DNA from: Dactylosporangium sp. AC04546
Lineage (GTDB): Bacteria; Actinomycetota; Actinomycetes; Mycobacteriales; Micromonosporaceae
Length of the DNA: 64,000 nucleotides
Assembly (NCBI RefSeq): GCF_022095675.1
Contig: NZ_JAHYSG010000068.1
Coordinates: 3,893-67,892, forward strand
Direction: 5' to 3'
The notes under the pieces are model-generated. The model searched no databases and was not told the origin of the DNA. It was given only the letters and a program-made list of their open reading frames with translations. Position 1 is the first letter of the stretch; each line of letters opens with the position of its first letter. Made by a program: the position numbers and the translations under genes. This document shows positions 1 to 64,000 of this stretch, piece after piece.

Positions 1-41
1 CGGGTGTTGCTGCGCGACATCTTCCGCTTGGGAACGGCCAC
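1..41 (-). CDS. rpmF: 50S ribosomal protein bL32, N-terminal fragment (cut by window edge)
   Basis: Read on the minus strand from a GTG at 41, the first bases encode VAVPKRKMSRSNTR (GTG read as Met). This is the conserved start of ribosomal protein bL32 of the large subunit. A GAGGAG ribosome-binding site lies at 55–50, inside the last codons of the upstream DUF177 gene, with 8 nt before the start. DUF177 followed by rpmF is the usual bacterial order. Only 14 residues are in the window, so nothing can be said of the rest. Confidence 0.9.
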   Translation of the reverse strand, partial: MAVPKRKMSRSNT

Positions 42-46
42 GGGTC

Positions 47-610
47 TTACTCCTCTGACGTCTTGATCTGGGACAGGGCGGCCCAGCGCGGGTCGAGCTG
101 CTCGTGCGTGTGGCCTTCGGGCAGCTCGTCGAGCGGCACCCCGCAGTCGGGGCACAGCCCTGGGCAGTCTTCGCGGCACACGGGATTGGCGGCCAGGGAG
201 AGCACCACCGCGTCCCGCAGTGCCGGCTCCAGGTCGATCAGATCGCCCTGCAGCCGACCGACCTCGTCCTCGTCGGTCGTCTCGTCCGTCGTGCTGTGCT
301 CATAGGCATAGAACTCTTGGATCGGGACGTCCAGCGTGTCGCTGATCGGACGTAGGCAGCGTCCGCACTCGCCCGCCAGCGGGCCGGTGACGATGCCGGA
401 GACGAGCACGCCTTCTGACACCGACTCCATGCGCAGCTGGAGGTCGAGCTCGGCGCCCTGGGGCACGCCGATCAGCTCCAGGCCGAGGTCTTGAGGTGCC
501 GGCACCTTCCGGGAGACCGCATGCAGAGCGCCCGGTCGGCGTGGGAGGTCTCTCGTCTCGAGGACCAGCGGCGACCGGGGATCCAGGTGCGGGTGCGGTT
601 GGTGTGGCAT
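47..610 (-). CDS. DUF177 (YceD-type) protein upstream of rpmF
   Basis: A 187-residue protein of the DUF177/YceD family, members of which are encoded next to rpmF and are linked to 23S rRNA/large-subunit assembly. Visible marks are the GECGRC cysteine pair in the first half, an acidic stretch in the middle, and a C-terminal cluster of four cysteines (CREDCPGLCPDCG) that looks metal-binding. The first 30 residues are His/Pro-rich and may be an overlong N-terminus, since the conserved part begins later. It is followed after 5 bases by rpmF, so the two are co-transcribed. The precise molecular role is not established by the sequence. Confidence 0.85.
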   Translation of the reverse strand: MPHQPHPHLDPRSPLVLETRDLPRRPGALHAVSRKVPAPQDLGLELIGVPQGAELDLQLRMESVSEGVLVSGIVTGPLAGECGRCLRPISDTLDVPIQEFYAYEHSTTDETTDEDEVGRLQGDLIDLEPALRDAVVLSLAANPVCREDCPGLCPDCGVPLDELPEGHTHEQLDPRWAALSQIKTSEE

Positions 611-709
611 CTTTCCAGACTCCGGCCAGGCAGGGCCGACGGACTAGGCTACCTGAGCGGCAGATCTTCCGTCGAATCGCCCCTACCTTACCGCGCTTTT
701 CCCCGGGCC

Positions 710-1210
710 CTAGAAGGGCAGTGGCCGGTCATCCTCGCCGGACGGGGTGAACGAGCCGATCTCCCGCAGCGCGTGCATCTTGTCCCGCCCGCGCTCGATC
801 GAGGCGAGCGACCGGGTGAGGAACTGCTCGAAGTTGGCCAGCGCCGTGTCGACGTAGTCGTCGACCTCGTCGCGCAGCCGCTGCGTCTCGGCGCGAGCCT
901 CGTTGATCATCCGCGACGCCTCATGCTCGGCCGAGACGACGATCTCGTTGATCGACACGAGCCGGGTGTGCTCGGACTCGGCCTCCGAGATGATCCGCTC
1001 GGCCTCGCGCCGCCCGGCGTCGACGATCTTGTCCCGCTCGTCGAGCAGCGCCGTCGCCCGCCGCAGTTCCCCCGGCAGGTCGGCGCGCAACTGGTCGAGC
1101 AGGTTGATCATCTCGGCCCGGTCGAATACGAAGTTGCTCCGCGACATCGGTGCCGACCGGGCCTGCTCAACCAGCGTGATGATCTGGTCGATTGTCTCGA
1201 GCGGATCCAC
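710..1210 (-). CDS. DivIVA-like coiled-coil cell-division protein (SepIVA-like)
   Basis: A 166-residue, highly charged, mostly helical protein. Residues about 20–150 have the heptad pattern of a long coiled coil (EAERIISEAESEH, EARAETQRLRDEVDD). There is no signal peptide or membrane segment. The gene sits between coaD and DUF177, which is where mycobacteria carry sepIVA (Rv2927c). SepIVA is a DivIVA-domain protein that directs septation and intracellular membrane domain placement. This copy is shorter than the mycobacterial one (about 245 residues). Position and coiled-coil character support a role in polar growth or division; detailed equivalence to SepIVA is inferred. Confidence 0.7.
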   Translation of the reverse strand: MDPLETIDQIITLVEQARSAPMSRSNFVFDRAEMINLLDQLRADLPGELRRATALLDERDKIVDAGRREAERIISEAESEHTRLVSINEIVVSAEHEASRMINEARAETQRLRDEVDDYVDTALANFEQFLTRSLASIERGRDKMHALREIGSFTPSGEDDRPLPF

Positions 1211-1300
1211 CTGCGGTCACTCCTGTCCCAACGTCGAACGACGTAACCATCATGCGGCCCGATCCACGGTGCCGCTTTATCGCCACTCGGGTTTTGAGCC

Positions 1301-1798
1301 TCAGTTTCGTGACGGTTGGCCGGTGGCGGCGAACCGTTCACGCAGGCGATTCGCCACCAGATCGGGTACATGCGGCGAAATGTCGCCGCCCCACTTGGCG
1401 ACCTCTTTGATCAGGCTCGACGAGACGAACGAGAACTTCGGGTTGGTCGGCATGAACAGCGTCTCGATGCCGCCGAGCCCCAGGTTCATCTGGGCCATCT
1501 GCAGCTCGTAGTCGAAGTCGCTGGCCACCCGCACACCCTTGACGATCGCGCCGATCTCGTTGGCGTGGCAGAACTCGACCAGCAGACCCTGGAACGCGTC
1601 GACCCGGACGTTCGGATACGGGGCGACCACCTCGGCGAGCATCTCCAGCCGCTCGTCGACGGTGAAGAGTCCCGCCTTGCTCTGGTTGATCAGCACCGCG
1701 ACGACAACCTCGTCGAACATCTTCGATGCGCGTCCGACGATGTCAAGGTGCCCGTTCGTGACCGGATCGAACGAACCCGGACAGACCGCGCGCCTCAT
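1301..1798 (-). CDS. coaD: Phosphopantetheine adenylyltransferase
   Basis: A 165-residue cytosolic enzyme of typical CoaD length. It transfers AMP from ATP to 4'-phosphopantetheine to make dephospho-CoA, the fourth step of coenzyme A synthesis. The N-terminus CPGSFDPVTNGHLDI carries the nucleotidyltransferase (T/H)xGH motif, and SFVSSSLIKEVAKWGG is the second signature (ISSTxxR-like) of the family. It lies downstream of rsmD (58 bases apart) on the same strand, an rsmD–coaD pairing common in bacteria. The ATG at 1798 gives the expected N-terminus directly. Confidence 0.97.
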   Translation of the reverse strand: MRRAVCPGSFDPVTNGHLDIVGRASKMFDEVVVAVLINQSKAGLFTVDERLEMLAEVVAPYPNVRVDAFQGLLVEFCHANEIGAIVKGVRVASDFDYELQMAQMNLGLGGIETLFMPTNPKFSFVSSSLIKEVAKWGGDISPHVPDLVANRLRERFAATGQPSRN

Positions 1799-1856
1799 TG
1801 CACCAGCCCAAGCCTCATGAGCGGGGACCGTACCAAAGGCTCTCTAAAGGTTTGCG

Positions 1857-2423
1857 TCAGCCATCCGGGTCGCGTCGGGCATACCACAGCGTCGTCTCGC
1901 CGTACCGCCGCTCGGCGTGCTCCCGCAGACCCTCCGGCCAGGCCATCGGCGCGCCCCGGCTGGACCGCTCGACGACCACGACGGCGTCGCCGGCGAGCCA
2001 CCGCTCGACCAGCGCCCGCAGCACCTCGTGGACCCGCTCGTCGGCCACCGCATACGGCGGGTCGAGGAACACCACGTCGTAGGGCTCGTCGGGGGTGCCG
2101 GCCAGCAGCCGCTCGACCTTGTCGGCGACCAGCCGGACCCGGTCCCCCACGCCGAGCGCCGCGATGTTGGACCGCGCGATCCGGGCCGCCTTGGCGTCGG
2201 CCTCGGCCAGCAGGACGTGGACGGCCCCGCGCGAGCAGGCCTCCAGCCCGACCGCGCCCGAGCCGGCGTAGAGGTCGGCGAAGCGGGCGCCGTCGAGGTC
2301 GGCGACGTGGTCCAGGGTGCTGAACAACGCCTCGCGGACCCGGTCGGAGGTCGGGCGGGTGCCCTGGCCGGCCGGCACGGTGAGCCGCCTGCCGCCGAGC
2401 GCGCCGGCGACGATGCGCGTCAT
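1857..2423 (-). CDS. rsmD: 16S rRNA (guanine966-N2)-methyltransferase
   Basis: A 188-residue SAM-dependent methyltransferase that modifies G966 of 16S rRNA. The sequence starts with the family pattern TRIVAGALGGRRL. It contains the SAM-binding loop FADLYAGSGAVGLEACSRGA and the catalytic VVFLDPPYAV (D/N-PPY) motif. Its ATG overlaps the recG stop codon (TGATG at 2425–2421), so translation is coupled to recG. RsmD–CoaD adjacency supports the call. Confidence 0.95.
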   Translation of the reverse strand: MTRIVAGALGGRRLTVPAGQGTRPTSDRVREALFSTLDHVADLDGARFADLYAGSGAVGLEACSRGAVHVLLAEADAKAARIARSNIAALGVGDRVRLVADKVERLLAGTPDEPYDVVFLDPPYAVADERVHEVLRALVERWLAGDAVVVVERSSRGAPMAWPEGLREHAERRYGETTLWYARRDPDG

Positions 2424-4618
2424 CAGCCCTTCTCCAGATACTCGGCGCGCTCCTCGTCGACGAGCCGCGCGATCGTGGCGGCGAGGCCGGGGTGCCGCTG
2501 CAGCTCCGGGTCCTCGTCGATCAGCTCGATCGCCTGGGCCCGCGCCTCGCCGATCAGGTCGGCGTCGCGCTGGAGCGACAGCAGACGCAGGTGGGAGCGG
2601 TGGCCGGACTGGGCCGCGCCGAGCACGTCGCCCTCGCGCCGCTGCTCCAGGTCAAGCTCGGCGAGCTTGAACCCGTCGGTCGTCGACGCCACGGCGTCGA
2701 GCCGGGCCCGGGCCGGGGTGCCCTCGCCGGCGTCGGTGACGAGCAGGCACAGCCCGGGCGCGCTGCCCCGGCCGACCCGGCCGCGCAGCTGGTGCAGCTG
2801 GGAGACACCGAACCGGTCCGCATCCATGATCACCATCATGGTCGAGTTGGGCACGTCGACGCCCACCTCGATCACCGTGGTCGCGACCAGCACGTCGAGG
2901 TCGCCCGCCGCGAACGAGCGCATCACCGCGTCCTTCTCGTCGGCCGGCAGCCGGCCGTGCAGGATGCCGATCCGCAGCCCGTGCAGCGGGCCGTCCTCCA
3001 GCTCGGGCGCCACGTCGAGCACCGCCAGCGGGGGCCGACGGCCGTCGTCGCCGACGGCGGCGTCCTCGCCCTCCGACTTCGCGTCGCCGATGCGCGGGCA
3101 CACCACGTACGCCTGGTGCCCCTTCGCGACCTCCTCACGCAGGCGGCGCCAGGCCCGGTCGAGGAAGGCCGGCTTCTCGGAGACCGGCACGACGTGGGAG
3201 GCGATCGGCGAGCGGCCCTTGGGCAGCTGGCTCAGCACCGACGTCTCCAGGTCGCCGAAGACGGTCATGGCGACGGTGCGCGGGATCGGTGTGGCGGTCA
3301 TCACCAGGACGTGCGGCGGCTGGTCGGCCTTGGCCCGCAGGGCGTCGCGCTGCTCGACGCCGAAGCGGTGCTGCTCGTCGACCACGATCAGCCCGAGGTC
3401 GGCGAAGTCGACCCCCTCGTAGAGCAGGGCGTGCGTGCCGACCACGATCCCGGCGGCGCCGCTGCGCAGGTCCTCCTGCACCTTGCGGCGGGCGGCCGCG
3501 CCCAGCGAGCCGGTGAGCAGCGCGACCCGGGTGGCCTGGTCGGCCGCGTCGAGCTCCCCCGCCCGGGCCATGGCGCCGAGCAGGTCGGCCACGTTGCGGT
3601 GGTGCTGGGCGGCCAGCACCTCGGTCGGCGCGAGCATCGCGGCCTGGCCGCCGGCGTCGACCACCTGGAGCATCGCCCGCAGCGCGCAGAGCGTCTTGCC
3701 GGAGCCGACCTCGCCCTGTAACAGCCGGTGCATGGGGTGGGCCCGGGACAGGTCGGCGGCGATCTCGTCGCCCACGTCGCGCTGGCCCCGCGTCAGCTCA
3801 TAGGGCAGGCCCGCGTCGAACGCCGCCAGCAGCCCGTCGGCGCGGCGCGGCCGGGGCTCGGCCGGCCAGTCCTCGGCCCGCTTCTTGCGCTGGACCAGGG
3901 TCAGCTGGAGGGCGAACGCCTCGTCCCACTTCAGCCGCCGCCTCGCCTTGGCCAGCGACGCCTGCGACTCGGGCCGGTGGATCTCACGCAGGGCCTTGTC
4001 GAGCGCCGACAGGTTGCGCTGGGCCCGGATCGTCGCCGGGACCGGGTCGGGCGTCGGCGGCAGCACGTCGAGCACGGTCCGCACGGCGGCGGCGATCCGC
4101 CAGGTCGGGACCTTGGCCGACGCCGGATACACCGGGATGATCGCCCCGGCGAACTCCTCGACGGCCTCCTCGCCCTCGCCGGCGTCGAGCAGCACGTAGT
4201 CGGGCTGGTTGAGCTGAAGCTTGTGGTTGAACCGGCCGACCTTGCCGGAGAACAGCCCCCACCGGCCCGGGCGCAGCTGGTTTTCCCGCCAGGGCTGGTT
4301 GAAGAACGTGACGCTGATCTCACCGCCGCTGTCGTCGCCGATCACCGCCTCGACCAGCGAGCCGCGCTTGCCCCGCGTCGCGCCGCGCTGCTGGGTGAAC
4401 TGCCGCGCGTTGACCCGCTTGACCTGGCCGAACACGGTCACGTCCGTGTCGATCTCCAGCGCCCGGATGTCGGTGTGCTCGCCGCGCTCCTCGTAGCGGC
4501 GGGGGAAGTGGTAGACGAGGTCGCCGACCGTCTGCAGGCCGAGGCTCTCGCCGAGCAGCTTGGCGCCGGCGCCCCCGACCACCTTCTGCAGCGGCGTGGA
4601 CAGGTCGATCTCGGTCAA
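2423..4618 (-). CDS. recG: ATP-dependent DNA helicase RecG
   Basis: A 731-residue superfamily 2 helicase that remodels stalled replication forks and Holliday junctions. An N-terminal OB-fold wedge domain (VTVFGQVKRVNARQF region) precedes the helicase core. The core has Walker A LLQGEVGSGKT, a DEQH box, a TATPIPRT motif and the C-terminal QLRGRVGRG. Start choice: a TTG at 4618 preceded by GGAG inside the end of the upstream DAK gene, 4 bases downstream of that gene's stop. It lies in a minus-strand DAK–recG–rsmD–coaD series as in other actinobacteria. Confidence 0.96.
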   Translation of the reverse strand: MTEIDLSTPLQKVVGGAGAKLLGESLGLQTVGDLVYHFPRRYEERGEHTDIRALEIDTDVTVFGQVKRVNARQFTQQRGATRGKRGSLVEAVIGDDSGGEISVTFFNQPWRENQLRPGRWGLFSGKVGRFNHKLQLNQPDYVLLDAGEGEEAVEEFAGAIIPVYPASAKVPTWRIAAAVRTVLDVLPPTPDPVPATIRAQRNLSALDKALREIHRPESQASLAKARRRLKWDEAFALQLTLVQRKKRAEDWPAEPRPRRADGLLAAFDAGLPYELTRGQRDVGDEIAADLSRAHPMHRLLQGEVGSGKTLCALRAMLQVVDAGGQAAMLAPTEVLAAQHHRNVADLLGAMARAGELDAADQATRVALLTGSLGAAARRKVQEDLRSGAAGIVVGTHALLYEGVDFADLGLIVVDEQHRFGVEQRDALRAKADQPPHVLVMTATPIPRTVAMTVFGDLETSVLSQLPKGRSPIASHVVPVSEKPAFLDRAWRRLREEVAKGHQAYVVCPRIGDAKSEGEDAAVGDDGRRPPLAVLDVAPELEDGPLHGLRIGILHGRLPADEKDAVMRSFAAGDLDVLVATTVIEVGVDVPNSTMMVIMDADRFGVSQLHQLRGRVGRGSAPGLCLLVTDAGEGTPARARLDAVASTTDGFKLAELDLEQRREGDVLGAAQSGHRSHLRLLSLQRDADLIGEARAQAIELIDEDPELQRHPGLAATIARLVDEERAEYLEKG

Positions 4619-4622
4619 CGGT

Positions 4623-6251
4623 TCACTCCACTCCCACCAGCAGCGGGTAGTGCGGCTGGCCGCCCTCGTAGCACTGCACCTCGACGAACGGCCAGGCCGC
4701 GGCGACGTGCTCGCGCAGCGCGTCGGCCAGCCCGTCGGGCGCGTCCTGCCCGGCGATGAGCGTCACCAGCTCGCCGCCGCCCGACAGCATCCGGTCGAGC
4801 AGGCGCTGCCCGGTGCCCGGCAGGTCGTCGCCGATGATGTTGACCTCGCCGTCGACGATGGCCAGCACGTCGCCCGGCTGGCATCGCCCGGCGACGGTGA
4901 GCGCCTCGCGGCTGGCCACGGTCAGCTCGGCCGACCGGCATCGGGCCGCGGCCTCGGCCATGGCGATGACGTCGTCCTCGAACCGCCGCTGCGGATCTCG
5001 TACCGCCAGGGCGGCCAGCGCCTGCACCGGCGAGCGGGTCGGCACCACCCCGGCCCGGATGCCTTCGGCCCGCGCCTCCGCGGCCGCGGCCGTCGCCACC
5101 GCCAGCACGTTGGGATCGTTGGGCAGCACGACCACGCGCTCCGCGCCGGTGCGCCGGATCGCCTCGAGCAGCTCCCCGGTCGACGGCGTGCCGCCGACGA
5201 CGGTCGCCCCCTCGCCGGCCATCAGCTCGCCCAGCCCGGCCCCGCCGCACACCACGACGACCCCGCGCGGCCCGAGCGCGAGCTCGTGCTGGCGCACCCG
5301 CACCTGGTCGGCGAAGCGCGTCACCGCGATCCGGCTGGGCCGCCCCGCCTCGACGCCGGCCTCGATGGCCGCCCCGATGTCGTTGACGTGGACGTGGACG
5401 TGCCAGGTGCGGTCGTCGCCGACGACCACGAGGGAGTCACCGAGCGGCATGAGCCGGTGCTTCAGCCCGCGCACCGCCTCGGCGGGCGCCTCCAGCAGAT
5501 ACTGCACCTCGTAGGCGAACTCGTCGGACCCCGCCTCACGCTCCATCTCGCCGCTCGCGCCGCGGACCCCGCGCGCCGGGGCGAAGTCGTCGTCCGGCAT
5601 GCGCTCCCCGGTGACGGTCTCGACCAGCGCGTCGAGCAGCACGACGAACCCACGCCCGCCCGCGTCGACCACACCCGCCCGGGCGAGCGCCGGCAGCTGC
5701 TCGGGCGTGCGCGCGAGCGCGATGCGTGCCCCGTGCGCGGCGGCGCGGGCCACGGCCCGGACCCCACCGCCACGCTGCCCGTCCGGCCGCTCCGCCCCGT
5801 TGACGCTCTCGGCGGCGGTCAGCGCGGCCCGGGCGGCGGCGACGCCCACGGTCAGCACGGTGCCCTCGACCGGTGCCGCCACCGCCTCATACGCCGTCCT
5901 GGCCGCGTGGTCCAGGGCTCTGGCCAGTGCGGCACCGTCGACCGCCGCGACACCTTCGAGCGACTCGGCCAGGCCCTTGAAGACCTGCGCCAGGATGATG
6001 CCCGAGTTGCCCCGGGCGCCGAGCAGCGCGCCGCGGGCCACCCGCCGCAGCACCGCACCGATCGGCTCGTCCCCCGCCGCGTCGGCGGCCTCGACCGCCG
6101 CGGCCAGGGTCAGCATCATGTTGGTGCCGGTGTCGCCGTCGGGCACCGGATAGACATTGAGTGCGTTGATCTCGGCCTCGTGCCGGCGCAGGGCACCGAG
6201 GCCGGTGGCACACCACCGGCGGACGGCGGCGGCGTCCACACTGTCTGGCAC
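4623..6251 (-). CDS. DAK2/DegV-associated kinase-domain protein (FakA/YloV-like)
   Basis: A 542-residue protein with an N-terminal DhaL-type (DAK2) nucleotide-binding domain, seen as NALNVYPVPDGDTGTNM with its Mg-binding aspartates. This is followed by the FakA central and C-terminal DegV-like regions. Firmicute FakA phosphorylates fatty acids held by FakB; the actinobacterial role is not settled. I chose the GTG at 6251 (VPDSVDAAAVRRW). The open frame continues to 6425, but its first 58 residues overlap the rpmB promoter and look non-coding. recG follows 4 bases after the stop, as in M. tuberculosis (Rv2974c/75c–recG). Confidence 0.85.
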   Translation of the reverse strand: MPDSVDAAAVRRWCATGLGALRRHEAEINALNVYPVPDGDTGTNMMLTLAAAVEAADAAGDEPIGAVLRRVARGALLGARGNSGIILAQVFKGLAESLEGVAAVDGAALARALDHAARTAYEAVAAPVEGTVLTVGVAAARAALTAAESVNGAERPDGQRGGGVRAVARAAAHGARIALARTPEQLPALARAGVVDAGGRGFVVLLDALVETVTGERMPDDDFAPARGVRGASGEMEREAGSDEFAYEVQYLLEAPAEAVRGLKHRLMPLGDSLVVVGDDRTWHVHVHVNDIGAAIEAGVEAGRPSRIAVTRFADQVRVRQHELALGPRGVVVVCGGAGLGELMAGEGATVVGGTPSTGELLEAIRRTGAERVVVLPNDPNVLAVATAAAAEARAEGIRAGVVPTRSPVQALAALAVRDPQRRFEDDVIAMAEAAARCRSAELTVASREALTVAGRCQPGDVLAIVDGEVNIIGDDLPGTGQRLLDRMLSGGGELVTLIAGQDAPDGLADALREHVAAAWPFVEVQCYEGGQPHYPLLVGVE

Positions 6252-6311
6252 GCGCCAGAGCCTATCGGCGACCACCGACAGTTCCCACCGAAGCCGCCCC
6301 GACCGGGCCGA

Positions 6312-6342
6312 TTGGGTGTGGCGGGCCGGCATCAGGTAACCT
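6312..6342 (+). promoter_or_regulatory. Candidate sigma-70-type promoter of rpmB
   Basis: TTGGGT at 6312–6317 and TAACCT at 6337–6342 are separated by 19 bases and point toward rpmB. The spacer is slightly long, so this is a candidate only. It lies in the 193-base divergent region shared with the DAK gene. Confidence 0.3.
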
Positions 6343-6444
6343 TGCTGGGTTGTCTGCCGGGTGTCCGGCCGATGGCACCTGGAATCCGCTCCGCGGTGCG
6401 GCGAGGGTTCCGACCCGAGACGCAATCAATCCCAGGAGATCCCC

Positions 6445-6636
6445 GTGGCTAGCGTGTGCGACGTCTGCGGCAAGGGACCGGGCTTCGGCCACAACGTGTC
6501 CCACTCGCACCGGCGGACCAACCGCCGTTGGAACCCCAACATTCAGACGGTGCGCACCCCGGCCGGTGGCGGCACCACGCGGAAGGTGCAGGTCTGCACC
6601 TCCTGCCTGAAGGCCGGCAAGGTCGTCCGCGGCTGA
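6445..6636 (+). CDS. rpmB: 50S ribosomal protein bL28, zinc-ribbon (C+) form
   Basis: A 63-residue large-subunit protein. [20 protein letters not shown] and CTSC near the C-terminus supply two CxxC pairs, which marks the zinc-binding C+ version. Bacteria often have a second, zinc-free copy induced under zinc starvation. I chose the GTG at 6445 with AGGAG at 6434–6438; the longer open frame has 28 extra residues that are leader DNA. It is monocistronic, ending in a strong hairpin terminator. Confidence 0.96.
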
Positions 6637-6652
6637 TCCCGCCGAGCGCGAC

Positions 6653-6683
6653 AAGGCCCCGCGAGTGGCTCGCGGGGCCTTTT
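6653..6683. terminator. Rho-independent terminator between rpmB and CHRD-like gene
   Basis: A 13-bp perfect stem (AAGGCCCCGCGAG at 6653–6665 with its complement at 6669–6681) has a 3-base loop and flanking T and A runs. It can terminate rpmB on the plus strand and the convergent gene on the minus strand. Confidence 0.85.
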
Positions 6684-6696
6684 GCCGTGCCCGAGG

Positions 6697-6969
6697 TCAG
6701 GTCCCGTGGAGCTGGCCGCGGAGGGCGCCGTCGACGTTCCTCACCCGCAGCACGTAGCAAATTTTCCCATTCCGGTGCAATTGGAGCAGCGCGAAGCCGT
6801 TCGCGTCGGGATCACCGGCGTTCTTCGGCTCCTGCTCGCCGGACAGGTGCGCCGCCAGCCCCTGGGTCGAGGCCGAGGGCGCGGCCGCCGCCGGTGTGGC
6901 CGCTGTCAGCGCCAGCAGGCCGGCCGTGACGAGTGTCGCCGTCGCCCGCAGCGTCGTGGATGAGCGCAT
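6697..6969 (-). CDS. Secreted short CHRD-like protein
   Basis: A 90-residue protein with a Sec signal peptide (MRSSTTLRATATLVTAGLLA, then an alanine-rich cleavage region around ATPAAAAPSA). The remainder, AHLSGEQEPKNAGDPDANG followed by a G-x-I-CY-x-L-x-V-x-N-VDG pattern, matches the first half of a CHRD domain. CHRD domains are usually about 110–120 residues and contain an AAHIH stretch that is missing here; the frame stops at the terminator hairpin. I chose ATG 6969, since the upstream frame lacks a signal peptide. It may be a truncated or minimal CHRD protein; function unknown. Confidence 0.65.
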   Translation of the reverse strand: MRSSTTLRATATLVTAGLLALTAATPAAAAPSASTQGLAAHLSGEQEPKNAGDPDANGFALLQLHRNGKICYVLRVRNVDGALRGQLHGT

Positions 6970-7045
6970 GGCACAACCCCCTAATCGGAGAAGTCCGAAA
7001 AATCGGAAATCTGAACCAGGGGGATGACGGCCGAGCCGTGCGAAC

Positions 7046-7552
7046 TCAGCAGTGAACCGGACCGGGGGTAGCGGTCTCGGGGACGGTGGCCACGATCGGG
7101 GGCGACAGGTTGACCACCCAGGAGCCCTCGGCGTCCTTCGGCACCACGACCCGCAGCGGCACCTTCCGGTCAACCGACTGCCAGACGGTCTCCGCCGAGC
7201 GCTCTTCCGGATACCAACATACGTTGGAAAGCGTCAGCAACTGGGCATTTTGCGGAATCGGGCCACCCGCCACCCCGCACGACAGCACGATCGGCGGGTC
7301 GCCGAAGGCCGCGTTCTGCTCGCCGCCCGCGGTCACCGGGCGGCGGTCAAGGCCGCCCAGCGACTCCGGCAGCCGCGCCACCAGGGCGCGGCAGACCGCG
7401 GCGGTGTCCTGGTCGAGCTGGCCGGCCGTGGCCGGCACCGCCGACGTCGACGGCGCCGACGGGAAGCCGCCGAGCGCCCAGAACACGCCGAGGCCCGCCA
7501 GCAGCGCGACCGGGAGCGCTGCCAGCGTGGCGATCCGGGACGGAGACGCCAT
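7046..7552 (-). CDS. DUF3515 membrane-anchored or secreted protein
   Basis: A 168-residue protein with an N-terminal hydrophobic segment (residues about 8–28) and an extracytoplasmic part containing conserved cysteines (AAVCRAL, VLSCGVAGG, NVCWYPEE, VHC). This is the DUF3515 pattern (M. tuberculosis Rv2980). Its ATG follows the stop codon of the RAM-domain gene directly (TAGATG), so the two are translationally coupled. It sits between the ddl/gpsA region and thiL as in mycobacteria. No biochemical function is known. Confidence 0.8.
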   Translation of the reverse strand: MASPSRIATLAALPVALLAGLGVFWALGGFPSAPSTSAVPATAGQLDQDTAAVCRALVARLPESLGGLDRRPVTAGGEQNAAFGDPPIVLSCGVAGGPIPQNAQLLTLSNVCWYPEERSAETVWQSVDRKVPLRVVVPKDAEGSWVVNLSPPIVATVPETATPGPVHC

Positions 7553-7786
7553 CTATAAGTGCACCACTGAGCAGGTGAGGGTACGGGTGATGCCCGGCAC
7601 CATCTGGACCTTGCTGACGATCAGTTTGCCCAGTTCGTCGACGCTGCGGGCCTCGGTGAGGACCACCACGTCATACGGGCCCGTGACCGCGTCGACCCGC
7701 ACCACCCCGGAGAGATCCTGGATGGCCGTCGCCACATCACGCGCCTTGCCGACCTCTGTTTGGATCAGGATGTATGCCTGTACCAC
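7553..7786 (-). CDS. Stand-alone Lrp/AsnC ligand-binding (RAM) domain protein
   Basis: A 77-residue protein corresponding to only the C-terminal RAM (regulation of amino acid metabolism) domain of Lrp/AsnC regulators, without the DNA-binding helix-turn-helix. The pattern VQAYILIQTEVGKARDVATAI, GPYDVVVLTEA and VPGITRTLTCSVV is typical. Such short proteins form dimers or decamers that bind amino acids, but their partners in actinobacteria are unclear. It is co-transcribed with the DUF3515 gene and diverges from thiL. Confidence 0.85.
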   Translation of the reverse strand: MVQAYILIQTEVGKARDVATAIQDLSGVVRVDAVTGPYDVVVLTEARSVDELGKLIVSKVQMVPGITRTLTCSVVHL

Positions 7787-7928
7787 GACACGACCCCTTC
7801 CTGCGCCGCGCGAGCGCTGATCAGGCGTGAACCTACCGCAACATGAGAGTCAGCAATCCACCGCCGTGCGTGATCATGCCAGAACACGCCGGGTGAGTAA
7901 CAATATCGAGCATCAAGATGGAGGACGG

Positions 7929-8891
7929 GTGACCGTAGCAACCGCCGGGGAGTTCGGGCTGATCTCGCGGGTGACGGCCCGGCTCGGGGCGGAGTCGCCC
8001 TATGTGCTGCTCGGTCCGGGAGACGACGCCGCGCTGGTCGCGGCGCCCGACGGCCGGGTCGTCGCGAGCACCGACGTGCTGGTCGAGGGCCGGCACTTCC
8101 GCCGCGACTGGTCGAGCGCACGTGACGTGGGCCACCGCGCCGCCGCCGCCAACCTGGCTGACATCGCCGCCATGGGGGCGCGGCCGACCGCGTTGCTGGT
8201 GGCTCTCTGCGCACCGGCGAACCTGCAAATTTCGTGGGCCGAGGAGTTGGCCGACGGGCTCGCGGCCGAGGCCGGCAAGACGGGCGCCGTGGTCGTCGGC
8301 GGCGACACCTCGGCCAGCCCGACGCTGACGATCTCCGTGACCGCGCTCGGCGACCTGGGCGGGCAGCCCCCTGTGCTGCGCAGCGGGGCGCAGCCGGGCG
8401 ACACCGTCGCGGTCGCGGGCCGGATCGGGCACGCCGCGGCGGGGTACACCATCCTCTCCCGCGGCTTCCGCTCACCGAAGCTGCTGGTCGAGGCGTTCCG
8501 CCGGCCCGAGGTCCCCTATCAGCTCGGCCCGGTCGCCGCGCGGCTCGGCGCCACGTCGATGATCGACGTCTCCGACGGGCTGCTCGCCGACCTGGGGCAC
8601 ATCGCGGCGGCCAGCAGCGTCGGCATCGACGTGCGGCGCGAGGCGTTCACGGTGCCGGAGCCGATGCGGGACGCGGCGACCGCGCTGGGCGTCGACCCCT
8701 ACGGCTGGATCCTGGCCGGCGGCGACGACCACGCATTGGCGGCCACCTTTCCCAAAGACACCAAGCTGTCGTCCGACTGGCTCGTCATCGGCAGCGTCGT
8801 CGAGGCCAGTTTGTTCACAGCGGGTGACGGTGTGACGGTCGACGGGCGACGTTACACGGGTGGGGCCCCTGGATGGGATCACTTTCGGTAG
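7929..8891 (+). CDS. thiL: Thiamine-monophosphate kinase
   Basis: A 320-residue cytosolic kinase that phosphorylates thiamine monophosphate to thiamine diphosphate. Motifs include the N-terminal GEFGLISR, the Mg/ATP-binding LLGPGDDAALV, STDVLVEGRHF, GGDTSASP, and MIDVSDGLLADLGHI near the substrate site, as in the PurM/ThiL fold. I chose the GTG at 7929, preceded by GGAGGA at 7920–7925, over an upstream ATG that adds 34 poorly coding residues. It diverges from the RAM/DUF3515 pair. Confidence 0.93.
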   Translation: MTVATAGEFGLISRVTARLGAESPYVLLGPGDDAALVAAPDGRVVASTDVLVEGRHFRRDWSSARDVGHRAAAANLADIAAMGARPTALLVALCAPANLQISWAEELADGLAAEAGKTGAVVVGGDTSASPTLTISVTALGDLGGQPPVLRSGAQPGDTVAVAGRIGHAAAGYTILSRGFRSPKLLVEAFRRPEVPYQLGPVAARLGATSMIDVSDGLLADLGHIAAASSVGIDVRREAFTVPEPMRDAATALGVDPYGWILAGGDDHALAATFPKDTKLSSDWLVIGSVVEASLFTAGDGVTVDGRRYTGGAPGWDHFR

Positions 8892-8943
8892 CCGCTCACC
8901 GCCGATGCCGTAAGGCGCAAAACGGACTATACCCTTTACCCTC

Positions 8944-9420
8944 GTGACCGAGATCGACATCCGACTGACCCGCTACGGCTCGCGCGTCGCCACCACTCTG
9001 ACGACCGCCGCGGTGGCCGAGCTGGCCGAGCGTTACGGCGGCGACGGCGACAGCACGCCGATCGAGCCGGGCGAGTTCGACCCGCCGGAGGGCGGCTTCC
9101 TCGTCGCCTACGTGGCCGGCGCGCCCGCCGGGTGCGTGGGCTGGCGCACGCTGACCGAGGACGAGCAGTTCGACACCGCGGAGCTCAAGCGGATGTATGT
9201 CGCGCCGGAGCACCGCGGGCTCGGCATCGCCAAGGCGCTGCTCGTCGCGGTCGAGGACGACGCCCGCCGGGCCGGCCGCAAGCGGATGTGGCTGGAGACG
9301 GGCACCGCGCAGCCGGAGGCGATCGGCCTGTACGAGCGGACCGGCTACGCGCGCATCGAGGACTTCGGGCACTACAAGGGCTATCCGGACGTCCGCTCGT
9401 TCGGCAAGGACCTCCTCTAG
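8944..9420 (+). CDS. GNAT-family N-acetyltransferase
   Basis: A 158-residue single-domain GNAT enzyme. RMYVAPEHRGLGIAKALL is the acetyl-CoA binding motif A (R/Q-x-x-G-x-G/A), and ETGTAQPEAIGLYERTGY is motif B. The substrate cannot be deduced. The GTG at 8944 has no Shine-Dalgarno sequence, and a TATACC box at 8928–8933 lies where a −10 element would place the transcript start at or near the GTG. Leaderless translation is therefore likely, which is common in actinobacteria. Confidence 0.85.
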   Translation: MTEIDIRLTRYGSRVATTLTTAAVAELAERYGGDGDSTPIEPGEFDPPEGGFLVAYVAGAPAGCVGWRTLTEDEQFDTAELKRMYVAPEHRGLGIAKALLVAVEDDARRAGRKRMWLETGTAQPEAIGLYERTGYARIEDFGHYKGYPDVRSFGKDLL

Positions 9421-9434
9421 GGCCTCGGCAGGGC

Positions 9435-10403
9435 CTAGTGCAGGCCGGTCCCCCGGCGCACGGCCGCGCGGATCAGGCGCGAGACGAGGGTGTCGTAAGG
9501 CACGCCGCTCGCGCTCCAGACCGCGGGGAACGGCGCGGCGGGATCGAACGCCGGCATCGTGTCGATCGCGTCGAGCGTGACCTCGCCCGCCGGGGTCACG
9601 GTGAAGTCGACGCGGGCCAGCCCGGCGCAGTCGAGCGCCACGAACGCGCGCACCGCCAGGTCGCGCACCGCGCGCTCGGCGCCGTGGGGCAGCTCGGCCG
9701 GGGCGGTGACACCGTCCTCGGTGAGCTCGCCGGGGACGCTGGCCTCGGGCGCGCCGCCGGCCTCGAGGACGCCGACCGTGACGCGGACCCCCGCCGGAAC
9801 GCTCGCGACGACGACCTTGCCGTCGACCTCCCGCGCGGCGTCGACGGCCGCGTCGAGCTCCGCCCAGTCGCCGACGAGCGTCTCGCCGCCGGTGCCGCGC
9901 GCCGGCAGTACCACCACCGGAAGCGCCAGCCGTGCCCGGCCGGCCTCGTCGAGGGGCGCGCCGCCGCGGAGCACGGCATAGGGCGCCACCGGCAGGCCGG
10001 CGGCGACCGCGAGCTTGCGCAGGTGGTCGCGGTCGAGGGCGGCCGAGGACGCGAAGACACCGGATCCGACGTACGGCAGGTCGGCCATCTCCAGCAGCCC
10101 CTGGATCGTGCCCTCGTGGCCGAACGCGCCGCGCAGCACCGGAAAGACCACGTCGATGCCGGCCAGCCGGGCCACCCCGGCGCGGGCGTCGACGACGGTC
10201 ACGTCACCACCGGCCACCGGCACCAGGTCGGTCGAGGTCGATGCGGCGGCGGGCAGCACCCACCGCCCCTCGCTGGTCACACCGATCGGCACGATCTCGA
10301 ACTCGTCGCCGGCGTCGAGGGCCGCGCTGACGCTGCTGATGGCGTGCTCCGTGCTACCCCCGCCGAACACGACGGCGACCCGGGTCTTCTCTGGCGTATC
10401 CAC
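9435..10403 (-). CDS. D-alanine–D-alanine ligase homologue lacking catalytic residues
   Basis: A 322-residue protein at the ddl locus with an ATP-grasp Ddl backbone: RVAVVFGGGSTEHAISS, FPVLRGAFGHEGTIQGLLEM, PYVGSGVFAS, EASVPGE, CAGLARVDF. Key positions are altered. The VKP lysine of the ATP site is Leu (VVLPARGTGG, also losing the serine loop), AMDK is ALDR, the omega-loop FYDYEAKY segment is missing, and the Mg-binding NEINTMPG is DAIDTMPA. The frame is intact with normal codon use, so this is not an obvious pseudogene. I chose the GTG at 10403. Probably an inactive or repurposed paralogue; the true ddl would be elsewhere. Confidence 0.75.
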   Translation of the reverse strand: MDTPEKTRVAVVFGGGSTEHAISSVSAALDAGDEFEIVPIGVTSEGRWVLPAAASTSTDLVPVAGGDVTVVDARAGVARLAGIDVVFPVLRGAFGHEGTIQGLLEMADLPYVGSGVFASSAALDRDHLRKLAVAAGLPVAPYAVLRGGAPLDEAGRARLALPVVVLPARGTGGETLVGDWAELDAAVDAAREVDGKVVVASVPAGVRVTVGVLEAGGAPEASVPGELTEDGVTAPAELPHGAERAVRDLAVRAFVALDCAGLARVDFTVTPAGEVTLDAIDTMPAFDPAAPFPAVWSASGVPYDTLVSRLIRAAVRRGTGLH

Positions 10404-10425
10404 GCCGCCGACCCTAGCCGGATCC

Positions 10426-11538
10426 TCAGACCCGCGCCGCGTCCAATGCCCGACGCAGGTCCGCCACCAGGTCGGCGGTGTCCTCGATACCGCAGGAGAA
10501 GCGCACCAGCCCCTCCGGAGCGTCGTCGCCCCACTGCGCACGGCGGTCGGCCGACGTGTGCAACCCGCCGAACGAGGTGGCCGCGAAGACCAGCTCGGAG
10601 GCGTCGAGGAAGCGGTCGACGGCCGCCTTGTCGGCGAGCGTGAACGTCACCACGCCCGGCACCCGCCGCATCTGCCGCTTGGCCAGCCCGTAGGCGGGGT
10701 CCTCCGGCCGGCCGGGCCAGCGCACCGACCGCACCGCCGGGTGCCCGGCCAGCACGTCGGCGACCGCGGCGGCGTTGGCCGACTGCCGGGCCAGCCGCAG
10801 GTCGAGCGTGCCCAGCGAGCGGTGGGCCAGCCACGCCTCGAACGGCCCCGGCACCGCGCCGGTCCGGCCGCGCCAGGTGCGGATCGTCGCGGCGAGCTGC
10901 GGGTCGCGGGTGCAGACGTAGCCGAGCAGCAGGTCGGAGTGGCCGGTGAGCGCCTTGGTGCCCGACGCGACCGAGAAGTCGGCGCCGTGGTCGAGCGGGC
11001 GCTGCCCGAGCGGTGTCGGCGTGGTGTTGTCGACCGCGACCAGGCCGCCGTGCGCGTGCACCGCCGCGGCCAGCCCGCCCAGGTCGCACACGTCGAGGCC
11101 CGGGTTCGACGGCGTCTCCAGCAGCAGGAGCCGCACGTCGTCGAAGGCCGGATAGGGCCCGGAGGTCGGCGCCGTCAGCACCGTCACGCCCCGCTCCGGC
11201 AGGTGCTCGGCGGCGAACACGCGGGTCAGGTAGTAGCCGTCGCCCGGCAGCACCAGGGTGTCACCGCCGCGCAGCGTGGTCAGCAGTACCGCGGTGACCG
11301 CCGCCATGCCGCTCGCGAACACGACGCACTCGCCGCCCTCGAGCTCGCCGATCGCCGTCTCCAGCGCGCGGTAGGTGCTGTTGTCCGTGCGCCCGTAGCC
11401 GTCGACGCCGGGCTGCGGGCCGGCGACGGGGTCGAGGTGGTAGGGCGCCGCGGGCACCGGGCCGGGCAGGAACGGGCGGCCGGGCACCGGGGCGGGCAGG
11501 CCGGCGTGCACGGCGCGCGTGCCGTCACCGAGAGGCAT
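10426..11538 (-). CDS. Cys/Met-metabolism PLP enzyme (cystathionine gamma-lyase/synthase type)
   Basis: A 370-residue fold-type I PLP enzyme. The internal aldimine lysine is in SVASGTKALTGHSDLLLG. Other family marks are YGRTDNSTYRALE, ASGMAAVTA, LLLETPSNPGLDV and VAVDNTTPTPLGQRPLDHGAD. Members cleave or make cystathionine or related thioethers in transsulfuration. Specificity (lyase, synthase or methionine gamma-lyase) is not readable here. It starts 9 bases downstream of gpsA's stop, in the run plsC–gpsA–this gene–ddl homologue, and is probably co-transcribed. Confidence 0.88.
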   Translation of the reverse strand: MPLGDGTRAVHAGLPAPVPGRPFLPGPVPAAPYHLDPVAGPQPGVDGYGRTDNSTYRALETAIGELEGGECVVFASGMAAVTAVLLTTLRGGDTLVLPGDGYYLTRVFAAEHLPERGVTVLTAPTSGPYPAFDDVRLLLLETPSNPGLDVCDLGGLAAAVHAHGGLVAVDNTTPTPLGQRPLDHGADFSVASGTKALTGHSDLLLGYVCTRDPQLAATIRTWRGRTGAVPGPFEAWLAHRSLGTLDLRLARQSANAAAVADVLAGHPAVRSVRWPGRPEDPAYGLAKRQMRRVPGVVTFTLADKAAVDRFLDASELVFAATSFGGLHTSADRRAQWGDDAPEGLVRFSCGIEDTADLVADLRRALDAARV

Positions 11539-11547
11539 GCGGCAACC

Positions 11548-12567
11548 CTACTGTCCGGGCCGCTCCGGCTTGGTCTCCCTGGACATGAGGGCCGCGAGGG
11601 CCTTGAGCGGGTCGAGCCCCTCGTGGCACACCAGCTCGACCTGCTCGGTGATGGGCATCTCGACGCCGACGCTGTGGGCCAGGTCGCGGATCGACAGGCA
11701 GCTCTTGACGCCCTCGGCGGTCTGGCGGGTCGCCGCCTGCGCCTGCTCCAGCGTCTCGCCGTGGCCCAGCCGCTCGCCGAACGTGCGGTTGCGCGACAGC
11801 GGCGACGAGCAGGTCGCGATGAGGTCGCCCAGGCCGGCCAGGCCGGCGAACGTCATCGGGTTGGCGCCGAGGGCCGCGCCCAGCCGGGCCGTCTCGGCCA
11901 GGCCGCGGGTGATCAGCGTGGCCCGGGTGTTGTCGCCGAAGCCGAGGGCGGCGGCCATGCCGTAAGCGAGCGCGATCACGTTCTTCACGGCGCCGCCGAG
12001 CTCGCAGCCGACGACGTCGTCGTTCGTGTACGGCCGGAGGTAGCGCGTGCTGATCGCCCGCTGCACCAGCTCGGCCCGGCGGATGTCGCTGCCGGCCACG
12101 ACAGTGCCGGCGACCTGCTCGGCGGCGATCTCCGGGGCCAGGTTGGGCCCGGTGACCACGGTCACGCGGTCGGGCTCGACCCCCGCCACCTCGACGATGA
12201 CCTCGCTCATCCGCTTGAGCGTGCCGAGCTCGATGCCCTTCATGAGGCTGGCCAGCGTCGCGTCGGGGCCGATGAGGCCGGCCCAGGCGGCGAGGTTCTG
12301 CCGCAGCGTCTGCGACGGCACGGCGAGCACGACCAGTTCGGCGCCGTCGAGCGCCTCGGCCGGGTCGGAGGTCGCGGTGACCGCTGGCGGCAGCAGCACG
12401 GACGGCAGGTACTCCGGGTTGACCCGCCGCTCGCGGATCGCGGCCGCCTGCTCGGGCCGCCGGGCCCACACGGTGATCTCTGGCGTGCCGGCGTCGGCCA
12501 GCACCTTGGCGAACGCGGTGCCCCACGAGCCGGAGCCGAGGACCGCGACCCTGCTGATCGCTTTCAT
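11548..12567 (-). CDS. gpsA: Glycerol-3-phosphate dehydrogenase (NAD(P)+)
   Basis: A 339-residue cytosolic enzyme that reduces dihydroxyacetone phosphate to sn-glycerol-3-phosphate for phospholipid synthesis. Visible are the N-terminal Rossmann motif [42 protein letters not shown] with the catalytic lysine, and [20 protein letters not shown] took the ATG at 12567. It overlaps the plsC stop by four bases (ATGA), so the two lipid genes are translationally coupled. The longer open frame reads out of phase through plsC and is not real. Confidence 0.96.
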
Positions 12568-13292
12568 GCGGTCTGCTCTTCTGACGGGCTGTTCCGCTTC
12601 GGCATGCCGTAGAGCGGCGGCGGGGTGCCGCCGCGCAGGTCGACCAGCATGCCCCGCAGGTGCAGCATGATGTGGTCGGTGATCTCGGTGAGCGTCTGCG
12701 CGGTGGGCTGCGCACCGGCCCAGGCCGACAGGTCGAGCGGCGGGCCGGCGGTGATCTGCATCATCTTCCGCGGGAACAGGTCGACCTTCTTGGTGCGCGG
12801 GTCGTAGATCTGCTCGGGGCCCCACATCACGATCGGAACGACCGGGGCGCCGGTGTCGAGCCACAGCCGCGCCGCGCCGGTCTTGCCGCGCATCGGCCAC
12901 AGGTCGGGCTCGCGCGACGTGGTGCCCTCCGGGTAGATGACCACGCACTCGCCGCTCTTGACCCCGATGCGAGCCGCCTCCAACGCCTTGACCGCGTCGG
13001 TGGTGCCCCGGCGGACCGGGATCTGGTGCACCGCCTTGAGCAGGTAGCCGAGGACCGGCACCTCGAACAGGCTGGACTTGGCCAGGAACGACGGCCACCG
13101 TCCGGCGTCGTAGATGTAGTGTGCGACGGCGAGCGGGTCGGCGTGGGAGATGTGGTTGATCACGATGATCACCCCGCCCTCGGCCGGGATGTGCTCCATT
13201 CCCTGCCACGTCCGGCGGGTCAGCGCCCCGATCAAGGGCTTCACGGTCATGACGGCGAAACGCCGCCAAAAGCCCAGCCTCCGGCGCGCCAT
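12564..13292 (-). CDS. plsC: 1-acyl-sn-glycerol-3-phosphate acyltransferase
   Basis: A 242-residue membrane-associated acyltransferase. The catalytic NHISHAD (H47-x4-D52) and the acceptor-binding [22 protein letters not shown] are clear PlsC-family blocks. It acylates lysophosphatidic acid to phosphatidic acid, the step after GpsA and PlsB/Y activity, so the plsC–gpsA overlap makes metabolic sense. It diverges from cofC with a 73-base gap. Confidence 0.92.
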
Positions 13293-13365
13293 CTCACCCT
13301 CCCCTCACAGTTCTGCTGCGAATCATGCCACTGCCGGGCGTCACAGCGTCGTGTCAGGATGGGTC

Positions 13366-13995
13366 ATGCTCAGCCACCGACCGGCCTCGTGGGTCGCCGT
13401 GGTCCCGGTGAAGCCGCTGCGGTCGGCCAAGACGCGGCTGCGCGGCGCGGTCCCGGCGGCGGTCCACCCCGACCTGGTGCTGGCGATGGCGCGCGACACG
13501 GTCGCCGCCGCGCTGGCCTGCCGCGCGGTGACCCGCGTGGTGGTCGTCTGCGACGACCCGGCGGTGCGCGCGGAGCTGACCCGGCTGGGCGCGACCTGCG
13601 TCCCCGACACGCCGGCGGCCGGGCTCAACGCGGCGCTGGCCTTCGGCGCGCGCAACGCCGACGGCCCGGTCGTGGCCCTGACCGCCGACCTGCCGGCGCT
13701 GCGGGCGACCGACCTGGAGTCTGCGCTGGCCGCGGCCGAGCGGGCCGGCCGGCGGGCGTTCGTGCCCGATCAGGAGGGCACCGGCACGGTCCTGCTGGCC
13801 ACCCCGCCCGGCGTGCCCCTGGCCCCGCACTTCGGGCCGGGCTCGGCGGCCGCTCACCTGCGCTCCGGCGCGACCCGGCTGGACGGCACCTGGCCGAGCC
13901 TGCGCCGCGACGTCGACACGGCGGCCGATCTCCACGCGGCGACAAGCCTGGGCGTCGGCACCCATACCGGACACGTCATCTGCACGGTAGCGTGA
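13366..13995 (+). CDS. cofC: Phosphoenolpyruvate/2-phospho-L-lactate guanylyltransferase (coenzyme F420 synthesis)
   Basis: A 209-residue nucleotidyltransferase of the CofC/FbiD family, which activates PEP (actinobacteria) or phospholactate with GTP for F420 side-chain assembly. Markers are VVPVKPLRSAKTRL at the N-terminus, VCDDPAVRAEL, the metal site ALTADLPAL and VPDQEGTGTVLL, plus FGPGSAAAH. I chose ATG 13366. The location next to gpsA/plsC and ppk matches fbiD (Rv2983). The rest of the F420 pathway is not in this window. Confidence 0.92.
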   Translation: MLSHRPASWVAVVPVKPLRSAKTRLRGAVPAAVHPDLVLAMARDTVAAALACRAVTRVVVVCDDPAVRAELTRLGATCVPDTPAAGLNAALAFGARNADGPVVALTADLPALRATDLESALAAAERAGRRAFVPDQEGTGTVLLATPPGVPLAPHFGPGSAAAHLRSGATRLDGTWPSLRRDVDTAADLHAATSLGVGTHTGHVICTVA

Positions 13996-14000
13996 TCGGC

Positions 14001-14198
14001 ATGCAGGGCACGGTGGCGACGTTCGACGAGACGACCCGCACCGGCACGGTGCTGCTCGACGACGGCGTTCAAGTGACCTTCCCGGCGGCCGCATTCGACG
14101 CCTCCGGCCTGCGGCACCTGCGACTGGGGCAACGGGTGCGGCTAGACCACGACGATGTGGGCATTGTCATCAAGGTCACGCTCCCCACGCTCCCGTGA
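14001..14198 (+). CDS. Small cold-shock-like OB-fold protein
   Basis: A 65-residue protein (starting [20 protein letters not shown]) with the beta-strand pattern of a cold-shock domain, but without the canonical KGFGFI nucleic-acid binding motif. It starts 5 bases after cofC and ends 58 bases before ppk1, so it is probably in the cofC transcript. Homologues occupy the same place in other actinobacteria. RNA or DNA binding is plausible but unproven. Confidence 0.7.
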
Positions 14199-14256
14199 CG
14201 CCCCGAACAGCGAGAAGTTCATGTTGAGACCGGCACAAACAGGTCATGATGATCCG

Positions 14257-16704
14257 GTGGACGAGAGCTCGACCGGTCGCAGCCGCCCGCGCAACGCCGC
14301 CCAGCGGACGGAGCAGCCGGCGAGCACACCTCCCAAGACGATGCGGTCGACGGTGCGGGCCCGGACCACGAAGGTTGCGAAAGCCACGGCGAGCTCGGAC
14401 GACAAAGAGGTCACGGTGAACGAGACCACCACGGAGCAGTCGGCTCCGGCCGACCTGGTTCCGACCCAGCAGAAGCCCCCCACGCAGGCAGCGGCGAAGC
14501 CGCCCGCCACTCGGCCGGCGGCCGCGAGGCCACCGGCGACCCCGACCCCGAAGCCCGCGACCGCGGCGACCGCGGAACAGCCCGCCGAGGAGCAGCCGGC
14601 CGCCGCGGACGTGACGGCGGCGGAGGCGGCGCCCGAGGTACCAGAGCGCAAACCGCTGCCCGACGACCGCTATCTCAACCGTGAGCTCTCCTGGCTCGAC
14701 TTCAACGCGCGGGTGCTCACCCTCGCCGAAGACAGGTCGACGCCGCTGCTGGAGCGGGCCAAGTTCCTCGCGATCTTCGCCAGCAACCTCGACGAGTTCT
14801 ACATGGTCCGGGTCGCCGGCCTGAAGCGGCGCCTGCAGACCGGCCTGCCGGTGCGCCGCCCCGGCTTCCTGCCGCCGACGGAGCAGCTGGAGCAGATCGC
14901 CGAGCGCACGTCGGCGCTGATGTCGCGCCAGTCGCGCGTCTTCGCCGAGGAGATCGTGCCCGCGCTGGCGGACGAGCACATCCACATCGTGAAGTGGAGC
15001 GAGCTCGACCCGGCCGAGCGGGAGCGCATGCGGGCGTCGTTCCGCGAGCAGATCTTCCCGGTGCTCACGCCGCTCGCGGTCGACCCGGCCCACCCGTTCC
15101 CGTACATCTCCGGCCTGTCGCTGAACCTGGCCGTCGTGGTGCGTGAGAAGGACGGCGGCCCCGAGCTGTTCGCCCGGATCAAGGTCCCCAACAACGTGCC
15201 GCGGTTCTTCGCGCTCGACCGGGTCACCCGCGACGGCGCCCGCACCATGCGGTTCCTGCCGGTCGAGGAGCTCATCGCGGCCCACCTGGGCCAGCTGTTC
15301 CCGGGCATGCAGGTCGCCGAGCACCACCTGTTCCGGGTGACCCGCAACGCCGAGGTGGAGCTCGACGAGGACCGTGACGAGGACCTGCTCCAGGCGCTGG
15401 AGCGGGAGCTGGCCCGGCGCCGGTTCGGCCCGCCGGTGCGGCTGGAGGTCGCCGCGTCGATCTCCGACCACGTGCTGGAGCTGCTGGTCCGCGAGCTCGA
15501 CATGGACTCGCACGACGTGCTGCGGGTGCCCGGCCTGCTCGACCTGACCGCGCTCTGGCAGATCTACAACGGTGTCGACCGGCCCGACCTCAAGGACCCG
15601 CCGTTCGTGCCGGCCACCCACCCGCACTTCGCCGAGGGTGAGACGCCGCGCAGCGTCTTCGCCCGGCTGCGCGACCACGACATCCTGGTGCACCACCCGT
15701 ACCACTCGTTCTCCACGAGCGTGCAGCGGTTCATCGAGCAGGCCGCCGCCGACCCGAACGTGCTGGCGATCAAGCTCACGCTGTACCGCACCAGCGGCGA
15801 CTCCCCGATCGTCGACGCGCTGGTCGACGCGGCCGAGGCCGGCAAGCAGGTGGTGGTGCTGGTCGAGGTGAAGGCGCGCTTCGACGAGAAGGCCAACATC
15901 GGCTGGGCCCGGACGCTGGAGCGGGCCGGCTGCCACGTGGTGTACGGCCTGGTGGGCCTCAAGACCCACACCAAGACGGCGCTGGTCGTCCGGCAGGAGG
16001 GCAACCACATCCGGCGGTACTGCCACGTCGGCACGGGCAACTACCACCCGAAGACGGCCCGGCTCTACGAGGACTACGGCCTGCTGACGGCCGACCCGGA
16101 GGTCGGCGCCGACCTGACCGACCTGTTCAACGTGCTGACCGGCTACAGCCGCCAGACCTCCTACCGGCGGCTGCTCGTCGCGCCGCACGGGGTGCGCCGC
16201 GGCATCATCGAGCGGATCGAGCGCGAGGTCGCGCTCGGCACCGAGGGCCTGGTGCAGCTCAAGGTGAACTCGCTCGTCGACGAGGAGGTCATCGACGCGC
16301 TGTACCGGGCGAGCCAGTCCGGCGTGCGGGTCGACCTCATCGTGCGCGGCATCTGCGCGCTGCGCCCGGGCGTGCCGGACCTGTCGGAGAACATCCACGT
16401 CCGCTCGGTGCTCGGCCGGTTCCTGGAGCACTCGCGGGTGTTCCGGTTCGGCCGCGGGGCGCGCGCGGAGTACTGGATCGGATCGGCGGATCTCATGCAC
16501 CGCAACCTCGACCGCCGGGTCGAGGCACTGGTGCAGGTGACCGACCCGGCCGGCCAGGAGGAGCTGCACCGCGTGCTCACGCTCATGATGAGCGAGGAAA
16601 CGGGCGCGTTCGAGCTGTCCGGCAACGGCCAATGGCACCGCCGGCCCGGCAAGAACCCCCAGGAGGCGCTGCTGCGGAGGATCGTCGACCGCGTCGAGGG
16701 CTAG
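14257..16704 (+). CDS. ppk1: Polyphosphate kinase 1
   Basis: An enzyme of about 815 residues that reversibly makes inorganic polyphosphate from ATP. After a Pro/Ala/Thr-rich, low-complexity N-terminal extension of about 130 residues comes the PPK core: [58 protein letters not shown], the catalytic-histidine region [13 protein letters not shown], and [20 protein letters not shown]. Start is uncertain: ATG 14221, GTG 14257 and GTG 14416 (with GAGG upstream) are all possible. G/C-rich third positions begin near 14257, so I used that. It heads the ppk1–CYTH-CHAD–mutT1 group. Confidence 0.95.
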
Positions 16705-16724
16705 TCGAGGGCTAGGGTGTCCGG

Positions 16725-18191
16725 ATGCTTAGGTTTGTCGCGGACGGCGACTTCGCCGTGCCGGACCTGTTCCCGGCCGCCCCGGCGACCACCGTCCGGA
16801 CGATCTACTACGACACCCCCGAGCGGTGGCTCGCGAGATCCGGGGTGTCGTTGCGCTACCGCGGCGGCGAGGCCTGGACCGTGCGGCTGCCGGCGCCGAA
16901 GTCCGGCCTGGAGTACGACTACTCCCTGCCGGTGACCGGTACCGGGGTCATCCCGCCCGAACTGCTCGACCTGGTGACGGCGCACCGCCGCAGCGCCGGC
17001 CTGGCCGCGGCGGTGACGCTGCGGACCCGGCGCACCGCCTACGAGCTCGGGTTCGCCGACGTCGTCCACGACGACGTCAGCGTGATCGACGGCCGGCGGG
17101 TGGTGGCGCGGTTCCACGAGATCGAGGTCGCGCCCCGCCAGGACCGGCCCAAGCAGCTGCGCCGCCTGGAGGAGGCGCTGCTGGACGCCGGCGCCGCGCC
17201 GGCGGACGACGTCGAGCCCGAGCACCTGCGCGCCCTGGGCCCGCTCGAACCGGCGCCCCTCGTGCGCCCGGCGCCGCTGCCGCCCAAGGCCCGCGCCGGC
17301 GAGGTGGTGACCGAGGCGATCCGGCGCGGCGTGGCGCGGATCGCCGGCTACGACGCCTTCGCCCGGCTGCGCGAGACGATGCCCAACGGCGACACCCCGG
17401 TGCACCAGATGCGCGTGGGCACCCGGCGGCTGCGCAGCGATCTCCAGACGTTCCAGGCGCTGCTCGACCCGGTCTGGACCGGCACGCTGCGCGTGGAGCT
17501 GAGCTGGCTGGCCGAGGCGCTGGGCGGCGCCCGCGACATCGAGGTGCTCCGGGACCGGCTGCGCCAGACGGCCGCGAGCGACCCGCTGGCGCCCCTCGAC
17601 GAGGCGGCGGTGGCGCGGATCGACGCGGCGCTGGCGGAGCGGCACGAGGAGGCCTTGGCGGTACTGGACGAGGCGCTGCACGATCCGCGGTACGTGCTGC
17701 TGCTCGACGCCCTCGTGGAGGCGGCCGCCACGCCCCGGTTCACGGCGCTCGCCTCGGAGCGGGCGGCCGACGTGCTGCCCGGGATCGTCCGGCGGCCCTG
17801 GCGGCGGCTGGTGGTCGGCGGCGGCGCGGCGCCCGGGGCCGGCGAGCTCACCCCGGACCTGCCCGACGACGAGTGGCACGAGGTCCGCAAGCGGGCCAAG
17901 CGCGCCCGCTACGCCGCCGACGCGGTCTCGGGTGTCGTGGGTGAGGACGCGGTACTGCTGGCCAAGGCGATCGCGCGGGCCCAGGGCGTCCTCGGCGAGC
18001 ACCAGGACGCCGCCATCGCGGCCGAGACCTGGCTCGACATCGCCGCCGCCGACCCGGGCGACCACGCCATGGCGGTCACCGCCGGGCGGCTCGCCGAGCG
18101 GGAGCGCGCGGCGGTGACGCGGTCGCGGGCCGCGTTCCCGGCCGTGTGGGCGGCCGTGATCGAGGAAAAGAACATCGCATGGCTGAGGTGA
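16725..18191 (+). CDS. CYTH–CHAD domain protein (polyphosphate-associated)
   Basis: A 488-residue protein with a CYTH triphosphate-tunnel domain (about 1–195) and a CHAD helical domain (about 205–485). In the CHAD domain VHQMRVGTRRLRSDLQTF carries the conserved His/Arg residues that bind polyphosphate. CHAD proteins locate to polyphosphate granules. The CYTH part begins at MLRFVADGDFAVPDL, and the family's first-strand ExExK catalytic motif is absent. An in-frame TAG lies 12 bases upstream, so no longer start rescues it. It follows ppk1 by 20 bases and overlaps mutT1 by 13, giving a polyphosphate-linked operon. Confidence 0.88.
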   Translation: MLRFVADGDFAVPDLFPAAPATTVRTIYYDTPERWLARSGVSLRYRGGEAWTVRLPAPKSGLEYDYSLPVTGTGVIPPELLDLVTAHRRSAGLAAAVTLRTRRTAYELGFADVVHDDVSVIDGRRVVARFHEIEVAPRQDRPKQLRRLEEALLDAGAAPADDVEPEHLRALGPLEPAPLVRPAPLPPKARAGEVVTEAIRRGVARIAGYDAFARLRETMPNGDTPVHQMRVGTRRLRSDLQTFQALLDPVWTGTLRVELSWLAEALGGARDIEVLRDRLRQTAASDPLAPLDEAAVARIDAALAERHEEALAVLDEALHDPRYVLLLDALVEAAATPRFTALASERAADVLPGIVRRPWRRLVVGGGAAPGAGELTPDLPDDEWHEVRKRAKRARYAADAVSGVVGEDAVLLAKAIARAQGVLGEHQDAAIAAETWLDIAAADPGDHAMAVTAGRLAERERAAVTRSRAAFPAVWAAVIEEKNIAWLR

Positions 18192-19051
18192 ACTCGGTCG
18201 TCCGCGCGGCGGGCGGCGTGGTGTGGCGGGACGGCGGCGAGATCGTGCTGGTGCACCGGCCGCGCTACAACGACTGGTCGCTGCCGAAGGGCAAGCTCGA
18301 CCCGGGCGAGCACCCGCTGGAGGCCGCCGTGCGGGAGGTCCACGAGGAGAGCTTCGTGCGGGCCGTGCCGCAGGTCCGGCTTCCTTCCATCCGGTACCTC
18401 ACGGGCGAGCCCGGCGTCGAGAAGCACGTCGACTTCTGGTCGATGCGGGCCGTCGAGTGGCAGGACCGGCCGGCCGACCACGAGATCGAGGAGGCGCGGT
18501 GGGTGCCGGCAGGTGAGGCCCAGCGGCTCCTGTCGTACGCCCACGACCGCGGCGTGGTGAAGGCCTTCCTCGCCCTGCCGGCCGTGACGGCGGTCGTCGC
18601 GGTGGTCCGCCACGCCAAGGCCGGCAAGCGCCGCGACTGGGACGGCGAGGACGCCGACCGCCCGCTCGAGGACAGCGGAAAGCGCGACGCGGCGGGCCTG
18701 TGCGCCCTCCTGACGCTCCTACGGCCGGACCGGGTGGTGTCGGCCACCCCCACGCGCTGCCGGCAGACGGTGGAGCCGCTGGGGCTGTCGTTCTCGGTCG
18801 ACGCCCGGTTCGACGAGCAGGGCTCCCCGGCCGACGGCGCCGCGGCGCTGGCGGAGCTGGCCCGGTTGGGCGGCACGAGCGTGGTGTGCAGCCAGGGCAA
18901 GCTGATGCCGCCGATGCTCACCGAGGCGACCCGGCGCGGGGACGTCAACTTCCACACCCGCAAGGGCGCCGGCTGGATCCTCGGCCTCGCGGGCACCCGC
19001 GTGGTGGGCCACGACCGCCTGGCCCCGCTCACGGTCTCCGGCGAGGTGTAG
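18179..19051 (+). CDS. mutT1: NUDIX hydrolase–histidine phosphatase fusion (MutT1 type)
   Basis: A 290-residue two-domain protein. Residues about 8–140 are NUDIX, with the box G38-x5-E44-x7-REVHEE; residues about 148–290 are a histidine-phosphatase (SixA-like) domain starting VVRHAKAGKRRDW. Mycobacterial MutT1 has the same architecture and hydrolyses 8-oxo-(d)GTP and diadenosine polyphosphates. The final NUDIX box glycine is replaced (HEESF). I chose ATG 18179, which overlaps the CHAD gene by 13 bases. The mutT1–hupB neighbourhood matches M. tuberculosis Rv2985–Rv2986c. Confidence 0.9.
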   Translation: MAEVNSVVRAAGGVVWRDGGEIVLVHRPRYNDWSLPKGKLDPGEHPLEAAVREVHEESFVRAVPQVRLPSIRYLTGEPGVEKHVDFWSMRAVEWQDRPADHEIEEARWVPAGEAQRLLSYAHDRGVVKAFLALPAVTAVVAVVRHAKAGKRRDWDGEDADRPLEDSGKRDAAGLCALLTLLRPDRVVSATPTRCRQTVEPLGLSFSVDARFDEQGSPADGAAALAELARLGGTSVVCSQGKLMPPMLTEATRRGDVNFHTRKGAGWILGLAGTRVVGHDRLAPLTVSGEV

Positions 19052-19065
19052 TTCCCGGCCATTAG

Positions 19066-19102
19066 AAAGGGCGGCACCGGTTATCCCGGCGCCGCCCTTT
19101 TT
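19066..19102. terminator. Bidirectional terminator between mutT1 and hupB
   Basis: AAAGGGCGGC at 19066–19075 pairs with GCCGCCCTTT at 19091–19100. Inner CCGG/CCGG pairing and a T-run follow on the plus strand, with an A-run on the other side. It separates two convergent genes. Confidence 0.85.
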
Positions 19103-19112
19103 CATTGCGGTT

Positions 19113-19688
19113 CTACTTGGCGGCGGCCTTCTTCGCCGGCGCCTTCTTGGCGGCCGTCGTGGTCTTCGCGGCCGCGGTAGCGGTGGTGGTCTTGCGCGCC
19201 GTGGTCGCAGCGGCGGCGCGGGTCGTCTTGGCAGCGGCCTTCTTGGCCGGGGCCGTCTTGGTCGCGGCCTTCGCCGGGGCCGTCTTGGTGGCGGCCTTGG
19301 CCGGCGCGGCCTTGGCCGCGGTCGCCTTGGCCGTGGTGGCCTTCGCGGTGGTGGCCTTGGCAGCGGTCGTCTTCGTCGCGACGGCCTTCTTGGCCGGGGC
19401 GGCCTTCGGCACCTTGCCGCTGGCGACCATCTCGCGGAAGCTGGCGCCGGCCCGGAACGCGGGCACCGACGTCTTCTTCACCTTCACCGCTTCACCGGTG
19501 CGCGGGTTCCGGGCCGTTCTCGCACCACGGATGCGCTTCTCGAAGACCCCGAACCCGGTGATGGCGACCTTGTCGCCCTTGGTCACGGCGGCCTGGATCT
19601 CGGCCAGAACCGCGTCCAGCGCAGCGTTTGCCGACTTCTTGTCGCCCAGGCGAGCGCTGAGCGCCTCGATGAGCTCGGCCTTGTTCAC
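19113..19688 (-). CDS. hupB: HU nucleoid protein with Lys/Ala-rich tail
   Basis: A 191-residue histone-like protein. Residues 1–90 are the HU fold (MNKAELIEALSARLGDKKSA, GFGVFEKRIRGARTARNP, KTSVPAFRAG). The rest is a repetitive KA/KT/PAKKA tail resembling histone H1, as in mycobacterial HupB and streptomycete HupS. Such tails increase DNA compaction and are targets for acetylation. Start is GTG 19688 with a strong GGGAGGAAAC site. It is monocistronic with its own terminator; a TATCCT box lies in the AT-rich upstream DNA near 19745. Confidence 0.95.
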   Translation of the reverse strand: MNKAELIEALSARLGDKKSANAALDAVLAEIQAAVTKGDKVAITGFGVFEKRIRGARTARNPRTGEAVKVKKTSVPAFRAGASFREMVASGKVPKAAPAKKAVATKTTAAKATTAKATTAKATAAKAAPAKAATKTAPAKAATKTAPAKKAAAKTTRAAAATTARKTTTATAAAKTTTAAKKAPAKKAAAK

Positions 19689-19790
19689 GTTTCCTCCCGT
19701 ACCAGAAATGAAGTCCCTGTGGGCAAGGTATCCCAACGCACACAGGATACAAACATATGACGGAAAAGAAATCGTTGTGGAGTAACGGAT
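19689..19790 (-). promoter_or_regulatory. AT-rich promoter region of hupB
   Basis: The 137 bases between hupB and leuD are unusually AT-rich for this genome. Read toward hupB they contain TTGTATCCTG, whose TATCCT could be a −10 box. No confident −35 element is seen. Confidence 0.35.
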
Positions 19791-19825
19791 TTGACCGAGG
19801 GCTCCTCGAGACGCCCAGCGTGGGC

Positions 19826-20413
19826 CTAACGAACGACCGGTGTCCACTCCGGACGGCGTTGTTCGAACGCGTCGATAGCGTCCGCGTGGCGCAGGGTGAG
19901 ACCGATGTCGTCCAGGCCCTCCAGCAGGCGCCAACGGCTGAAATCGTCCAGCGGGAACTCCCATTCGTGGCCGTCGGCGCGCAACTGGCGACCCTCGAGG
20001 TCGACCGTTACCGGCAGCTTCGGATCCGCCTCGACGGCGGCCCACAAAATTTCCACGAGTTTCAGGTCGAGCTCGACCGGCAGCAGCCCCGCCTTGAGGG
20101 CGTTGCCGCGGAAGATGTCCCCGAACCGGGGCGCGACGACCGCCTTGAAGCCGAAGTCCTGCAGCGCCCAGACGGCGTGCTCGCGCGACGAGCCGGTGCC
20201 GAACTCGGGGCCGGCGATGAGGATCGACGCCCCTTCGTAGACGGGATTGTTCAGCACGAATGCCGGATCGGACCGCCAGGCGTTGAAGAGGCCGTCGGCA
20301 AACCCGGTGCGGGTGACGCGCTTGAGGTACACGGCCGGGATGATCTGGTCGGTGTCCACGTTGGAACGGCGCAGCGGGACGGCCGTGCCGGTGTGGACGG
20401 TGAACTTCTCCAT
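19826..20413 (-). CDS. leuD: 3-isopropylmalate dehydratase small subunit
   Basis: A 195-residue swivelling subunit of isopropylmalate isomerase (leucine synthesis, second step). [16 protein letters not shown] and [14 protein letters not shown] are the substrate-binding signatures. The ATG at 20413 is 14 bases after the leuC stop. The two subunits are made from one transcript and act as a complex. Confidence 0.97.
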
Positions 20414-20427
20414 GTCGGTTCCCAGTC

Positions 20428-21840
20428 CTAGTTCAGATCGGCGGGCGCGGCGAGGCGGCCCACGACGGCGGTGGCGGCGGCGACCGGCGGCGACACGAGG
20501 TGCGTGCGCCCGCCGCGGCCCTGGCGGCCCTCGAAGTTGCGGTTCGACGTCGACGCCGAGCGCTCCCCGGGCTTGAGCGTGTCGGGGTTCATGCCCAGGC
20601 ACATGGAGCAGCCGGCGAACCGCCACTCCGCCCCGGCCTCGGTGAAGACCTGGTCGAGGCCCTCCTGCTCGGCCGCCGCCCGCACCGACGCGGAGCCGGG
20701 CACGACGAGCATCCGAACGCTCTCGGCGACCTTCCGGCCGCGCAGCACCTCGGCGGCGGCGCGCAGGTCCTCGAGCCGGCCGTTGGTGCACGAGCCGAGG
20801 AACACCACGTCGACCGGGACGTCCCGCAGCGCGGTGCCGGGCGTGAGGTCCATGTACTCCAGCGCCTTCTCGGCGGCGACCCGCTCGGCGCTCTCGGCGA
20901 AGTCCTCCGGGTTCGGCACGAAGCCGCCGAGCGGCGCGCCCTGGCCCGGGTTGGTGCCCCAGGTGACGAACGGGGTGAGCTGCGAGACGTCGAGCGTCAC
21001 CTCGGTGTCGAACTTGGCGCCCTCGTCGGTGCGCAGGCTCGTCCAGTAGGCCTTGGCCGTCTCCCAGTCCTCGCCCGCAGGCGCGTACTGCCGGCCCTCG
21101 ATGTAGGCGAAGGTCGTCTCGTCCGGCGCGATCATGCCGGCCTTGGCGCCCCACTCGATGGACATGTTGGAGATGGTCATGCGGCCTTCCATCGACAGCT
21201 TCTCGATGGCCGGGCCGCGGTACTCCACGACGTGGCCGCGGCCGCCGCCGGTGCCCACCTGGGAGATGAGCGCCAGGACCAGGTCCTTGGCGGTCACGCC
21301 CGGGCCGAGCTCGCCGACGACGTTGACCGCCATGGTGCGCGGCCGCGCCTGCGGCAGGGTCTGGGTGGCGAGGACGTGCTCGACCTCGCTGGTGCCGATG
21401 CCGAACGCCAGCGCGCCGAACGCCCCGTGCGTCGAGGTGTGCGAGTCGCCGCACACGATGGTCATGCCGGGCTGGCTGAGGCCCAGCTGCGGTCCCATGA
21501 CGTGGACCACGCCCTGCTGGTCGTCGCCGAGCGAGTGGATGCGGACGCCGAACTCGCTCGCGTTCTTGCGCAGCGTCTCGATCTGCGTGCGGGAAACCGG
21601 GTCGCTGATCGTCAGGACGTTGTCGGTCGGCGTGTTGTGGTCCTCGGTCGCGATCGTGAGATCGGGCCGGCGGACCGGACGCCCCGCCATGCGCAGGCCG
21701 TCGAACGCCTGCGGACTGGTGACCTCGTGCACCAGGTGCAGGTCGATGTAGAGCAGATCGGGCTCACCGGCGGCGGAATGCACGACGTGCGCGTCCCACA
21801 CCTTCTCGGCGAGCGTCCGTGGTTGTGCTTCTCCCACCAT
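20428..21840 (-). CDS. leuC: 3-isopropylmalate dehydratase large subunit
   Basis: A 470-residue aconitase-family subunit carrying the catalytic 4Fe-4S cluster. The cluster cysteines are in [10 protein letters not shown] and [13 protein letters not shown], and ATEDHNTPT and [14 protein letters not shown] are substrate-loop motifs. It heads leuCD and diverges from an IclR regulator 49 bases away, the arrangement of leuCD and ndgR in streptomycetes and Rv2987c–Rv2989 in M. tuberculosis. Confidence 0.97.
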
Positions 21841-21889
21841 CTGGACATCCTAAAATCTGGGAGGTATGTTTCGGTCTGTGGGACACAGT

Positions 21890-22576
21890 ATGAGCGGTGT
21901 GGGCGTGCTCGACAAGGCGGTGGTCATCCTGGCCGCCTGTGTCGACGGCGCCAGCCTTGCCGAACTGGTGGACCGGACCAAGCTTCCCCGGGCAACGGCG
22001 CACCGGCTCGCACAGGCCCTGGAGATCCACCGATTGCTCGTTCGTGACGCGCAGGGGCGCTGGCGCCCGGGACCGCGACTGGGCGAGCTCGCGAACGCGG
22101 CCCCAGATGTGTTGCTGACCGCCGCCGAGCCGATGCTGACAGCGCTGCGCGACGCCACGGGCGAGAGTGCCCAACTGTACCTCCGCCGCGCGGACGAACG
22201 CCTGTGTGTCGCCGCCGCGGAGCGCGCGAGCGGCCTGCGTGACACGGTGCCGATCGGCGCGGTGCTGCCGATGACGGCGGGCTCCGCCGCACAGGTCCTC
22301 CTGGCGTGGGAACCGCCGGAGGCCGTGATGCCGCTCCTGCCACGCTGCAAGTTCACCGGCCGCACGCTGGCCGAGGTCCGCCGCCGCGGCTGGGCCCAGA
22401 GCGTGGCCGAGCGCGAGGTGGGCGTGGCGAGCGTCTCGGCCCCGATCCGCGACCGCACGGGCCGCGTGATCGCCGCGATCTCGGTGTCGGGCCCGATCGA
22501 GCGCCTGGGCCGCCGCCCGGGCGACCGCCACGCCATGGCCGTCGTGCGGGCCGGTCAACGCCTCTCCGGCCTGTAG
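21890..22576 (+). CDS. IclR-family regulator of leuCD (NdgR-like)
   Basis: A protein of about 228 residues with an N-terminal winged helix-turn-helix (GVGVLDKAVVILAACVDG, LPRATAHRLAQALEIHRLL) and a C-terminal IclR effector domain. NdgR in Streptomyces and its orthologues divergent from leuCD regulate leucine and other amino-acid genes. Start is uncertain: ATG 21890 matches the usual family N-terminus, while in-frame ATG 21866 and GTG 21878 are alternatives. A GGGAGG at 21859–21864 fits the GTG best. The operator should lie in the 49-base divergent gap. Confidence 0.85.
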   Translation: MSGVGVLDKAVVILAACVDGASLAELVDRTKLPRATAHRLAQALEIHRLLVRDAQGRWRPGPRLGELANAAPDVLLTAAEPMLTALRDATGESAQLYLRRADERLCVAAAERASGLRDTVPIGAVLPMTAGSAAQVLLAWEPPEAVMPLLPRCKFTGRTLAEVRRRGWAQSVAEREVGVASVSAPIRDRTGRVIAAISVSGPIERLGRRPGDRHAMAVVRAGQRLSGL

Positions 22577-22660
22577 GCCTGGCCGCGGCGGGCGCTTACG
22601 ATCGGCGGGTGCGCCTGCGGCGCACAGGCGGGATGCCTTTCTCGGCTGGAAGGAATGCCA

Positions 22661-22900
22661 GTGCCCGATACCACCCCTGCCTCGCCCGGGCCCGAAGACG
22701 GCTCGGGCGGGCTCAGCCCCGCGCCCACCGACGGAACGCCGGCCTCGCCGACTTCGAGGCCTGACGGGCCGGACTCCCCCACGCCGCCCGCGCCGGCGCC
22801 CTCGGCACCGTCCGGCGGCGGCCGTGGGGGGTGCATGACCGCGATGATCGGGCTGTTCGTGTTCGTCGCGGCGCTGCTCGGCATCGCCACGCAGCTCTAG
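22661..22900 (+). CDS. Small Pro/Ser-rich single-pass membrane protein
   Basis: A 79-residue protein with about 50 residues of Pro/Ser/Thr-rich, probably disordered sequence, a GGGRGG hinge, and one C-terminal transmembrane helix (MIGLFVFVAALLGIATQL). GTG 22661 is well placed behind GGAAGGA at 22648–22654; ATG 22655 is in frame but too close. It ends just before a strong terminator. No family recognised. Confidence 0.6.
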   Translation: MPDTTPASPGPEDGSGGLSPAPTDGTPASPTSRPDGPDSPTPPAPAPSAPSGGGRGGCMTAMIGLFVFVAALLGIATQL

Positions 22901-22913
22901 CCAGCATCGACCG

Positions 22914-22946
22914 ACGGCGCTCTCCGGACATCGGAGAGCGCCGTTT
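22914..22946 (+). terminator. Rho-independent terminator after the small membrane protein
   Basis: A 13-bp perfect stem pairs 22914–22926 with 22932–22944, has a 5-base loop and is followed by TTT. It separates the small gene from the DUF3352 gene on the same strand. Confidence 0.75.
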
Positions 22947-23012
22947 CGGCTGAGCGCGCCAGGTGGCTCTCCCCCGCTACCATCTCGATCACATTCACGG
23001 GGGAGGAACACC

Positions 23013-24707
23013 ATGACAGGAGAAGAGCGTCCGCCCGCTGCCGAGCACGAGGCGGAAGCCGGCCCGGCGCCCGAAGCGACGATCGCAGTGACCGGAGCAC
23101 CGGTGGGCGAGACCGGAACCGAGGCTGGAGCCGAGACCGGAACCGAGGCTGAGGTACCGCCGAAGCGGTCACGGAAGAAGCTCGCCGGCGTGCTCGCCGC
23201 GGCAGGCGTCGCGCTCGCCGTCGTCGCGGCCGGCGGGGCGTTCGCCGTGGTACGGCTGTGGCAGGACAGCGTCGGGCGGATGCCCGAGGACGTGCTGCCG
23301 GCCTCCGCCGCCGCCTACGCCCGCATCAACCTGACGCCGGGGCTGCGCCAGCGCCTCAAGCTCGGTGCCCTCATCGCGGACAGCGGCGGGAAGGGCGACG
23401 ACGACCACGCGCTGGAGCGGATCGTGTTCGAGAGCGGCCCGATCTCGTACCGCGACGTCGCCCCGTGGTTCGACGGCCGGCTCGGCGTCGCGCTCTGGGC
23501 CGACCCCGCACACCCCGACGCCCCGGTGACCCTGGTCGCCGCCGCGGCGAAGGACGCCGACAAGGCCCGCAAGGCGCTCGACGCGGCCCAGAAGAAGGCC
23601 GGCACGGACCGGCTGGGGTTCACGGTCGCCGACGGGTACGCGCTGCTGGCCTTCGGCGAGCAGGATGCCCAGGGCGCCGCGACGGCCGCGGCGAAGCAGC
23701 CGAAGCTGGCCGGGGCCGCCGCCTTCCGCAGCGCGGTCGCCACGCTGCCGCCGGACCAGCCCCTGCTCGTCTGGGCCGACCTCGGCCCGGCGGCGAAGCT
23801 GGCCGAGAAGCTCGCGGTCAGCGCTTTCCCGTATCTCCCGATCGAAGCGGGCGACCCGGAAACGGTCGGGCTGGCCGGCCCGGAGATTCCCGACGACCTC
23901 ACGGGCACGCTCGTCCTCGGTGCCCAGGCGGCCGACGGGAGCATCGAGGTGCGCGGCCGGTTCATCGGCGCGGCCCAGCCGGCCGGCCAGACGCCGGTCG
24001 ACGCCGTCCAGGCGCTGGGCCAGCTGCCCTCCGGCACCGTGGCGTCCGGCGTCGTGTCCGGCCCGTTCACCGCGATCGAGGACGTGCTCGGCGAGGACCT
24101 GGGCTGGATGCCGCTCACGCTCTTCGGCGACCTCGCCATGGGCCCGGGCCTGCTGCCCGAGGGTGAGGTGCCCGAGGCCGTCGACCCCGAGGCGATCCAG
24201 AAGTACCTCGAAGAGCACCCGGAGGTGCTCGAAGGAGGCGGCGACCGCTACGTCTTCCTCGGCCCCGGGCTTGGCCCCGGCAACGAGACGATGCCCGACC
24301 CGCAGCAGGCGGCCGACGCCTTCAGCGCGGGTGTGCAGGCGGCCAAGGCGCTGAGCTTCAGCATGGTGAACAGCGCCACCGCGACCGGCAGCGCGCCGCT
24401 CATGCTCGACCTGCACATGCCCGACGCGGCGGCGGCCAAGCAACTGCAGACCGACCTGGCCGCCTTCACCCGGCTCACCACGACCACGTGCGAGGTGAGC
24501 GGCGAGCACGTGCTGCTCAAGGCGAAGAGCTACGCGCCGGGCACCGGCAAGCTGGCCGAGAGCGACCTGTTCAAGAAGGCGATGGCCGGCGGTGTCGCGC
24601 ACCCGTACGCCGCCCTGTTCTTCGACAGCGGCTCCGACCAGGTCGGCTTCACGGCCGGCCGCGACGGCGCGGACACCGTGCTCTTCGCACGGGTGGTCAT
24701 GCGGTAG
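23013..24707 (+). CDS. DUF3352-type membrane-anchored protein
   Basis: A 564-residue protein with an acidic, Glu/Ala-rich cytoplasmic N-terminus (about 55 residues, including a repeated ETGTEAGA element), a single transmembrane helix (LAGVLAAAGVALAVVAAGGAF) and a long extracytoplasmic domain beginning MPEDVLPASAAAYARINLTP, the DUF3352 signature. ATG 23013 has a GGGGGAGGAA site. The end overlaps the convergent oxidase gene by 11 bases. Function unknown; envelope localisation is likely. Confidence 0.75.
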   Translation: MTGEERPPAAEHEAEAGPAPEATIAVTGAPVGETGTEAGAETGTEAEVPPKRSRKKLAGVLAAAGVALAVVAAGGAFAVVRLWQDSVGRMPEDVLPASAAAYARINLTPGLRQRLKLGALIADSGGKGDDDHALERIVFESGPISYRDVAPWFDGRLGVALWADPAHPDAPVTLVAAAAKDADKARKALDAAQKKAGTDRLGFTVADGYALLAFGEQDAQGAATAAAKQPKLAGAAAFRSAVATLPPDQPLLVWADLGPAAKLAEKLAVSAFPYLPIEAGDPETVGLAGPEIPDDLTGTLVLGAQAADGSIEVRGRFIGAAQPAGQTPVDAVQALGQLPSGTVASGVVSGPFTAIEDVLGEDLGWMPLTLFGDLAMGPGLLPEGEVPEAVDPEAIQKYLEEHPEVLEGGGDRYVFLGPGLGPGNETMPDPQQAADAFSAGVQAAKALSFSMVNSATATGSAPLMLDLHMPDAAAAKQLQTDLAAFTRLTTTTCEVSGEHVLLKAKSYAPGTGKLAESDLFKKAMAGGVAHPYAALFFDSGSDQVGFTAGRDGADTVLFARVVMR

Positions 24708-25623
24708 CCAGCCGGACCACCTCGTCTGCGCAGCCCCAGGCGAGGGTCACCCCGGCACCGCCGTGCCCGTAGTTGTGGACGACCCGGGTGCCGCCCGGCA
24801 GCGGCTCCGGGTCGGCCGCCACCCGCGGGCCGCCGTGCCGGGCCGGGCGCAGGCCGGCCGCCTCCCGCAGCACGGGGGCGCCGGCCAGCTCCGGCACCAG
24901 CGCGACACAGCGGCGCAGGATCGCGGCGGACACCGCCGGGTCCGGCGTCGTGCTCCAGTCGTCGAGCTCGAACGTGCCGCCCAGCACGACGTCGCGGCTG
25001 CGCGGGTGGATGTACGTCATCCCCTCCGGGTGGGCCTCGTCGCGCACCGACGTGACGAGGCCCGGGTTGGCCACCGCGACGATCTGGCCGCGGGCCGGGT
25101 GCACCGCCGGGTCGCCCGCGAGCGAGCGGGCGGCCAGGCCCGTCGCGTTCACCACGACGGGCGCACGGCCGCCGAGCTCGCCGAGCCGGCCGATCCGTTC
25201 GGTGGCGAACGACCCGCCGAACGCGCGGACGCGCTCGGCGAGCCACTGGAGGTACACCTCCATCTCCATCGACGGCACGGTGAAGCGCCACTCGTCGCGC
25301 GTCGCGCTGAAGTCCGGAACCGCGTCGGCCCACCACGGGCGGTCGGCGGGGCGGCGCAGCAGCATCCGGGTCGGGCGCGGCACCACGCCGGGGACGCCGC
25401 CGGACGCCTGGCGGGAGAGCTCGTCGTACGTCGAGCGCGCCCAGGCCAGGACGAGCGGATCGGCGGCGGTGCGCGTCGGGTACCACACGGCGGCGGCGAG
25501 GCTCGACACCGTGCGCTCCGGCGGGTCCGCGGCCACGACGGCGACCCGCGCACCGGCCTCCAGGAGCCGGATCGCGCTGGTCAGCCCGCAGACGCCGGCA
25601 CCGAGAACGATGACATCGACCAT
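24697..25623 (-). CDS. FAD-dependent D-amino-acid oxidase
   Basis: A 308-residue flavoprotein with the dinucleotide motif VIVLGAGVCGLTSAIRL at the start, the family mark AAAVWYPT and the C-terminal NYGHGGAGVTLAWGCA. D-amino-acid oxidases oxidatively deaminate D-amino acids to keto acids, producing ammonia and H2O2. There is no peroxisomal-type signal and the length is typical for actinobacterial enzymes. The downstream alpha/beta hydrolase is on the same strand with only 9 bases between, in the order hydrolase then oxidase. Substrate range is not deducible. Confidence 0.9.
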   Translation of the reverse strand: MVDVIVLGAGVCGLTSAIRLLEAGARVAVVAADPPERTVSSLAAAVWYPTRTAADPLVLAWARSTYDELSRQASGGVPGVVPRPTRMLLRRPADRPWWADAVPDFSATRDEWRFTVPSMEMEVYLQWLAERVRAFGGSFATERIGRLGELGGRAPVVVNATGLAARSLAGDPAVHPARGQIVAVANPGLVTSVRDEAHPEGMTYIHPRSRDVVLGGTFELDDWSTTPDPAVSAAILRRCVALVPELAGAPVLREAAGLRPARHGGPRVAADPEPLPGGTRVVHNYGHGGAGVTLAWGCADEVVRLATA

Positions 25624-25632
25624 CCCCTCACG

Positions 25633-26454
25633 TTACTCACGGCAGAACGCGAGCAGGTCGGCGTCGAACTCCCGCTCATAGGCGCCGTGGATGCCGTGCG
25701 AGGCTCCGGGGTACACCTTCAGGGCCGCGTCCTTCAGCAACTGGACGCTCTTGTGGGCGGCGGCGCGGATCGGCACGATCTGGTCGTCGTCGCCCTGGGC
25801 GACCAGCACCGGCACGTCGATCCGCTTGAGGTCCTCGGTGAAGTCGGTCTCCGAGAACTGCGCCACGCAGTCGTAGGAGGCCTTGAGGCTGACCTGCATG
25901 CTCAGGCGCCAGAACTGCTCGCGCAGGCCCTGTGAGACGGTGCTGCCGGGGCGGTTGGCGCCGTAGAAGGGCGCGCTGAGCTCGCGGTAGAACTGCGAGC
26001 GGTCGGCCATCAGGCCGGCCCGGATCGCGTCGAACGACTCCTTCGGCGTGCCCTCCGGGTTGGCGCTGGTCTTGAGCATGAGCGGCGGGACCGCGCCGAC
26101 GAGGACCGCCTTGGCCACGCGGGAAGTGCCGTGGCGGCCGAGGTACCGCGTGACCTCACCCCCGCCGGTGGAGTGCCCGACGAGGATCGCGTCACGCAGG
26201 TTGAGCCGGTCGACCAGCGTGCCGAGGTCGTCTGCGTACTGGTCCATGGTGTTGCCGTCCCACGTCTGGGTCGACCGGCCGTGGCCGCGCCGGTCGTGGG
26301 CGATCGCCCGGAACCCGTGATCGGCGAGGAGCTTGAGCTGGGTGTCCCAGGCGTCCGAGCTGAGCGGCCACCCGTGGCTGAAGACGACGGGCTGTCCGGA
26401 TCCCCAGTCCTTGTAGAAGATCTCGGTGCCGTCGGGCGTGGCGATGAAAGGCAT
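25633..26454 (-). CDS. Alpha/beta hydrolase, cofactor-free haloperoxidase/esterase type
   Basis: A 273-residue alpha/beta-hydrolase close to cofactor-independent chloroperoxidases/arylesterases. The nucleophile elbow is LVGHSTGGGEVTRYL, the acid is in VLVAQGDDDQIVP and the catalytic histidine is in PGASHGIHGAY. The oxyanion region is FSHGWPLSSDAW. Such enzymes hydrolyse esters or form peracids with H2O2, which fits the adjacent H2O2-producing D-amino-acid oxidase, though any link is inference. Confidence 0.88.
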   Translation of the reverse strand: MPFIATPDGTEIFYKDWGSGQPVVFSHGWPLSSDAWDTQLKLLADHGFRAIAHDRRGHGRSTQTWDGNTMDQYADDLGTLVDRLNLRDAILVGHSTGGGEVTRYLGRHGTSRVAKAVLVGAVPPLMLKTSANPEGTPKESFDAIRAGLMADRSQFYRELSAPFYGANRPGSTVSQGLREQFWRLSMQVSLKASYDCVAQFSETDFTEDLKRIDVPVLVAQGDDDQIVPIRAAAHKSVQLLKDAALKVYPGASHGIHGAYEREFDADLLAFCRE

Positions 26455-26518
26455 GGCCCGGGTTCTGACCGCACTACGCGCTGTTAAACGCTCAAAGGGC
26501 GGTGAAGGCTACCTTAAG

Positions 26519-26532
26519 TGAGAGCGCTCCAT
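26519..26532. promoter_or_regulatory. CebR/CelR-like LacI-family operator upstream of LPMO
   Basis: TGAGAGCGCTCCAT matches 11 of 14 positions of the cellobiose-repressor palindrome TGGGAGCGCTCCCA, with a perfect 8-bp core GAGCGCTC at 26522–26529. It lies 88 bases upstream of the LPMO start. Confidence 0.6.
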
Positions 26533-26620
26533 CGAGCGAGTTCCATAAAGGTTATTTACTGTTAACAATCCTTCCCTTACCTTGGCTGCATCACCCCCAC
26601 CGCTGGAAGGGAGCGATTGG

Positions 26621-27367
26621 ATGCGAAGAGCATTCGCTCTGGTACCCCTGGTGCTCGGCGCCGTCGTGGCGTCTCTGCTGGTGACGGCGTCACCGGCGGG
26701 CGCACACGGGTACATCTCCTCACCCCCGAGCCGTCAGGCGATGTGTGCCCAGGGCCGCGTCGCCAACTGCGGCGACATCATCTACGAGCCGCAGAGCGTC
26801 GAGGCCCCCAAGGGCTCGATGCAGTGCAACGGCGGCGGTAGCCGGTTCACCGTCCTCAACGACGAGAGCAAGGGCTGGCCGGCCACGTCCGTCGGCAACA
26901 ACGTCACGTTCAACTGGGTGCTGACCGCGCGTCACTCGACCAGCACGTGGGAGTACTTCGTCGGCAGCACCCGCATCGCGGTCTTCGACGACGGCGGTCG
27001 CCAGCCTGGCGCGACCGTCTCCCACAACGTGAGCCTCGGCGGCCGCACCGGCCGGATCAAGGTCCTGGCCCGCTGGAACATCGCGGACACGATCAACGCC
27101 TTCTACTCGTGCGTCGACCTGCAGGTCGGCGGCGGCAACCCGACGCCGACGCCCACGCAGCCGACCCCGTCCCCCACCAACCCGACCCCGTCGCCGACCA
27201 CGACCACGACGCCGCCGAACCCGGGTGGCACCTGGGCCGCCGGCACCGCGTACAAGGTCGGCGACCGCGTCACCTACGGCGGCGTCACGTACGAGTGCCG
27301 CCAGGCGCACACCGCGATCGCCGGCTGGGAGCCGCCCAACGTCCCGGCGCTGTGGCTGCGCGTCTGA
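26621..27367 (+). CDS. AA10 lytic polysaccharide monooxygenase with chitin-binding module
   Basis: A 248-residue secreted copper enzyme that oxidatively cleaves chitin or cellulose. A signal peptide ends at ...SPAGA28, leaving His29 as the mature N-terminus. His29 and His105 (TARHSTSTW) form the copper brace, with an axial aromatic at 161/162 (AFYSCVD). A PT/SP-rich linker (about 171–203) joins a C-terminal CBM5/12-type module (TWAAGTAYKVGDRVTYGG, with aromatic residues for binding). ATG 26621 has GGAAGGGAG upstream. The CebR-like operator suggests cello-oligosaccharide control. Confidence 0.93.
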   Translation: MRRAFALVPLVLGAVVASLLVTASPAGAHGYISSPPSRQAMCAQGRVANCGDIIYEPQSVEAPKGSMQCNGGGSRFTVLNDESKGWPATSVGNNVTFNWVLTARHSTSTWEYFVGSTRIAVFDDGGRQPGATVSHNVSLGGRTGRIKVLARWNIADTINAFYSCVDLQVGGGNPTPTPTQPTPSPTNPTPSPTTTTTPPNPGGTWAAGTAYKVGDRVTYGGVTYECRQAHTAIAGWEPPNVPALWLRV

Positions 27368-27423
27368 CCCATTGTGTGGCGCCCCCTGCCCCTTGGGGGC
27401 GCCACCTTCCTCCCGGAGGCATC

Positions 27424-27975
27424 GTGAAGCGACTGCTCGTCGTGCTCACCGCTTTCCTCCTGGCGGGCTGCGCCGCCGCCCCGGCGCAGCCCGCCCCCGG
27501 AGGCACGGCGTCGAAGTACTACAACGACACCGACGTGATGTTCAGCCAGATGATGGTCGCCCACGTCGGCCAGGGGCTGGAGATGGTCCGGCTGGCCCGC
27601 ACCAAGGCCGTCCGCGAGGACGTGCGCACGCTCGCCGCCGCGATCGACGTGACCGAGGCCGACGAGCTCAAGACGATGCAGATCTGGCTGCAGAGCTGGG
27701 GCCAGCCCCCGACCGCCGACCCGTCGTCCCACGCCGGCCACGGCGGCGCCCACGGCACGAGCGCGGCCGACATCGAGGCCCTGGGAACGTTGGACGGCCC
27801 GGAGTTCGAGCGGAAGTTCCTGACGATGCTGGTGGCGCACCAGCACAACGCGGTCGAGATCGCCCGGATGGAGACCGGCTCGGGCATCAACCCGGGGGCC
27901 CTCGACCTGGCCAAGCGCATCGACCAGTCGAGGACCGGCGAGATCCAGCAGATGCTCCGGTACCTCGACAGCTAA
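27424..27975 (+). CDS. DUF305-family lipoprotein
   Basis: A 183-residue lipoprotein. The lipobox LLAGC16 follows a short signal. The mature part shows the DUF305 repeat pattern DVMFSQMMVAHVGQGLEMVRLA and FLTMLVAHQHNAVEIARME, whose His/Met residues suggest metal (often copper) binding. GTG 27424 has GGAGG at 27415–27419. It lies 56 bases after the copper-dependent LPMO gene on the same strand, which makes a copper-handling link attractive but unproven. Confidence 0.85.
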   Translation: MKRLLVVLTAFLLAGCAAAPAQPAPGGTASKYYNDTDVMFSQMMVAHVGQGLEMVRLARTKAVREDVRTLAAAIDVTEADELKTMQIWLQSWGQPPTADPSSHAGHGGAHGTSAADIEALGTLDGPEFERKFLTMLVAHQHNAVEIARMETGSGINPGALDLAKRIDQSRTGEIQQMLRYLDS

Positions 27976-28503
27976 TCACTCACAGGCGATGCCGTCCTTG
28001 TCGGCGTCGAGCCGGTACACGTCGGGGCCGATGACCCGGATCGGTCCGGTGACGTAGACCGGCCCGTCGCCGCTGCCCCCGGCACAGTCCACGTCGGACG
28101 CGACCGGCACGCACGGCGAGTAGCTCGGGTGGCAGTTGTTCGCCGGCGGTTTCGTGGTCGGCTTCGGGGCCGGTTTCGTGGCCGGCTTCGTCGTGGTCGG
28201 TTTGGTGGCCGGCTGCGTCGGGGCCTGCGTGGTCTGCGTGGTCTGCGTGGCCGCCGGTGGCGTGGTCGTCGTTTCGGCGGCGCTTGTGGGCGCGGCGCTT
28301 GTGGGCGCGGCCGACTGGCTTCGCTGGACGGCCAGGGCGCCGTTCTTGGCCACGTCGGTCTTCTGCGTCTCCGGCTGGTCGCTGTTGCCGGCCGCGGCCA
28401 CGACGATGCCGCAGAACACGAACACCCCGAGCACGGCGGCGCCGACCACGACCCAGATGCCGTGGTTCGAGCGTTTCGGCTGGTGAGGCTGCGGATAGGT
28501 CAC
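27976..28503 (-). CDS. Membrane protein with C-terminal Excalibur calcium-binding domain
   Basis: A 175-residue protein with a short cytoplasmic start, one transmembrane helix (about 17–38), a long Thr/Pro/Lys-rich repetitive linker (TKPATKPAPKPTTKPP) that could span the wall, and an Excalibur domain ending LDADKDGIACE, the DxDxDGxxCE calcium loop. Its stop abuts the DUF305 stop with no spacer. Excalibur domains are surface modules of unknown detailed role. Confidence 0.85.
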   Translation of the reverse strand: MTYPQPHQPKRSNHGIWVVVGAAVLGVFVFCGIVVAAAGNSDQPETQKTDVAKNGALAVQRSQSAAPTSAAPTSAAETTTTPPAATQTTQTTQAPTQPATKPTTTKPATKPAPKPTTKPPANNCHPSYSPCVPVASDVDCAGGSGDGPVYVTGPIRVIGPDVYRLDADKDGIACE

Positions 28504-28586
28504 CCGGCGAAGTGTCCTCGGGAGCGACCCGGAAGGCAGTGGCCGGACGGCCGGTTTTGTCGGTCCCCGGTCGTAAACTCGGCCGC

Positions 28587-29825
28587 ATGTCGGTGGACTG
28601 GAAGAACTGGGCCGGAAACATCACCTTCGAGGCCGCGCGGGTGCACCGGCCGGAGTCGGTCGAGCAGGTGCAGGAGATCGTCTCCGCGGCCGAGCAGGTG
28701 CGGGTGCTGGGGTCCGGGCACTCGTTCAACCGCATCGCCGACACGACGGCCGACCTGGTCAGCGTTGCCGGGCTGCCGGCCGAGGTCCGCGTCGACGCCG
28801 AGCGGGGCACGGTGAGCGTCGCGGGCGGCGTGCGATACGGGGAGCTGGCCGCCCAGCTCGACGCCGCCGGCTATGCGCTGCACAACCTCGGGTCGCTGCC
28901 GCACATCTCGATCGCCGGGGCCGTCGCCACCGGCACGCACGGGTCCGGCGCGGGGCTGGGCAACCTGGCCACCGCGATCGCCGGGCTCCAGCTCGTCACG
29001 GCCGACGGCGAGCTGGTCGAGCTGCGCCGCGACGACCCGGACTTCGCCGGGGCGGTGGTCGCGCTGGGGGCGCTGGGCGTGGTGGTCCGGGTGGAGCTGG
29101 ACATCTCCCCGACCTATCAGGTGCGCCAGACGGTCTACGAGGACCTGCCCCGCGCCCGGGTGGACGCGCACTGGGCCGAGCTCGCCACGAGTGCCTATAG
29201 CGTGAGCCTCTTCACCGACTGGTCCGGCGACACGGTCAACCAGGTCTGGCTCAAGCGGCTCGACGACGGCGAGGCGGCGCCGGCGGAGCTGTTCGGGGCG
29301 CGGCCGGCCGACGGGCCGCGGCACCCGATCTCGGGGGTCTCGCCGGTCAACTGCACCGAGCAGGGCGACGTGCCCGGGCCGTGGCACACCCGGCTGCCGC
29401 ACTTCCGGCTGGAGTTCACCCCGAGCAGCGGCGAGGAGCTGCAGTCGGAGTTCTTCGTGGCCCGGCAGGACGCGGTCGCCGCGTTCGCCGCCGTCGAGCG
29501 GGTCCGCCACCTGGTGACGCCTGTGCTGCAGATCTCCGAGGTGCGCGTGGTGGCCGCCGACGACCTGTGGCTCAGCCCGCACTACCGCCGCGACAGCGTG
29601 GCGCTGCACTTCACCTGGGTGCCCGACACCGAGGCGGTCCTGCCGGCGGTGGCGGCGCTGGAGGCCGAGCTGGCGCCGTTCGGGGCGCGGCCGCACTGGG
29701 GGAAGGTGTTCCACACCGCCCCGGATTACGAGCGGATGGGCGACTTCCGGGCCCTCGCCGCGCGGCTCGACCCGCAGGGCAAGTTCCGCAACGCGTTCGT
29801 GCGGCGCCATCTGTTCGGGGAGTAG
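28587..29825 (+). CDS. aldO: FAD-linked alditol oxidase
   Basis: A 412-residue VAO-type flavoprotein close in length to Streptomyces coelicolor AldO (418). His45 in VLGSGHSFNR is the covalent FAD attachment site. GTHGSGAGLGN binds FAD. SEVRVV provides the Glu and Arg, and HWGKVF the Lys, of the polyol-oxidising active site. AldO oxidises xylitol and sorbitol at C1, producing H2O2. Start is ATG 28587. D-arabinono-lactone oxidase is a related alternative, but the active-site set favours alditol oxidase. Confidence 0.85.
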   Translation: MSVDWKNWAGNITFEAARVHRPESVEQVQEIVSAAEQVRVLGSGHSFNRIADTTADLVSVAGLPAEVRVDAERGTVSVAGGVRYGELAAQLDAAGYALHNLGSLPHISIAGAVATGTHGSGAGLGNLATAIAGLQLVTADGELVELRRDDPDFAGAVVALGALGVVVRVELDISPTYQVRQTVYEDLPRARVDAHWAELATSAYSVSLFTDWSGDTVNQVWLKRLDDGEAAPAELFGARPADGPRHPISGVSPVNCTEQGDVPGPWHTRLPHFRLEFTPSSGEELQSEFFVARQDAVAAFAAVERVRHLVTPVLQISEVRVVAADDLWLSPHYRRDSVALHFTWVPDTEAVLPAVAALEAELAPFGARPHWGKVFHTAPDYERMGDFRALAARLDPQGKFRNAFVRRHLFGE

Positions 29826-29835
29826 GGTTCCGACC

Positions 29836-30624
29836 GTGCGTATCGCTCGTTTTGCCCACAGCAGTGGGATGTCGTTCGGGGTCGTCGAGGGCGAGCCGGC
29901 GGCGGGCCTGACCGGCCTGACCGTCGCCGAGATCGACGGTCACCCGTTCGGGGAGATCCGGTTCACCGGCCAGCGCTGGGCGGTCGCCGACGTCCGCCTG
30001 CTCTCGCCGATGCTCCCCAGCAAGGTCGTGTGCGTGGGGCGCAACTACGCCGACCACGCCGCGGAGCTCGGCAACGACGTGCCGAAGGAGCCGCTGCTCT
30101 TCCTGAAGCCGTCCACCTCGATCATCGGCCCCAACGACGCGATCCGGCTGCCCACGCAGTCCCAGCAGGTCGAGCACGAGGCCGAGCTGGCCGTCGTGAT
30201 CGGCGTCACGGGCGCCCGCCGGGTCGACCGGGCCGGCGCCGCGGCCGCGATCTTCGGCTACACCTGCGCCAACGACGTCACCGCCCGCGACCTGCAGCGC
30301 AAGGACGTGCAGTTCACGCGGGCGAAGGGCTTCGACTCCTTCTGCCCGATCGGCCCGTGGATCGTGACCGGCATCGACGTCGGCGACGTCGAGGTCCGCT
30401 GCGAGGTCAACGAGGAGGTCCGCCAGCTCGGCCGCACCAAGGACATGGTCTTCGACGTCCCGACCCTGGTGTCATATGTGTCACACGTCATGACCCTGCT
30501 CCCGGGCGACGTGATCCTCACCGGCACCCCCGCCGGCGTAGGGCCCTTGGCCGCCGGCGACACCGTCGAGGTCTCGATCGAGGGCATCGGCGCCCTCACC
30601 AACCGCGTCCTGACCCTGGATTAG
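29836..30624 (+). CDS. Fumarylacetoacetate hydrolase-family protein
   Basis: A 262-residue FAH-fold enzyme. The catalytic domain starts at KVVCVGRNYADHAAELG and includes the metal-binding EHEAELAVVIG, YTCANDVTARDLQ and LLPGDVILTGTPAGVGPL motifs. Actinobacterial members are variously acylpyruvate hydrolases, oxaloacetate decarboxylases or isomerases, and the sequence does not decide. The start is a GTG 10 bases after aldO. The usual actinobacterial neighbour gltX is not present downstream; instead tRNA genes follow. Confidence 0.85.
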   Translation: MRIARFAHSSGMSFGVVEGEPAAGLTGLTVAEIDGHPFGEIRFTGQRWAVADVRLLSPMLPSKVVCVGRNYADHAAELGNDVPKEPLLFLKPSTSIIGPNDAIRLPTQSQQVEHEAELAVVIGVTGARRVDRAGAAAAIFGYTCANDVTARDLQRKDVQFTRAKGFDSFCPIGPWIVTGIDVGDVEVRCEVNEEVRQLGRTKDMVFDVPTLVSYVSHVMTLLPGDVILTGTPAGVGPLAAGDTVEVSIEGIGALTNRVLTLD

Positions 30625-30697
30625 GCGGCTTCGCGACAACCGATTTGGCGGCGGAGGGGGACTCCGGTAAAGTTCTCTTTCGGCGCGAGAGCGTCGA

Positions 30698-30769
30698 TGG
30701 GGTATGGGGTAATTGGCAGCCCAACTGATTCTGGTTCAGTTAGTCTAGGTTCGAGTCCTGGTACCCCAG
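30698..30769 (+). tRNA. tRNA-Gln (anticodon CTG)
   Basis: A cloverleaf with acceptor TGGGGTA/TACCCCA (30698–30704 with 30762–30768) and discriminator G. The anticodon stem ACTGA/TCAGT encloses the loop TTCTGGT with CTG at 30731–30733, and there is a GGTTCGAGTCC T-arm. The CCA end is not encoded. Confidence 0.96.
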
Positions 30770-30833
30770 CGCCGCAGCAAGATCGCGGTGCTGTAGTGTT
30801 TCACCGCACGACAGCAACACAAGGAAGTACTGG

Positions 30834-30909
30834 GGCCCCGTCGTCTAGCGGCCCAGGACGCCGCCCTCTCAAGGCGGTAGCGCCGGTTCGAATCCGGTCG
30901 GGGCTACCA
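30834..30909 (+). tRNA. tRNA-Glu (anticodon CTC)
   Basis: Acceptor GGCCCCG/CGGGGCT with a first-pair G-U. The anticodon stem CCGCC/GGCGG encloses the loop CTCTCAA with CTC at 30868–30870, and the T-arm contains GGTTCGAATCC. Unlike the neighbouring tRNA-Gln, CCA is encoded (30907–30909). Confidence 0.96.
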
Positions 30910-31645
30910 CCGTTCAGGCCGCGCACTCCTCTCCGGGAGCGCGCGGCCTGCTTGGTTTTCCGGCCCCCACCTCCCGCGCAGACGGCCCGCTCGCTTGCCG
31001 GGCCGCCCCGCAAGCGCGTGGCCAGCTCAGATCTCAGGCCGCGAGCCGACCCGCCGAGTTCGACCCGCCGCCCGTTCGACCGGCAGCGCCCGGCCCCCAC
31101 CGGCGGCGAGTTCGTCGAGCGACCCCGCTCGGCTCCCAGACCCGGCCCCCATCCCCTGCGATCGTGGGGTCCACCCCGGTCCGCTTGGCCGAGGCACGCG
31201 ACTCAGCGCCCCGCCCGGTTCCGGCCAGTGCCCCTCCCGGCAGTCGTGTGGCTCACCCGGCGTTCAGCGTGGCGAGGCCCAACGCGCCGAGCTCGGCCCG
31301 GGCCCCGCCCCGCAGTCGTGCCGCGCGCCCGGGATCAGCGTGGCGAGACACAACCCGCGACGTTCGGCCCAGACCCTGGCCCCGCGAGCCTCAGGCGCGC
31401 CCCGGACCAGCCTGGCGAGACACAGCCCACGACGTTCGGCCGAGGACCCGCCCCGCGGGCCTCAGGCGCGCCTGAGATCGGTGTGGCGGGGCAGGACCGG
31501 CGATCCGAGGTTCGGGCCGCGACCCTGCCCGCAAGCGCCCGCCCCACCGGCGCTCCGCGAACTGGCAGCCTGCTCTGTTTCACAGTGTCGCCGACGCGCG
31601 GACGTCGGGTGGCCTCCCCGACGTCCGCGAATCACGAAGGGGTTG
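30910..31645. other. Gene-free GC-rich stretch downstream of tRNA-Glu
   Basis: About 740 bases without a convincing gene. Open frames on both strands run through it, but they also cross the tRNA genes or the ABC transporter antisense and have no family resemblance or ribosome-binding site. A degenerate tandem repeat occupies its middle (see separate entry). No integrase, transposase or clear attachment duplicate was seen. Confidence 0.7.
31183..31545. repeat. Degenerate tandem repeat, period about 71–72 bp
   Basis: Copies aligned at the core AGCGTGGCGAG start at 31266, 31337, 31409 and 31480, that is at intervals of 71, 72 and 71. A more divergent copy begins near 31183. Shared elements include CGTTCGGCC, CTCAGGCGCGCC and CAGTCGTG. 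The 71-base steps break any reading frame, so the array is non-coding. Boundaries are approximate. Confidence 0.75.
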
Positions 31646-32446
31646 TCAGGCGTCCCGGCGTTTGAACAAGTAGGACGCCGTGGCCAGCAGGAGGACCGTC
31701 CAGCCCGCGAAGACCGCCAGGCCCTCCCACGGGGTCAGCAGCGCGCCCGGGGAGACCGTCGGCTGGAAGATCAGCTGGCCCGCGTTCGTCGGCATCCAGG
31801 CGTTCACGTGGGCGCCCCAGGAGCCGGGCAGGAGCGATGTCAGGTTCGACACGATCAGGATCAGGCCCAGGACCGCCGTGATCGCGCCCGCCGTGTAGCG
31901 GACGATCGCGCCCACCGCCAGCGAGAACAGGCCCAGCACGGCCATGAACAGGCCGGCGCCGATCACCGAGCGGAGGACCCCCGGGGCGTCCAGGGACAGC
32001 TCCACGTGCGGGGACAGGATCGCCCGGCCCAGGAAGAAGGCGGCGAAGGACAGCAGCTCGCCGACGACCAGCATCAGGGCGGTGAACACGCCCACCTTCG
32101 CGGCCAGGACCGTCAGGCGGCGCGGCTGGGACTGGAGCGTGGAGCGGATCATGCCGGTGGTGTACTCGGCCGAGATCACCAGCACGCCCAGGACGGCGAT
32201 CACGAGCTGGCTGATGTACACCGGGCGGGCGATCACCAGCTCCAGCGGGTACTTCCGCAGGAGCTCCTGCGTGCCCGGGTCCGTGGAGTTCCACTGGCGC
32301 ATGACGCTCCACGCGATCACCGACATGAGGCCCAGCGAGATGCCGGCCATCGCCACCAAAGACCAGACGGTCGAGCGGACCGTCCGCAGTTTGGTCCACT
32401 CCGAGCGGACCATGCCGGGCAGGCCGGCCCGTGCGATGACGGTCAT
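31646..32446 (-). CDS. ABC-2 type transporter permease
   Basis: A 266-residue integral membrane protein with about six hydrophobic helices and the typical ABC-2 opening VRSEWTKLRTVRSTVWSLVA. ISAEYTTGMIRSTL is the characteristic short motif after the second helix. It overlaps the ATP-binding gene by 4 bases (ATGA), so the two subunits are translationally coupled. Export substrate is unknown; such pairs often confer drug or lantibiotic tolerance. Confidence 0.88.
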   Translation of the reverse strand: MTVIARAGLPGMVRSEWTKLRTVRSTVWSLVAMAGISLGLMSVIAWSVMRQWNSTDPGTQELLRKYPLELVIARPVYISQLVIAVLGVLVISAEYTTGMIRSTLQSQPRRLTVLAAKVGVFTALMLVVGELLSFAAFFLGRAILSPHVELSLDAPGVLRSVIGAGLFMAVLGLFSLAVGAIVRYTAGAITAVLGLILIVSNLTSLLPGSWGAHVNAWMPTNAGQLIFQPTVSPGALLTPWEGLAVFAGWTVLLLATASYLFKRRDA

Positions 32447-33363
32447 GACGACTCCCCCAGTGGTGCGGCCTGGTACTCGACGCTGTCGCGGGTCAGTTCC
32501 ATGAAGGCCTGCTCCAGCGAGGCCTGCAGGGGCGACAGCTCGTACAGCCGGATCCCGTGCTCGAAGGCCAGGTCACCGACACGCTCGGCGGGCAGCTCGG
32601 TCACGAGCAGGGCGCCGTCGGACGACGTCGTCGTCTTGCCGCCGGCCTGCGCCACGACGGCGGCCAGCGCGGACGGCGACGACGCGCGGACCCGCAGGGC
32701 CAGCGCCGAGTTGCGCTCGATGAACTCGCGGACCGTGCAGTCGGCGATCATCCGGCCGCGGCCGATGACGAGCAGGTGGTCGGCGGTGTGCTCCATCTCC
32801 GACATGAGGTGGCTGGAGACGAGGACGGTGCGGCCCTCGGCGGCCAGGGACTTCATGAGGTTGCGGATCCACAGGATGCCCTCGGGGTCGAGCCCGTTGA
32901 CCGGCTCGTCGAACATCAGAATGCGCGGGTCGCCGAGCAGGGCGGCCGCGATGCCGAGCCGCTGGCCCATGCCCAGCGAGAAGCCCTTGGACCGCTTGCG
33001 CGCCACCTGCGTGAGCCCGACGGTCTCCAGCACCTCGTCGACCCGCCGCCGCGGCAGGTTGTTGCTCTGCGCGAGGCAGAGGAGGTGGTTGTACGCGCTG
33101 CGGCCGCCGTGGATCGCCTTGGCGTCGAGCAGCGCGCCGACCTCCCGCATCGGACTGTTCATCGCCGCGAACGGCCGGCCGTTGACCGTGACCCGACCGG
33201 CGGTCGGGGTGTCGAGGCCGACGATCATGCGCATGGTCGTCGACTTGCCCGCGCCGTTCGGGCCGAGGAACCCGGTGACCTGACCGGGCCGCACGGTGAA
33301 CGAGAGCCCGTCGACGGCGACCCGTTCGCCGTACCGTTTCGTGAGGCCGACAGCCTCGATCAT
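32443..33363 (-). CDS. ABC transporter ATP-binding protein
   Basis: A 306-residue ATPase. Walker A is GPNGAGKST, the signature is a variant SLGMGQRLGIAAALLG, and Walker B is ILMFDEP with NGLDPEG. The C-terminal 90 residues are the extension usual in DrrA/BcrA-type exporters. I chose ATG 33363; the longer frame adds 79 residues of intergenic DNA. It pairs with the downstream permease. Confidence 0.92.
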   Translation of the reverse strand: MIEAVGLTKRYGERVAVDGLSFTVRPGQVTGFLGPNGAGKSTTMRMIVGLDTPTAGRVTVNGRPFAAMNSPMREVGALLDAKAIHGGRSAYNHLLCLAQSNNLPRRRVDEVLETVGLTQVARKRSKGFSLGMGQRLGIAAALLGDPRILMFDEPVNGLDPEGILWIRNLMKSLAAEGRTVLVSSHLMSEMEHTADHLLVIGRGRMIADCTVREFIERNSALALRVRASSPSALAAVVAQAGGKTTTSSDGALLVTELPAERVGDLAFEHGIRLYELSPLQASLEQAFMELTRDSVEYQAAPLGESS

Positions 33364-33446
33364 GACTGGTCCTTCCCTCGGTGTGCCTGCCAGGGGAAGG
33401 TAGGGCGGTTGTGCTGTGACGGCGGTGAGAGAAGCTGTGACCCGGC

Positions 33447-33905
33447 TCAGCGGGGCCGTTCGTAGGTCATGTCGAACTCGCGGAGCCAGGTGCGGCCGTC
33501 CTTGGACCACTCCCAGTGCGCGACGATCCGGTACCCGTTCGAGCTGATGGTCCCCGTGAAGCGCTGGTGGAAGCCCTCCGCCGCGCGCCAGATCCGCCAC
33601 TCACGGTCGACCAGGGTCATGTCGTAGACGCGGAAGGCGCCCCGCGCGTCGGAGTACAGCTGCGTGAACCGGTCCGCGGCGTCGTCGTAGCCGATCACCG
33701 AGACGGTCGGGAACGGGGTGTTGTCGAGCCACTCCTGGGGCACGTCTTCGCCGGGTGGGCCGCCGTCGGCGCGCTGGATGAGGAACTCGCCCTCGTCGGC
33801 CCACGCGAAGCTCGTCCAGCCCTTGCTGGTCACCACGCCGCCGACGGTCGTCTCAACGTCCCACAATCCCAGCAGCGGCCGCAGCCGCCGCCGAACCTCG
33901 CTCAT
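33447..33905 (-). CDS. Small beta-rich protein of unknown function (DUF1579-like)
   Basis: A 152-residue soluble protein with alternating aromatic/charged beta-strand pattern (GLWDVETTVGG, WRIWRAAEGFHQRFTGTIS, YRIVAHWEWSKDG). It resembles calycin/DUF1579-type proteins that test as weight-balanced beta barrels, but I cannot assign the family firmly. It lies 83 bases upstream of the ABC pair on the same strand. No catalytic motif is seen. Confidence 0.6.
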   Translation of the reverse strand: MSEVRRRLRPLLGLWDVETTVGGVVTSKGWTSFAWADEGEFLIQRADGGPPGEDVPQEWLDNTPFPTVSVIGYDDAADRFTQLYSDARGAFRVYDMTLVDREWRIWRAAEGFHQRFTGTISSNGYRIVAHWEWSKDGRTWLREFDMTYERPR

Positions 33906-33965
33906 CCCGTCCGCCTCCGTTCCGCAGGGTCCGGGGTCGACAAGATCCTAGGGCGCCCCGGTGTG

Positions 33966-34748
33966 TCAAGGGCCTGCGAGCAAGCGTTCGCACTCCGCCA
34001 GTAGCCGGGACCGCAGCGGCGCCGCGCGGTCGGCGAAGGCACGCTGTGCCTCGACGTAGCGGGCCCGGCCCTCCGCCGTCTCGATGGGCACCGGCTCGTA
34101 GCCGAGAGCGGCCAGGTCGTACGGCGAGGCCTGCATGTCGAGCGTGCGGATGTCGCGGGCCAGCTCGAAGCAGTCGGCGACGAGCTCGGCCGGCACCAGC
34201 GGGGCCAGCTTGTACGCGTGCTTGTAGAGGTCCATGTTCGCGTGCAGGCAGCCGGGCTGCTCGAGCGCGTGCTGAGCCTCGCGGGTCGGCTGGAGCAGGT
34301 TCAGCGGCCGGGCGGGCTCGGTATAGAAGCGGAACGCGTCGAAGTGGCTGCACCGTATCCGCGCGCCCGCGACGACGGCGTCGGTGCCGGCGGCGCCGAG
34401 CCGCAGCGGCCAGGCGTTGTGCCGCACCTGCTCGTGGGTCTGCCGGTAGACCATGGCCCACTCGTGCAGGCCGAAGCAGCCGAGGTGCGGCGGGCGCGAG
34501 GCGGTGGCGGCCAGCAGGTCCCGGATCCACTCGACGGCGGGGCGGCGCCGCTCGTCCAGCACACCGCCGGGGAACCAGCGGCGCAGCTGGGCCGGCCGGT
34601 ACGAGTAGTAGGTGAACAGGAAGTCCTCGACGGGATGCTTCTCGCCCCGGCGCCGGCGGGCCAGGTGCGGCTCGATCCAGGCGTCGACGCGTGCCTCGTG
34701 AGCGGCCCGGCGGGCCGCCCACGTGGACTGGTCGAGGACCGGAAGCAC
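33966..34748 (-). CDS. Conserved protein often labelled 3-methyladenine DNA glycosylase; function uncertain
   Basis: A 260-residue soluble protein with many conserved aromatic and His residues (EDFLFTYYSYRPAQLRRWFPG, GCFGLHEWAMVYR, RIRCSHFDAFRFYT, PGCLHANMDLYKHAYKLAPL). Relatives in actinobacterial genomes carry the name 3-methyladenine DNA glycosylase, but I see no helix-hairpin-helix/GPD or AAG/MPG motif that would justify it. The conserved His residues suggest a metal enzyme. It diverges from the PQQ-type lipoprotein gene. Confidence 0.65.
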   Translation of the reverse strand: MLPVLDQSTWAARRAAHEARVDAWIEPHLARRRRGEKHPVEDFLFTYYSYRPAQLRRWFPGGVLDERRRPAVEWIRDLLAATASRPPHLGCFGLHEWAMVYRQTHEQVRHNAWPLRLGAAGTDAVVAGARIRCSHFDAFRFYTEPARPLNLLQPTREAQHALEQPGCLHANMDLYKHAYKLAPLVPAELVADCFELARDIRTLDMQASPYDLAALGYEPVPIETAEGRARYVEAQRAFADRAAPLRSRLLAECERLLAGP

Positions 34749-34771
34749 GTGCCAAGGGTAGCGTCATCGGC

Positions 34772-36067
34772 ATGCGCAAGCTCTGGGCCGCCGTCCTCGC
34801 CGGCGCGATCGCGCTCGCCGCCTGTACCAACAGCGATCACAGCGAGCAGCCGCCCGAGCAAGCGACCGGTCAACCCGGAAGCCCGGAGGAAAGCCCGCCG
34901 ACCAGAACGCCGGTGCAGGTACCGACCGGCCTGAACGCGGCGCCGTTCGACCAGCCGCGATACCTCGACGTGCCCGCCGGCTGGACGGTCGCCGTGTATG
35001 CGCGGATCGACAAGGCCCGCTTCCTGGCCCTGACCCCCAGCGGCGACCTGCTCGTGTCGCAGCCGTCGACCGGAAAGATCCACATCGTCCGCGCCGGCAA
35101 GGTCACCGAGTTCGTCAGCGGCCTGCGCCAGCCCCACGACATGGTGTTCGCCCAGCTCGGCGGCAAGATGTACCTCTTCGTCGCCGAGTCGCACCGCGTG
35201 CAGCGCTACCCGTACACCGACGGCGACCTCAAGGCCCAGCCCGGCCAGGTCGTCGTCGACGGCCTGCCCGACAGCAGCACGCCCGAGCTGCGCGGCAGCT
35301 ACGCGCACCAGCTGAAGAACATCGCCGTGCACGGCGACCGGCTGTACCTCTCGATCGCCAGCACCTGCAACGCGTGCGTGTCCGACACCGTCAGCGACCC
35401 GCGGCGCGCCGCCATCTACACCTACGCCGCCGCGGGCACCAACGCCGAGCGCAAGCTGCTGGCCACCGGCATCCGCAACGCCGAGGGGCTCGCGTTCCGG
35501 CCCGGCACCGACGAGCTGTGGGCCGTCGTGAACAACCGCGACAACACGCTGGTGCCCGACGACCGCGACGTCGACGGCGACGGCCAGTCGGACAAGGGCA
35601 AGCGGATGGCGCAGTTCGTCGACGACTACCCGATCGAGCCGTTCATCAAGGTGCGTGACGGCGGGTTCTACGGCTGGCCGTTCTGCAACCCTGACGGCAA
35701 GGGCGGCTTCGACCGCGACTACGAGCTCAACCGCGACGGTCAGCGGGCCGACTGCGCCAAGGCCGACCCGATCGCGCTCGGCCTCCCCCCGCACAGCGCG
35801 CCGCTCGGCCTGACGTTCTACAGGGACGGTGCGGTCGTGCCGCTGCACGGCTCGTGGAACAGCACCAAGCCGGCCGGCTACAAGGTGCAGTTCATCCCGT
35901 TCGGCAACGGCACTCCGGGCGCCGCGACCGACCTGGTGACCGGCTTCGTCGGGCCCGATGGCAGGTGGTGGGGGCGCCCGGTGGACGCCGCCGCCGACCG
36001 CGACGGATCGCTCCTCGTCAGTGACGACGGCAGCGGTACCGTCTATCGCCTCACGCCTTCGAAATAG
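34772..36067 (+). CDS. PQQ-type soluble sugar dehydrogenase-like lipoprotein
   Basis: A 431-residue lipoprotein. The lipobox LAAC18 is followed by about 35 Pro/Glu-rich residues and then a six-bladed beta-propeller resembling soluble glucose/sorbosone dehydrogenases (YARIDKARFLALTPSGDLLVSQP, GLRQPHDMVF, GIRNAEGLAFRPGTDELWAVVNNRD, PLGLTFYRDGAVVPLHGSWN). Family members use PQQ to oxidise sugars at the cell surface. No PQQ-synthesis gene is in view. Its 3' end overlaps the convergent debranching-type gene by 17 bases. Confidence 0.85.
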   Translation: MRKLWAAVLAGAIALAACTNSDHSEQPPEQATGQPGSPEESPPTRTPVQVPTGLNAAPFDQPRYLDVPAGWTVAVYARIDKARFLALTPSGDLLVSQPSTGKIHIVRAGKVTEFVSGLRQPHDMVFAQLGGKMYLFVAESHRVQRYPYTDGDLKAQPGQVVVDGLPDSSTPELRGSYAHQLKNIAVHGDRLYLSIASTCNACVSDTVSDPRRAAIYTYAAAGTNAERKLLATGIRNAEGLAFRPGTDELWAVVNNRDNTLVPDDRDVDGDGQSDKGKRMAQFVDDYPIEPFIKVRDGGFYGWPFCNPDGKGGFDRDYELNRDGQRADCAKADPIALGLPPHSAPLGLTFYRDGAVVPLHGSWNSTKPAGYKVQFIPFGNGTPGAATDLVTGFVGPDGRWWGRPVDAAADRDGSLLVSDDGSGTVYRLTPSK

Positions 36068-37979
36068 CCGCGGGCGACCCGTCGGCCATCAGGAACACGA
36101 CGCCGACGGGTCCATTGTGGACCGTCAAGGCACCCGCCGCGGTGACGCTCACGTCCAGCTCGCCCTCGCCGATCTTCAGGCCGCGCACCCGGAACGCGCC
36201 GACCGGCGACGGGGTCATGGGGTCGAACGTGATCCGCCCGCCGGGCACGTCGGCGTCCAGGCCGAGCAGGGCCGTCAGGATCGCCGGTCCGGCCGCCGCG
36301 GCCCACGCCTGCGGGCGGCACGAGGCCGGGTAGGGCGTCGGCAGGTCGTCCCCGCCGTACAGCTCGGGCAGCCGGTAGTCGAAGCGCTCACCGGCGTCGA
36401 GCAGCGCGCGGATCACCGCCGCCGCCTCGCCGGCGTGGCCGTCGCGCACGAGGCCGAGCAGCGCGATCGCGGTGTCGTGCGGCCAGACCGAGCCGAGGTG
36501 GTACGAGAGGGCGTTGTACCCGGCCGACGACGGCGCGACGGTCCGGATCCCGAACGGCGAGCGCAGCTCGGCCAGCCGCCCGGCGACGGCGGCGCTCTCG
36601 GCCGCGGAGAGCAGGCCGGTGCCCAGCAGGTGGCCCATGTTCGAGGCGATGCTGTCGACCTGCTGCCCGGTGCCGTCGAGCGCGATCGCCGGGTAGCCCC
36701 CCGGGCACCAGAACGCGGCCCGGAACCGCTCGGCGAGGTCGGCCCCCCACGCGCGCCAGCGATCGCCTCCCTCGCGGCCGAACGACTCCAGCAGCCAGGC
36801 GGCGTCGACGGCGGCCCGGTACGCGTACGCCTGGACCTCACTCAGCGCCAGCGGACCGGCCGCCAGCCGCCCGTCGGCGTGCTGGACCCCGTCGCCGGAG
36901 TCCTTCCAGCCGTGGTTGGTCAGGCCCTTGGCGCTCGACTGGTACGCGATGAAGCCGTCGTGGCCGGCCAGCCACTCCATCGCGCGCTCGACGCTGTCCA
37001 GCAGCGCCTCGACCGCGAGGCGGGACATGCCCCAGCGGTACGCGTCGGCGAGGGTGCTCACGAAGAGCGCGGTCGCGTCGACGGTGCCGTAGTACACCGG
37101 CGGCAGGAAGTAGGTGGCGTCGGGCGGGCGGACCTCGTGCAGGATCTTGCCGGGCTCCTCGTCGGTGTCCGGGTCGTGCTTGACGCCCTGCCGCTTGGCG
37201 AGCGCCCGCAGCGTGCCGGCCGCGACGTCGTGGCCGAGGGGCAGGCCGAGCCGGGCCGACCAGAGCGAGTCGCGGCCGAAGAGGGTGAGGTACCACGGGC
37301 TGCCCGCGGTGTAGTACACGTCCTCGCCGTCGGCCAGCCGCAGTGCGTCGAGGTCCTGCACGCCGGCCCGCACGAGCGCGTCGAGGCGGCGGTCGTCGGC
37401 GCTGACCCGCAGCGTGCTGAAGCGCTTGCTGCGCGCGACCGGCGGCCCGTCGGTGCGCGTGAAGCGCAGCTCGACGGACCAGCTCTCGCGCGGCGGGATG
37501 GTGACCTCCCAGCGGAAGTCGGGCGACGCCGGCACCGACTCGTAGGAGACCGTCATCCCGTCCTCGGCCGCGGCGGCCACGCCGTCCTTGATCGCGCCCA
37601 TGCCCGCGTAGTCGGTCGACGCTTCGACCTCCAGCGACACGGTCAGCGTCTGGTGGGAGGCGTTGGCAAGCGTGATCGTCTCGGTGCCGCCGTTGGGCTC
37701 GACCAGGCGCCGCCGGGTCAGCGTGACCGTCGGGTCGGGGCCGTCGTCGCCCAGCTCCCGCAGCACACCCACGAAGACCGCCGACGACGCACCGGCCCGT
37801 CGAGCCGTCACCGGCACGGGTTCCCGCCCGTCGACCGTCACCACGAGTCGTGAGAGCACCCTGCGGTCGTTGACGTAGAGGCCGTCGGCACCGCCGGTGA
37901 GCTGCCCGGACGGCCCTGACAGCCAGGTGGCCGGGGCGGCGACACACGCCACGTGATCGTGCAGGTAGGGCTGCGCCAT
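36051..37979 (-). CDS. Glycogen-debranching/amylo-alpha-1,6-glucosidase-like protein
   Basis: A 642-residue protein. It has an N-terminal GDE_N-type beta domain (about 1–250, with LTGGADGLYVNDRRVLSRLVV) and a six-hairpin glycosidase-like domain (GSPWYLTLFGRDSLWSARLG, QQVDSIASNMGHLLGTGLL, SVWPHDTAIALLGL). The Asp/Glu-bearing FGRDS and WPHDTA motifs are typical of this debranching family. I chose ATG 37979, which has AAGAGGAAC upstream. It is divergently transcribed from the LacI/ABC sugar operon across two shared operators, so it probably acts on the imported oligosaccharide in the cytoplasm. Confidence 0.85.
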   Translation of the reverse strand: MAQPYLHDHVACVAAPATWLSGPSGQLTGGADGLYVNDRRVLSRLVVTVDGREPVPVTARRAGASSAVFVGVLRELGDDGPDPTVTLTRRRLVEPNGGTETITLANASHQTLTVSLEVEASTDYAGMGAIKDGVAAAAEDGMTVSYESVPASPDFRWEVTIPPRESWSVELRFTRTDGPPVARSKRFSTLRVSADDRRLDALVRAGVQDLDALRLADGEDVYYTAGSPWYLTLFGRDSLWSARLGLPLGHDVAAGTLRALAKRQGVKHDPDTDEEPGKILHEVRPPDATYFLPPVYYGTVDATALFVSTLADAYRWGMSRLAVEALLDSVERAMEWLAGHDGFIAYQSSAKGLTNHGWKDSGDGVQHADGRLAAGPLALSEVQAYAYRAAVDAAWLLESFGREGGDRWRAWGADLAERFRAAFWCPGGYPAIALDGTGQQVDSIASNMGHLLGTGLLSAAESAAVAGRLAELRSPFGIRTVAPSSAGYNALSYHLGSVWPHDTAIALLGLVRDGHAGEAAAVIRALLDAGERFDYRLPELYGGDDLPTPYPASCRPQAWAAAAGPAILTALLGLDADVPGGRITFDPMTPSPVGAFRVRGLKIGEGELDVSVTAAGALTVHNGPVGVVFLMADGSPAAISKA

Positions 37980-38031
37980 GTCGGTTCCTCTTGACAAGCC
38001 TGTTGGCGGGTGAGACCGTCCGGTCATCCTG

Positions 38032-38043
38032 TTGAACGTTCAA
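38032..38043. promoter_or_regulatory. LacI-family operator, copy 1
   Basis: TTGAACGTTCAA, a perfect 12-bp palindrome with a central CG, lies in the divergent gap between the debranching gene and lacI. Its centre is 35 bp from that of copy 2. Confidence 0.8.
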
Positions 38044-38066
38044 AAGGGCTAATGCCACCGCACGAT

Positions 38067-38078
38067 TTGAACGTTCAA
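38067..38078. promoter_or_regulatory. LacI-family operator, copy 2
   Basis: A second identical TTGAACGTTCAA ends 30 bases before the lacI GTG. The pair is expected to repress both divergent transcripts. Confidence 0.8.
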
Positions 38079-38108
38079 CTCGGCACCTTACGGCATTTGG
38101 GAGGGAAT

Positions 38109-39137
38109 GTGCACCCGCCGACCGTCGAGGACGTGGCACGGGCCGCCGGGGTCTCCCGGCAGACCGTCTCCAACGTTCTCAACGCGCCCGAGCGCGTGCG
38201 CCCCGAGACGCGGCTGCGCGTCGAGGCGGCCATCGACCAGCTCGGGTACCGGCCCAACCGGGTCGCGCAGTCGCTGCGTGCGTCCACCTCTCGCATGATC
38301 GGCTATCGCATCGAGCCGATGCACCCGCAGTCCCTCGCCAGCATCCACGACCGGTTCCTGCACGCGCTGGCCGAGGCCGGCCGGGCGGCGGACCACCACC
38401 TGCTGCTGTTCACCGCCAACGACCCCGAGGACGAGGTCGCCAACGTCCAGGCCCTGCACCGGGCCGGCGCGATCGACGGCGTCGTCCTCTACGGCATCTC
38501 GACCGACGACCCGCGCCCGCCCGGGCTGCGCCAGCTGCGCATCCCGTTCGCCGCGTTCGGCCGCACAGGGGCCGACTCGGCCCACCCGTGGGTCGACATC
38601 GACAACGCCGCCGGCACCGCCGCCGCCGTCGAGCACCTGGTGACCCGCGGGCACCAGCGGATCGCGTTCGTCGGCTACCCCGAGGGCGCGGCCGTCGGCG
38701 ACCGGCGGGCCGATGGCTGGCGCACCGCGCTCGACAAGCACGGCCTGCTCGACGGCTCCCGCCACCTCGACCTGCGGGGCGAGGACTCGCTCGCCACCGG
38801 GGCCCGCCTCGGCGAGGCCCTCCTGCAGCACCACACCCCACCCACCGCCGTCGTCGCCGCCACCGACACGCTCGCCGCGGGGGTGCTGCGCGTCGTGCAG
38901 CGCCGCGGCGCGCGCCTCGCGGTGGTCGGCTTCGACGACACCCCGACGGCCGCCGCGCTCGACCTGTCGAGCGTCCGCCAGCCCATCGAGGCCGTAGGGC
39001 ACGCCATGATCCGGGCTCTGCTCGCCTATTCGCCCGACCGGCCGGGGCCTTCGGCTCCCGACCCACATGGTGCTGAACCCACCAGCCAACTGCTGACGCC
39101 CGAACTGATCGTCCGGGCCAGCAGCGCACTGCACTGA
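38109..39137 (+). CDS. LacI-family transcriptional regulator
   Basis: A 342-residue repressor-type protein. PTVEDVARAAGVSRQTVSNVLN is the LacI helix-turn-helix, with the hinge helix at NRVAQSLRAS, followed by a periplasmic-binding-protein-like sensor domain ending in VVGFDDTPTAAAL and SVRQPIEAVG. I chose GTG 38109 directly behind GGGAGG. It is the first gene of the sugar operon, and the two TTGAACGTTCAA sites upstream are its likely autoregulatory operators. Confidence 0.93.
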   Translation: MHPPTVEDVARAAGVSRQTVSNVLNAPERVRPETRLRVEAAIDQLGYRPNRVAQSLRASTSRMIGYRIEPMHPQSLASIHDRFLHALAEAGRAADHHLLLFTANDPEDEVANVQALHRAGAIDGVVLYGISTDDPRPPGLRQLRIPFAAFGRTGADSAHPWVDIDNAAGTAAAVEHLVTRGHQRIAFVGYPEGAAVGDRRADGWRTALDKHGLLDGSRHLDLRGEDSLATGARLGEALLQHHTPPTAVVAATDTLAAGVLRVVQRRGARLAVVGFDDTPTAAALDLSSVRQPIEAVGHAMIRALLAYSPDRPGPSAPDPHGAEPTSQLLTPELIVRASSALH

Positions 39138-39166
39138 AACCTCTCCGACCCCCTGGGAGCGACATC

Positions 39167-40390
39167 ATGAAACGGACACCCCGCCTCCTCGCCGCCGCGT
39201 TGCTACTGGTCGGCCTCGGCGCCACAGCCGCCTGCGGCGACGACGGATCCGGCACCGAGGGCACCGACACCGGCGCCAAACTGACGATGTTCGCGTTCTC
39301 CTCGTCCCCGGCCGAGGACGCGGTACTGCGAAAGGCCGTCGAGGACTACAACAAGCTCGGCCGCAACACCGTCGAGCTGAAGGTGCTGCCGGAGTACGAC
39401 ACCGCGCTCACGACCGCGCTGGCCGGCGGCGAACCGCCGGACGTCTTCTACGTCAACGACAACAAGCTGCCCGACCTGGGCAAGAACGGCGCGCTCGAGC
39501 CGATCGGCGACAAGGTCGAGAACCCGGGCGACTTCTACGACACGCTCAAGCAGTCGTTCACCTACAAGGGGACGTACTACTGCGCGCCGAAGGACTTCTC
39601 CACGCTGCAGTTGGTGTACAACACCGCCGACTTCACCGCCGCCGGCGTCCAGCCGCCCAAGACCTGGGACGAGCTGGCCGCCGCCGCGAAGGCGCTGACC
39701 AAGCCGGGTCACCCCGGGCTGGTGTTCGGTCCCGAGTTCTACCGCTGGGGCGTGTTCATGGCGCAGGCCGGCGCGTGGCCGACCAACGACGACATCACCA
39801 AGATGACGATGGACACGCCCGAGATGAAGGCGGCCCTGCAGTACGTGACCGACAACCACAAGAACGGGAACTTCGGCACGCCGGCGTCGGTCGGCGCCGG
39901 ATGGGGCGGCGAGGCGTTCGGCAAGGGCCTGACGTCGATGACCATCGAGGGCAACTGGATCGTCGGGGCAATGAAGAACGACTTCCCCAACGTGAAGTAC
40001 GCGGTCGCCGAGCTGCCGGCCGGCCCGAAGGGCAAGGGCACGATGTCGTTCTCGGTCTGCTACGGCGTGGCCAAGGCGTCGAAGAACAAGGCCGCCGCGA
40101 CCGACTTCGTCAAGTGGCTCACCTCGCCCGACGAGCAGTTCGCGGTCACCAAGGAGTTCCCGGTGATGCCGTCGCGCAAGTCGCTGGCCGACAAGTGGCT
40201 GGCCGACAAGCCGGAGCTCAAGGCGTTCGTCGCCGGCGGTGACTACGCGAAGAAGTCGGTGTTCGTGCCCGGCTTCTCGACCGCGATCGACACGTTCAAC
40301 GACGGCATCCAGGGCCTGGCCAAGGGCAACAAGCAGGTGGACGAGGTCGTCTCCAGCACCCAGAAGGCCGGGACCGACATCCTCGGCTGA
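39167..40390 (+). CDS. Sugar ABC transporter substrate-binding lipoprotein
   Basis: A 407-residue family-1 solute-binding lipoprotein. The lipobox ATAAC23 is followed by LTMFAFSSSPAEDAVLRKAVEDYN, ALAGGEPPDVFYVND and LEPIGDKV, as in MalE-type proteins. EGNWIVGAMKNDFPNVKYAVAELP is the conserved C-lobe element. The ATG at 39167 is 29 bases after lacI. It delivers a sugar, probably an oligosaccharide, to the two permeases that follow. Confidence 0.93.
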   Translation: MKRTPRLLAAALLLVGLGATAACGDDGSGTEGTDTGAKLTMFAFSSSPAEDAVLRKAVEDYNKLGRNTVELKVLPEYDTALTTALAGGEPPDVFYVNDNKLPDLGKNGALEPIGDKVENPGDFYDTLKQSFTYKGTYYCAPKDFSTLQLVYNTADFTAAGVQPPKTWDELAAAAKALTKPGHPGLVFGPEFYRWGVFMAQAGAWPTNDDITKMTMDTPEMKAALQYVTDNHKNGNFGTPASVGAGWGGEAFGKGLTSMTIEGNWIVGAMKNDFPNVKYAVAELPAGPKGKGTMSFSVCYGVAKASKNKAAATDFVKWLTSPDEQFAVTKEFPVMPSRKSLADKWLADKPELKAFVAGGDYAKKSVFVPGFSTAIDTFNDGIQGLAKGNKQVDEVVSSTQKAGTDILG

Positions 40391-40452
40391 CCGTTTGACC
40401 GGGGCCGCCGCCTCCCCCCTTGGCGGCGGCCCCTACTGGAGGTACCCCCGAA

Positions 40453-41511
40453 ATGACCGCCACCGTTGAGGCGCCGCCGGACGCACCCCCCGGCCGCCGC
40501 CCGAAGTCGCGTATCCACGGCCGGCAGGGCCTGGCCGGCTGGCTGTTCGTCACCCCTGCCCTCATCGGGCTGGGCGCGTTCATGGTCGCGCCGATCCTGC
40601 TGGCGCTGTGGGTGTCGTTCCGCGACTGGAGCGGCCTCAACCCGCTCGCCGACTCCACCAACGCCGGCACCGGCAACTACGCCGACCTGCTCACCGACTC
40701 CGGCGTCGTGCGCGGCGACTTCGCCAAGAGCCTGCGCAACAACCTGTACTACGTGCTCGGCGTCGTCCCCGCGCAGACGGTCCTGGCCTTCCTGCTCGCC
40801 ATTATCGTCAACTCCCGCCTGCTCAAGGGCCGCACGTTCTTCCGCACCGCGTTCTACTTCCCGTCGGTGACGAGTTCGATCGCGGTCGCCTTCATCTTTG
40901 TTTTCCTCTTCAGTCCCGCGGGCGTGGTCAACACCGTGCTGTCCGCGGTACTGCCGGGAAAGGTCGACCTCGTCTGGCTGGACGACTCGGACGGCCTGAT
41001 CCACCTGCTGCTGCGGGCCGTGGGCGTGGACCGGCCGCCGTCCGCCCTGCGCGGCGAGTTCATGGACCTGTCCTGGTGGGACTGGCTGTCCGGGCCGAGC
41101 GTCGCGCTCAGCTCGGTGATGATCCTGGCCACCTGGACCACCACGGGCACGTTCATGCTGATGTTCCTGGCCGGCCTGCAGAACATCCCGGAGGAGCTCG
41201 AGGAGGCCGCGGCGCTCGACGGCGCGTCGGCCCGCCAGCGCTTCTTCACCATCACGCTGCCGCTGCTGAAGCCGACCCTCTTCCTGGTGCTGACGCTGGG
41301 CATCATCGGCACGTGGCAGGTCTTCGACCAGGTGTACGCCATGACGGCCGGCGGCCCGCAGAAGACCACGCTGACGCCCGCCTATCTCGTGTACCGCGAG
41401 GGCTTCCAGAACAGCGCGATGGGCCGCGCGGCGGCGATCGCCTTCGTCGTCTTCGTCATCATCCTGGTCTTCACCGCCGTGCAGCGGCTGGTGCTGCGGA
41501 AGGAGCGCTGA
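40453..41511 (+). CDS. Sugar ABC transporter permease, MalF type
   Basis: A 352-residue inner-membrane protein with about six to seven helices and a cytoplasmic Pro/Arg-rich start. EEAAALDGASARQRFFTITLPLLKP is the EAA loop that contacts the ATPase. It carries an insertion of about 60 residues between transmembrane segments (SDGLIHLLLRAVGVDRPPSA region). ATG 40453 follows GGAGG. It precedes the second permease by a single base. Confidence 0.93.
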   Translation: MTATVEAPPDAPPGRRPKSRIHGRQGLAGWLFVTPALIGLGAFMVAPILLALWVSFRDWSGLNPLADSTNAGTGNYADLLTDSGVVRGDFAKSLRNNLYYVLGVVPAQTVLAFLLAIIVNSRLLKGRTFFRTAFYFPSVTSSIAVAFIFVFLFSPAGVVNTVLSAVLPGKVDLVWLDDSDGLIHLLLRAVGVDRPPSALRGEFMDLSWWDWLSGPSVALSSVMILATWTTTGTFMLMFLAGLQNIPEELEEAAALDGASARQRFFTITLPLLKPTLFLVLTLGIIGTWQVFDQVYAMTAGGPQKTTLTPAYLVYREGFQNSAMGRAAAIAFVVFVIILVFTAVQRLVLRKER

Positions 41512-41512
41512 C

Positions 41513-42337
41513 ATGCGGCGCGCGCTGCGGTACGGCATCCTCATCTTCTTCGCCGTGATCTTCATCTACCCGTTCGTGCTGTCGTTCGCCACCTCGTTCA
41601 AGTCCCGCCCGGAGGTGGCGTCCAGCCCGGTGATCCCGTGGCCGCAGGCGTTCGACACCCGGGCCTGGACCGACGTGCTGGTGCACAGCGACTTTCCCCT
41701 GTGGACGTTCAACTCGATCCTCGTCACCGTGCTGGCGACGCTGGGCCGGGTGTTCCTGGACTCGCTGGCCGGGTACTCGCTGGCCCGCCTGACCTGGCGC
41801 GGCCGGAACCTGGTGTTCGCGGGCGTGGTCTCGGTCCTCGCGGTCCCCCCGATCGTCCTGACCGTCCCGCGCTTCCTGGTGTTGAAGGAGATGAGCCTCC
41901 TCAACTCGTACACGGGCCTGATCCTGCCGCTGGCGGTGGACGCGATGGGCATCTTCCTGATGCGCCAGTTCTTCGCCGAGCTGCCACGGGAGCTGGAGGA
42001 GGCGGCCCGCATCGACGGTGCGTCGATCTTCCAGGCCTACTGGCACGTGGTACTGCCACTGGCCCGCCCGGCCCTGCTGACCCTCACGATCCTGTCGTTC
42101 CAGGGCGTGTGGAACGAGTTCCTGATGCCCCTGATCGTCGTCCGGGCCAGCCCGGAGCACTGGACGCTCCCGTTCGGCCTGTCCACGCTGGGCCGAGGCG
42201 GCGCCGGCGGCCAGTCCTACGACTACCCGGTGATGATGGCGGGATCGATCCTGACCATCATCCCGGTGGCGATCGTCTTCATCATCTTCCAGCGCTTCTT
42301 CGTGCGGGGGGTGGCCCAGACGGGCGTCAAGGGCTGA
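41513..42337 (+). CDS. Sugar ABC transporter permease, MalG type
   Basis: A 274-residue inner-membrane protein with six helices and the EAA motif EEAARIDGASIFQAYWHVVLP. It starts 1 base after the MalF-type gene. No ATP-binding subunit is encoded here, so this importer probably uses a shared MsiK-type ATPase encoded elsewhere, as is common in streptomycetes and their relatives. Confidence 0.93.
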   Translation: MRRALRYGILIFFAVIFIYPFVLSFATSFKSRPEVASSPVIPWPQAFDTRAWTDVLVHSDFPLWTFNSILVTVLATLGRVFLDSLAGYSLARLTWRGRNLVFAGVVSVLAVPPIVLTVPRFLVLKEMSLLNSYTGLILPLAVDAMGIFLMRQFFAELPRELEEAARIDGASIFQAYWHVVLPLARPALLTLTILSFQGVWNEFLMPLIVVRASPEHWTLPFGLSTLGRGGAGGQSYDYPVMMAGSILTIIPVAIVFIIFQRFFVRGVAQTGVKG

Positions 42338-42343
42338 CCGGGG

Positions 42344-43066
42344 TCAGGCGCCGATGACGTTCACCGCCCGTGCCACCACCAGAAGGACCGTCACCAGCGA
42401 CGTCAGGGCCTCGCTCAGCATCAGGAGCTTGGCCCACGTCGACATCGGCATGGTGTCCGTGGGGCTGAAGGCGGTGGCGTTGGTGAACGACACGTACAGG
42501 TAGTCCACGAACGTCGGCTCCCAGTCCCGGTCGGCAAGCTCCGGAACCTGCATCTGGGTGAACAGGAAGTCCGGGTGCGGCGTCCGGCCCTCGGCGCGGG
42601 CCGCCGGGCCGCCGCGGTCGGCCTCCCAGAACCACAGGGCGAAGACGATGACGTTCGTCAGCCAGATCGCGCCGCCCCACAGCAGCAGGTGCTCCGGGGC
42701 GAGGCCACCGTGGTGGAACAGCGCCCGCACCAGCAGCGCCACCGACCACGCGGTCACCAGGCTGAGCACCGCCACCAGGCCGATGCTCAGCGGGCGCAGA
42801 ATCCGGGCCTCGCGGTTGATCCGCAGCGGGTTCACCGCCACCACCGTCACCAGCAGCAGCGACTCCAGCGCGGGCAGCAGCCAGCGCGGTCGTGGGGCCA
42901 GGTCCGGCGGGAGGATCATGTGGATGGCGATCGCCACGGCGATGGCCAGGGCGGCCGGCCAGCGCTGCTCGGCCTCGGTGCGGCGCAACCAGCCGGGCAG
43001 CTGCCCCGGCTTCTTCGGCTGGGGCGGGCCGTTGCCCCGATCCAGCGCGGGCGGTAGGTCGCTCAC
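42344..43066 (-). CDS. Polytopic membrane protein (DUF1345-like), last gene of the radical-SAM operon
   Basis: A 240-residue protein with about five transmembrane helices. The region VDYLYVSFTNATAFSPTDTMPMS followed by a long helix ending VARAVNVIGA resembles the DUF1345/ion-channel-like pattern. I chose GTG 43066, which overlaps the upstream 86-residue gene by four bases (GTGA). It is the last member of a five-gene overlapping operon with the radical SAM and Lgt-like genes. Function unknown. Confidence 0.7.
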   Translation of the reverse strand: MSDLPPALDRGNGPPQPKKPGQLPGWLRRTEAEQRWPAALAIAVAIAIHMILPPDLAPRPRWLLPALESLLLVTVVAVNPLRINREARILRPLSIGLVAVLSLVTAWSVALLVRALFHHGGLAPEHLLLWGGAIWLTNVIVFALWFWEADRGGPAARAEGRTPHPDFLFTQMQVPELADRDWEPTFVDYLYVSFTNATAFSPTDTMPMSTWAKLLMLSEALTSLVTVLLVVARAVNVIGA

Positions 43067-43323
43067 GCCAGCCAACCGTAGACGTGCCAGCCCACTCCCG
43101 CCAGGCCGGCCACCGCCAGTGCCGCCAGGTAGGTCAGGACCAGACGGGTGTCCCGCAGCACGCACTTCGAGCGGGTCAGACCGCGGCGGCGGGCGCGGAG
43201 GTAGCCGGAGAAGCCCAGCACCGCGAAGCCCAGGACCGCCAGCGGGCCCAGCAGCCAGGCCAGCGCCGCGATCGTCGCGTAGACGCACAGGCGCAGCGGG
43301 TCGTAGGGCTGCGGGTCAGCCAC
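43063..43323 (-). CDS. Small two-helix membrane protein
   Basis: An 86-residue protein with two transmembrane segments (YATIAALAWLLGPLAVLGFAV and LVLTYLAALAVAGLAGVGW) separated by a basic loop RARRRGLTRSKC. The GTG at 43323 overlaps the radical SAM gene by 8 bases, and its stop overlaps the next gene by 4. The tight overlaps argue that it is real and part of the same complex or pathway. No family recognised. Confidence 0.7.
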   Translation of the reverse strand: MADPQPYDPLRLCVYATIAALAWLLGPLAVLGFAVLGFSGYLRARRRGLTRSKCVLRDTRLVLTYLAALAVAGLAGVGWHVYGWLA

Positions 43324-44866
43324 GGCGCGGGAGGCGCTGGATCGACAGCAGGGGCCACGCCTGAACCGCGCAGAACGGCGCGCACTGGTCCTGCGACGAG
43401 GCGCTGCGGGTGGCCACGTGGACGCAGCACTGCAGGAGCCGCTCCTCGATCATCGTGTGCATGTCCATGAACGGCTTCACCGTGATGCGCTTGACCCGCT
43501 CGCCGAGCATCTTGCGCAGCCGGTTGCGGCCGCCCGGCAGCGACGACGACACGAGCGTGGTCAGGGTCGAGATGCCGAGGTCGCAGTTCTCGCAGATGTC
43601 CCGCCACAGGTTGCCGACGTCGGGGTGGGACAGCGACGACTGCTCCGACAGCAGCCCGAGCAGCGAGTCCTTGACCGCGGTGCGCAGGGCCGCGGGCAGC
43701 TGGACGTCGGCGATCCGGTTGGCCACCAGGTCCGGCGCCAGGTCGAGGAACGACAGCAGGCGGTCGTGGCCGATGAGCTTGGTCATCGACTGCCACTGGC
43801 CGGCATCGTCGCGCAGGAGGTAGCCCACCGAGCAGCAGTGCGGGTGCGAGCACGGCAGCGCCGTGAGGTCGCGCCAGGTGACCAGGTCGCCGGTCTGCGG
43901 GCCGAGCCGGGCCAGCACGCCGGTGTGGGTCAGCCGGTCCACCGGGTCGATCGGGCCCGAACGACCCGAACCGAACTGCGGCTGCAGCGAGACCCCGCCG
44001 ACGTAGGGCGTGTCGAGCGCCCGCTTCACGACCGCGCCGATCTCGTCGTCGTTGACGCCGAGCGCGCAGGTCATGGTGAGGGTGGTGAAGATGCCGCGGG
44101 CGGAGAGCCGGTCGATCGCCTGCTCCTTGAGCCGGCGCAGGTCGGCGCCGCGGTGGTGCCGGGAGGCGCGCTCGGTCACGCCGTCGTACTGGAGGTACAC
44201 CTCCACCCGCTCCCGGTGCGCCGTGAGGAGGTCGAGCAGCGCGTCGTCGCGGGCGATCCGCACGCCGTTGGTGTTGACCAGGATCCGCACCACGTTGCGC
44301 TCCGAGACCTCGCGCAGGAGCTCCGGGAGGTGGGGGTACAGCGTGGGCTCGCCGCCGGAGAGCATCAGCACGTCGATGCGGCCGTTCTCCCGGGACAGCT
44401 TGGTGTCGACGCTCGCCAGCACGTCGGCCAGCGGTACGACGCCTTCGATGGCCGGAGACGAGTCCGTGAAGCAGGTGGGGCACTTCAGGTTGCAGCTGTC
44501 GGTCAGGTCGGCCAGCAGGATGCAGGTGTGCTGCGTCTGCATCTCCGGCAGCCCGTCAAGATACGCCGACGGGACCGGGGCGAAGTTGCCGGCCAGGTCC
44601 GGCACGTGCGTCTTGGTGGGCGCGGTCCACTGCTCGAGGTACCGCAGAATCTCCGGCTCCTCGTCGTAGAGGGTCCGCACGAGCCCGTGGCCGGGGCAGC
44701 CGCGCTCGAGCCAGATCCGCCCGTCGCGCTCGGCGAGCCAGCCCGACAGCCGCTGGACCGTCTCCAGTGGACGGTCCGGCCGTTCGTCGTGGCAGTGCGG
44801 GCAGAAGGCGTTGACGTAGCGGTGGATGCGGTCCCCGCGCAGGGGCATGCCCGTGTCGGTGCTCAT
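43316..44866 (-). CDS. Cysteine-rich radical SAM enzyme resembling archaeal tetraether synthase (Tes/MJ0619 group)
   Basis: A 516-residue protein. An N-terminal zinc/rubredoxin-like region has C22PHC25 and C57PGH. The radical SAM cluster motif is C125NLKC129PTC132, followed by GGEP at 171–174. C-terminal cysteines (C339, C344/C345, C425, C428, C480/C481, C495, C499) can hold auxiliary Fe-S clusters. Length and this layout resemble archaeal Tes (MJ0619), which joins lipid tails by C–C bonds. That resemblance is my recognition, not a search result. ATG 44866 overlaps the upstream membrane gene (ATGA). Lipid-related membrane neighbours strengthen the idea of a lipid substrate. Confidence 0.75.
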   Translation of the reverse strand: MSTDTGMPLRGDRIHRYVNAFCPHCHDERPDRPLETVQRLSGWLAERDGRIWLERGCPGHGLVRTLYDEEPEILRYLEQWTAPTKTHVPDLAGNFAPVPSAYLDGLPEMQTQHTCILLADLTDSCNLKCPTCFTDSSPAIEGVVPLADVLASVDTKLSRENGRIDVLMLSGGEPTLYPHLPELLREVSERNVVRILVNTNGVRIARDDALLDLLTAHRERVEVYLQYDGVTERASRHHRGADLRRLKEQAIDRLSARGIFTTLTMTCALGVNDDEIGAVVKRALDTPYVGGVSLQPQFGSGRSGPIDPVDRLTHTGVLARLGPQTGDLVTWRDLTALPCSHPHCCSVGYLLRDDAGQWQSMTKLIGHDRLLSFLDLAPDLVANRIADVQLPAALRTAVKDSLLGLLSEQSSLSHPDVGNLWRDICENCDLGISTLTTLVSSSLPGGRNRLRKMLGERVKRITVKPFMDMHTMIEERLLQCCVHVATRSASSQDQCAPFCAVQAWPLLSIQRLPRRG

Positions 44867-45246
44867 AGCGTTCCCGTCTGGCTGTTGACGATGGCGATGC
44901 AGACGCCGATCCCGGCGATCGGGAAGACCAGCACGCTCACCGCCCAGCCGATGATGAGGCCGAGGCCGATCCCGCGGTCCTTCTGGACGATCCAGATGAT
45001 GCCGAAGGTCAGGCAGGCGAGGAAGAGCAGGATCTGCAGCAGGATCTCGGCGTAGACCCCGAACAGGGCGTTCTCGCTGTTGTCGGACATGGCGAAGAGG
45101 AACGTGATCAGCACGCCGAGCCCGATCACCAGGACCTGGCCGAGCGCGGCCAGGCCGATGCCGGCGAACACCTTCCGGCCGCGGATCGGCCGCTCTGGGC
45201 CGGACGGCGGCGGAGGCGGCGGTGGCGGGACCGTCCACTCGTTCAT
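44863..45246 (-). CDS. Small membrane protein with poly-proline N-terminus
   Basis: A 127-residue protein. MNEWTVPPPPPPPPSGPERP is a proline-rich cytoplasmic start, followed by about three transmembrane helices (FAGIGLAALGQVLVIGLGVL, ILLQILLFLACLTFGIIWI, GLGLIIGWAVSVLVFPIAG). I chose ATG 45246 rather than an upstream in-frame ATG with poor coding character. Its stop overlaps the radical SAM start (ATGA). Probably a membrane partner or anchor for the radical SAM enzyme; unproven. Confidence 0.75.
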   Translation of the reverse strand: MNEWTVPPPPPPPPSGPERPIRGRKVFAGIGLAALGQVLVIGLGVLITFLFAMSDNSENALFGVYAEILLQILLFLACLTFGIIWIVQKDRGIGLGLIIGWAVSVLVFPIAGIGVCIAIVNSQTGTL

Positions 45247-45328
45247 GCGTCCTCCGCTCCGCTCCGGCCGCCTGAACCCCACCCTGAGCCCACGATGAGT
45301 GGCCTCCTCCGCTTCGCTCCGGAACCCC

Positions 45329-46093
45329 TCATGTCGTGACACCTTCCGCGCGTCGGGAGCGCCAGGCCAGCCGGGCCGCGAGCAGCGGCAGGCAGGCCAG
45401 CAGGAACAACTGCGAGCGGGTCAGGCCCACCCACACGACCTCGTTGCCGCGGACGAACTCGACCCCGAACCGGAACGCGGCGTAGCCGGCGAGGTACAGC
45501 GTGAACAGGCGGCCCGGCGTGGTGATCCGCTTGCGCAGTGCGAGCAGCGCGGCGAACGCGGCCGCGTGAAAGAGGATCTCGTAGGCGAATGACGGATGCA
45601 GGGGTACACCGGCCGGAACATGCATCGCGGCGGCCTGCTCCGCGTCCAGCGTCACGCCCCAGGGCAGTCCCGTGGGTGTGCCCGGCGGCTCGGCGAAGAA
45701 GCAGCCCAGCCGCCCCACCGCCATGCCGAGCGCGACCGCCGGGGCGAAGAGATCGCCGGTCTTGTGCGGGTAGCCGGCGAGCCGCTTCGCCAGGAGCGCG
45801 CCCACGTAGGCGCCGACGAGGCCGGACAGGATGCTGCGGTTGCCGTACGCCCACTGCTCGAGCAGCGACGCGTTGTCCCGCGGGTCGAGGTGCTGCGCCC
45901 ACGTGCCGAGCCGGGCGAAGAGCGCGCCGCCGGCGAGCGCGCCGGCCAGCACGTACCAGAGCCGTTCGTCCTGCGCCTGCCGCCGGCGGACCTCCCACAG
46001 GAAGACCAGGGCGGCGACCCCGATGCCAAGGGCCACGAACACGTCGTGGGTCAGGATCGCCACCGGACCGAACCGAGCGATCACCGGGTGCAC
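45329..46093 (-). CDS. Lgt-family (prolipoprotein diacylglyceryl transferase-like) membrane protein with altered active site
   Basis: A 254-residue protein with about seven transmembrane helices and the Lgt framework: GRLGCFFAEPPGTPTGLPWGV, HPSFAYE and FRFGVEFVRGNE. Arg128, Arg208 and Glu212 match E. coli Arg143, Arg239 and Glu243. However, the position of essential Asn146 is Cys131, and the essential His103 region (SILSGLVGAYVG) has no histidine. A GTG start is at 46093. It heads the operon with the radical SAM gene, 82 bases upstream of the poly-proline membrane protein. It is unlikely to be the housekeeping Lgt and may modify a lipid or lipoprotein differently. Confidence 0.8.
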   Translation of the reverse strand: MHPVIARFGPVAILTHDVFVALGIGVAALVFLWEVRRRQAQDERLWYVLAGALAGGALFARLGTWAQHLDPRDNASLLEQWAYGNRSILSGLVGAYVGALLAKRLAGYPHKTGDLFAPAVALGMAVGRLGCFFAEPPGTPTGLPWGVTLDAEQAAAMHVPAGVPLHPSFAYEILFHAAAFAALLALRKRITTPGRLFTLYLAGYAAFRFGVEFVRGNEVVWVGLTRSQLFLLACLPLLAARLAWRSRRAEGVTT

Positions 46094-46187
46094 GGCTGCC
46101 GAGCCTAATGTGTCGGTCCCGTGGATTTCCTGGAAAGGCGTCCAAGCGACAGCGACGGGGGTGGCGGACGCCGTCTACCCTGACGGG

Positions 46188-47204
46188 ATGGTCAGCACCG
46201 AGGAAACGCTGCCCCTCGTTCCCCCTTCGGCGCCCCGCCGCCGTCGCCGGTGGTTGACGGTCCTGGTGTGGCTGATGGTCGTGCCGTTCGTGATCTGGAC
46301 GGCCGCCCGCCTGCTGGGGCTCGAGAGCGGCTTTCCCACGGTCCAGCTGATCGCGTTCACCCCGTATGTCGCGGTCGCGTCGCTCGTCCCGCTGGCCATC
46401 GCGATCCTCACCAAGCGCATCTGGCCGGCCGTGGTCGTCGCGGTCGCCACGATCGCGCTGGCCGCCTGCGTCCTGCCGCGCATGATCGCCGACAGTGACC
46501 CGGGCACCGAGGACGGGCCGTCGCTGCGGGTCATGACGGTCAACATGCTCATGGGCCGGGCCGACCCGGTGCGGATCGTGAACCTGATCAGGGAGCACAA
46601 GGTCGACCTGCTGGCCCTGCAGGAGTTCACCGAGGAGGCCCGGGGCGCCCTGCGGCGAGCCGGTCTCGAAACCGAGCTCCCCAACACGGTGTCGTATCCG
46701 CGGCCGGGCGTCGGTGGGTCGGCCGTCTACAGCCGGTTCGAGGTCTCCGACAAGGGCTATCGGAGGTTCAGCCCGCCGTTCGGCCAGGCCCAGGCCGGTG
46801 TCAAGGTGCCCGGGGCCAAGGATCTCTATGTGGAGTCGGTGCACCCGTGCGCCCCGGCGCCCACCACCGATCGCGACGAGTGCTTCGTCGACGATCTCGC
46901 GGCGCAGCCGGCCGCCACCCCGGACGGCCCCACGGTGAACGTCCTCCTGGGCGACTTCAACTCGACGATCGACCATGAGGCGTTCCGCGGGGTGCTCGAC
47001 AAGGGGTACCGCGACGCCGCCGACGTGGTCGGCGCCGGATGTGTCGGTTCGTGGCCGTACGACGACCGCTGGTTCATCCCCGCCGTGCAGCTCGACCACG
47101 TGGTGGCGGACAAGCGGGTGGGCGTGCGCAAGGTGTCGGCCCACCAGGTCGCCGGCAGCGACCACAAGGCCGTCTACGCGGAACTGGTACTGCCGAAGGC
47201 CTAG
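46188..47204 (+). CDS. Membrane-anchored endonuclease/exonuclease/phosphatase-family protein
   Basis: A 338-residue protein with three N-terminal hydrophobic helices (about 20–100) and an extracytoplasmic EEP domain. The catalytic set is RVMTVNMLMG, LLALQEFTEE, VLLGDFNSTIDH and the final SDHKAVYAEL. The fold covers nucleases, phosphodiesterases and sphingomyelinases, and the substrate is not deducible. TACCCT at 46176–46181 is a possible −10 box that would give a leaderless ATG at 46188. It diverges from the Lgt-like operon. Confidence 0.85.
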   Translation: MVSTEETLPLVPPSAPRRRRRWLTVLVWLMVVPFVIWTAARLLGLESGFPTVQLIAFTPYVAVASLVPLAIAILTKRIWPAVVVAVATIALAACVLPRMIADSDPGTEDGPSLRVMTVNMLMGRADPVRIVNLIREHKVDLLALQEFTEEARGALRRAGLETELPNTVSYPRPGVGGSAVYSRFEVSDKGYRRFSPPFGQAQAGVKVPGAKDLYVESVHPCAPAPTTDRDECFVDDLAAQPAATPDGPTVNVLLGDFNSTIDHEAFRGVLDKGYRDAADVVGAGCVGSWPYDDRWFIPAVQLDHVVADKRVGVRKVSAHQVAGSDHKAVYAELVLPKA

Positions 47205-47346
47205 ACACAACCCGCCGATCGGGCCGAAATCGGACCGAAGAGATCACTTCGGCGTACCTCCGCCTATACGCGGTTCGTTGGCCGGGAGTACCTTCACGTA
47301 CGGATCGGGCGGAGCGCCCGGACATGGACCACGTTGGAGCAGATGG

Positions 47347-47841
47347 GTGACACGATCGTTCCGCGGCCTCGCGGTCGCCTTCGTCATCCCGCTTGTCCTG
47401 GGCATCGCTGCATGCTCGGACAAGAAGTCGGACGACGCGAGCAACGAGTCGGCGAGCGACCGTCCGACGGTTGAGGTGACGGCGCAACCCCAGGACGCCG
47501 CCTCGGCTCAGGTCACCGCCGAGCAGTTGTTCGACAACCTCAGCGAGGGCGACTGGGCGGGCGCCTACGACCTGTGGACCGAAGCCGCCAAGACGTCGAT
47601 CGCCAAGGACGCCTACATCGACCTGGTGGCGACTTGCACGGCGCAGCAGGGCGAGTACATGGTGACCGGGGTGACCCCGGTCGACGACGCGACGGCCACG
47701 ATCAAGTGGTCGCACACGCCGACCGGGTCGACCGCGGCCCCGCTGATCGGCACGAGCACGGTGCGCTACCAGAACGGGGCGTGGCGGTTCGAGCCTGACG
47801 CGGTGTCGCTGGCGGCCTACAAACAGAACAAGTGCCCGTAA
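47347..47841 (+). CDS. Small lipoprotein with NTF2-like domain
   Basis: A 164-residue lipoprotein. The lipobox IAAC23 is followed by a Ser/Asp-rich stretch and then an NTF2/DUF4878-like fold (AEQLFDNLSEGDWAGAYDLWTE, TATIKWSH, VRYQNGAWRFEPD). GTG 47347 sits 7 bases after GGAG. Such domains often serve as ligand-binding or immunity/penicillin-binding accessory modules; the function here is unknown. It ends before a strong hairpin. Confidence 0.7.
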   Translation: MTRSFRGLAVAFVIPLVLGIAACSDKKSDDASNESASDRPTVEVTAQPQDAASAQVTAEQLFDNLSEGDWAGAYDLWTEAAKTSIAKDAYIDLVATCTAQQGEYMVTGVTPVDDATATIKWSHTPTGSTAAPLIGTSTVRYQNGAWRFEPDAVSLAAYKQNKCP

Positions 47842-47849
47842 CGACGACC

Positions 47850-47880
47850 TGGCCGCCCCTCTCGACGAGGGGCGGCCAAG
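47850..47880. terminator. Hairpin terminator between convergent lipoprotein gene and cimA
   Basis: A 12-bp stem pairs 47850–47861 with 47867–47878 around a TCGAC loop. The downstream T content is modest (AGTCCGTTTC). It lies between convergent genes. Confidence 0.65.
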
Positions 47881-47886
47881 TCCGTT

Positions 47887-49488
47887 TCAGACGCGCACCT
47901 GGTGCGCGATGCCGTAGCTGAGCGCGTCGACGAGCGCCTGCCAGCTCGCCTCCACCACGTTCTCGTGGACGCCGACGGTGGTCCAGTCCTCGCCGGCCGA
48001 CCGGGTCTCGACCAGCACCCGCGTGATCGCGCCGGTGCCGTGGCTGCCCTCCAGGATGCGGACCTTGTAGTCGGCCAGCTCGAACCGGGTCAGCTCAGGG
48101 TAGTGCCGGGCCAGCGCGACCCGCAGCGCCTCGTCGAGGGCGTTGACGGGGCCGTTGCCCTCGGCGGTGGCGATCACGCGCTCGCCGCGCACGCGGACCT
48201 TCACGGTGGCCTCGGAGACGACCGCGCCGTCCTCGCGGTGTTCGACGATCACGCGGTACGACTCCAGGGCGAACGGCCGGGGCAGCGCGCCCTCGGCGAG
48301 CTCGGAGCGCGCCAGCAGCTCGAAGGAGGCGTCGGCGGCCTCGAACGACCAGCCGCGGGCCTCCAGCTCCTTGACCCGGTTGGTGACCCGGGTGAGCGCC
48401 TCCGGATGGCCGGCCAGGTCGACGCCGAGCTCGCGTGCCTTGAGCTCGATGCTGGCCCGGCCGGCCATCTCGGTGACCAGGATCCGCATGTCGTTGCCCA
48501 CGACGACCGGGTCGATGTGGTTGTAGAGCACGGGATCCACTTTGATCGCGCTCGCGTGCAGGCCCGCCTTGTGAGCGAACGCTGACGACCCGACGTAGGC
48601 CTGGTGGGTGTCGGGTGCGATGTTGGCGATCTCGGCGATGGAGTGCGAGACGCGCACCATCTGCTCGACGCAGCCGTCCGGTAGGACGGGCATACCGAGC
48701 TTGAGCTGAAGGTTGCCGACGACGGCGAAGAGGTCGGCGTTGCCGGGGCGCTCGCCGTAGCCGTTCGCGGTGCACTGGAAGTGCGGCACGCCGGCCTCGA
48801 CGGCGGCGACGGTGTTGGCGACGGCGCAGGACGTGTCGTTCTGGCAGTGGATGCCGAGCCGGGCGACGGCCTCCTCGGGCGTCACGCCGAGCGCCACCGC
48901 GAGGCGCTCGCGGACCTCGCCGACCGTGCGGGTGATCAGCGACGGCAGCATCCCGCCGTTCGTGTCGCACATGACGGCGGCCTCGGCGCCCGCCTCCAGG
49001 GCGGCCAGGGCGACGCTCGTCGTGTACTGCGGGTCGAAGCGGTACCCGTCGAAGAAGTGCTCGCAGTCGAGGAAGACGCGGCGGCCCTCGCTCACGAAGT
49101 ACGCCACCGTGTCGCGGACCATCGCGAGGTTCTCCTCGGCGGTCGTGCGCAGCGCCCGCTCGACGTGGCGCAGGTCGGACTTCGCGACCAGGGTCACGGC
49201 CGGCGTCTCGGCCTCGAGCAGCGCGCGGACCTGCGGGTCGTCCTGCACCCGGACGCCGGCCTTGCGGGTCGCGCCGAACGCGACGAAGACGGCGTGTCTC
49301 AGGTTGAGCTCGGTGCGCGCCCGGCGGAAGAACTCGGTGTCCTTCGGCATGGCCCCCGGCCACCCGCCCTCGATGAACCCGACGCCGAACTCGTCCAGCA
49401 GCCGCGCGACGGCCAGCTTGTCGACCACCGAGTAGCTGATCGCCTCACGCTGAGCCCCATCGCGCAGCGTCGTGTCGTACACCTGCAT
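47887..49488 (-). CDS. cimA: (R)-citramalate synthase
   Basis: A 533-residue enzyme that condenses pyruvate with acetyl-CoA to citramalate, opening the threonine-independent route to 2-oxobutyrate and isoleucine. DTTLRDGAQ and FIEGGWPGAMPKD are the catalytic-barrel motifs. GIHCQNDTSCAVANT and CTANGYGERPGNADL are family signatures, and the C-terminal about 130 residues form the regulatory LeuA-dimer domain. The products feed LeuCD and LeuB, both in this window. An attenuator-type leader with peptide lies upstream. The EGGWPGAMPKD variant favours citramalate synthase over isopropylmalate synthase. Confidence 0.92.
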   Translation of the reverse strand: MQVYDTTLRDGAQREAISYSVVDKLAVARLLDEFGVGFIEGGWPGAMPKDTEFFRRARTELNLRHAVFVAFGATRKAGVRVQDDPQVRALLEAETPAVTLVAKSDLRHVERALRTTAEENLAMVRDTVAYFVSEGRRVFLDCEHFFDGYRFDPQYTTSVALAALEAGAEAAVMCDTNGGMLPSLITRTVGEVRERLAVALGVTPEEAVARLGIHCQNDTSCAVANTVAAVEAGVPHFQCTANGYGERPGNADLFAVVGNLQLKLGMPVLPDGCVEQMVRVSHSIAEIANIAPDTHQAYVGSSAFAHKAGLHASAIKVDPVLYNHIDPVVVGNDMRILVTEMAGRASIELKARELGVDLAGHPEALTRVTNRVKELEARGWSFEAADASFELLARSELAEGALPRPFALESYRVIVEHREDGAVVSEATVKVRVRGERVIATAEGNGPVNALDEALRVALARHYPELTRFELADYKVRILEGSHGTGAITRVLVETRSAGEDWTTVGVHENVVEASWQALVDALSYGIAHQVRV

Positions 49489-49548
49489 GGTCGTCTCCTC
49501 TTACCGGCGTCCTGGGGAAGTCTCGGGTCGGCTCTTACCTGGGCCAAC

Positions 49549-49578
49549 AAAAAGACCCCTCGCGAATGCGAGAGGTCT
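49549..49578 (-). terminator. Attenuator terminator in the cimA leader
   Basis: Read on the minus strand, AGACCTCTCGC pairs with GCGAGGGGTCT around ATTC (11 bp, one mismatch) and is followed by TTTTTGTTGG. It stands between the leader peptide and cimA, about 60 bases before the cimA start. Confidence 0.85.
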
Positions 49579-49607
49579 GCGCGTCCAGCGGATGTTTGCT
49601 GGGCGCG

Positions 49608-49634
49608 CTAGGGGCCAATAATGAGCCGAGTCAC
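49608..49634 (-). CDS. cimA leader peptide (Leu-Ile-Ile)
   Basis: GTG ACT CGG CTC ATT ATT GGC CCC TAG encodes MTRLIIGP, with three consecutive branched-chain codons close to the stop. An in-frame GTG at 49655 would make it 15 residues (VRGKLPNVTRLIIGP). The stop codon lies within the 5' arm of the following hairpin. ATT codons are otherwise rare in this genome, which suits a stalling peptide. Confidence 0.7.
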   Translation of the reverse strand: MTRLIIGP

Positions 49635-49814
49635 GTTCGGTAGCTTGCCACGCACGGGCCACCCGTGACAGGTGATTCCGAACTTTGAGATCGGAGGTGA
49701 TCTGCTTCACGATTCACCCTGTTCGTCACGCACCTGTAACGAGGGCCGGGCAAGGTTGTTGTCAGTCCCGCTCGCGGGAGTTCCGATCACGGTTCGTGAG
49801 GAGGTGTTCGTTCG

Positions 49815-50321
49815 ATGTCCATGCCGGCCCTGCCGCCGTATGCGCGGGACCTCGAGCTGAACCTCCGCTCCCTGCTCGATGGCGACCTGCTCACCGAGCA
49901 GCAGCTGTGGGGCGCCGCGCTCGCCTGCGCGATGACGACCCGCAGCGCGCCGACGATCCGCTGGGCGCTCGGAAACGCGAAGCCCGAGACCGCCGAGGCC
50001 GCGAAGGCCGTCGCGTCGCGGATGGCGATCCACAACGTCTACTTCCGCGCCAAGCACCTCATCGGTGACGAGGCGTACCAGCACCTGCCGGCGCGGCTGC
50101 GCCGCCAGGTGACCTCCACGCCGGGCGTCCCCATGGTGGACACCGAGCTGTGGTCCGTTGCAGTATCCGCGATCACCGGGTGCGGGGTGTGCCTGGAATC
50201 GCACGAAAGATCACTTCGTGGTGCAGGGGTGTCCCGCGAAGTGGTCGACGAGGTGTTGCGCGTCGCCGGAGTGATCCACTCCGTGGCGGTGACCCTCGAA
50301 ACAGAGGCGGCTCTCGACTAA
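49815..50321 (+). CDS. ahpD: AhpD-family alkylhydroperoxidase
   Basis: A 168-residue protein of AhpD length. AITGCGVCLESHERSLRGAG is the E/S-x-CxxC-x3-H redox motif that reduces peroxides or recycles AhpC via lipoylated partners. GAGGAGG lies 10 bases before ATG 49815; a second ATG at 49821 is possible. The usual partner ahpC is not adjacent. It diverges from cimA. Confidence 0.9.
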   Translation: MSMPALPPYARDLELNLRSLLDGDLLTEQQLWGAALACAMTTRSAPTIRWALGNAKPETAEAAKAVASRMAIHNVYFRAKHLIGDEAYQHLPARLRRQVTSTPGVPMVDTELWSVAVSAITGCGVCLESHERSLRGAGVSREVVDEVLRVAGVIHSVAVTLETEAALD

Positions 50322-50337
50322 GGAGCTTTCCTCTTTT

Positions 50338-50373
50338 GTACGGGTGTCGGAGTGGCGGCTCCGGCACCCGTAC
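50338..50373 (+). terminator. Hairpin downstream of ahpD
   Basis: GTACGGGTG at 50338–50346 pairs with CACCCGTAC at 50365–50373, extended inward by six more pairs (one G-U), with a 6-base loop. The T-tail is weak. Confidence 0.6.
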
Positions 50374-50483
50374 GCATTTCCGGACCCTTCCGTGCAACTT
50401 GCGCACAGGCTGTCTGCGTCGCGGCCTTCCGGGCGGTTACCGTTGTCGCTCAGAGCGGTGGCAGCGAGGACCTTGGGAGCACG

Positions 50484-50744
50484 ATGATGGACGTTACGCC
50501 GGACGAGCCGCCGCTCGAGCCGCCGCTCGGGTGCGCCGACCCGCTGCTGTGGCGGGTCGCCCGGTCGCTCTATCAGGCGCACCGGCCGCGCACCGACAAC
50601 TTCTGCGAGTGCCGCGCCTTCTGGCCGTGCCCGGACGCGCAGCTCGCCGAGGAGGCACTGCAGCTGGCCTACGACCGGCCGTCGCCCCGCACCGCCCGCT
50701 CGGCCCTGGGCCGCACGTCAAACTTGGGCCGCTGGTCCGCGTAA
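50484..50744 (+). CDS. Small conserved Cys-containing actinobacterial protein
   Basis: An 86-residue soluble protein. A Pro/Glu-rich start is followed by ADPLLWRVARSLYQAH and then FCECRAFWPCPDAQLAEEAL, where three cysteines and aromatics could form a small metal or disulfide site. The core looks like a protein I have seen repeatedly in actinobacterial genomes without a name. ATG 50484 or 50487 follows GGGAG. No function can be given. Confidence 0.6.
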   Translation: MMDVTPDEPPLEPPLGCADPLLWRVARSLYQAHRPRTDNFCECRAFWPCPDAQLAEEALQLAYDRPSPRTARSALGRTSNLGRWSA

Positions 50745-50773
50745 CGCACCGCACCCCTCCGCCCCGCCCCCGG

Positions 50774-50850
50774 CCGCGATCTTGGAGTTGTGGTCCCTAA
50801 TATGTCGGAAATTTCGCCATAAAGTCGGGACCACAACTCCAAGATCGCGG
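50774..50850. repeat. Perfect inverted repeat with 24-bp arms (palindromic intergenic element)
   Basis: The left arm (50774–50797, containing GATCTTGGAGTTGTGG) and right arm (50827–50850) are exact reverse complements separated by 29 AT-rich bases, which contain a GAAATTTC palindrome. It separates convergent genes and can act as a bidirectional transcription stop. The length and precision exceed a simple terminator, and it resembles a dispersed miniature repeat. Confidence 0.9.
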
Positions 50851-50861
50851 AGGTGTCAGCG

Positions 50862-51959
50862 TTACAGGACCCGGTGGACCCAGCCGTGCGGGTCGGCGGT
50901 CAGGCCGCGCTGGATGCCCACCAGCGTGTCACGCAGCGACATGGTCACCTCGCCGGCCTTGCCGTCGGCCACCACGAACTCGCCGTCGCGGTCGCGGATG
51001 GTGCCGATCGGCGTGATCACGGCCGCGGTGCCGCAGGCGAACGCCTCCCGGAGCTTGCCGCTGCGGGCGTCGGCGCGCCACTGCTCGTACGAGTAGAGCT
51101 CCTCCCGCACGGTCAGGCCGCGGTCGCGGGCCAGCCGGATCACCGACTCGCGCGTGATGCCCGGCAGGATCGTGCCGGTGAGCGGCGGGGTGGTGATCGA
51201 GCCGTCCTCGAACACGTAGAAGACGTTCATGCCACCGAGCTCTTCGACGTAGCGCTGCTCGGCGGCGTCGAGGAACACCACCTGGTCGCAGCCGTGCTCG
51301 ATCGCCTCCGCCTGGGCGACCAGGCTGGCGGCGTAGTTGCCGCCGCACTTCGCGGCGCCGGTGCCGCCGTTGGCGGCGCGGCTGTAGTCGCGGGAGACCC
51401 AGACGCTGACCGGCTGGACGCCGCCCTTGAAGTAGCTGCCGACCGGCGACGCGATGACCACGAAGAGGTACTCCGACGACGGCTTCACGCCGAGGAAGAC
51501 CTCGCTCGCGTACTGGAACGGGCGCAGGTAGAGGCTGCCCTCCGGGTCGTCGGGGACCCAGTCGCGATCGGTGCGGATGAGCGCGTCGAGCGCGTCGAGG
51601 AACAGCCGCTCCGGCACCGGCGCCATGGCCATCCGGTGTGCGGACGCACGGAACCGGGCAGCGTTGGCGTCGGGGCGGAACATGGTCACGCCGCCGTCCG
51701 CCGACCGGTAGGCCTTCAGCCCCTCGAAGATCTCCTGCGCGTAGTGCAGGACCGCGGTGGCCGGGTCCATCGGGATCGGGGCGCGGGCCTCGACGCGGGC
51801 GTCATACCAGCCCTTCCCGTCCGCATAGCGGATGGTGACCATGTGGTCGGTGAAGATCCGCCCGAAGCCCGGGTTGGCCAGCAGCGCGGATCGCTCCGCG
51901 GCGGCTACCGGCGCCGGATTCGGTCGGATCTCGAAGTCGAGAGTTTCACCACCGCTCAT
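50862..51959 (-). CDS. ilvE: Branched-chain amino acid aminotransferase
   Basis: A 365-residue fold-type IV PLP enzyme performing the last step of Val, Leu and Ile synthesis. LHYAQEIFEGLKAYR and SLYLRPFQYAS are substrate motifs. TGAAKCGGNYAASLVAQAEA holds the PLP lysine, and GTILPGITRESVI closes the site. I chose ATG 51959 with GGAGGT upstream; an earlier ATG adds five residues. It follows leuB by 103 bases on the same strand. Confidence 0.96.
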   Translation of the reverse strand: MSGGETLDFEIRPNPAPVAAAERSALLANPGFGRIFTDHMVTIRYADGKGWYDARVEARAPIPMDPATAVLHYAQEIFEGLKAYRSADGGVTMFRPDANAARFRASAHRMAMAPVPERLFLDALDALIRTDRDWVPDDPEGSLYLRPFQYASEVFLGVKPSSEYLFVVIASPVGSYFKGGVQPVSVWVSRDYSRAANGGTGAAKCGGNYAASLVAQAEAIEHGCDQVVFLDAAEQRYVEELGGMNVFYVFEDGSITTPPLTGTILPGITRESVIRLARDRGLTVREELYSYEQWRADARSGKLREAFACGTAAVITPIGTIRDRDGEFVVADGKAGEVTMSLRDTLVGIQRGLTADPHGWVHRVL

Positions 51960-52062
51960 GCGTACCTCCAACACGATGTCGGCACGCGAGGGCCACGCGC
52001 CGTGCCTGCAACTTACCCGAACGGACGTTCAATCGCAGCCAGCGCGCGGAACGGCGAGCGTG

Positions 52063-53094
52063 TTACGCCACCGCGGCGGCCAGGCGGTCACCGATCGCCT
52101 CGGTCGACAGCGCGGAGCCGGGCGTCCGCGCGGCGACCTCGGCGCCGACCGCCTCGGATACTCGCGTGGCGGCCTCGGGGTGGCCGAGGTGGTCGAGCAG
52201 CAGCGCGGTGGAGAGCACCGCGGCCGCCGGGTCGGCGACGCCCTTGCCGGCGATGTCCGGCGCCGAGCCGTGCACCGGCTCGAACATGGACGGGAACGCG
52301 CGCTCCGGGTTGATCGAACCGCTGGCGGCGAGCCCGATGCCGCCGGTGACCGCGGCGGCGATGTCGGTGAGGATGTCACCGAAGAGGTTGTCCGTGACGA
52401 CCACATCGTAGCGCTGCGGGTTGGTCACCAGGAACATGGCGGCCGCGTCGACGTGCTGATACTCGGTCTCGATCTCCGGGAACTCCGCCTTGACCGCGTT
52501 GAACGCGCGGGCCCACAGGCCGCCGGCGTGGGTCAGGACGTTGGTCTTGTGCACCAGCGTGACCTTGCGCCGCTCGCGCTTCTGCGCGCGGGCGAAGGCG
52601 TCGCGGATGACCCGCTCGACGCCGTGCCGGGTGTTGAGGCTCTCCTCGGTCGCGACCTCGGCGGCGGTGCCCGGGTGCAGGTTGCCACCGGCGCCGACGT
52701 AGAGACCCTCGGTGCCCTCGCGGACCACGACGAGGTCGATCTCGCCGGCCTTCACGCCGGCCAGCGGGCTGGTCGTGCCGGGCCACAGGCGGGAGGGGCG
52801 CAGGTTCACATACTGGTCGAAGTCGAAGCGCAGCTTCAGCAGCAGGCCGCGCTCGAGCACGCCCGGCGGGACGCTCGGGTCGCCGACCGCGCCGAGCAGG
52901 ATGGCGTCGTGGCCGCGCAACTCGTCGAGCACGCTGTCGGGCAGCACCTCGCCGGTGCGGTTGTAGCGGGCCGCGCCGAGGTCGTAGTCGTTGGTCTCGA
53001 CGCCCGGGAGCACGACGCGCAGCACCTTCAGCGCCTGCGCCACCACCTCGGTTCCGATACCGTCGCCAGCCACGACCGCGATCTTCGCCACCAC
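52063..53094 (-). CDS. leuB: 3-isopropylmalate dehydrogenase
   Basis: A 343-residue NAD-dependent beta-decarboxylating dehydrogenase, the third leucine step after LeuCD. Key segments are [28 protein letters not shown] (catalytic Arg region), [34 protein letters not shown] (metal Asp) and [15 protein letters not shown]. The start is a GTG at 53094. It may also act on citramalate-derived methylmalate in the cimA pathway. Confidence 0.96.
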
Positions 53095-53165
53095 TCGCCC
53101 CTTTCCTCAGACCCGCCTACGGTACGCGCTTGTCCTACGGATTGGACGGTTGTCCCGAAAGATGA

Positions 53166-53199
53166 GAGGGCGGGGAGCGCCGCCACGCTCCCCGCCCTC
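53166..53199 (-). terminator. serA terminator
   Basis: A 14-bp perfect stem pairs 53166–53179 with 53186–53199 around a 6-base loop. It lies just downstream of the serA stop and before leuB on the same strand. Confidence 0.75.
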
Positions 53200-53212
53200 A
53201 TGAGAGGAACGA

Positions 53213-54823
53213 CTATTCGCCCGAAAGGTCGACCGTGCTCGCCGCCGTCGCGCCGATGGACTGCGCCGCGTCGCTGAGCAGATCCGCCTCCACCGCGTTG
53301 TCGACGGTCAGCGTCATGAGCGCCTCCCCGCCGGCCTCGCGCCGGGCCACCTGCATCGCCGCGATGTTGACACCCGCCTTGCCGAGAATCGACCCGACCG
53401 TCCCGACGACGCCGGGCCGGTCCGCATAGCGGAAGAACAACAACACGCCTTCGGCCGCGAGCTCCAGGCTGAAGCTGTCGATCTCGGTGAGCTTCAGCGC
53501 CTCGCGCGGGCCGGCGACGTAGGTGCCGGATACCGAGGCTACCCGGCCGTCCGGGAGCGCTCCGCGCACGGTCACCAAGTTCGCGTGATCGGTCGACTCG
53601 GTGAACAGCGCGAGGGCGACCTCGACCCCGCGGTCGGCGGCCAGATGCGGTGCGTTCACATAGGTGACCTGATCGGCGACAACGCTGCTGAACAGGCCTT
53701 TTGTCGTCGCCAGCTTGAGCACCGAGACGTCGTGGTTGGCCACCTCGCCGTGGACCTCGACGGTCACCGACGAGGCGATGCCGCCGGCGACCGCGGTGAA
53801 CACCCGGCCGAGCTTCTCGGCCAGTGGGAGCAGTGGACGTACCTCCTCGGCCACCACGCCACCCACCTGGACATTCACCGCATCTGGGACGAACTCGCCG
53901 TCGAGGGCCAGTTTCACGCTGCGCGCGACGGCCAGCCCGGCCTTGTCCTGCGCCTCCACGGTCGAGGCCCCGAGGTGCGGGGTCGCGACCACGCTGTCGA
54001 ACGCGAACAGCGGCGAGGCGACGCACGGCTCCTTCGCGAAGACGTCGATGCCGGCGCCGGCCACCCGGCCGTCGGCGAGCGCGTCGGCGAGCGCCTGCTC
54101 GTCGACCAGCCCGCCGCGGGCCGCGTTGATGATCCGCACGCCGGGCTTCACCAGCGTCAGCTCGCGCGCGCCGATGAGCCCGACGGTCTCCGGCGTCTTC
54201 GGCAGGTGGATCGAGATGAAGTCGCTCTCGCGCAGCAGCTCGTCGAGGCCGAGCAGCCGCACGCCCAGCGAGGCGGCCCGCGCGGGCTGGATGTACGGGT
54301 CGTAGGCGACCAGCCGGACCCCGAACGCGGCCATGCGCTGGGCGAACAGCACCCCGATGCGGCCGAGCCCGACCACACCGACGGTCTTGCCGGACAGTTC
54401 GACGCCGGTGTACTTCGAGCGCTTCCACTCGCCGGCCTTGAGCGCGGACGACGCCGCGGCCGTGTTGCGCGCCACGGCGAGCAGCAGCGCGACGGCCTGC
54501 TCCGCGGCGGAGACGATGTTCGACGTGGGGGCATTGACGACCATGACGCCGCGGGCGGTGGCGGCCGGCACGTCGACGTTGTCCAGGCCGACGCCGGCGC
54601 GGGCGACGACCTTCAGCCGCGGCGCGGCGGCGACCGCTTCGGCGTCGATCTGGGTGGCGCTGCGGACGATCACGGCGCTGGCGTCGGCCAGCGCCTCCAG
54701 GAGCGCGGTCCGGTCGGTGCCGTCGATGTGACGGACCTCGTAGTCGTCGGCGAGCACCTCCAGGGCGGCGGGGGCGAGCTCCTCGGCGATCAGCACCACC
54801 GGGCGGTCAGGAGGGAGGGTCAT
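53213..54823 (-). CDS. serA: D-3-phosphoglycerate dehydrogenase, long ACT-domain form
   Basis: A 536-residue enzyme starting serine synthesis from 3-phosphoglycerate. The substrate domain contains VVARAGVGLDNVDVPAA. The Rossmann motif is GKTVGVVGLGRIGVLFAQRM, the catalytic residues are in RIINAARGGLVDE, ATPHLGAS carries the catalytic His, and an intervening allosteric domain leads to a C-terminal ACT domain (FRYADRPGVVGTVGSILG) that senses serine. This is the four-domain mycobacterial type. ATG 54823 has GAGGACC upstream. Its product feeds GlyA near the end of the window. Confidence 0.96.
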   Translation of the reverse strand: MTLPPDRPVVLIAEELAPAALEVLADDYEVRHIDGTDRTALLEALADASAVIVRSATQIDAEAVAAAPRLKVVARAGVGLDNVDVPAATARGVMVVNAPTSNIVSAAEQAVALLLAVARNTAAASSALKAGEWKRSKYTGVELSGKTVGVVGLGRIGVLFAQRMAAFGVRLVAYDPYIQPARAASLGVRLLGLDELLRESDFISIHLPKTPETVGLIGARELTLVKPGVRIINAARGGLVDEQALADALADGRVAGAGIDVFAKEPCVASPLFAFDSVVATPHLGASTVEAQDKAGLAVARSVKLALDGEFVPDAVNVQVGGVVAEEVRPLLPLAEKLGRVFTAVAGGIASSVTVEVHGEVANHDVSVLKLATTKGLFSSVVADQVTYVNAPHLAADRGVEVALALFTESTDHANLVTVRGALPDGRVASVSGTYVAGPREALKLTEIDSFSLELAAEGVLLFFRYADRPGVVGTVGSILGKAGVNIAAMQVARREAGGEALMTLTVDNAVEADLLSDAAQSIGATAASTVDLSGE

Positions 54824-55110
54824 GTGCGGTCCTCGGCTCTCTGCTGTGCGGCTGGCGTCGGCGCGTGGAGCGCGGCACTGCACGCCACGCGGAGAGACGG
54901 CGACGGGGCCGGGCGGGCGGCCTCTTCCGGCGATCGTAGGCCCGGCGGTGCGACCGGCTCGCCCCCGCGCGGACGTGAGCGGCGTCACAGCACTCGTCCG
55001 GGTACCGCTGTCGGAGACCTGACCGGGCGGCGCTGAACCGGGCGGCCGCGCACAGCCGTGTCCTCGGGCATCGGCACGACCCCATCCGCACATGGCGAGG
55101 AGAACCGAGG
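54824..55110. other. Divergent intergenic region serA / Tyr-Gly-rich gene
   Basis: 287 bases without a recognisable gene. It must hold both promoters. No strong −10/−35 pair, leader peptide or riboswitch was recognised; the short open frames crossing it have no ribosome-binding sites. Confidence 0.6.
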
Positions 55111-55341
55111 ATGAGCGAGTACTACGACGGCGGCCACGACAGCGGCTACGAGGGCGGTCACGAGGGCAACTACGAGGCCGGCTACGAGGCGGGCTACGAG
55201 GGCCACGAGACCTACGAGCCGCCGGGCTACGACCACGTGGAGGAGAAGGTCCAGGAGATCGTCGAGCGCATCGAGGAGCACTTCGAGCAGTACGACGACA
55301 AGGGCGAGTACGACGCCCAGCAGTCCTACGTGCGCTCCTGA
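55111..55341 (+). CDS. Small acidic Tyr/Gly/Glu-rich repeat protein
   Basis: A 76-residue protein. The first half is built from tandem GYE/GHE/NYE-AGYEAGYEG units rich in Tyr, Gly and Glu. The second half (DHVEEKVQEIVERIEEHFEQYDD) is a charged amphipathic helix, possibly coiled coil. There is no signal peptide. It has a ribosome-binding site and a very strong terminator of its own, arguing for real, perhaps high expression. No family recognised. Confidence 0.7.
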   Translation: MSEYYDGGHDSGYEGGHEGNYEAGYEAGYEGHETYEPPGYDHVEEKVQEIVERIEEHFEQYDDKGEYDAQQSYVRS

Positions 55342-55357
55342 TCGCAGCGGTCAGGCA

Positions 55358-55399
55358 GAGAGCACGGCCCCGACCCGGGGCCGTGCTCTCACTTTTTTT
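55358..55399 (+). terminator. Strong Rho-independent terminator
   Basis: A 14-bp perfect stem (GAGAGCACGGCCCC at 55358–55371 with 55377–55390) followed by AC and seven Ts. It ends the Tyr-rich gene. Confidence 0.92.
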
Positions 55400-55410
55400 G
55401 TTCAGGTTGT

Positions 55411-55839
55411 TCAGGCGCGATCCGCGTTGGCGTGGATCGCGTCCCGGATGTACTGCGCGAGACCCGGGTTCCCGGTGTCGTAGGTGGCGGTGAACCGAGG
55501 GTCCGCCACGTACATGTCACCGAGGCCGCGCTGGGTCTCGTAGGAGCAGTCGTAGAACCACCGGCTGATGTGCTGCCGGTGCTCCTCGGCGAGGGCTCGG
55601 GCCCGGTCGCTGTCGGCCGGGACGCCGCCGGTGAAGGCCGCGATGAAGCCCTCCGTGTTCGCCGCGGCCTCGGCTTTGATCCGCTCCCAGTCCTGCTTGG
55701 TGTACCGCGCGGTGCGCCGCGCCGACTCCTTGTAGGCGTCGGTCTGGCCCCAGCGCTGCTCGGCCTCGTCGGCGTACTGGTCGGGGTCGAAGTCGCCGAA
55801 GACCTCGCGCTTCTCGTCCGGTGTCAGATTCGTCGTCAT
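55411..55839 (-). CDS. Stand-alone TipAS-domain protein
   Basis: A 142-residue all-helical protein matching the TipAS antibiotic-recognition domain: EVFGDFDPDQYADEAEQRWGQTDAYKES, WERIKAEAAAN, HRQHISRWFYDCSYETQRGLGDMYV. Full-length TipAL has an N-terminal MerR DNA-binding domain, which is absent here; upstream is the ilvC terminator. The cysteine in FYDCSYE corresponds to the region that captures thiopeptides covalently in TipA. It probably sequesters such drugs. I chose ATG 55839. Confidence 0.88.
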   Translation of the reverse strand: MTTNLTPDEKREVFGDFDPDQYADEAEQRWGQTDAYKESARRTARYTKQDWERIKAEAAANTEGFIAAFTGGVPADSDRARALAEEHRQHISRWFYDCSYETQRGLGDMYVADPRFTATYDTGNPGLAQYIRDAIHANADRA

Positions 55840-55875
55840 GCCAAGAAGCGTGGAGTCTCCAGCCACAGGAGAGTC

Positions 55876-55905
55876 AAGGCCCCCGCGGCGAACCGCGGGG
55901 GCCTT
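55876..55905 (-). terminator. Hairpin between ilvC and the TipAS gene
   Basis: A 13-bp perfect stem pairs 55876–55888 with 55893–55905 around a 4-base loop. It ends the ilvBNC transcript; the T-tail is short. Confidence 0.7.
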
Positions 55906-55922
55906 GTCGGTTACGGGGACGA

Positions 55923-59355
<3,433 letters not shown>

Positions 59356-59406
59356 CGCAGTTCGCACTTTCGCTCGAAGGTGTCTTGGTTATCGGCCCCG
59401 GACATG

Positions 59407-59434
59407 AAAAAACCCCACGTGCGATGCACGGGGG
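59407..59434 (-). terminator. Attenuator terminator in the ilvB leader
   Basis: On the minus strand CCCCCGTGC pairs with GCACG-T-GGGG around ATC (one bulge) and is followed by TTTTTTCATG. It lies about 50 bases before ilvB. Confidence 0.88.
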
Positions 59435-59464
59435 GCTAGCGCGCTGACGGCAGGCGTCGGCGCG

Positions 59465-59509
59465 CTAGATGATAAGTACTCGGAGCGACCTCGACGACAT
59501 GCTCGTCAT
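59465..59509 (-). CDS. ilvB leader peptide (Val-Leu-Ile-Ile)
   Basis: ATG at 59509 opens MTSMSSRSLRVLII, with codons GTA CTT ATC ATC directly before TAG. Four consecutive branched-chain codons, two of them rare in this genome (GTA, CTT), and the position before a terminator are the classic marks of an attenuation peptide. A second in-frame ATG lies at the fourth codon. Confidence 0.85.
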   Translation of the reverse strand: MTSMSSRSLRVLII

Positions 59510-59573
59510 GCTGCCCCATCTCACGGCCTGAGTCAACCGATCCCACGATCCGGACCGTGGCATGCTGACAGGT

Positions 59574-61427
59574 ATGCCCGAGCTGCGGTCTAGGACCTCC
59601 ACTTCTGGTCGCAACATGGCCGGTGCACGCGCCCTGTGGCGCGCCACCGGCATGACCGACGACGACTTCGGCAAGCCGATCGTCGCCATCGCCAACAGTT
59701 TCACGCAGTTCGTGCCGGGCCATGTCCACCTGCGCAATCTCGGAATGATCGTGGCTGACACGGTCGCCGAGGCGGGTGGGGTCGCCAAGGAGTTCAACAC
59801 CATCGCCGTCGACGACGGCATCGCCATGGGCCACGGCGGGATGCTCTACTCGCTGCCCAGCCGCGAGCTCATCGCCGACGCCGTCGAGTACATGGTGCAG
59901 GCCCACTGCGCCGACGCCCTCGTGTGCATCTCCAACTGCGACAAGATCACGCCCGGCATGCTGCTCGCCGCGCTCCGCCTCAACATCCCCACCGTGTTCG
60001 TCTCCGGCGGCCCCATGGAGGCCGGCAAGACGATCGCGATCGAGGGCGTGGTCCACGAGAAGGACGCGAAGCTCGACCTCATCGACGCGATGATCGCGTC
60101 AGCCAACGAAGCCGTCACGGACGAGCAGCTCGGCCAGATCGAGCGCTCCGCCTGCCCGACGTGCGGCTCCTGCTCCGGCATGTTCACCGCCAACTCGATG
60201 AACTGCCTCACCGAGGCCATCGGCCTCGCCCTGCCCGGCAACGGCTCCGCGCTGGCCACCCATGCCGCGCGCCGTGCGCTCTTCGAGCGGGCCGGGACGC
60301 TGATCGTCGACCTCTGCAAGCGCTACTACGAGCAGGACGACGCCGGGGTCCTCCCCCGCGCGATCGCCTCCCGTGCGGCGTTCGAGAACGCGGTCGCCCT
60401 CGACGTCGCGATGGGCGGCTCGACCAACACCGTCCTGCACCTGCTCGCCGCCGCCCGCGAGGCCGAGGTGGACTTCACCGTCGCCGACATCGACGGCATC
60501 TCCCGCCGCGTGCCGTGTCTGGCCAAGGTGGCGCCGAACACCCAGAAGTACCACATGGAAGACGTCCACCGGGCGGGCGGCATCCCCGCCATCATGGGCG
60601 AGCTCGACCGGGGCGGCCTGCTCAACCGCGACGTGTCCAGCGTCCACACCCCGACGCTCGACGCGTGGCTGGCGGAATGGGACATCCGGGGCGGGAAGGC
60701 CTCGGACGCCGCGATCCAGCTGTTCCACGCCGCCCCCGGCGGTGTCCGCACCACCGAGCCGTTCTCGACGACGAACCGGTGGAGCTCGCTCGACACCGAC
60801 GGCGCCGAGGGCTGCATCCGCTCGGTCGAGCACGCCTACACGGCCGACGGCGGCCTCGCGATCCTGTTCGGCAACATCGCGCCGGACGGCTGCGTGGTCA
60901 AGACCGCCGGCGTGCCGGAGGAGAACCTCACGTTCCGCGGCCCGGCTCGCGTGTTCGAGTCGCAGGACGCGGCCGTCGAGGGCATCCTCGGCAAGGTCGT
61001 GACTGAGGGCGACGTCGTGGTGATCCGCTACGAGGGACCGCGCGGCGGCCCCGGCATGCAGGAGATGCTGTACCCGACGTCGTTCCTCAAGGGCCGGGGC
61101 CTGGGCCGCAAGTGTGCCCTGATCACCGACGGGCGCTTCTCCGGCGGTACCTCTGGACTCTCCATCGGCCACATCTCCCCCGAGGCGGCGGGCGGCGGTC
61201 TCATCGCCCTCGTCGAGGAGGGCGACATCATCGAGATCGACATCCCGAACCGGTCGATCGAGCTGGTGGTGTCCGAGGACGAACTGCAGGCCCGCCGGGT
61301 CGCCCAGGACAAGCGCGAGCGCCCCTACACCCCGCTCGATCGCGAGCGCCCGGTGTCCGCGGCCCTGCGCGCGTACGCGTCGATGGCCACCTCGGCCAGC
61401 GACGGCGCCTACCGCAAGGTGCCGTGA
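59574..61427 (+). CDS. ilvD: Dihydroxy-acid dehydratase
   Basis: A 617-residue Fe-S enzyme giving 2-oxo acids for valine and isoleucine. [20 protein letters not shown] matches the E. coli-type start. [12 protein letters not shown] and [18 protein letters not shown] supply cluster cysteines, and [21 protein letters not shown] is the C-terminal signature. I chose ATG 59574 with AGGT just upstream. It diverges from the ilvBNC operon, so all four common ilv genes are in one locus. Confidence 0.97.
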
Positions 61428-61443
61428 CGGTCTTGACGATCGT

Positions 61444-61475
61444 GGGTCCGGGACCGCATCGTGTCCCGGACCCTT
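61444..61475 (+). terminator. Hairpin downstream of ilvD
   Basis: GGGTCCGGGAC at 61444–61454 pairs with 61463–61473, loop of 8 bases. The T-tail is weak (TTCGTCC), so this may be partial termination before the small downstream gene. Confidence 0.55.
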
Positions 61476-61497
61476 CGTCCTGTCAGGAGCCCCGCGG

Positions 61498-61656
61498 TTG
61501 TCCGATCTGTCGTTCTGGGAACGCGTCCAGGCCCGCGTCGCCATCAACCAGGCGAAGCGCAACGCCCGCCCGCTGTGGAAGCAGCTGCTCATCGGCTTGG
61601 GCCTCGGCGTCTTCGCGGCACTGCTCATCGCCAACTGCCAGGCGATGGACTCCTGA
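61498..61656 (+). CDS. Small single-pass membrane protein (TTG start)
   Basis: A TTG at 61498, 8 bases after AGGAG, opens a 52-residue frame: (M)SDLSFWERVQARVAINQAKRN..., then a transmembrane helix LLIGLGLGVFAALLIANC. Third positions are almost entirely G/C, the ribosome-binding site is good, and the basic-then-hydrophobic layout is sensible, so I regard it as a real small gene. No family recognised. It lies 70 bases after ilvD. Confidence 0.55.
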   Translation: MSDLSFWERVQARVAINQAKRNARPLWKQLLIGLGLGVFAALLIANCQAMDS

Positions 61657-61719
61657 CGCCGATGTGACCACCCGGCCCGGTCGCCAGGGAACGGTTCGCG
61701 CGTTCGCGCCGGAAGCCAC

Positions 61720-61725
61720 TAGACT
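61720..61725 (+). promoter_or_regulatory. Candidate −10 box of glyA
   Basis: TAGACT at 61720–61725 is a good −10 hexamer, placing a transcript start just before the riboswitch at about 61732. A weak TTCGCG at 61695–61700 could serve as −35 (19-base spacer). Confidence 0.45.
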
Positions 61726-61731
61726 GGCGTT

Positions 61732-61825
61732 CGGTATTGCGACTGGCGCATTTCAAGGTGGAACCGACCACCGGGGAGCTTCCTAGCATCGCTGGCACCG
61801 CGCGCCTGGGTGCCTCGATCGGCGT
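61732..61825 (+). ncRNA. ZTP (pfl) riboswitch controlling glyA
   Basis: The leader has the order of the pfl motif. GACTGGCG at 61741–61748 is followed by a GGTGG/CCACC hairpin (near 61757–61772), then GGGGAGC at 61773–61779, a variable insert, and CGCGCCTGGGTGCC at 61801–61814 forming the distal pseudoknot element. ZTP riboswitches sense ZMP/ZTP, which accumulate when 10-formyl-tetrahydrofolate is short, and often precede glyA in actinobacteria. The glyA ribosome-binding site is about 15 bases further on, suggesting control of translation. Confidence 0.8.
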
Positions 61826-61842
61826 ATGCCAGGAGGTGGCCC

Positions 61843-63105
61843 ATGCACGTTCCCGCGCTCCATGCCCTCACCCAGGCCGATCCCGAGCTGGCCGCCCTCA
61901 TCCAGGGCGAGAGCGAGCGGCAGCACGACACCCTGCGGATGATCGCCTCGGAGAACTACGTCTCCCAGGCCGTCCTCGAGGCGACCGGCACCGTCCTCAC
62001 GAACAAGTACTCCGAGGGCTACGCCGGCAAGCGGTACTACGAGGGCCAGAGGTTCATCGACCCGATCGAGGAGCTGGCCGTCGCCCGCGCCCGCGCCCTG
62101 TTCGGCGTCGACCACGCCAACGTCCAGCCGTACTCGGGCTCGCCGGCCAACCTGGCCGTCTACATGGCCCTGGCCAAGCCGGGCGACACCGTCATGGGCA
62201 TGGCGCTGCCGATGGGCGGCCACCTGACCCACGGCTGGCCGGTGTCGGCCACGGGCGCGTGGTTCCGCCCCGTGCAGTACACGGTCCGCCGGTCCGACGG
62301 CCGCATCGACTTCGACGAGGTGCGCGACATCGCCCTCCGCGAGCGCCCGAAGATCATTTTCTCCGGCGGTACCGCCATCCCGCGCACGATCGACTTCCCG
62401 CGCTTCGCCGAGATCGCCCGCGAGGTCGGCGCGGTCCTGGTCGCCGACATCGCCCACATCGCGGGCCTGATCGCCGGCGGCGCCCACCCGTCCCCGGTCG
62501 GCCACGCCGAGGTGATCTCCACCACCACGCACAAGACCCTCCGCGGCCCGCGCGGCGCGATGCTCATGTCCGACGAGCAGCACGCCAAGGCCCTGGACAA
62601 GGCGGTCTTCCCGGGCCTGCAGGGCGGCCCGCACAACCACACCACCGCGGGCATCGCCGTGGCCCTGGCCGAGGCGTCGACCCCGCAGTTCAGCGCGTAC
62701 GCCCACCAGATCGTCGCGAACGCCAAGGCCCTGGCCGCGGCGCTCCTGGACCGCGGCTTCGACCTGGTCTCGGGCGGCACCGACAACCACCTGATCCTGC
62801 TGGACCTGACGGGCAAGAACATCGGCGGCAAGCCGGCGGCGCGCGCCCTGGACCGCGCTGGCATCGAGACGAACTACAACACGGTCCCGTACGACACCCG
62901 CAAGCCCTTCGACCCGTCCGGTGTCCGCCTGGGCACCCCCGCCCTCACCACCCGAGGCCTGACCGAGGTAGAGATGCCCCAGGTGGCCGAGTGGATCTCC
63001 CGCGCCGTGGACGCCGCGATCAAGGACGACGACCCGGCCCTGGACACCATCGCGGGCGAGGTCCGCGACCTGCTGAAGAACTACCCGATGCCCGGCTGGA
63101 AGTAG
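61843..63105 (+). CDS. glyA: Serine hydroxymethyltransferase
   Basis: A 420-residue PLP enzyme converting serine and tetrahydrofolate to glycine and 5,10-methylene-THF. LRMIASENYVSQAVLEA, TNKYSEGYAGKRYYEG and VISTTTHKTLRGPRGAML (PLP lysine in THKTLRGPRG) are diagnostic. I chose ATG 61843 behind a strong AGGAGGTGG; the longer frame reads back into the riboswitch. It links to SerA-derived serine and one-carbon supply. Confidence 0.96.
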   Translation: MHVPALHALTQADPELAALIQGESERQHDTLRMIASENYVSQAVLEATGTVLTNKYSEGYAGKRYYEGQRFIDPIEELAVARARALFGVDHANVQPYSGSPANLAVYMALAKPGDTVMGMALPMGGHLTHGWPVSATGAWFRPVQYTVRRSDGRIDFDEVRDIALRERPKIIFSGGTAIPRTIDFPRFAEIAREVGAVLVADIAHIAGLIAGGAHPSPVGHAEVISTTTHKTLRGPRGAMLMSDEQHAKALDKAVFPGLQGGPHNHTTAGIAVALAEASTPQFSAYAHQIVANAKALAAALLDRGFDLVSGGTDNHLILLDLTGKNIGGKPAARALDRAGIETNYNTVPYDTRKPFDPSGVRLGTPALTTRGLTEVEMPQVAEWISRAVDAAIKDDDPALDTIAGEVRDLLKNYPMPGWK

Positions 63106-63145
63106 CCGTTCCCCGTGGGGCCGTTCTCGGCGTGACTCTCTCCGG

Positions 63146-64000
63146 CTACTTGCGCCGGAGGAACCGCCGAGAGCGGCCCTCATTGCCCCGAGGCTCCTCG
63201 TCAAGGTTCAACTCGAGCGGCTTGACATCATCGTCGAGCCGCGAGAAGTCCGCCCGCCGCCGCTGATCAGGCACGGCCGCCCGCTCCGACTCCCCACGCT
63301 CGTCGCGTTCCCGCCGCTGCGCCCGCACTTCCGCGGCCTGCTCCGAGGTGAACTCCCCACTGGGATCACTCACGTAACTGGACGTGGGATCGGTGGCCCA
63401 GGCCGGCCGCCCGTCCTCCTGCGCCGCGCCGCGCCCCCGGCCCGCCCCGGCGTTTCGTCCTTCCCGCCGGTCCCAGGCGGTGGTGGCCCCACCGGCCCAG
63501 TCATCGCCGCCCGTGCCCACCGGATCGCCCGCAGGAGCTTCGGCATCGACGGCCGCCCGACGATCGTCGGCGCTCCCGCCCTTCTTCCGCCCCCAACGCG
63601 ACCGCTTCTCCTTCTCAGGAGCGGCTTCCTCGGCCTTCGGCGCCGGCGCACTGTCCCACCAGGCCGGCCCGTCGTCGGCAGCCCCCGAGCCAGCCCCGGA
63701 GGCGCCGCCAAAGGCCCCATCTGCGGCAGCGCCCCCCGAGGAGAAGCCCTCACCACGGGACAGCCGATCGCTGGCCGGTTCGCCCCGGAACGACTCACCC
63801 TGGGACACCTCGCCGCGGAACGACGACTCGCTCGCACGGGACGGCTCGCCCCAGAACGACCCACCCTGGGACGGCTCGGCCCGGAACGACTCGCTCGCGC
63901 GGGACGACGGCTCGGCCCGGAACGACTCGCTCACGCGGGACGACGGCTCGGCCCGGAACGACTCGCTCACGCGGGACGACGGCTCGGCCCGGAACGACTC
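63146..64000 (-). CDS. Low-complexity Ser/Glu/Gly-rich protein with tandem repeats, 5' end outside the window
   Basis: At least 285 residues, open at the window edge (the frame continues unbroken through base 64000). From the edge inward there are 12-residue units SESFRAEPSSRV, then degenerate copies (SRASESSFRGEVSQGESF), a Gly/Ala-rich spacer, a basic KEKRSRWGRKK patch, and a charged tail ending LELNLDEEPRGNEGRS-RRFLRRK. It is probably the disordered cytoplasmic tail of a larger protein. No domain recognised. Confidence 0.6.
   Translation of the reverse strand, partial: ESFRAEPSSRVSESFRAEPSSRVSESFRAEPSSRASESFRAEPSQGGSFWGEPSRASESSFRGEVSQGESFRGEPASDRLSRGEGFSSGGAAADGAFGGASGAGSGAADDGPAWWDSAPAPKAEEAAPEKEKRSRWGRKKGGSADDRRAAVDAEAPAGDPVGTGGDDWAGGATTAWDRREGRNAGAGRGRGAAQEDGRPAWATDPTSSYVSDPSGEFTSEQAAEVRAQRRERDERGESERAAVPDQRRRADFSRLDDDVKPLELNLDEEPRGNEGRSRRFLRRK
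63866..64000. repeat. 36-bp coding tandem repeat
   Basis: Exact or near-exact units occur at 63900–63935, 63936–63971 and 63972–64000 (cut by the edge), with a slightly diverged copy at about 63866–63899. Each unit encodes 12 residues, and older degenerate copies extend to about 63770. The near-identity of neighbouring units indicates recent expansion. Confidence 0.9.

Follow-up and report, generated by a model that had tools for sequence, protein, structure and literature searches.

A gene unit of Dactylosporangium sp. AC04546, one that recurs across many actinobacteria, pairs a radical SAM relative of archaeal Tes, which joins lipid tails to each other (gene C), with an altered relative of Lgt, which adds lipids to proteins (gene A), and this pairing points to an undescribed modification of a membrane lipid or of a lipid anchor. 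We established the families of the two proteins, the linkage and co-inheritance of their genes, the residues kept and lost in each, and their predicted Tes and Lgt folds. The unit lies on the minus strand of the window, the whole stretch of 64,000 nucleotides that was analysed, with the following features:

45329..46093, minus strand: gene A, Lgt-like membrane protein of an altered Lgt subfamily, 254 aa, GTG start
44863..45246, minus strand: gene B, protein with a poly-Pro N-terminus, three predicted transmembrane (TM) helices, the third (TM3) ending in a near-invariant Cys, 127 aa; window sequence AGIGVCIAIVNSQTGTL
43316..44866, minus strand: gene C, Tes-superfamily radical SAM protein, 516 aa; AF2 pLDDT 85.7, fold match 7tom/7tol
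44687..44803, minus strand: rubredoxin-like metal site of C, C22-x2-C25 ... C57-x2-H60, aligned to C9, C12, C33 and H36 of MJ0619
44471..44494, minus strand: radical SAM cluster motif of C, CNLKCPTC (C125, C129, C132), the three Cys present in 244/244 orthologs
43370..43852, minus strand: C-terminal auxiliary cluster region of C, with C344, C480 and C499 common to Tes, the further C339, C345, C425, C428, C481 and C495, and K464 in place of Met439
43063..43323, minus strand: gene D, membrane protein in which DPLRLC and SxCxLxD motifs are conserved, 86 aa, at 71/128 ortholog loci
42344..43066, minus strand: gene E, membrane protein with weak DUF1345 similarity, overlapping D, 240 aa, outside the conserved unit

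Organization and conservation of the gene unit

The first-pass annotation had described five minus-strand open reading frames, the last four overlapping by 4–8 bases, and all were found as described: B and C overlap by 4 bases (ATGA), C and D by 8, and D and E by 4 (GTGA), while a gap of 82 bases separates A from B. The motifs it had listed for C were also present, namely CNLKCPTC, the N-terminal CPHC and CPGH, and nine cysteines past residue 338 (339, 344, 345, 425, 428, 480, 481, 495 and 499). Its five-gene operon was dropped, as E was seen in the same genus only: it occurs at 5/7 same-genus loci, the window included, lies more than 4 kb from C in two of them, and was found at none of the 80 named loci, which are the best 80 of 513 confirmed stretches (one gene may yield two). 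The DUF1345 match of E (17 bits) was below cut-off and was not used. A scan for sigma-70 consensus promoters returned no match, and two overlapping terminator-like sites were noted within gene A, against 0.6 expected.

The linkage of the radical SAM and Lgt-like genes, on which the earlier proposal depended, is conserved. In 126/128 ortholog loci gene A is co-directional with C and located 51 to 1060 bases upstream of it; these loci do not represent 128 independent genomes, as ten of the C sequences are present in duplicate, leaving 118 distinct ones, and L137 and L138 are halves of one gene, and after removal of duplicates A was present in 116/118 loci. A and C co-occur in 31/31 genomes with correlated divergence. 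Two genomes carry A only, G905, which is 70% complete, and G978, a fragment containing a stop; in G963 C is split in two frames, and in G307 the A match was reported with one TGA. Since the loci were taken from the best matches, mycobacteria and related genera are over-represented among those named; the sets of 244 and 246 sequences used below are partly redundant because some of the added protein (P) sequences are identical to loci. At the deepest loci (L133-L138) the arrangement is A-C-D or A-C, with no recognised B. In one genome (L114) A-C-D lies downstream of genes resembling rpsB, tsf, pyrH, frr and cdsA, as judged by eye from their N-termini.

An ordinary second Lgt gene might have been joined to an unrelated radical SAM gene by chance or by general operon packing. 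Extra copies do occur, the host genome having two Lgt genes besides A (one of which may be foreign, because this genome is reported to be 11.5% contaminated), and the operon is also found on plasmids. This explanation is nevertheless extremely improbable, being contradicted by the 126/128 loci, the 31/31 genomes and the correlated divergence, and the neighbours outside A-B-C-D differ among ten loci compared by eye.

A defence function was considered and rejected, as the PADLOC matches to viperin were weak (best 37.7 bits) and due to the common radical SAM core. A phage origin was likewise rejected: in 50,697 phage records no match was found for C (E limit 1e-10) or, at an E limit of 1, for a B protein from M. 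branderi. A mention of graspetides (PMC8939145) proved unrelated.

Gene C is a divergent relative of Tes

Gene C shows near full-length homology to the archaeal tetraether lipid synthase Tes/GDGT-MAS (MJ0619; PDB 7TOL, 7TOM), and its predicted structure matches these entries in overall fold, the lipid enzyme being by far the best structural match; the SPASM-type maturases SkfB and SuiB were secondary matches. In NCBIfam the best score was obtained with TrsS (NF045646, 190.5 bits, cut-off 490), while the Tes equivalog NF045702 gave 147 bits against a cut-off of 450, and membership of either family was rejected on the cut-offs and the lost sites.

The Tes-like layout first proposed for C held for the fold, the rubredoxin site and the C-terminal cluster cysteines, but not for the N-terminal cluster. 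The rubredoxin-type residues C22 and C25 occur in all 243 orthologs with a letter at these positions and C57 and H60 in 244/244, as do the CX3CX2C cysteines. C344, C480 and C499, invariant in 50 C orthologs and 30 Tes sequences (alignment A2), are the likely ligands of a C-terminal [4Fe-4S] cluster, and F106, R210, Q268 and R275 are also kept. The N-terminal [4Fe-4S] ligands C73, C77 and C80, in contrast, are found in 0/17 C orthologs against 21/21 paralog rows and 16/16 Tes. Further differences from Tes are the replacement of the labile Met439 by Lys (244/244), of Tyr459 by Val or Ala (17/17) and of S271 by Phe, the six further conserved cysteines, and the Lgt-like partner. Met439 and Tyr459 were dispensable for activity in GDGT-MAS mutants (PMC9433317). 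Because of this missing N-terminal auxiliary cluster and the extra cysteines, C may catalyse a reaction different from that of Tes.

One such reaction would be sulfur insertion, in which the S-C intermediate of the Tes type would leave the enzyme as a thioether or thiolated lipid and a second cluster would be built from the further cysteines. A lipid carrying one extra sulfur built up when GDGT-MAS was given limiting SAM (PMC9433317), and both the six additional cysteines and the Lys at the labile Met position would fit this outcome; by eye no gene for a sulfur donor was seen in the unit, and we regard the reaction as quite improbable.

The actinobacterial paralogs among the TrsS-like radical SAM (seleno)proteins, which fall below both cut-offs, have the rubredoxin, radical SAM and C-terminal cluster cysteines in common with C but, unlike C, keep the N-terminal cluster. 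An Lgt-like neighbour was absent at 20/20 of their loci, and one plasmid paralog adjoins a methyltransferase gene.

We know of no tail-coupled lipid from cultured actinomycetes. The domain PF09989, which we take to be part of PlsA/Ger, was not found in the host genome in a search with that domain; ether-type tetraethers would therefore be unlikely, presuming this link to Ger, the ester reductase with which Mss has been proposed to act for the ether forms in the bacterial brGDGT pathway. Mss, the bacterial membrane-spanning lipid synthase, and bacterial Tes homologs resemble C by description: their catalytic architecture is reported to be like that of Tes, and modelling had them bind phospholipids (PMC13274423). 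Mss homologs from actinobacterial MAGs have already been published (PMC11868695).

Gene A belongs to an altered Lgt subfamily

Gene A carries the PF01790 LGT domain and its predicted structure has the Lgt fold on comparison with the E. coli enzyme (5AZB), while its score against the Lgt equivalog TIGR00544 was 77.2 bits, under the cut-off of 118.9. Compared with canonical Lgt (5AZB and, as sole representative of the host genome, L002, the Lgt at L001 having been dropped over a wrong reading frame), A, an additional genome copy, is shorter (254 aa against a 300-residue PDB chain) and differs by Y26H (245/245), N146C (246/246), H103L (239/246) and R73A. It shares with them the phosphatidylglycerol-binding R143 and R239 as well as E151, G154 and Y235, and these residues are invariant in 246/246 A sequences, as is R246. 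According to PMC13251419, Y26, N146 and H103 are required in E. coli Lgt and H103 varies among other Lgts; as all three are missing from A, it may not be a transferase.

A might therefore transfer nothing and instead bind phosphatidylglycerol and present it to C, as the lipid-binding subunit of a phospholipid chain-modifying enzyme. The arginines for the phosphate are invariant where the three residues required in the E. coli enzyme are replaced, and A and C remain paired where B is unrecognised. We judge this role somewhat unlikely, as E151, G154, Y235 and R246 are also invariant, beyond any obvious need for binding alone, and as Lgt acts at the outer side of the membrane whereas Tes is a cytoplasmic enzyme.

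The same Y26H and N146C replacements are given for a second Lgt of M. smegmatis, MSMEG_5408, presumed to have low Lgt activity, in PMC13251419; the neighbouring locus tag MSMEG_5406 is called hypothetical in the one paper that has it. A connection of MSMEG_5408 to the operon stays a lead, because a single sentence on it was found in the literature and the named loci (best 80 of 513 confirmed stretches) include none from M. smegmatis.

Membrane proteins B and D

The models for A, B and D were built from the same ortholog loci, so the B and D counts may be low far from the window. B lies between A and C in 99/128 loci and upstream of A in 18, and is unrecognised in 8/128, the deepest included; the L129 match (E 0.00029) is under the threshold used for the B counts. 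All 134 B sequences have three TM helices by hydropathy, with a predicted N-in/C-out orientation by charge, and 133/134 carry the Cys at the end of TM3, predicted to lie outside. The commonest residues around it are TAGFCTG, an atypical lipobox, and at most 12/134 sequences have the canonical G, A or S before the Cys. No Pfam family matched B over cut-off, the weak Herpes_LMP1 and Mycobacteriophage_TM matches below it being left unused; nor did any match D, whose two Cys are invariant in the 71/71 sequences recognised.

These features of B bear on the alternative that the substrate of C is a protein or peptide, B itself being one example, as in ribosomal peptide maturation, with A merely anchoring or presenting it. 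B is small, fast-evolving (mean identity 38.9%) and sometimes duplicated (two matches each in 14/120 loci), its conserved Cys-containing C-terminal motif adjoins a radical SAM gene, and the maturases SkfB and SuiB are among the fold matches of C. We nonetheless hold this alternative unlikely: the Cys of B is predicted outside, whereas C, which by eye starts with no obvious signal sequence, should bear oxygen-sensitive clusters; moreover, B is unrecognised in the deepest A-C loci, and a lipid enzyme is the closest structural match of C.

Proposed function

The earlier suggestion of an operon building or attaching a lipid is thus retained as regards the families, the A-C linkage and the predicted folds, but E is not part of the unit and the Tes and Lgt equivalog cut-offs are not reached. 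The unit could be an actinobacterial lipid-modification operon that has A and C as its core and B, D or the two together as accessory membrane proteins. A credible, if tentative, reading of the whole is that C modifies a lipid tail and A transfers a diglyceride to an acceptor outside the range of ordinary Lgt.

At the cytoplasmic face, the 5'-deoxyadenosyl radical of C would remove a hydrogen from an unactivated fatty-acyl carbon of a membrane lipid, probably phosphatidylglycerol. The chain would then be held by the C-terminal [4Fe-4S] cluster in an S-C intermediate of the kind proposed for Tes, and would end up C-C coupled or modified in some other way. A would use phosphatidylglycerol, perhaps in the modified form, as diglyceride donor, and the best candidate acceptor in the class Actinomycetes may be the outer-face Cys of B. 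A more specific version, decidedly unlikely as it stands, is a new lipoprotein anchor, in which the tails of a diglyceride derived from phosphatidylglycerol are joined by C, either to each other or to a second lipid across the membrane, and A attaches the tail-coupled diglyceride to the Cys of B in its atypical lipobox.

Archaea and some bacteria, many of which are anaerobes, are known to couple lipids tail to tail. If the proposal is true, the linkage of a Tes-superfamily clade with a remodelled Lgt would bring this chemistry to actinomycetes such as Nonomuraea, Microbispora, Nocardia and mycobacteria, and would assign a function to those additional "Lgt" genes that are annotated as diacylglyceryl transferases and lack residues required in E. 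coli Lgt. A and C provide a defined two-gene core to probe the function of bacterial Tes homologs, and the proposal, if true, could link the fields of membrane-spanning lipids and lipoprotein anchoring.

Gene Set in the Window and in the Host Genome

Inspection of the minus strand of the window at 42344-46093 confirmed the five genes of the first-pass annotation, which had proposed an operon A-E for an unusual membrane lipid or a modified lipoprotein anchor. In transcription order, they are:

A, minus strand, Lgt-like protein, 254 aa, first
B, minus strand, protein with a poly-Pro N-terminus, 127 aa, second
C, minus strand, radical SAM protein, 516 aa, third
D, minus strand, small membrane protein, 86 aa, fourth
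E, minus strand, small membrane protein, 240 aa, fifth

A gap of 82 bases separates A from B, and overlaps of 4, 8 and 4 bases join B/C, C/D and D/E respectively. The host assembly (13.0 Mb in 348 contigs, with a reported completeness of 99.75% and contamination of 11.5%) contains two more Lgt genes and, since these score far higher against PF01790 (228 and 206 bits versus 112), A is an extra Lgt copy.

By eye, the plus strand at 38010-42337 carries a LacI-type regulator, a sugar-binding protein and two permease genes, adjoined by a glucosidase-like gene (36051-38027, minus strand), with the appearance of an ordinary sugar ABC transport cluster. A 533-aa protein resembling (R)-citramalate synthase, also by eye, is encoded at 47887-49488 (minus strand), and 11 of 18 same-family relatives have a match to it in the neighbourhood of the operon.

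Distribution of C

C was searched in three nested samples. Orthologs occurred in 19/150 genomes of the family (77-100% identity), in 24/394 of the class (at least 67% identity), where 13 others had only a relative of about 30%, and in 10/396 of the phylum (56-73% identity, own genome aside; two in pieces), where 11 had only more distant relatives. Among GTDB representatives, a named scan gave 513 confirmed C stretches, not necessarily distinct genes, and the loci of the best 80 belong to Mycolicibacterium, Mycobacterium, Nocardia, Nonomuraea, Microbispora, Planomonospora, Planobispora, Microtetraspora and their kin.

At G963:C1:4266432-4267938, the C gene falls into two reading frames that overlap, next to an A match devoid of stops, reflecting decay or an assembly error. 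One actinobacterial genome (L144, G868:C57, 1981-5373) bears two tandem, strongly diverged Tes-superfamily genes, one with Tyr at the Tyr459 position and the other with rubredoxin His replaced by Lys, R210 by Ala and C456 by Gly.

Conservation of the A-C Linkage

Flanks were taken for all orthologs from the three samples which, including the window and together with the 80 named loci, gave 128 ortholog loci. In 126 of them A precedes C on the shared strand, the matched parts being 51 to 1060 bases apart, and in the two others (L137 and L192) the contig ends next to C; removal of ten duplicates left A in 116/118. The radical SAM-Lgt-like linkage on which the first-pass proposal depended is kept in relatives. 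D was recognised in 71 loci and B in 120; B is flanked by A and C in 99 of these, precedes A in 18 and takes another position in 3. The 80 named loci, the best of the 513 stretches, showed A in 79, B in 80, D in 33 and E in none. E was found at five of seven same-genus loci, the window counted, and at two of these, L037 and L038, its distance from C exceeds 4 kb; E is a bystander outside the conserved unit.

The deep loci L133-L137 have D and no recognised B, whereas in mycobacterial loci B was always found and D mostly not. We thus infer that the core was ancestrally A-C, that D is old and that B is typical of class Actinomycetes.

None of A, B, D or E was found in 20 loci of Tes/TrsS-like paralogs. 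A different cassette occurs at L232 (M. vanbaalenii plasmid, 5230-10270), where the genes grouped with a TrsS-like paralog carry annotations as a methyltransferase, CcdA, a disulfide oxidoreductase and another radical SAM protein. At L114 (G450:C1, 4658-11439), A-C-D immediately follows apparent rpsB, tsf, pyrH, frr and cdsA genes, as judged by eye; cdsA, encoding phosphatidate cytidylyltransferase, is a lipid-synthesis neighbour in this one genome.

Co-Inheritance and Mobility

For co-inheritance, 118 genomes from the mycobacterial genus of G152 were evaluated (C at E 1e-100 or better, A at 1e-50 or better). C occurred in 31 and A in 33, with both present in 31/31 C carriers (Fisher's exact p 2e-26, kinship ignored); the two A-only cases are an assembly of 70% completeness and a fragment that contains a stop codon. 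Pairwise divergences over 119 loci correlated with r of 0.885 for A versus C and 0.863 for B versus C, the maxima among label shuffles being 0.153 and 0.137, and part of this correlation arises from kinship alone.

The A-B-C operon is plasmid-borne in M. avium pS2b (L230) and M. branderi pJCM12687 (L231), showing that it can travel as a unit. Both plasmids have two tandem hypothetical genes with the B motif between A and C. A transposase gene lies close to each plasmid operon (IS110 at L230, IS200/IS605 at L231).

The B and D Proteins

Neither B nor D matched any Pfam family above its cut-off. A simple hydropathy rule returned three helices in 134/134 B sequences, and mean K+R counts (N-terminus 1.66, helix 2-3 loop 2.43, other loop 0.50, tail 0.20) predict an inside location for the N-terminus and loop 2-3 and an outside one for the tail and the remaining loop. 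In most sequences helix 3 has a terminal motif like GLMIGWAL-SI-TAGFCTG-NP-LY. The last Cys falls 6 to 17 residues before the C-terminus in 132/134, and an aligned Cys is present in 133/134, the sole other highly conserved residues being Gly, Trp, Ala, Leu and Pro. In its position and orientation the Cys motif is similar to a lipoprotein signal peptide, but a lipobox needs a small residue before Cys, and at most 12/134 B sequences have G, A or S there. B is the most variable member (mean identity 38.9%, against 68.7 for A, 70.9 for D and 78.7 for C), and D has two invariant cysteines in 71/71 sequences.

Proposed Function

Published work records 456 Tes homologs in bacteria (PMC8941075), Mss-based membrane-spanning lipids (PMC13274423, PMC11868695) and Mss homologs in 17/146 actinobacterial metagenome-assembled genomes (PMC11868695). 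The A and C families are already known, while the A-C pairing and the C clade appear undescribed: in agreement with the earlier claim, searches of open-licence PubMed Central papers yielded no description of a Lgt-like gene alongside a Tes-superfamily clade.

Ether-type tetraethers are unlikely in the host, since PF09989 was not found in its genome and C matches there were limited to C itself and two weak ones (E about 1e-6). The A-C linkage and the residues are observed, and the folds are predicted. We tentatively favour, as the likeliest reading, a scheme in which Tes-like radical chemistry is coupled to a phosphatidylglycerol-based decoration. Its rivals are a PG-presenting subunit role for A, which appears unlikely, peptide chemistry by C on B, which is quite doubtful, and sulfur insertion by C, which seems improbable. 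In the favoured scheme, the putative substrate of C would be a membrane-lipid acyl chain, and A would take phosphatidylglycerol, possibly in the form presumably modified by C if the two act in this order, to decorate a dedicated acceptor, a role that in class Actinomycetes may belong to B.
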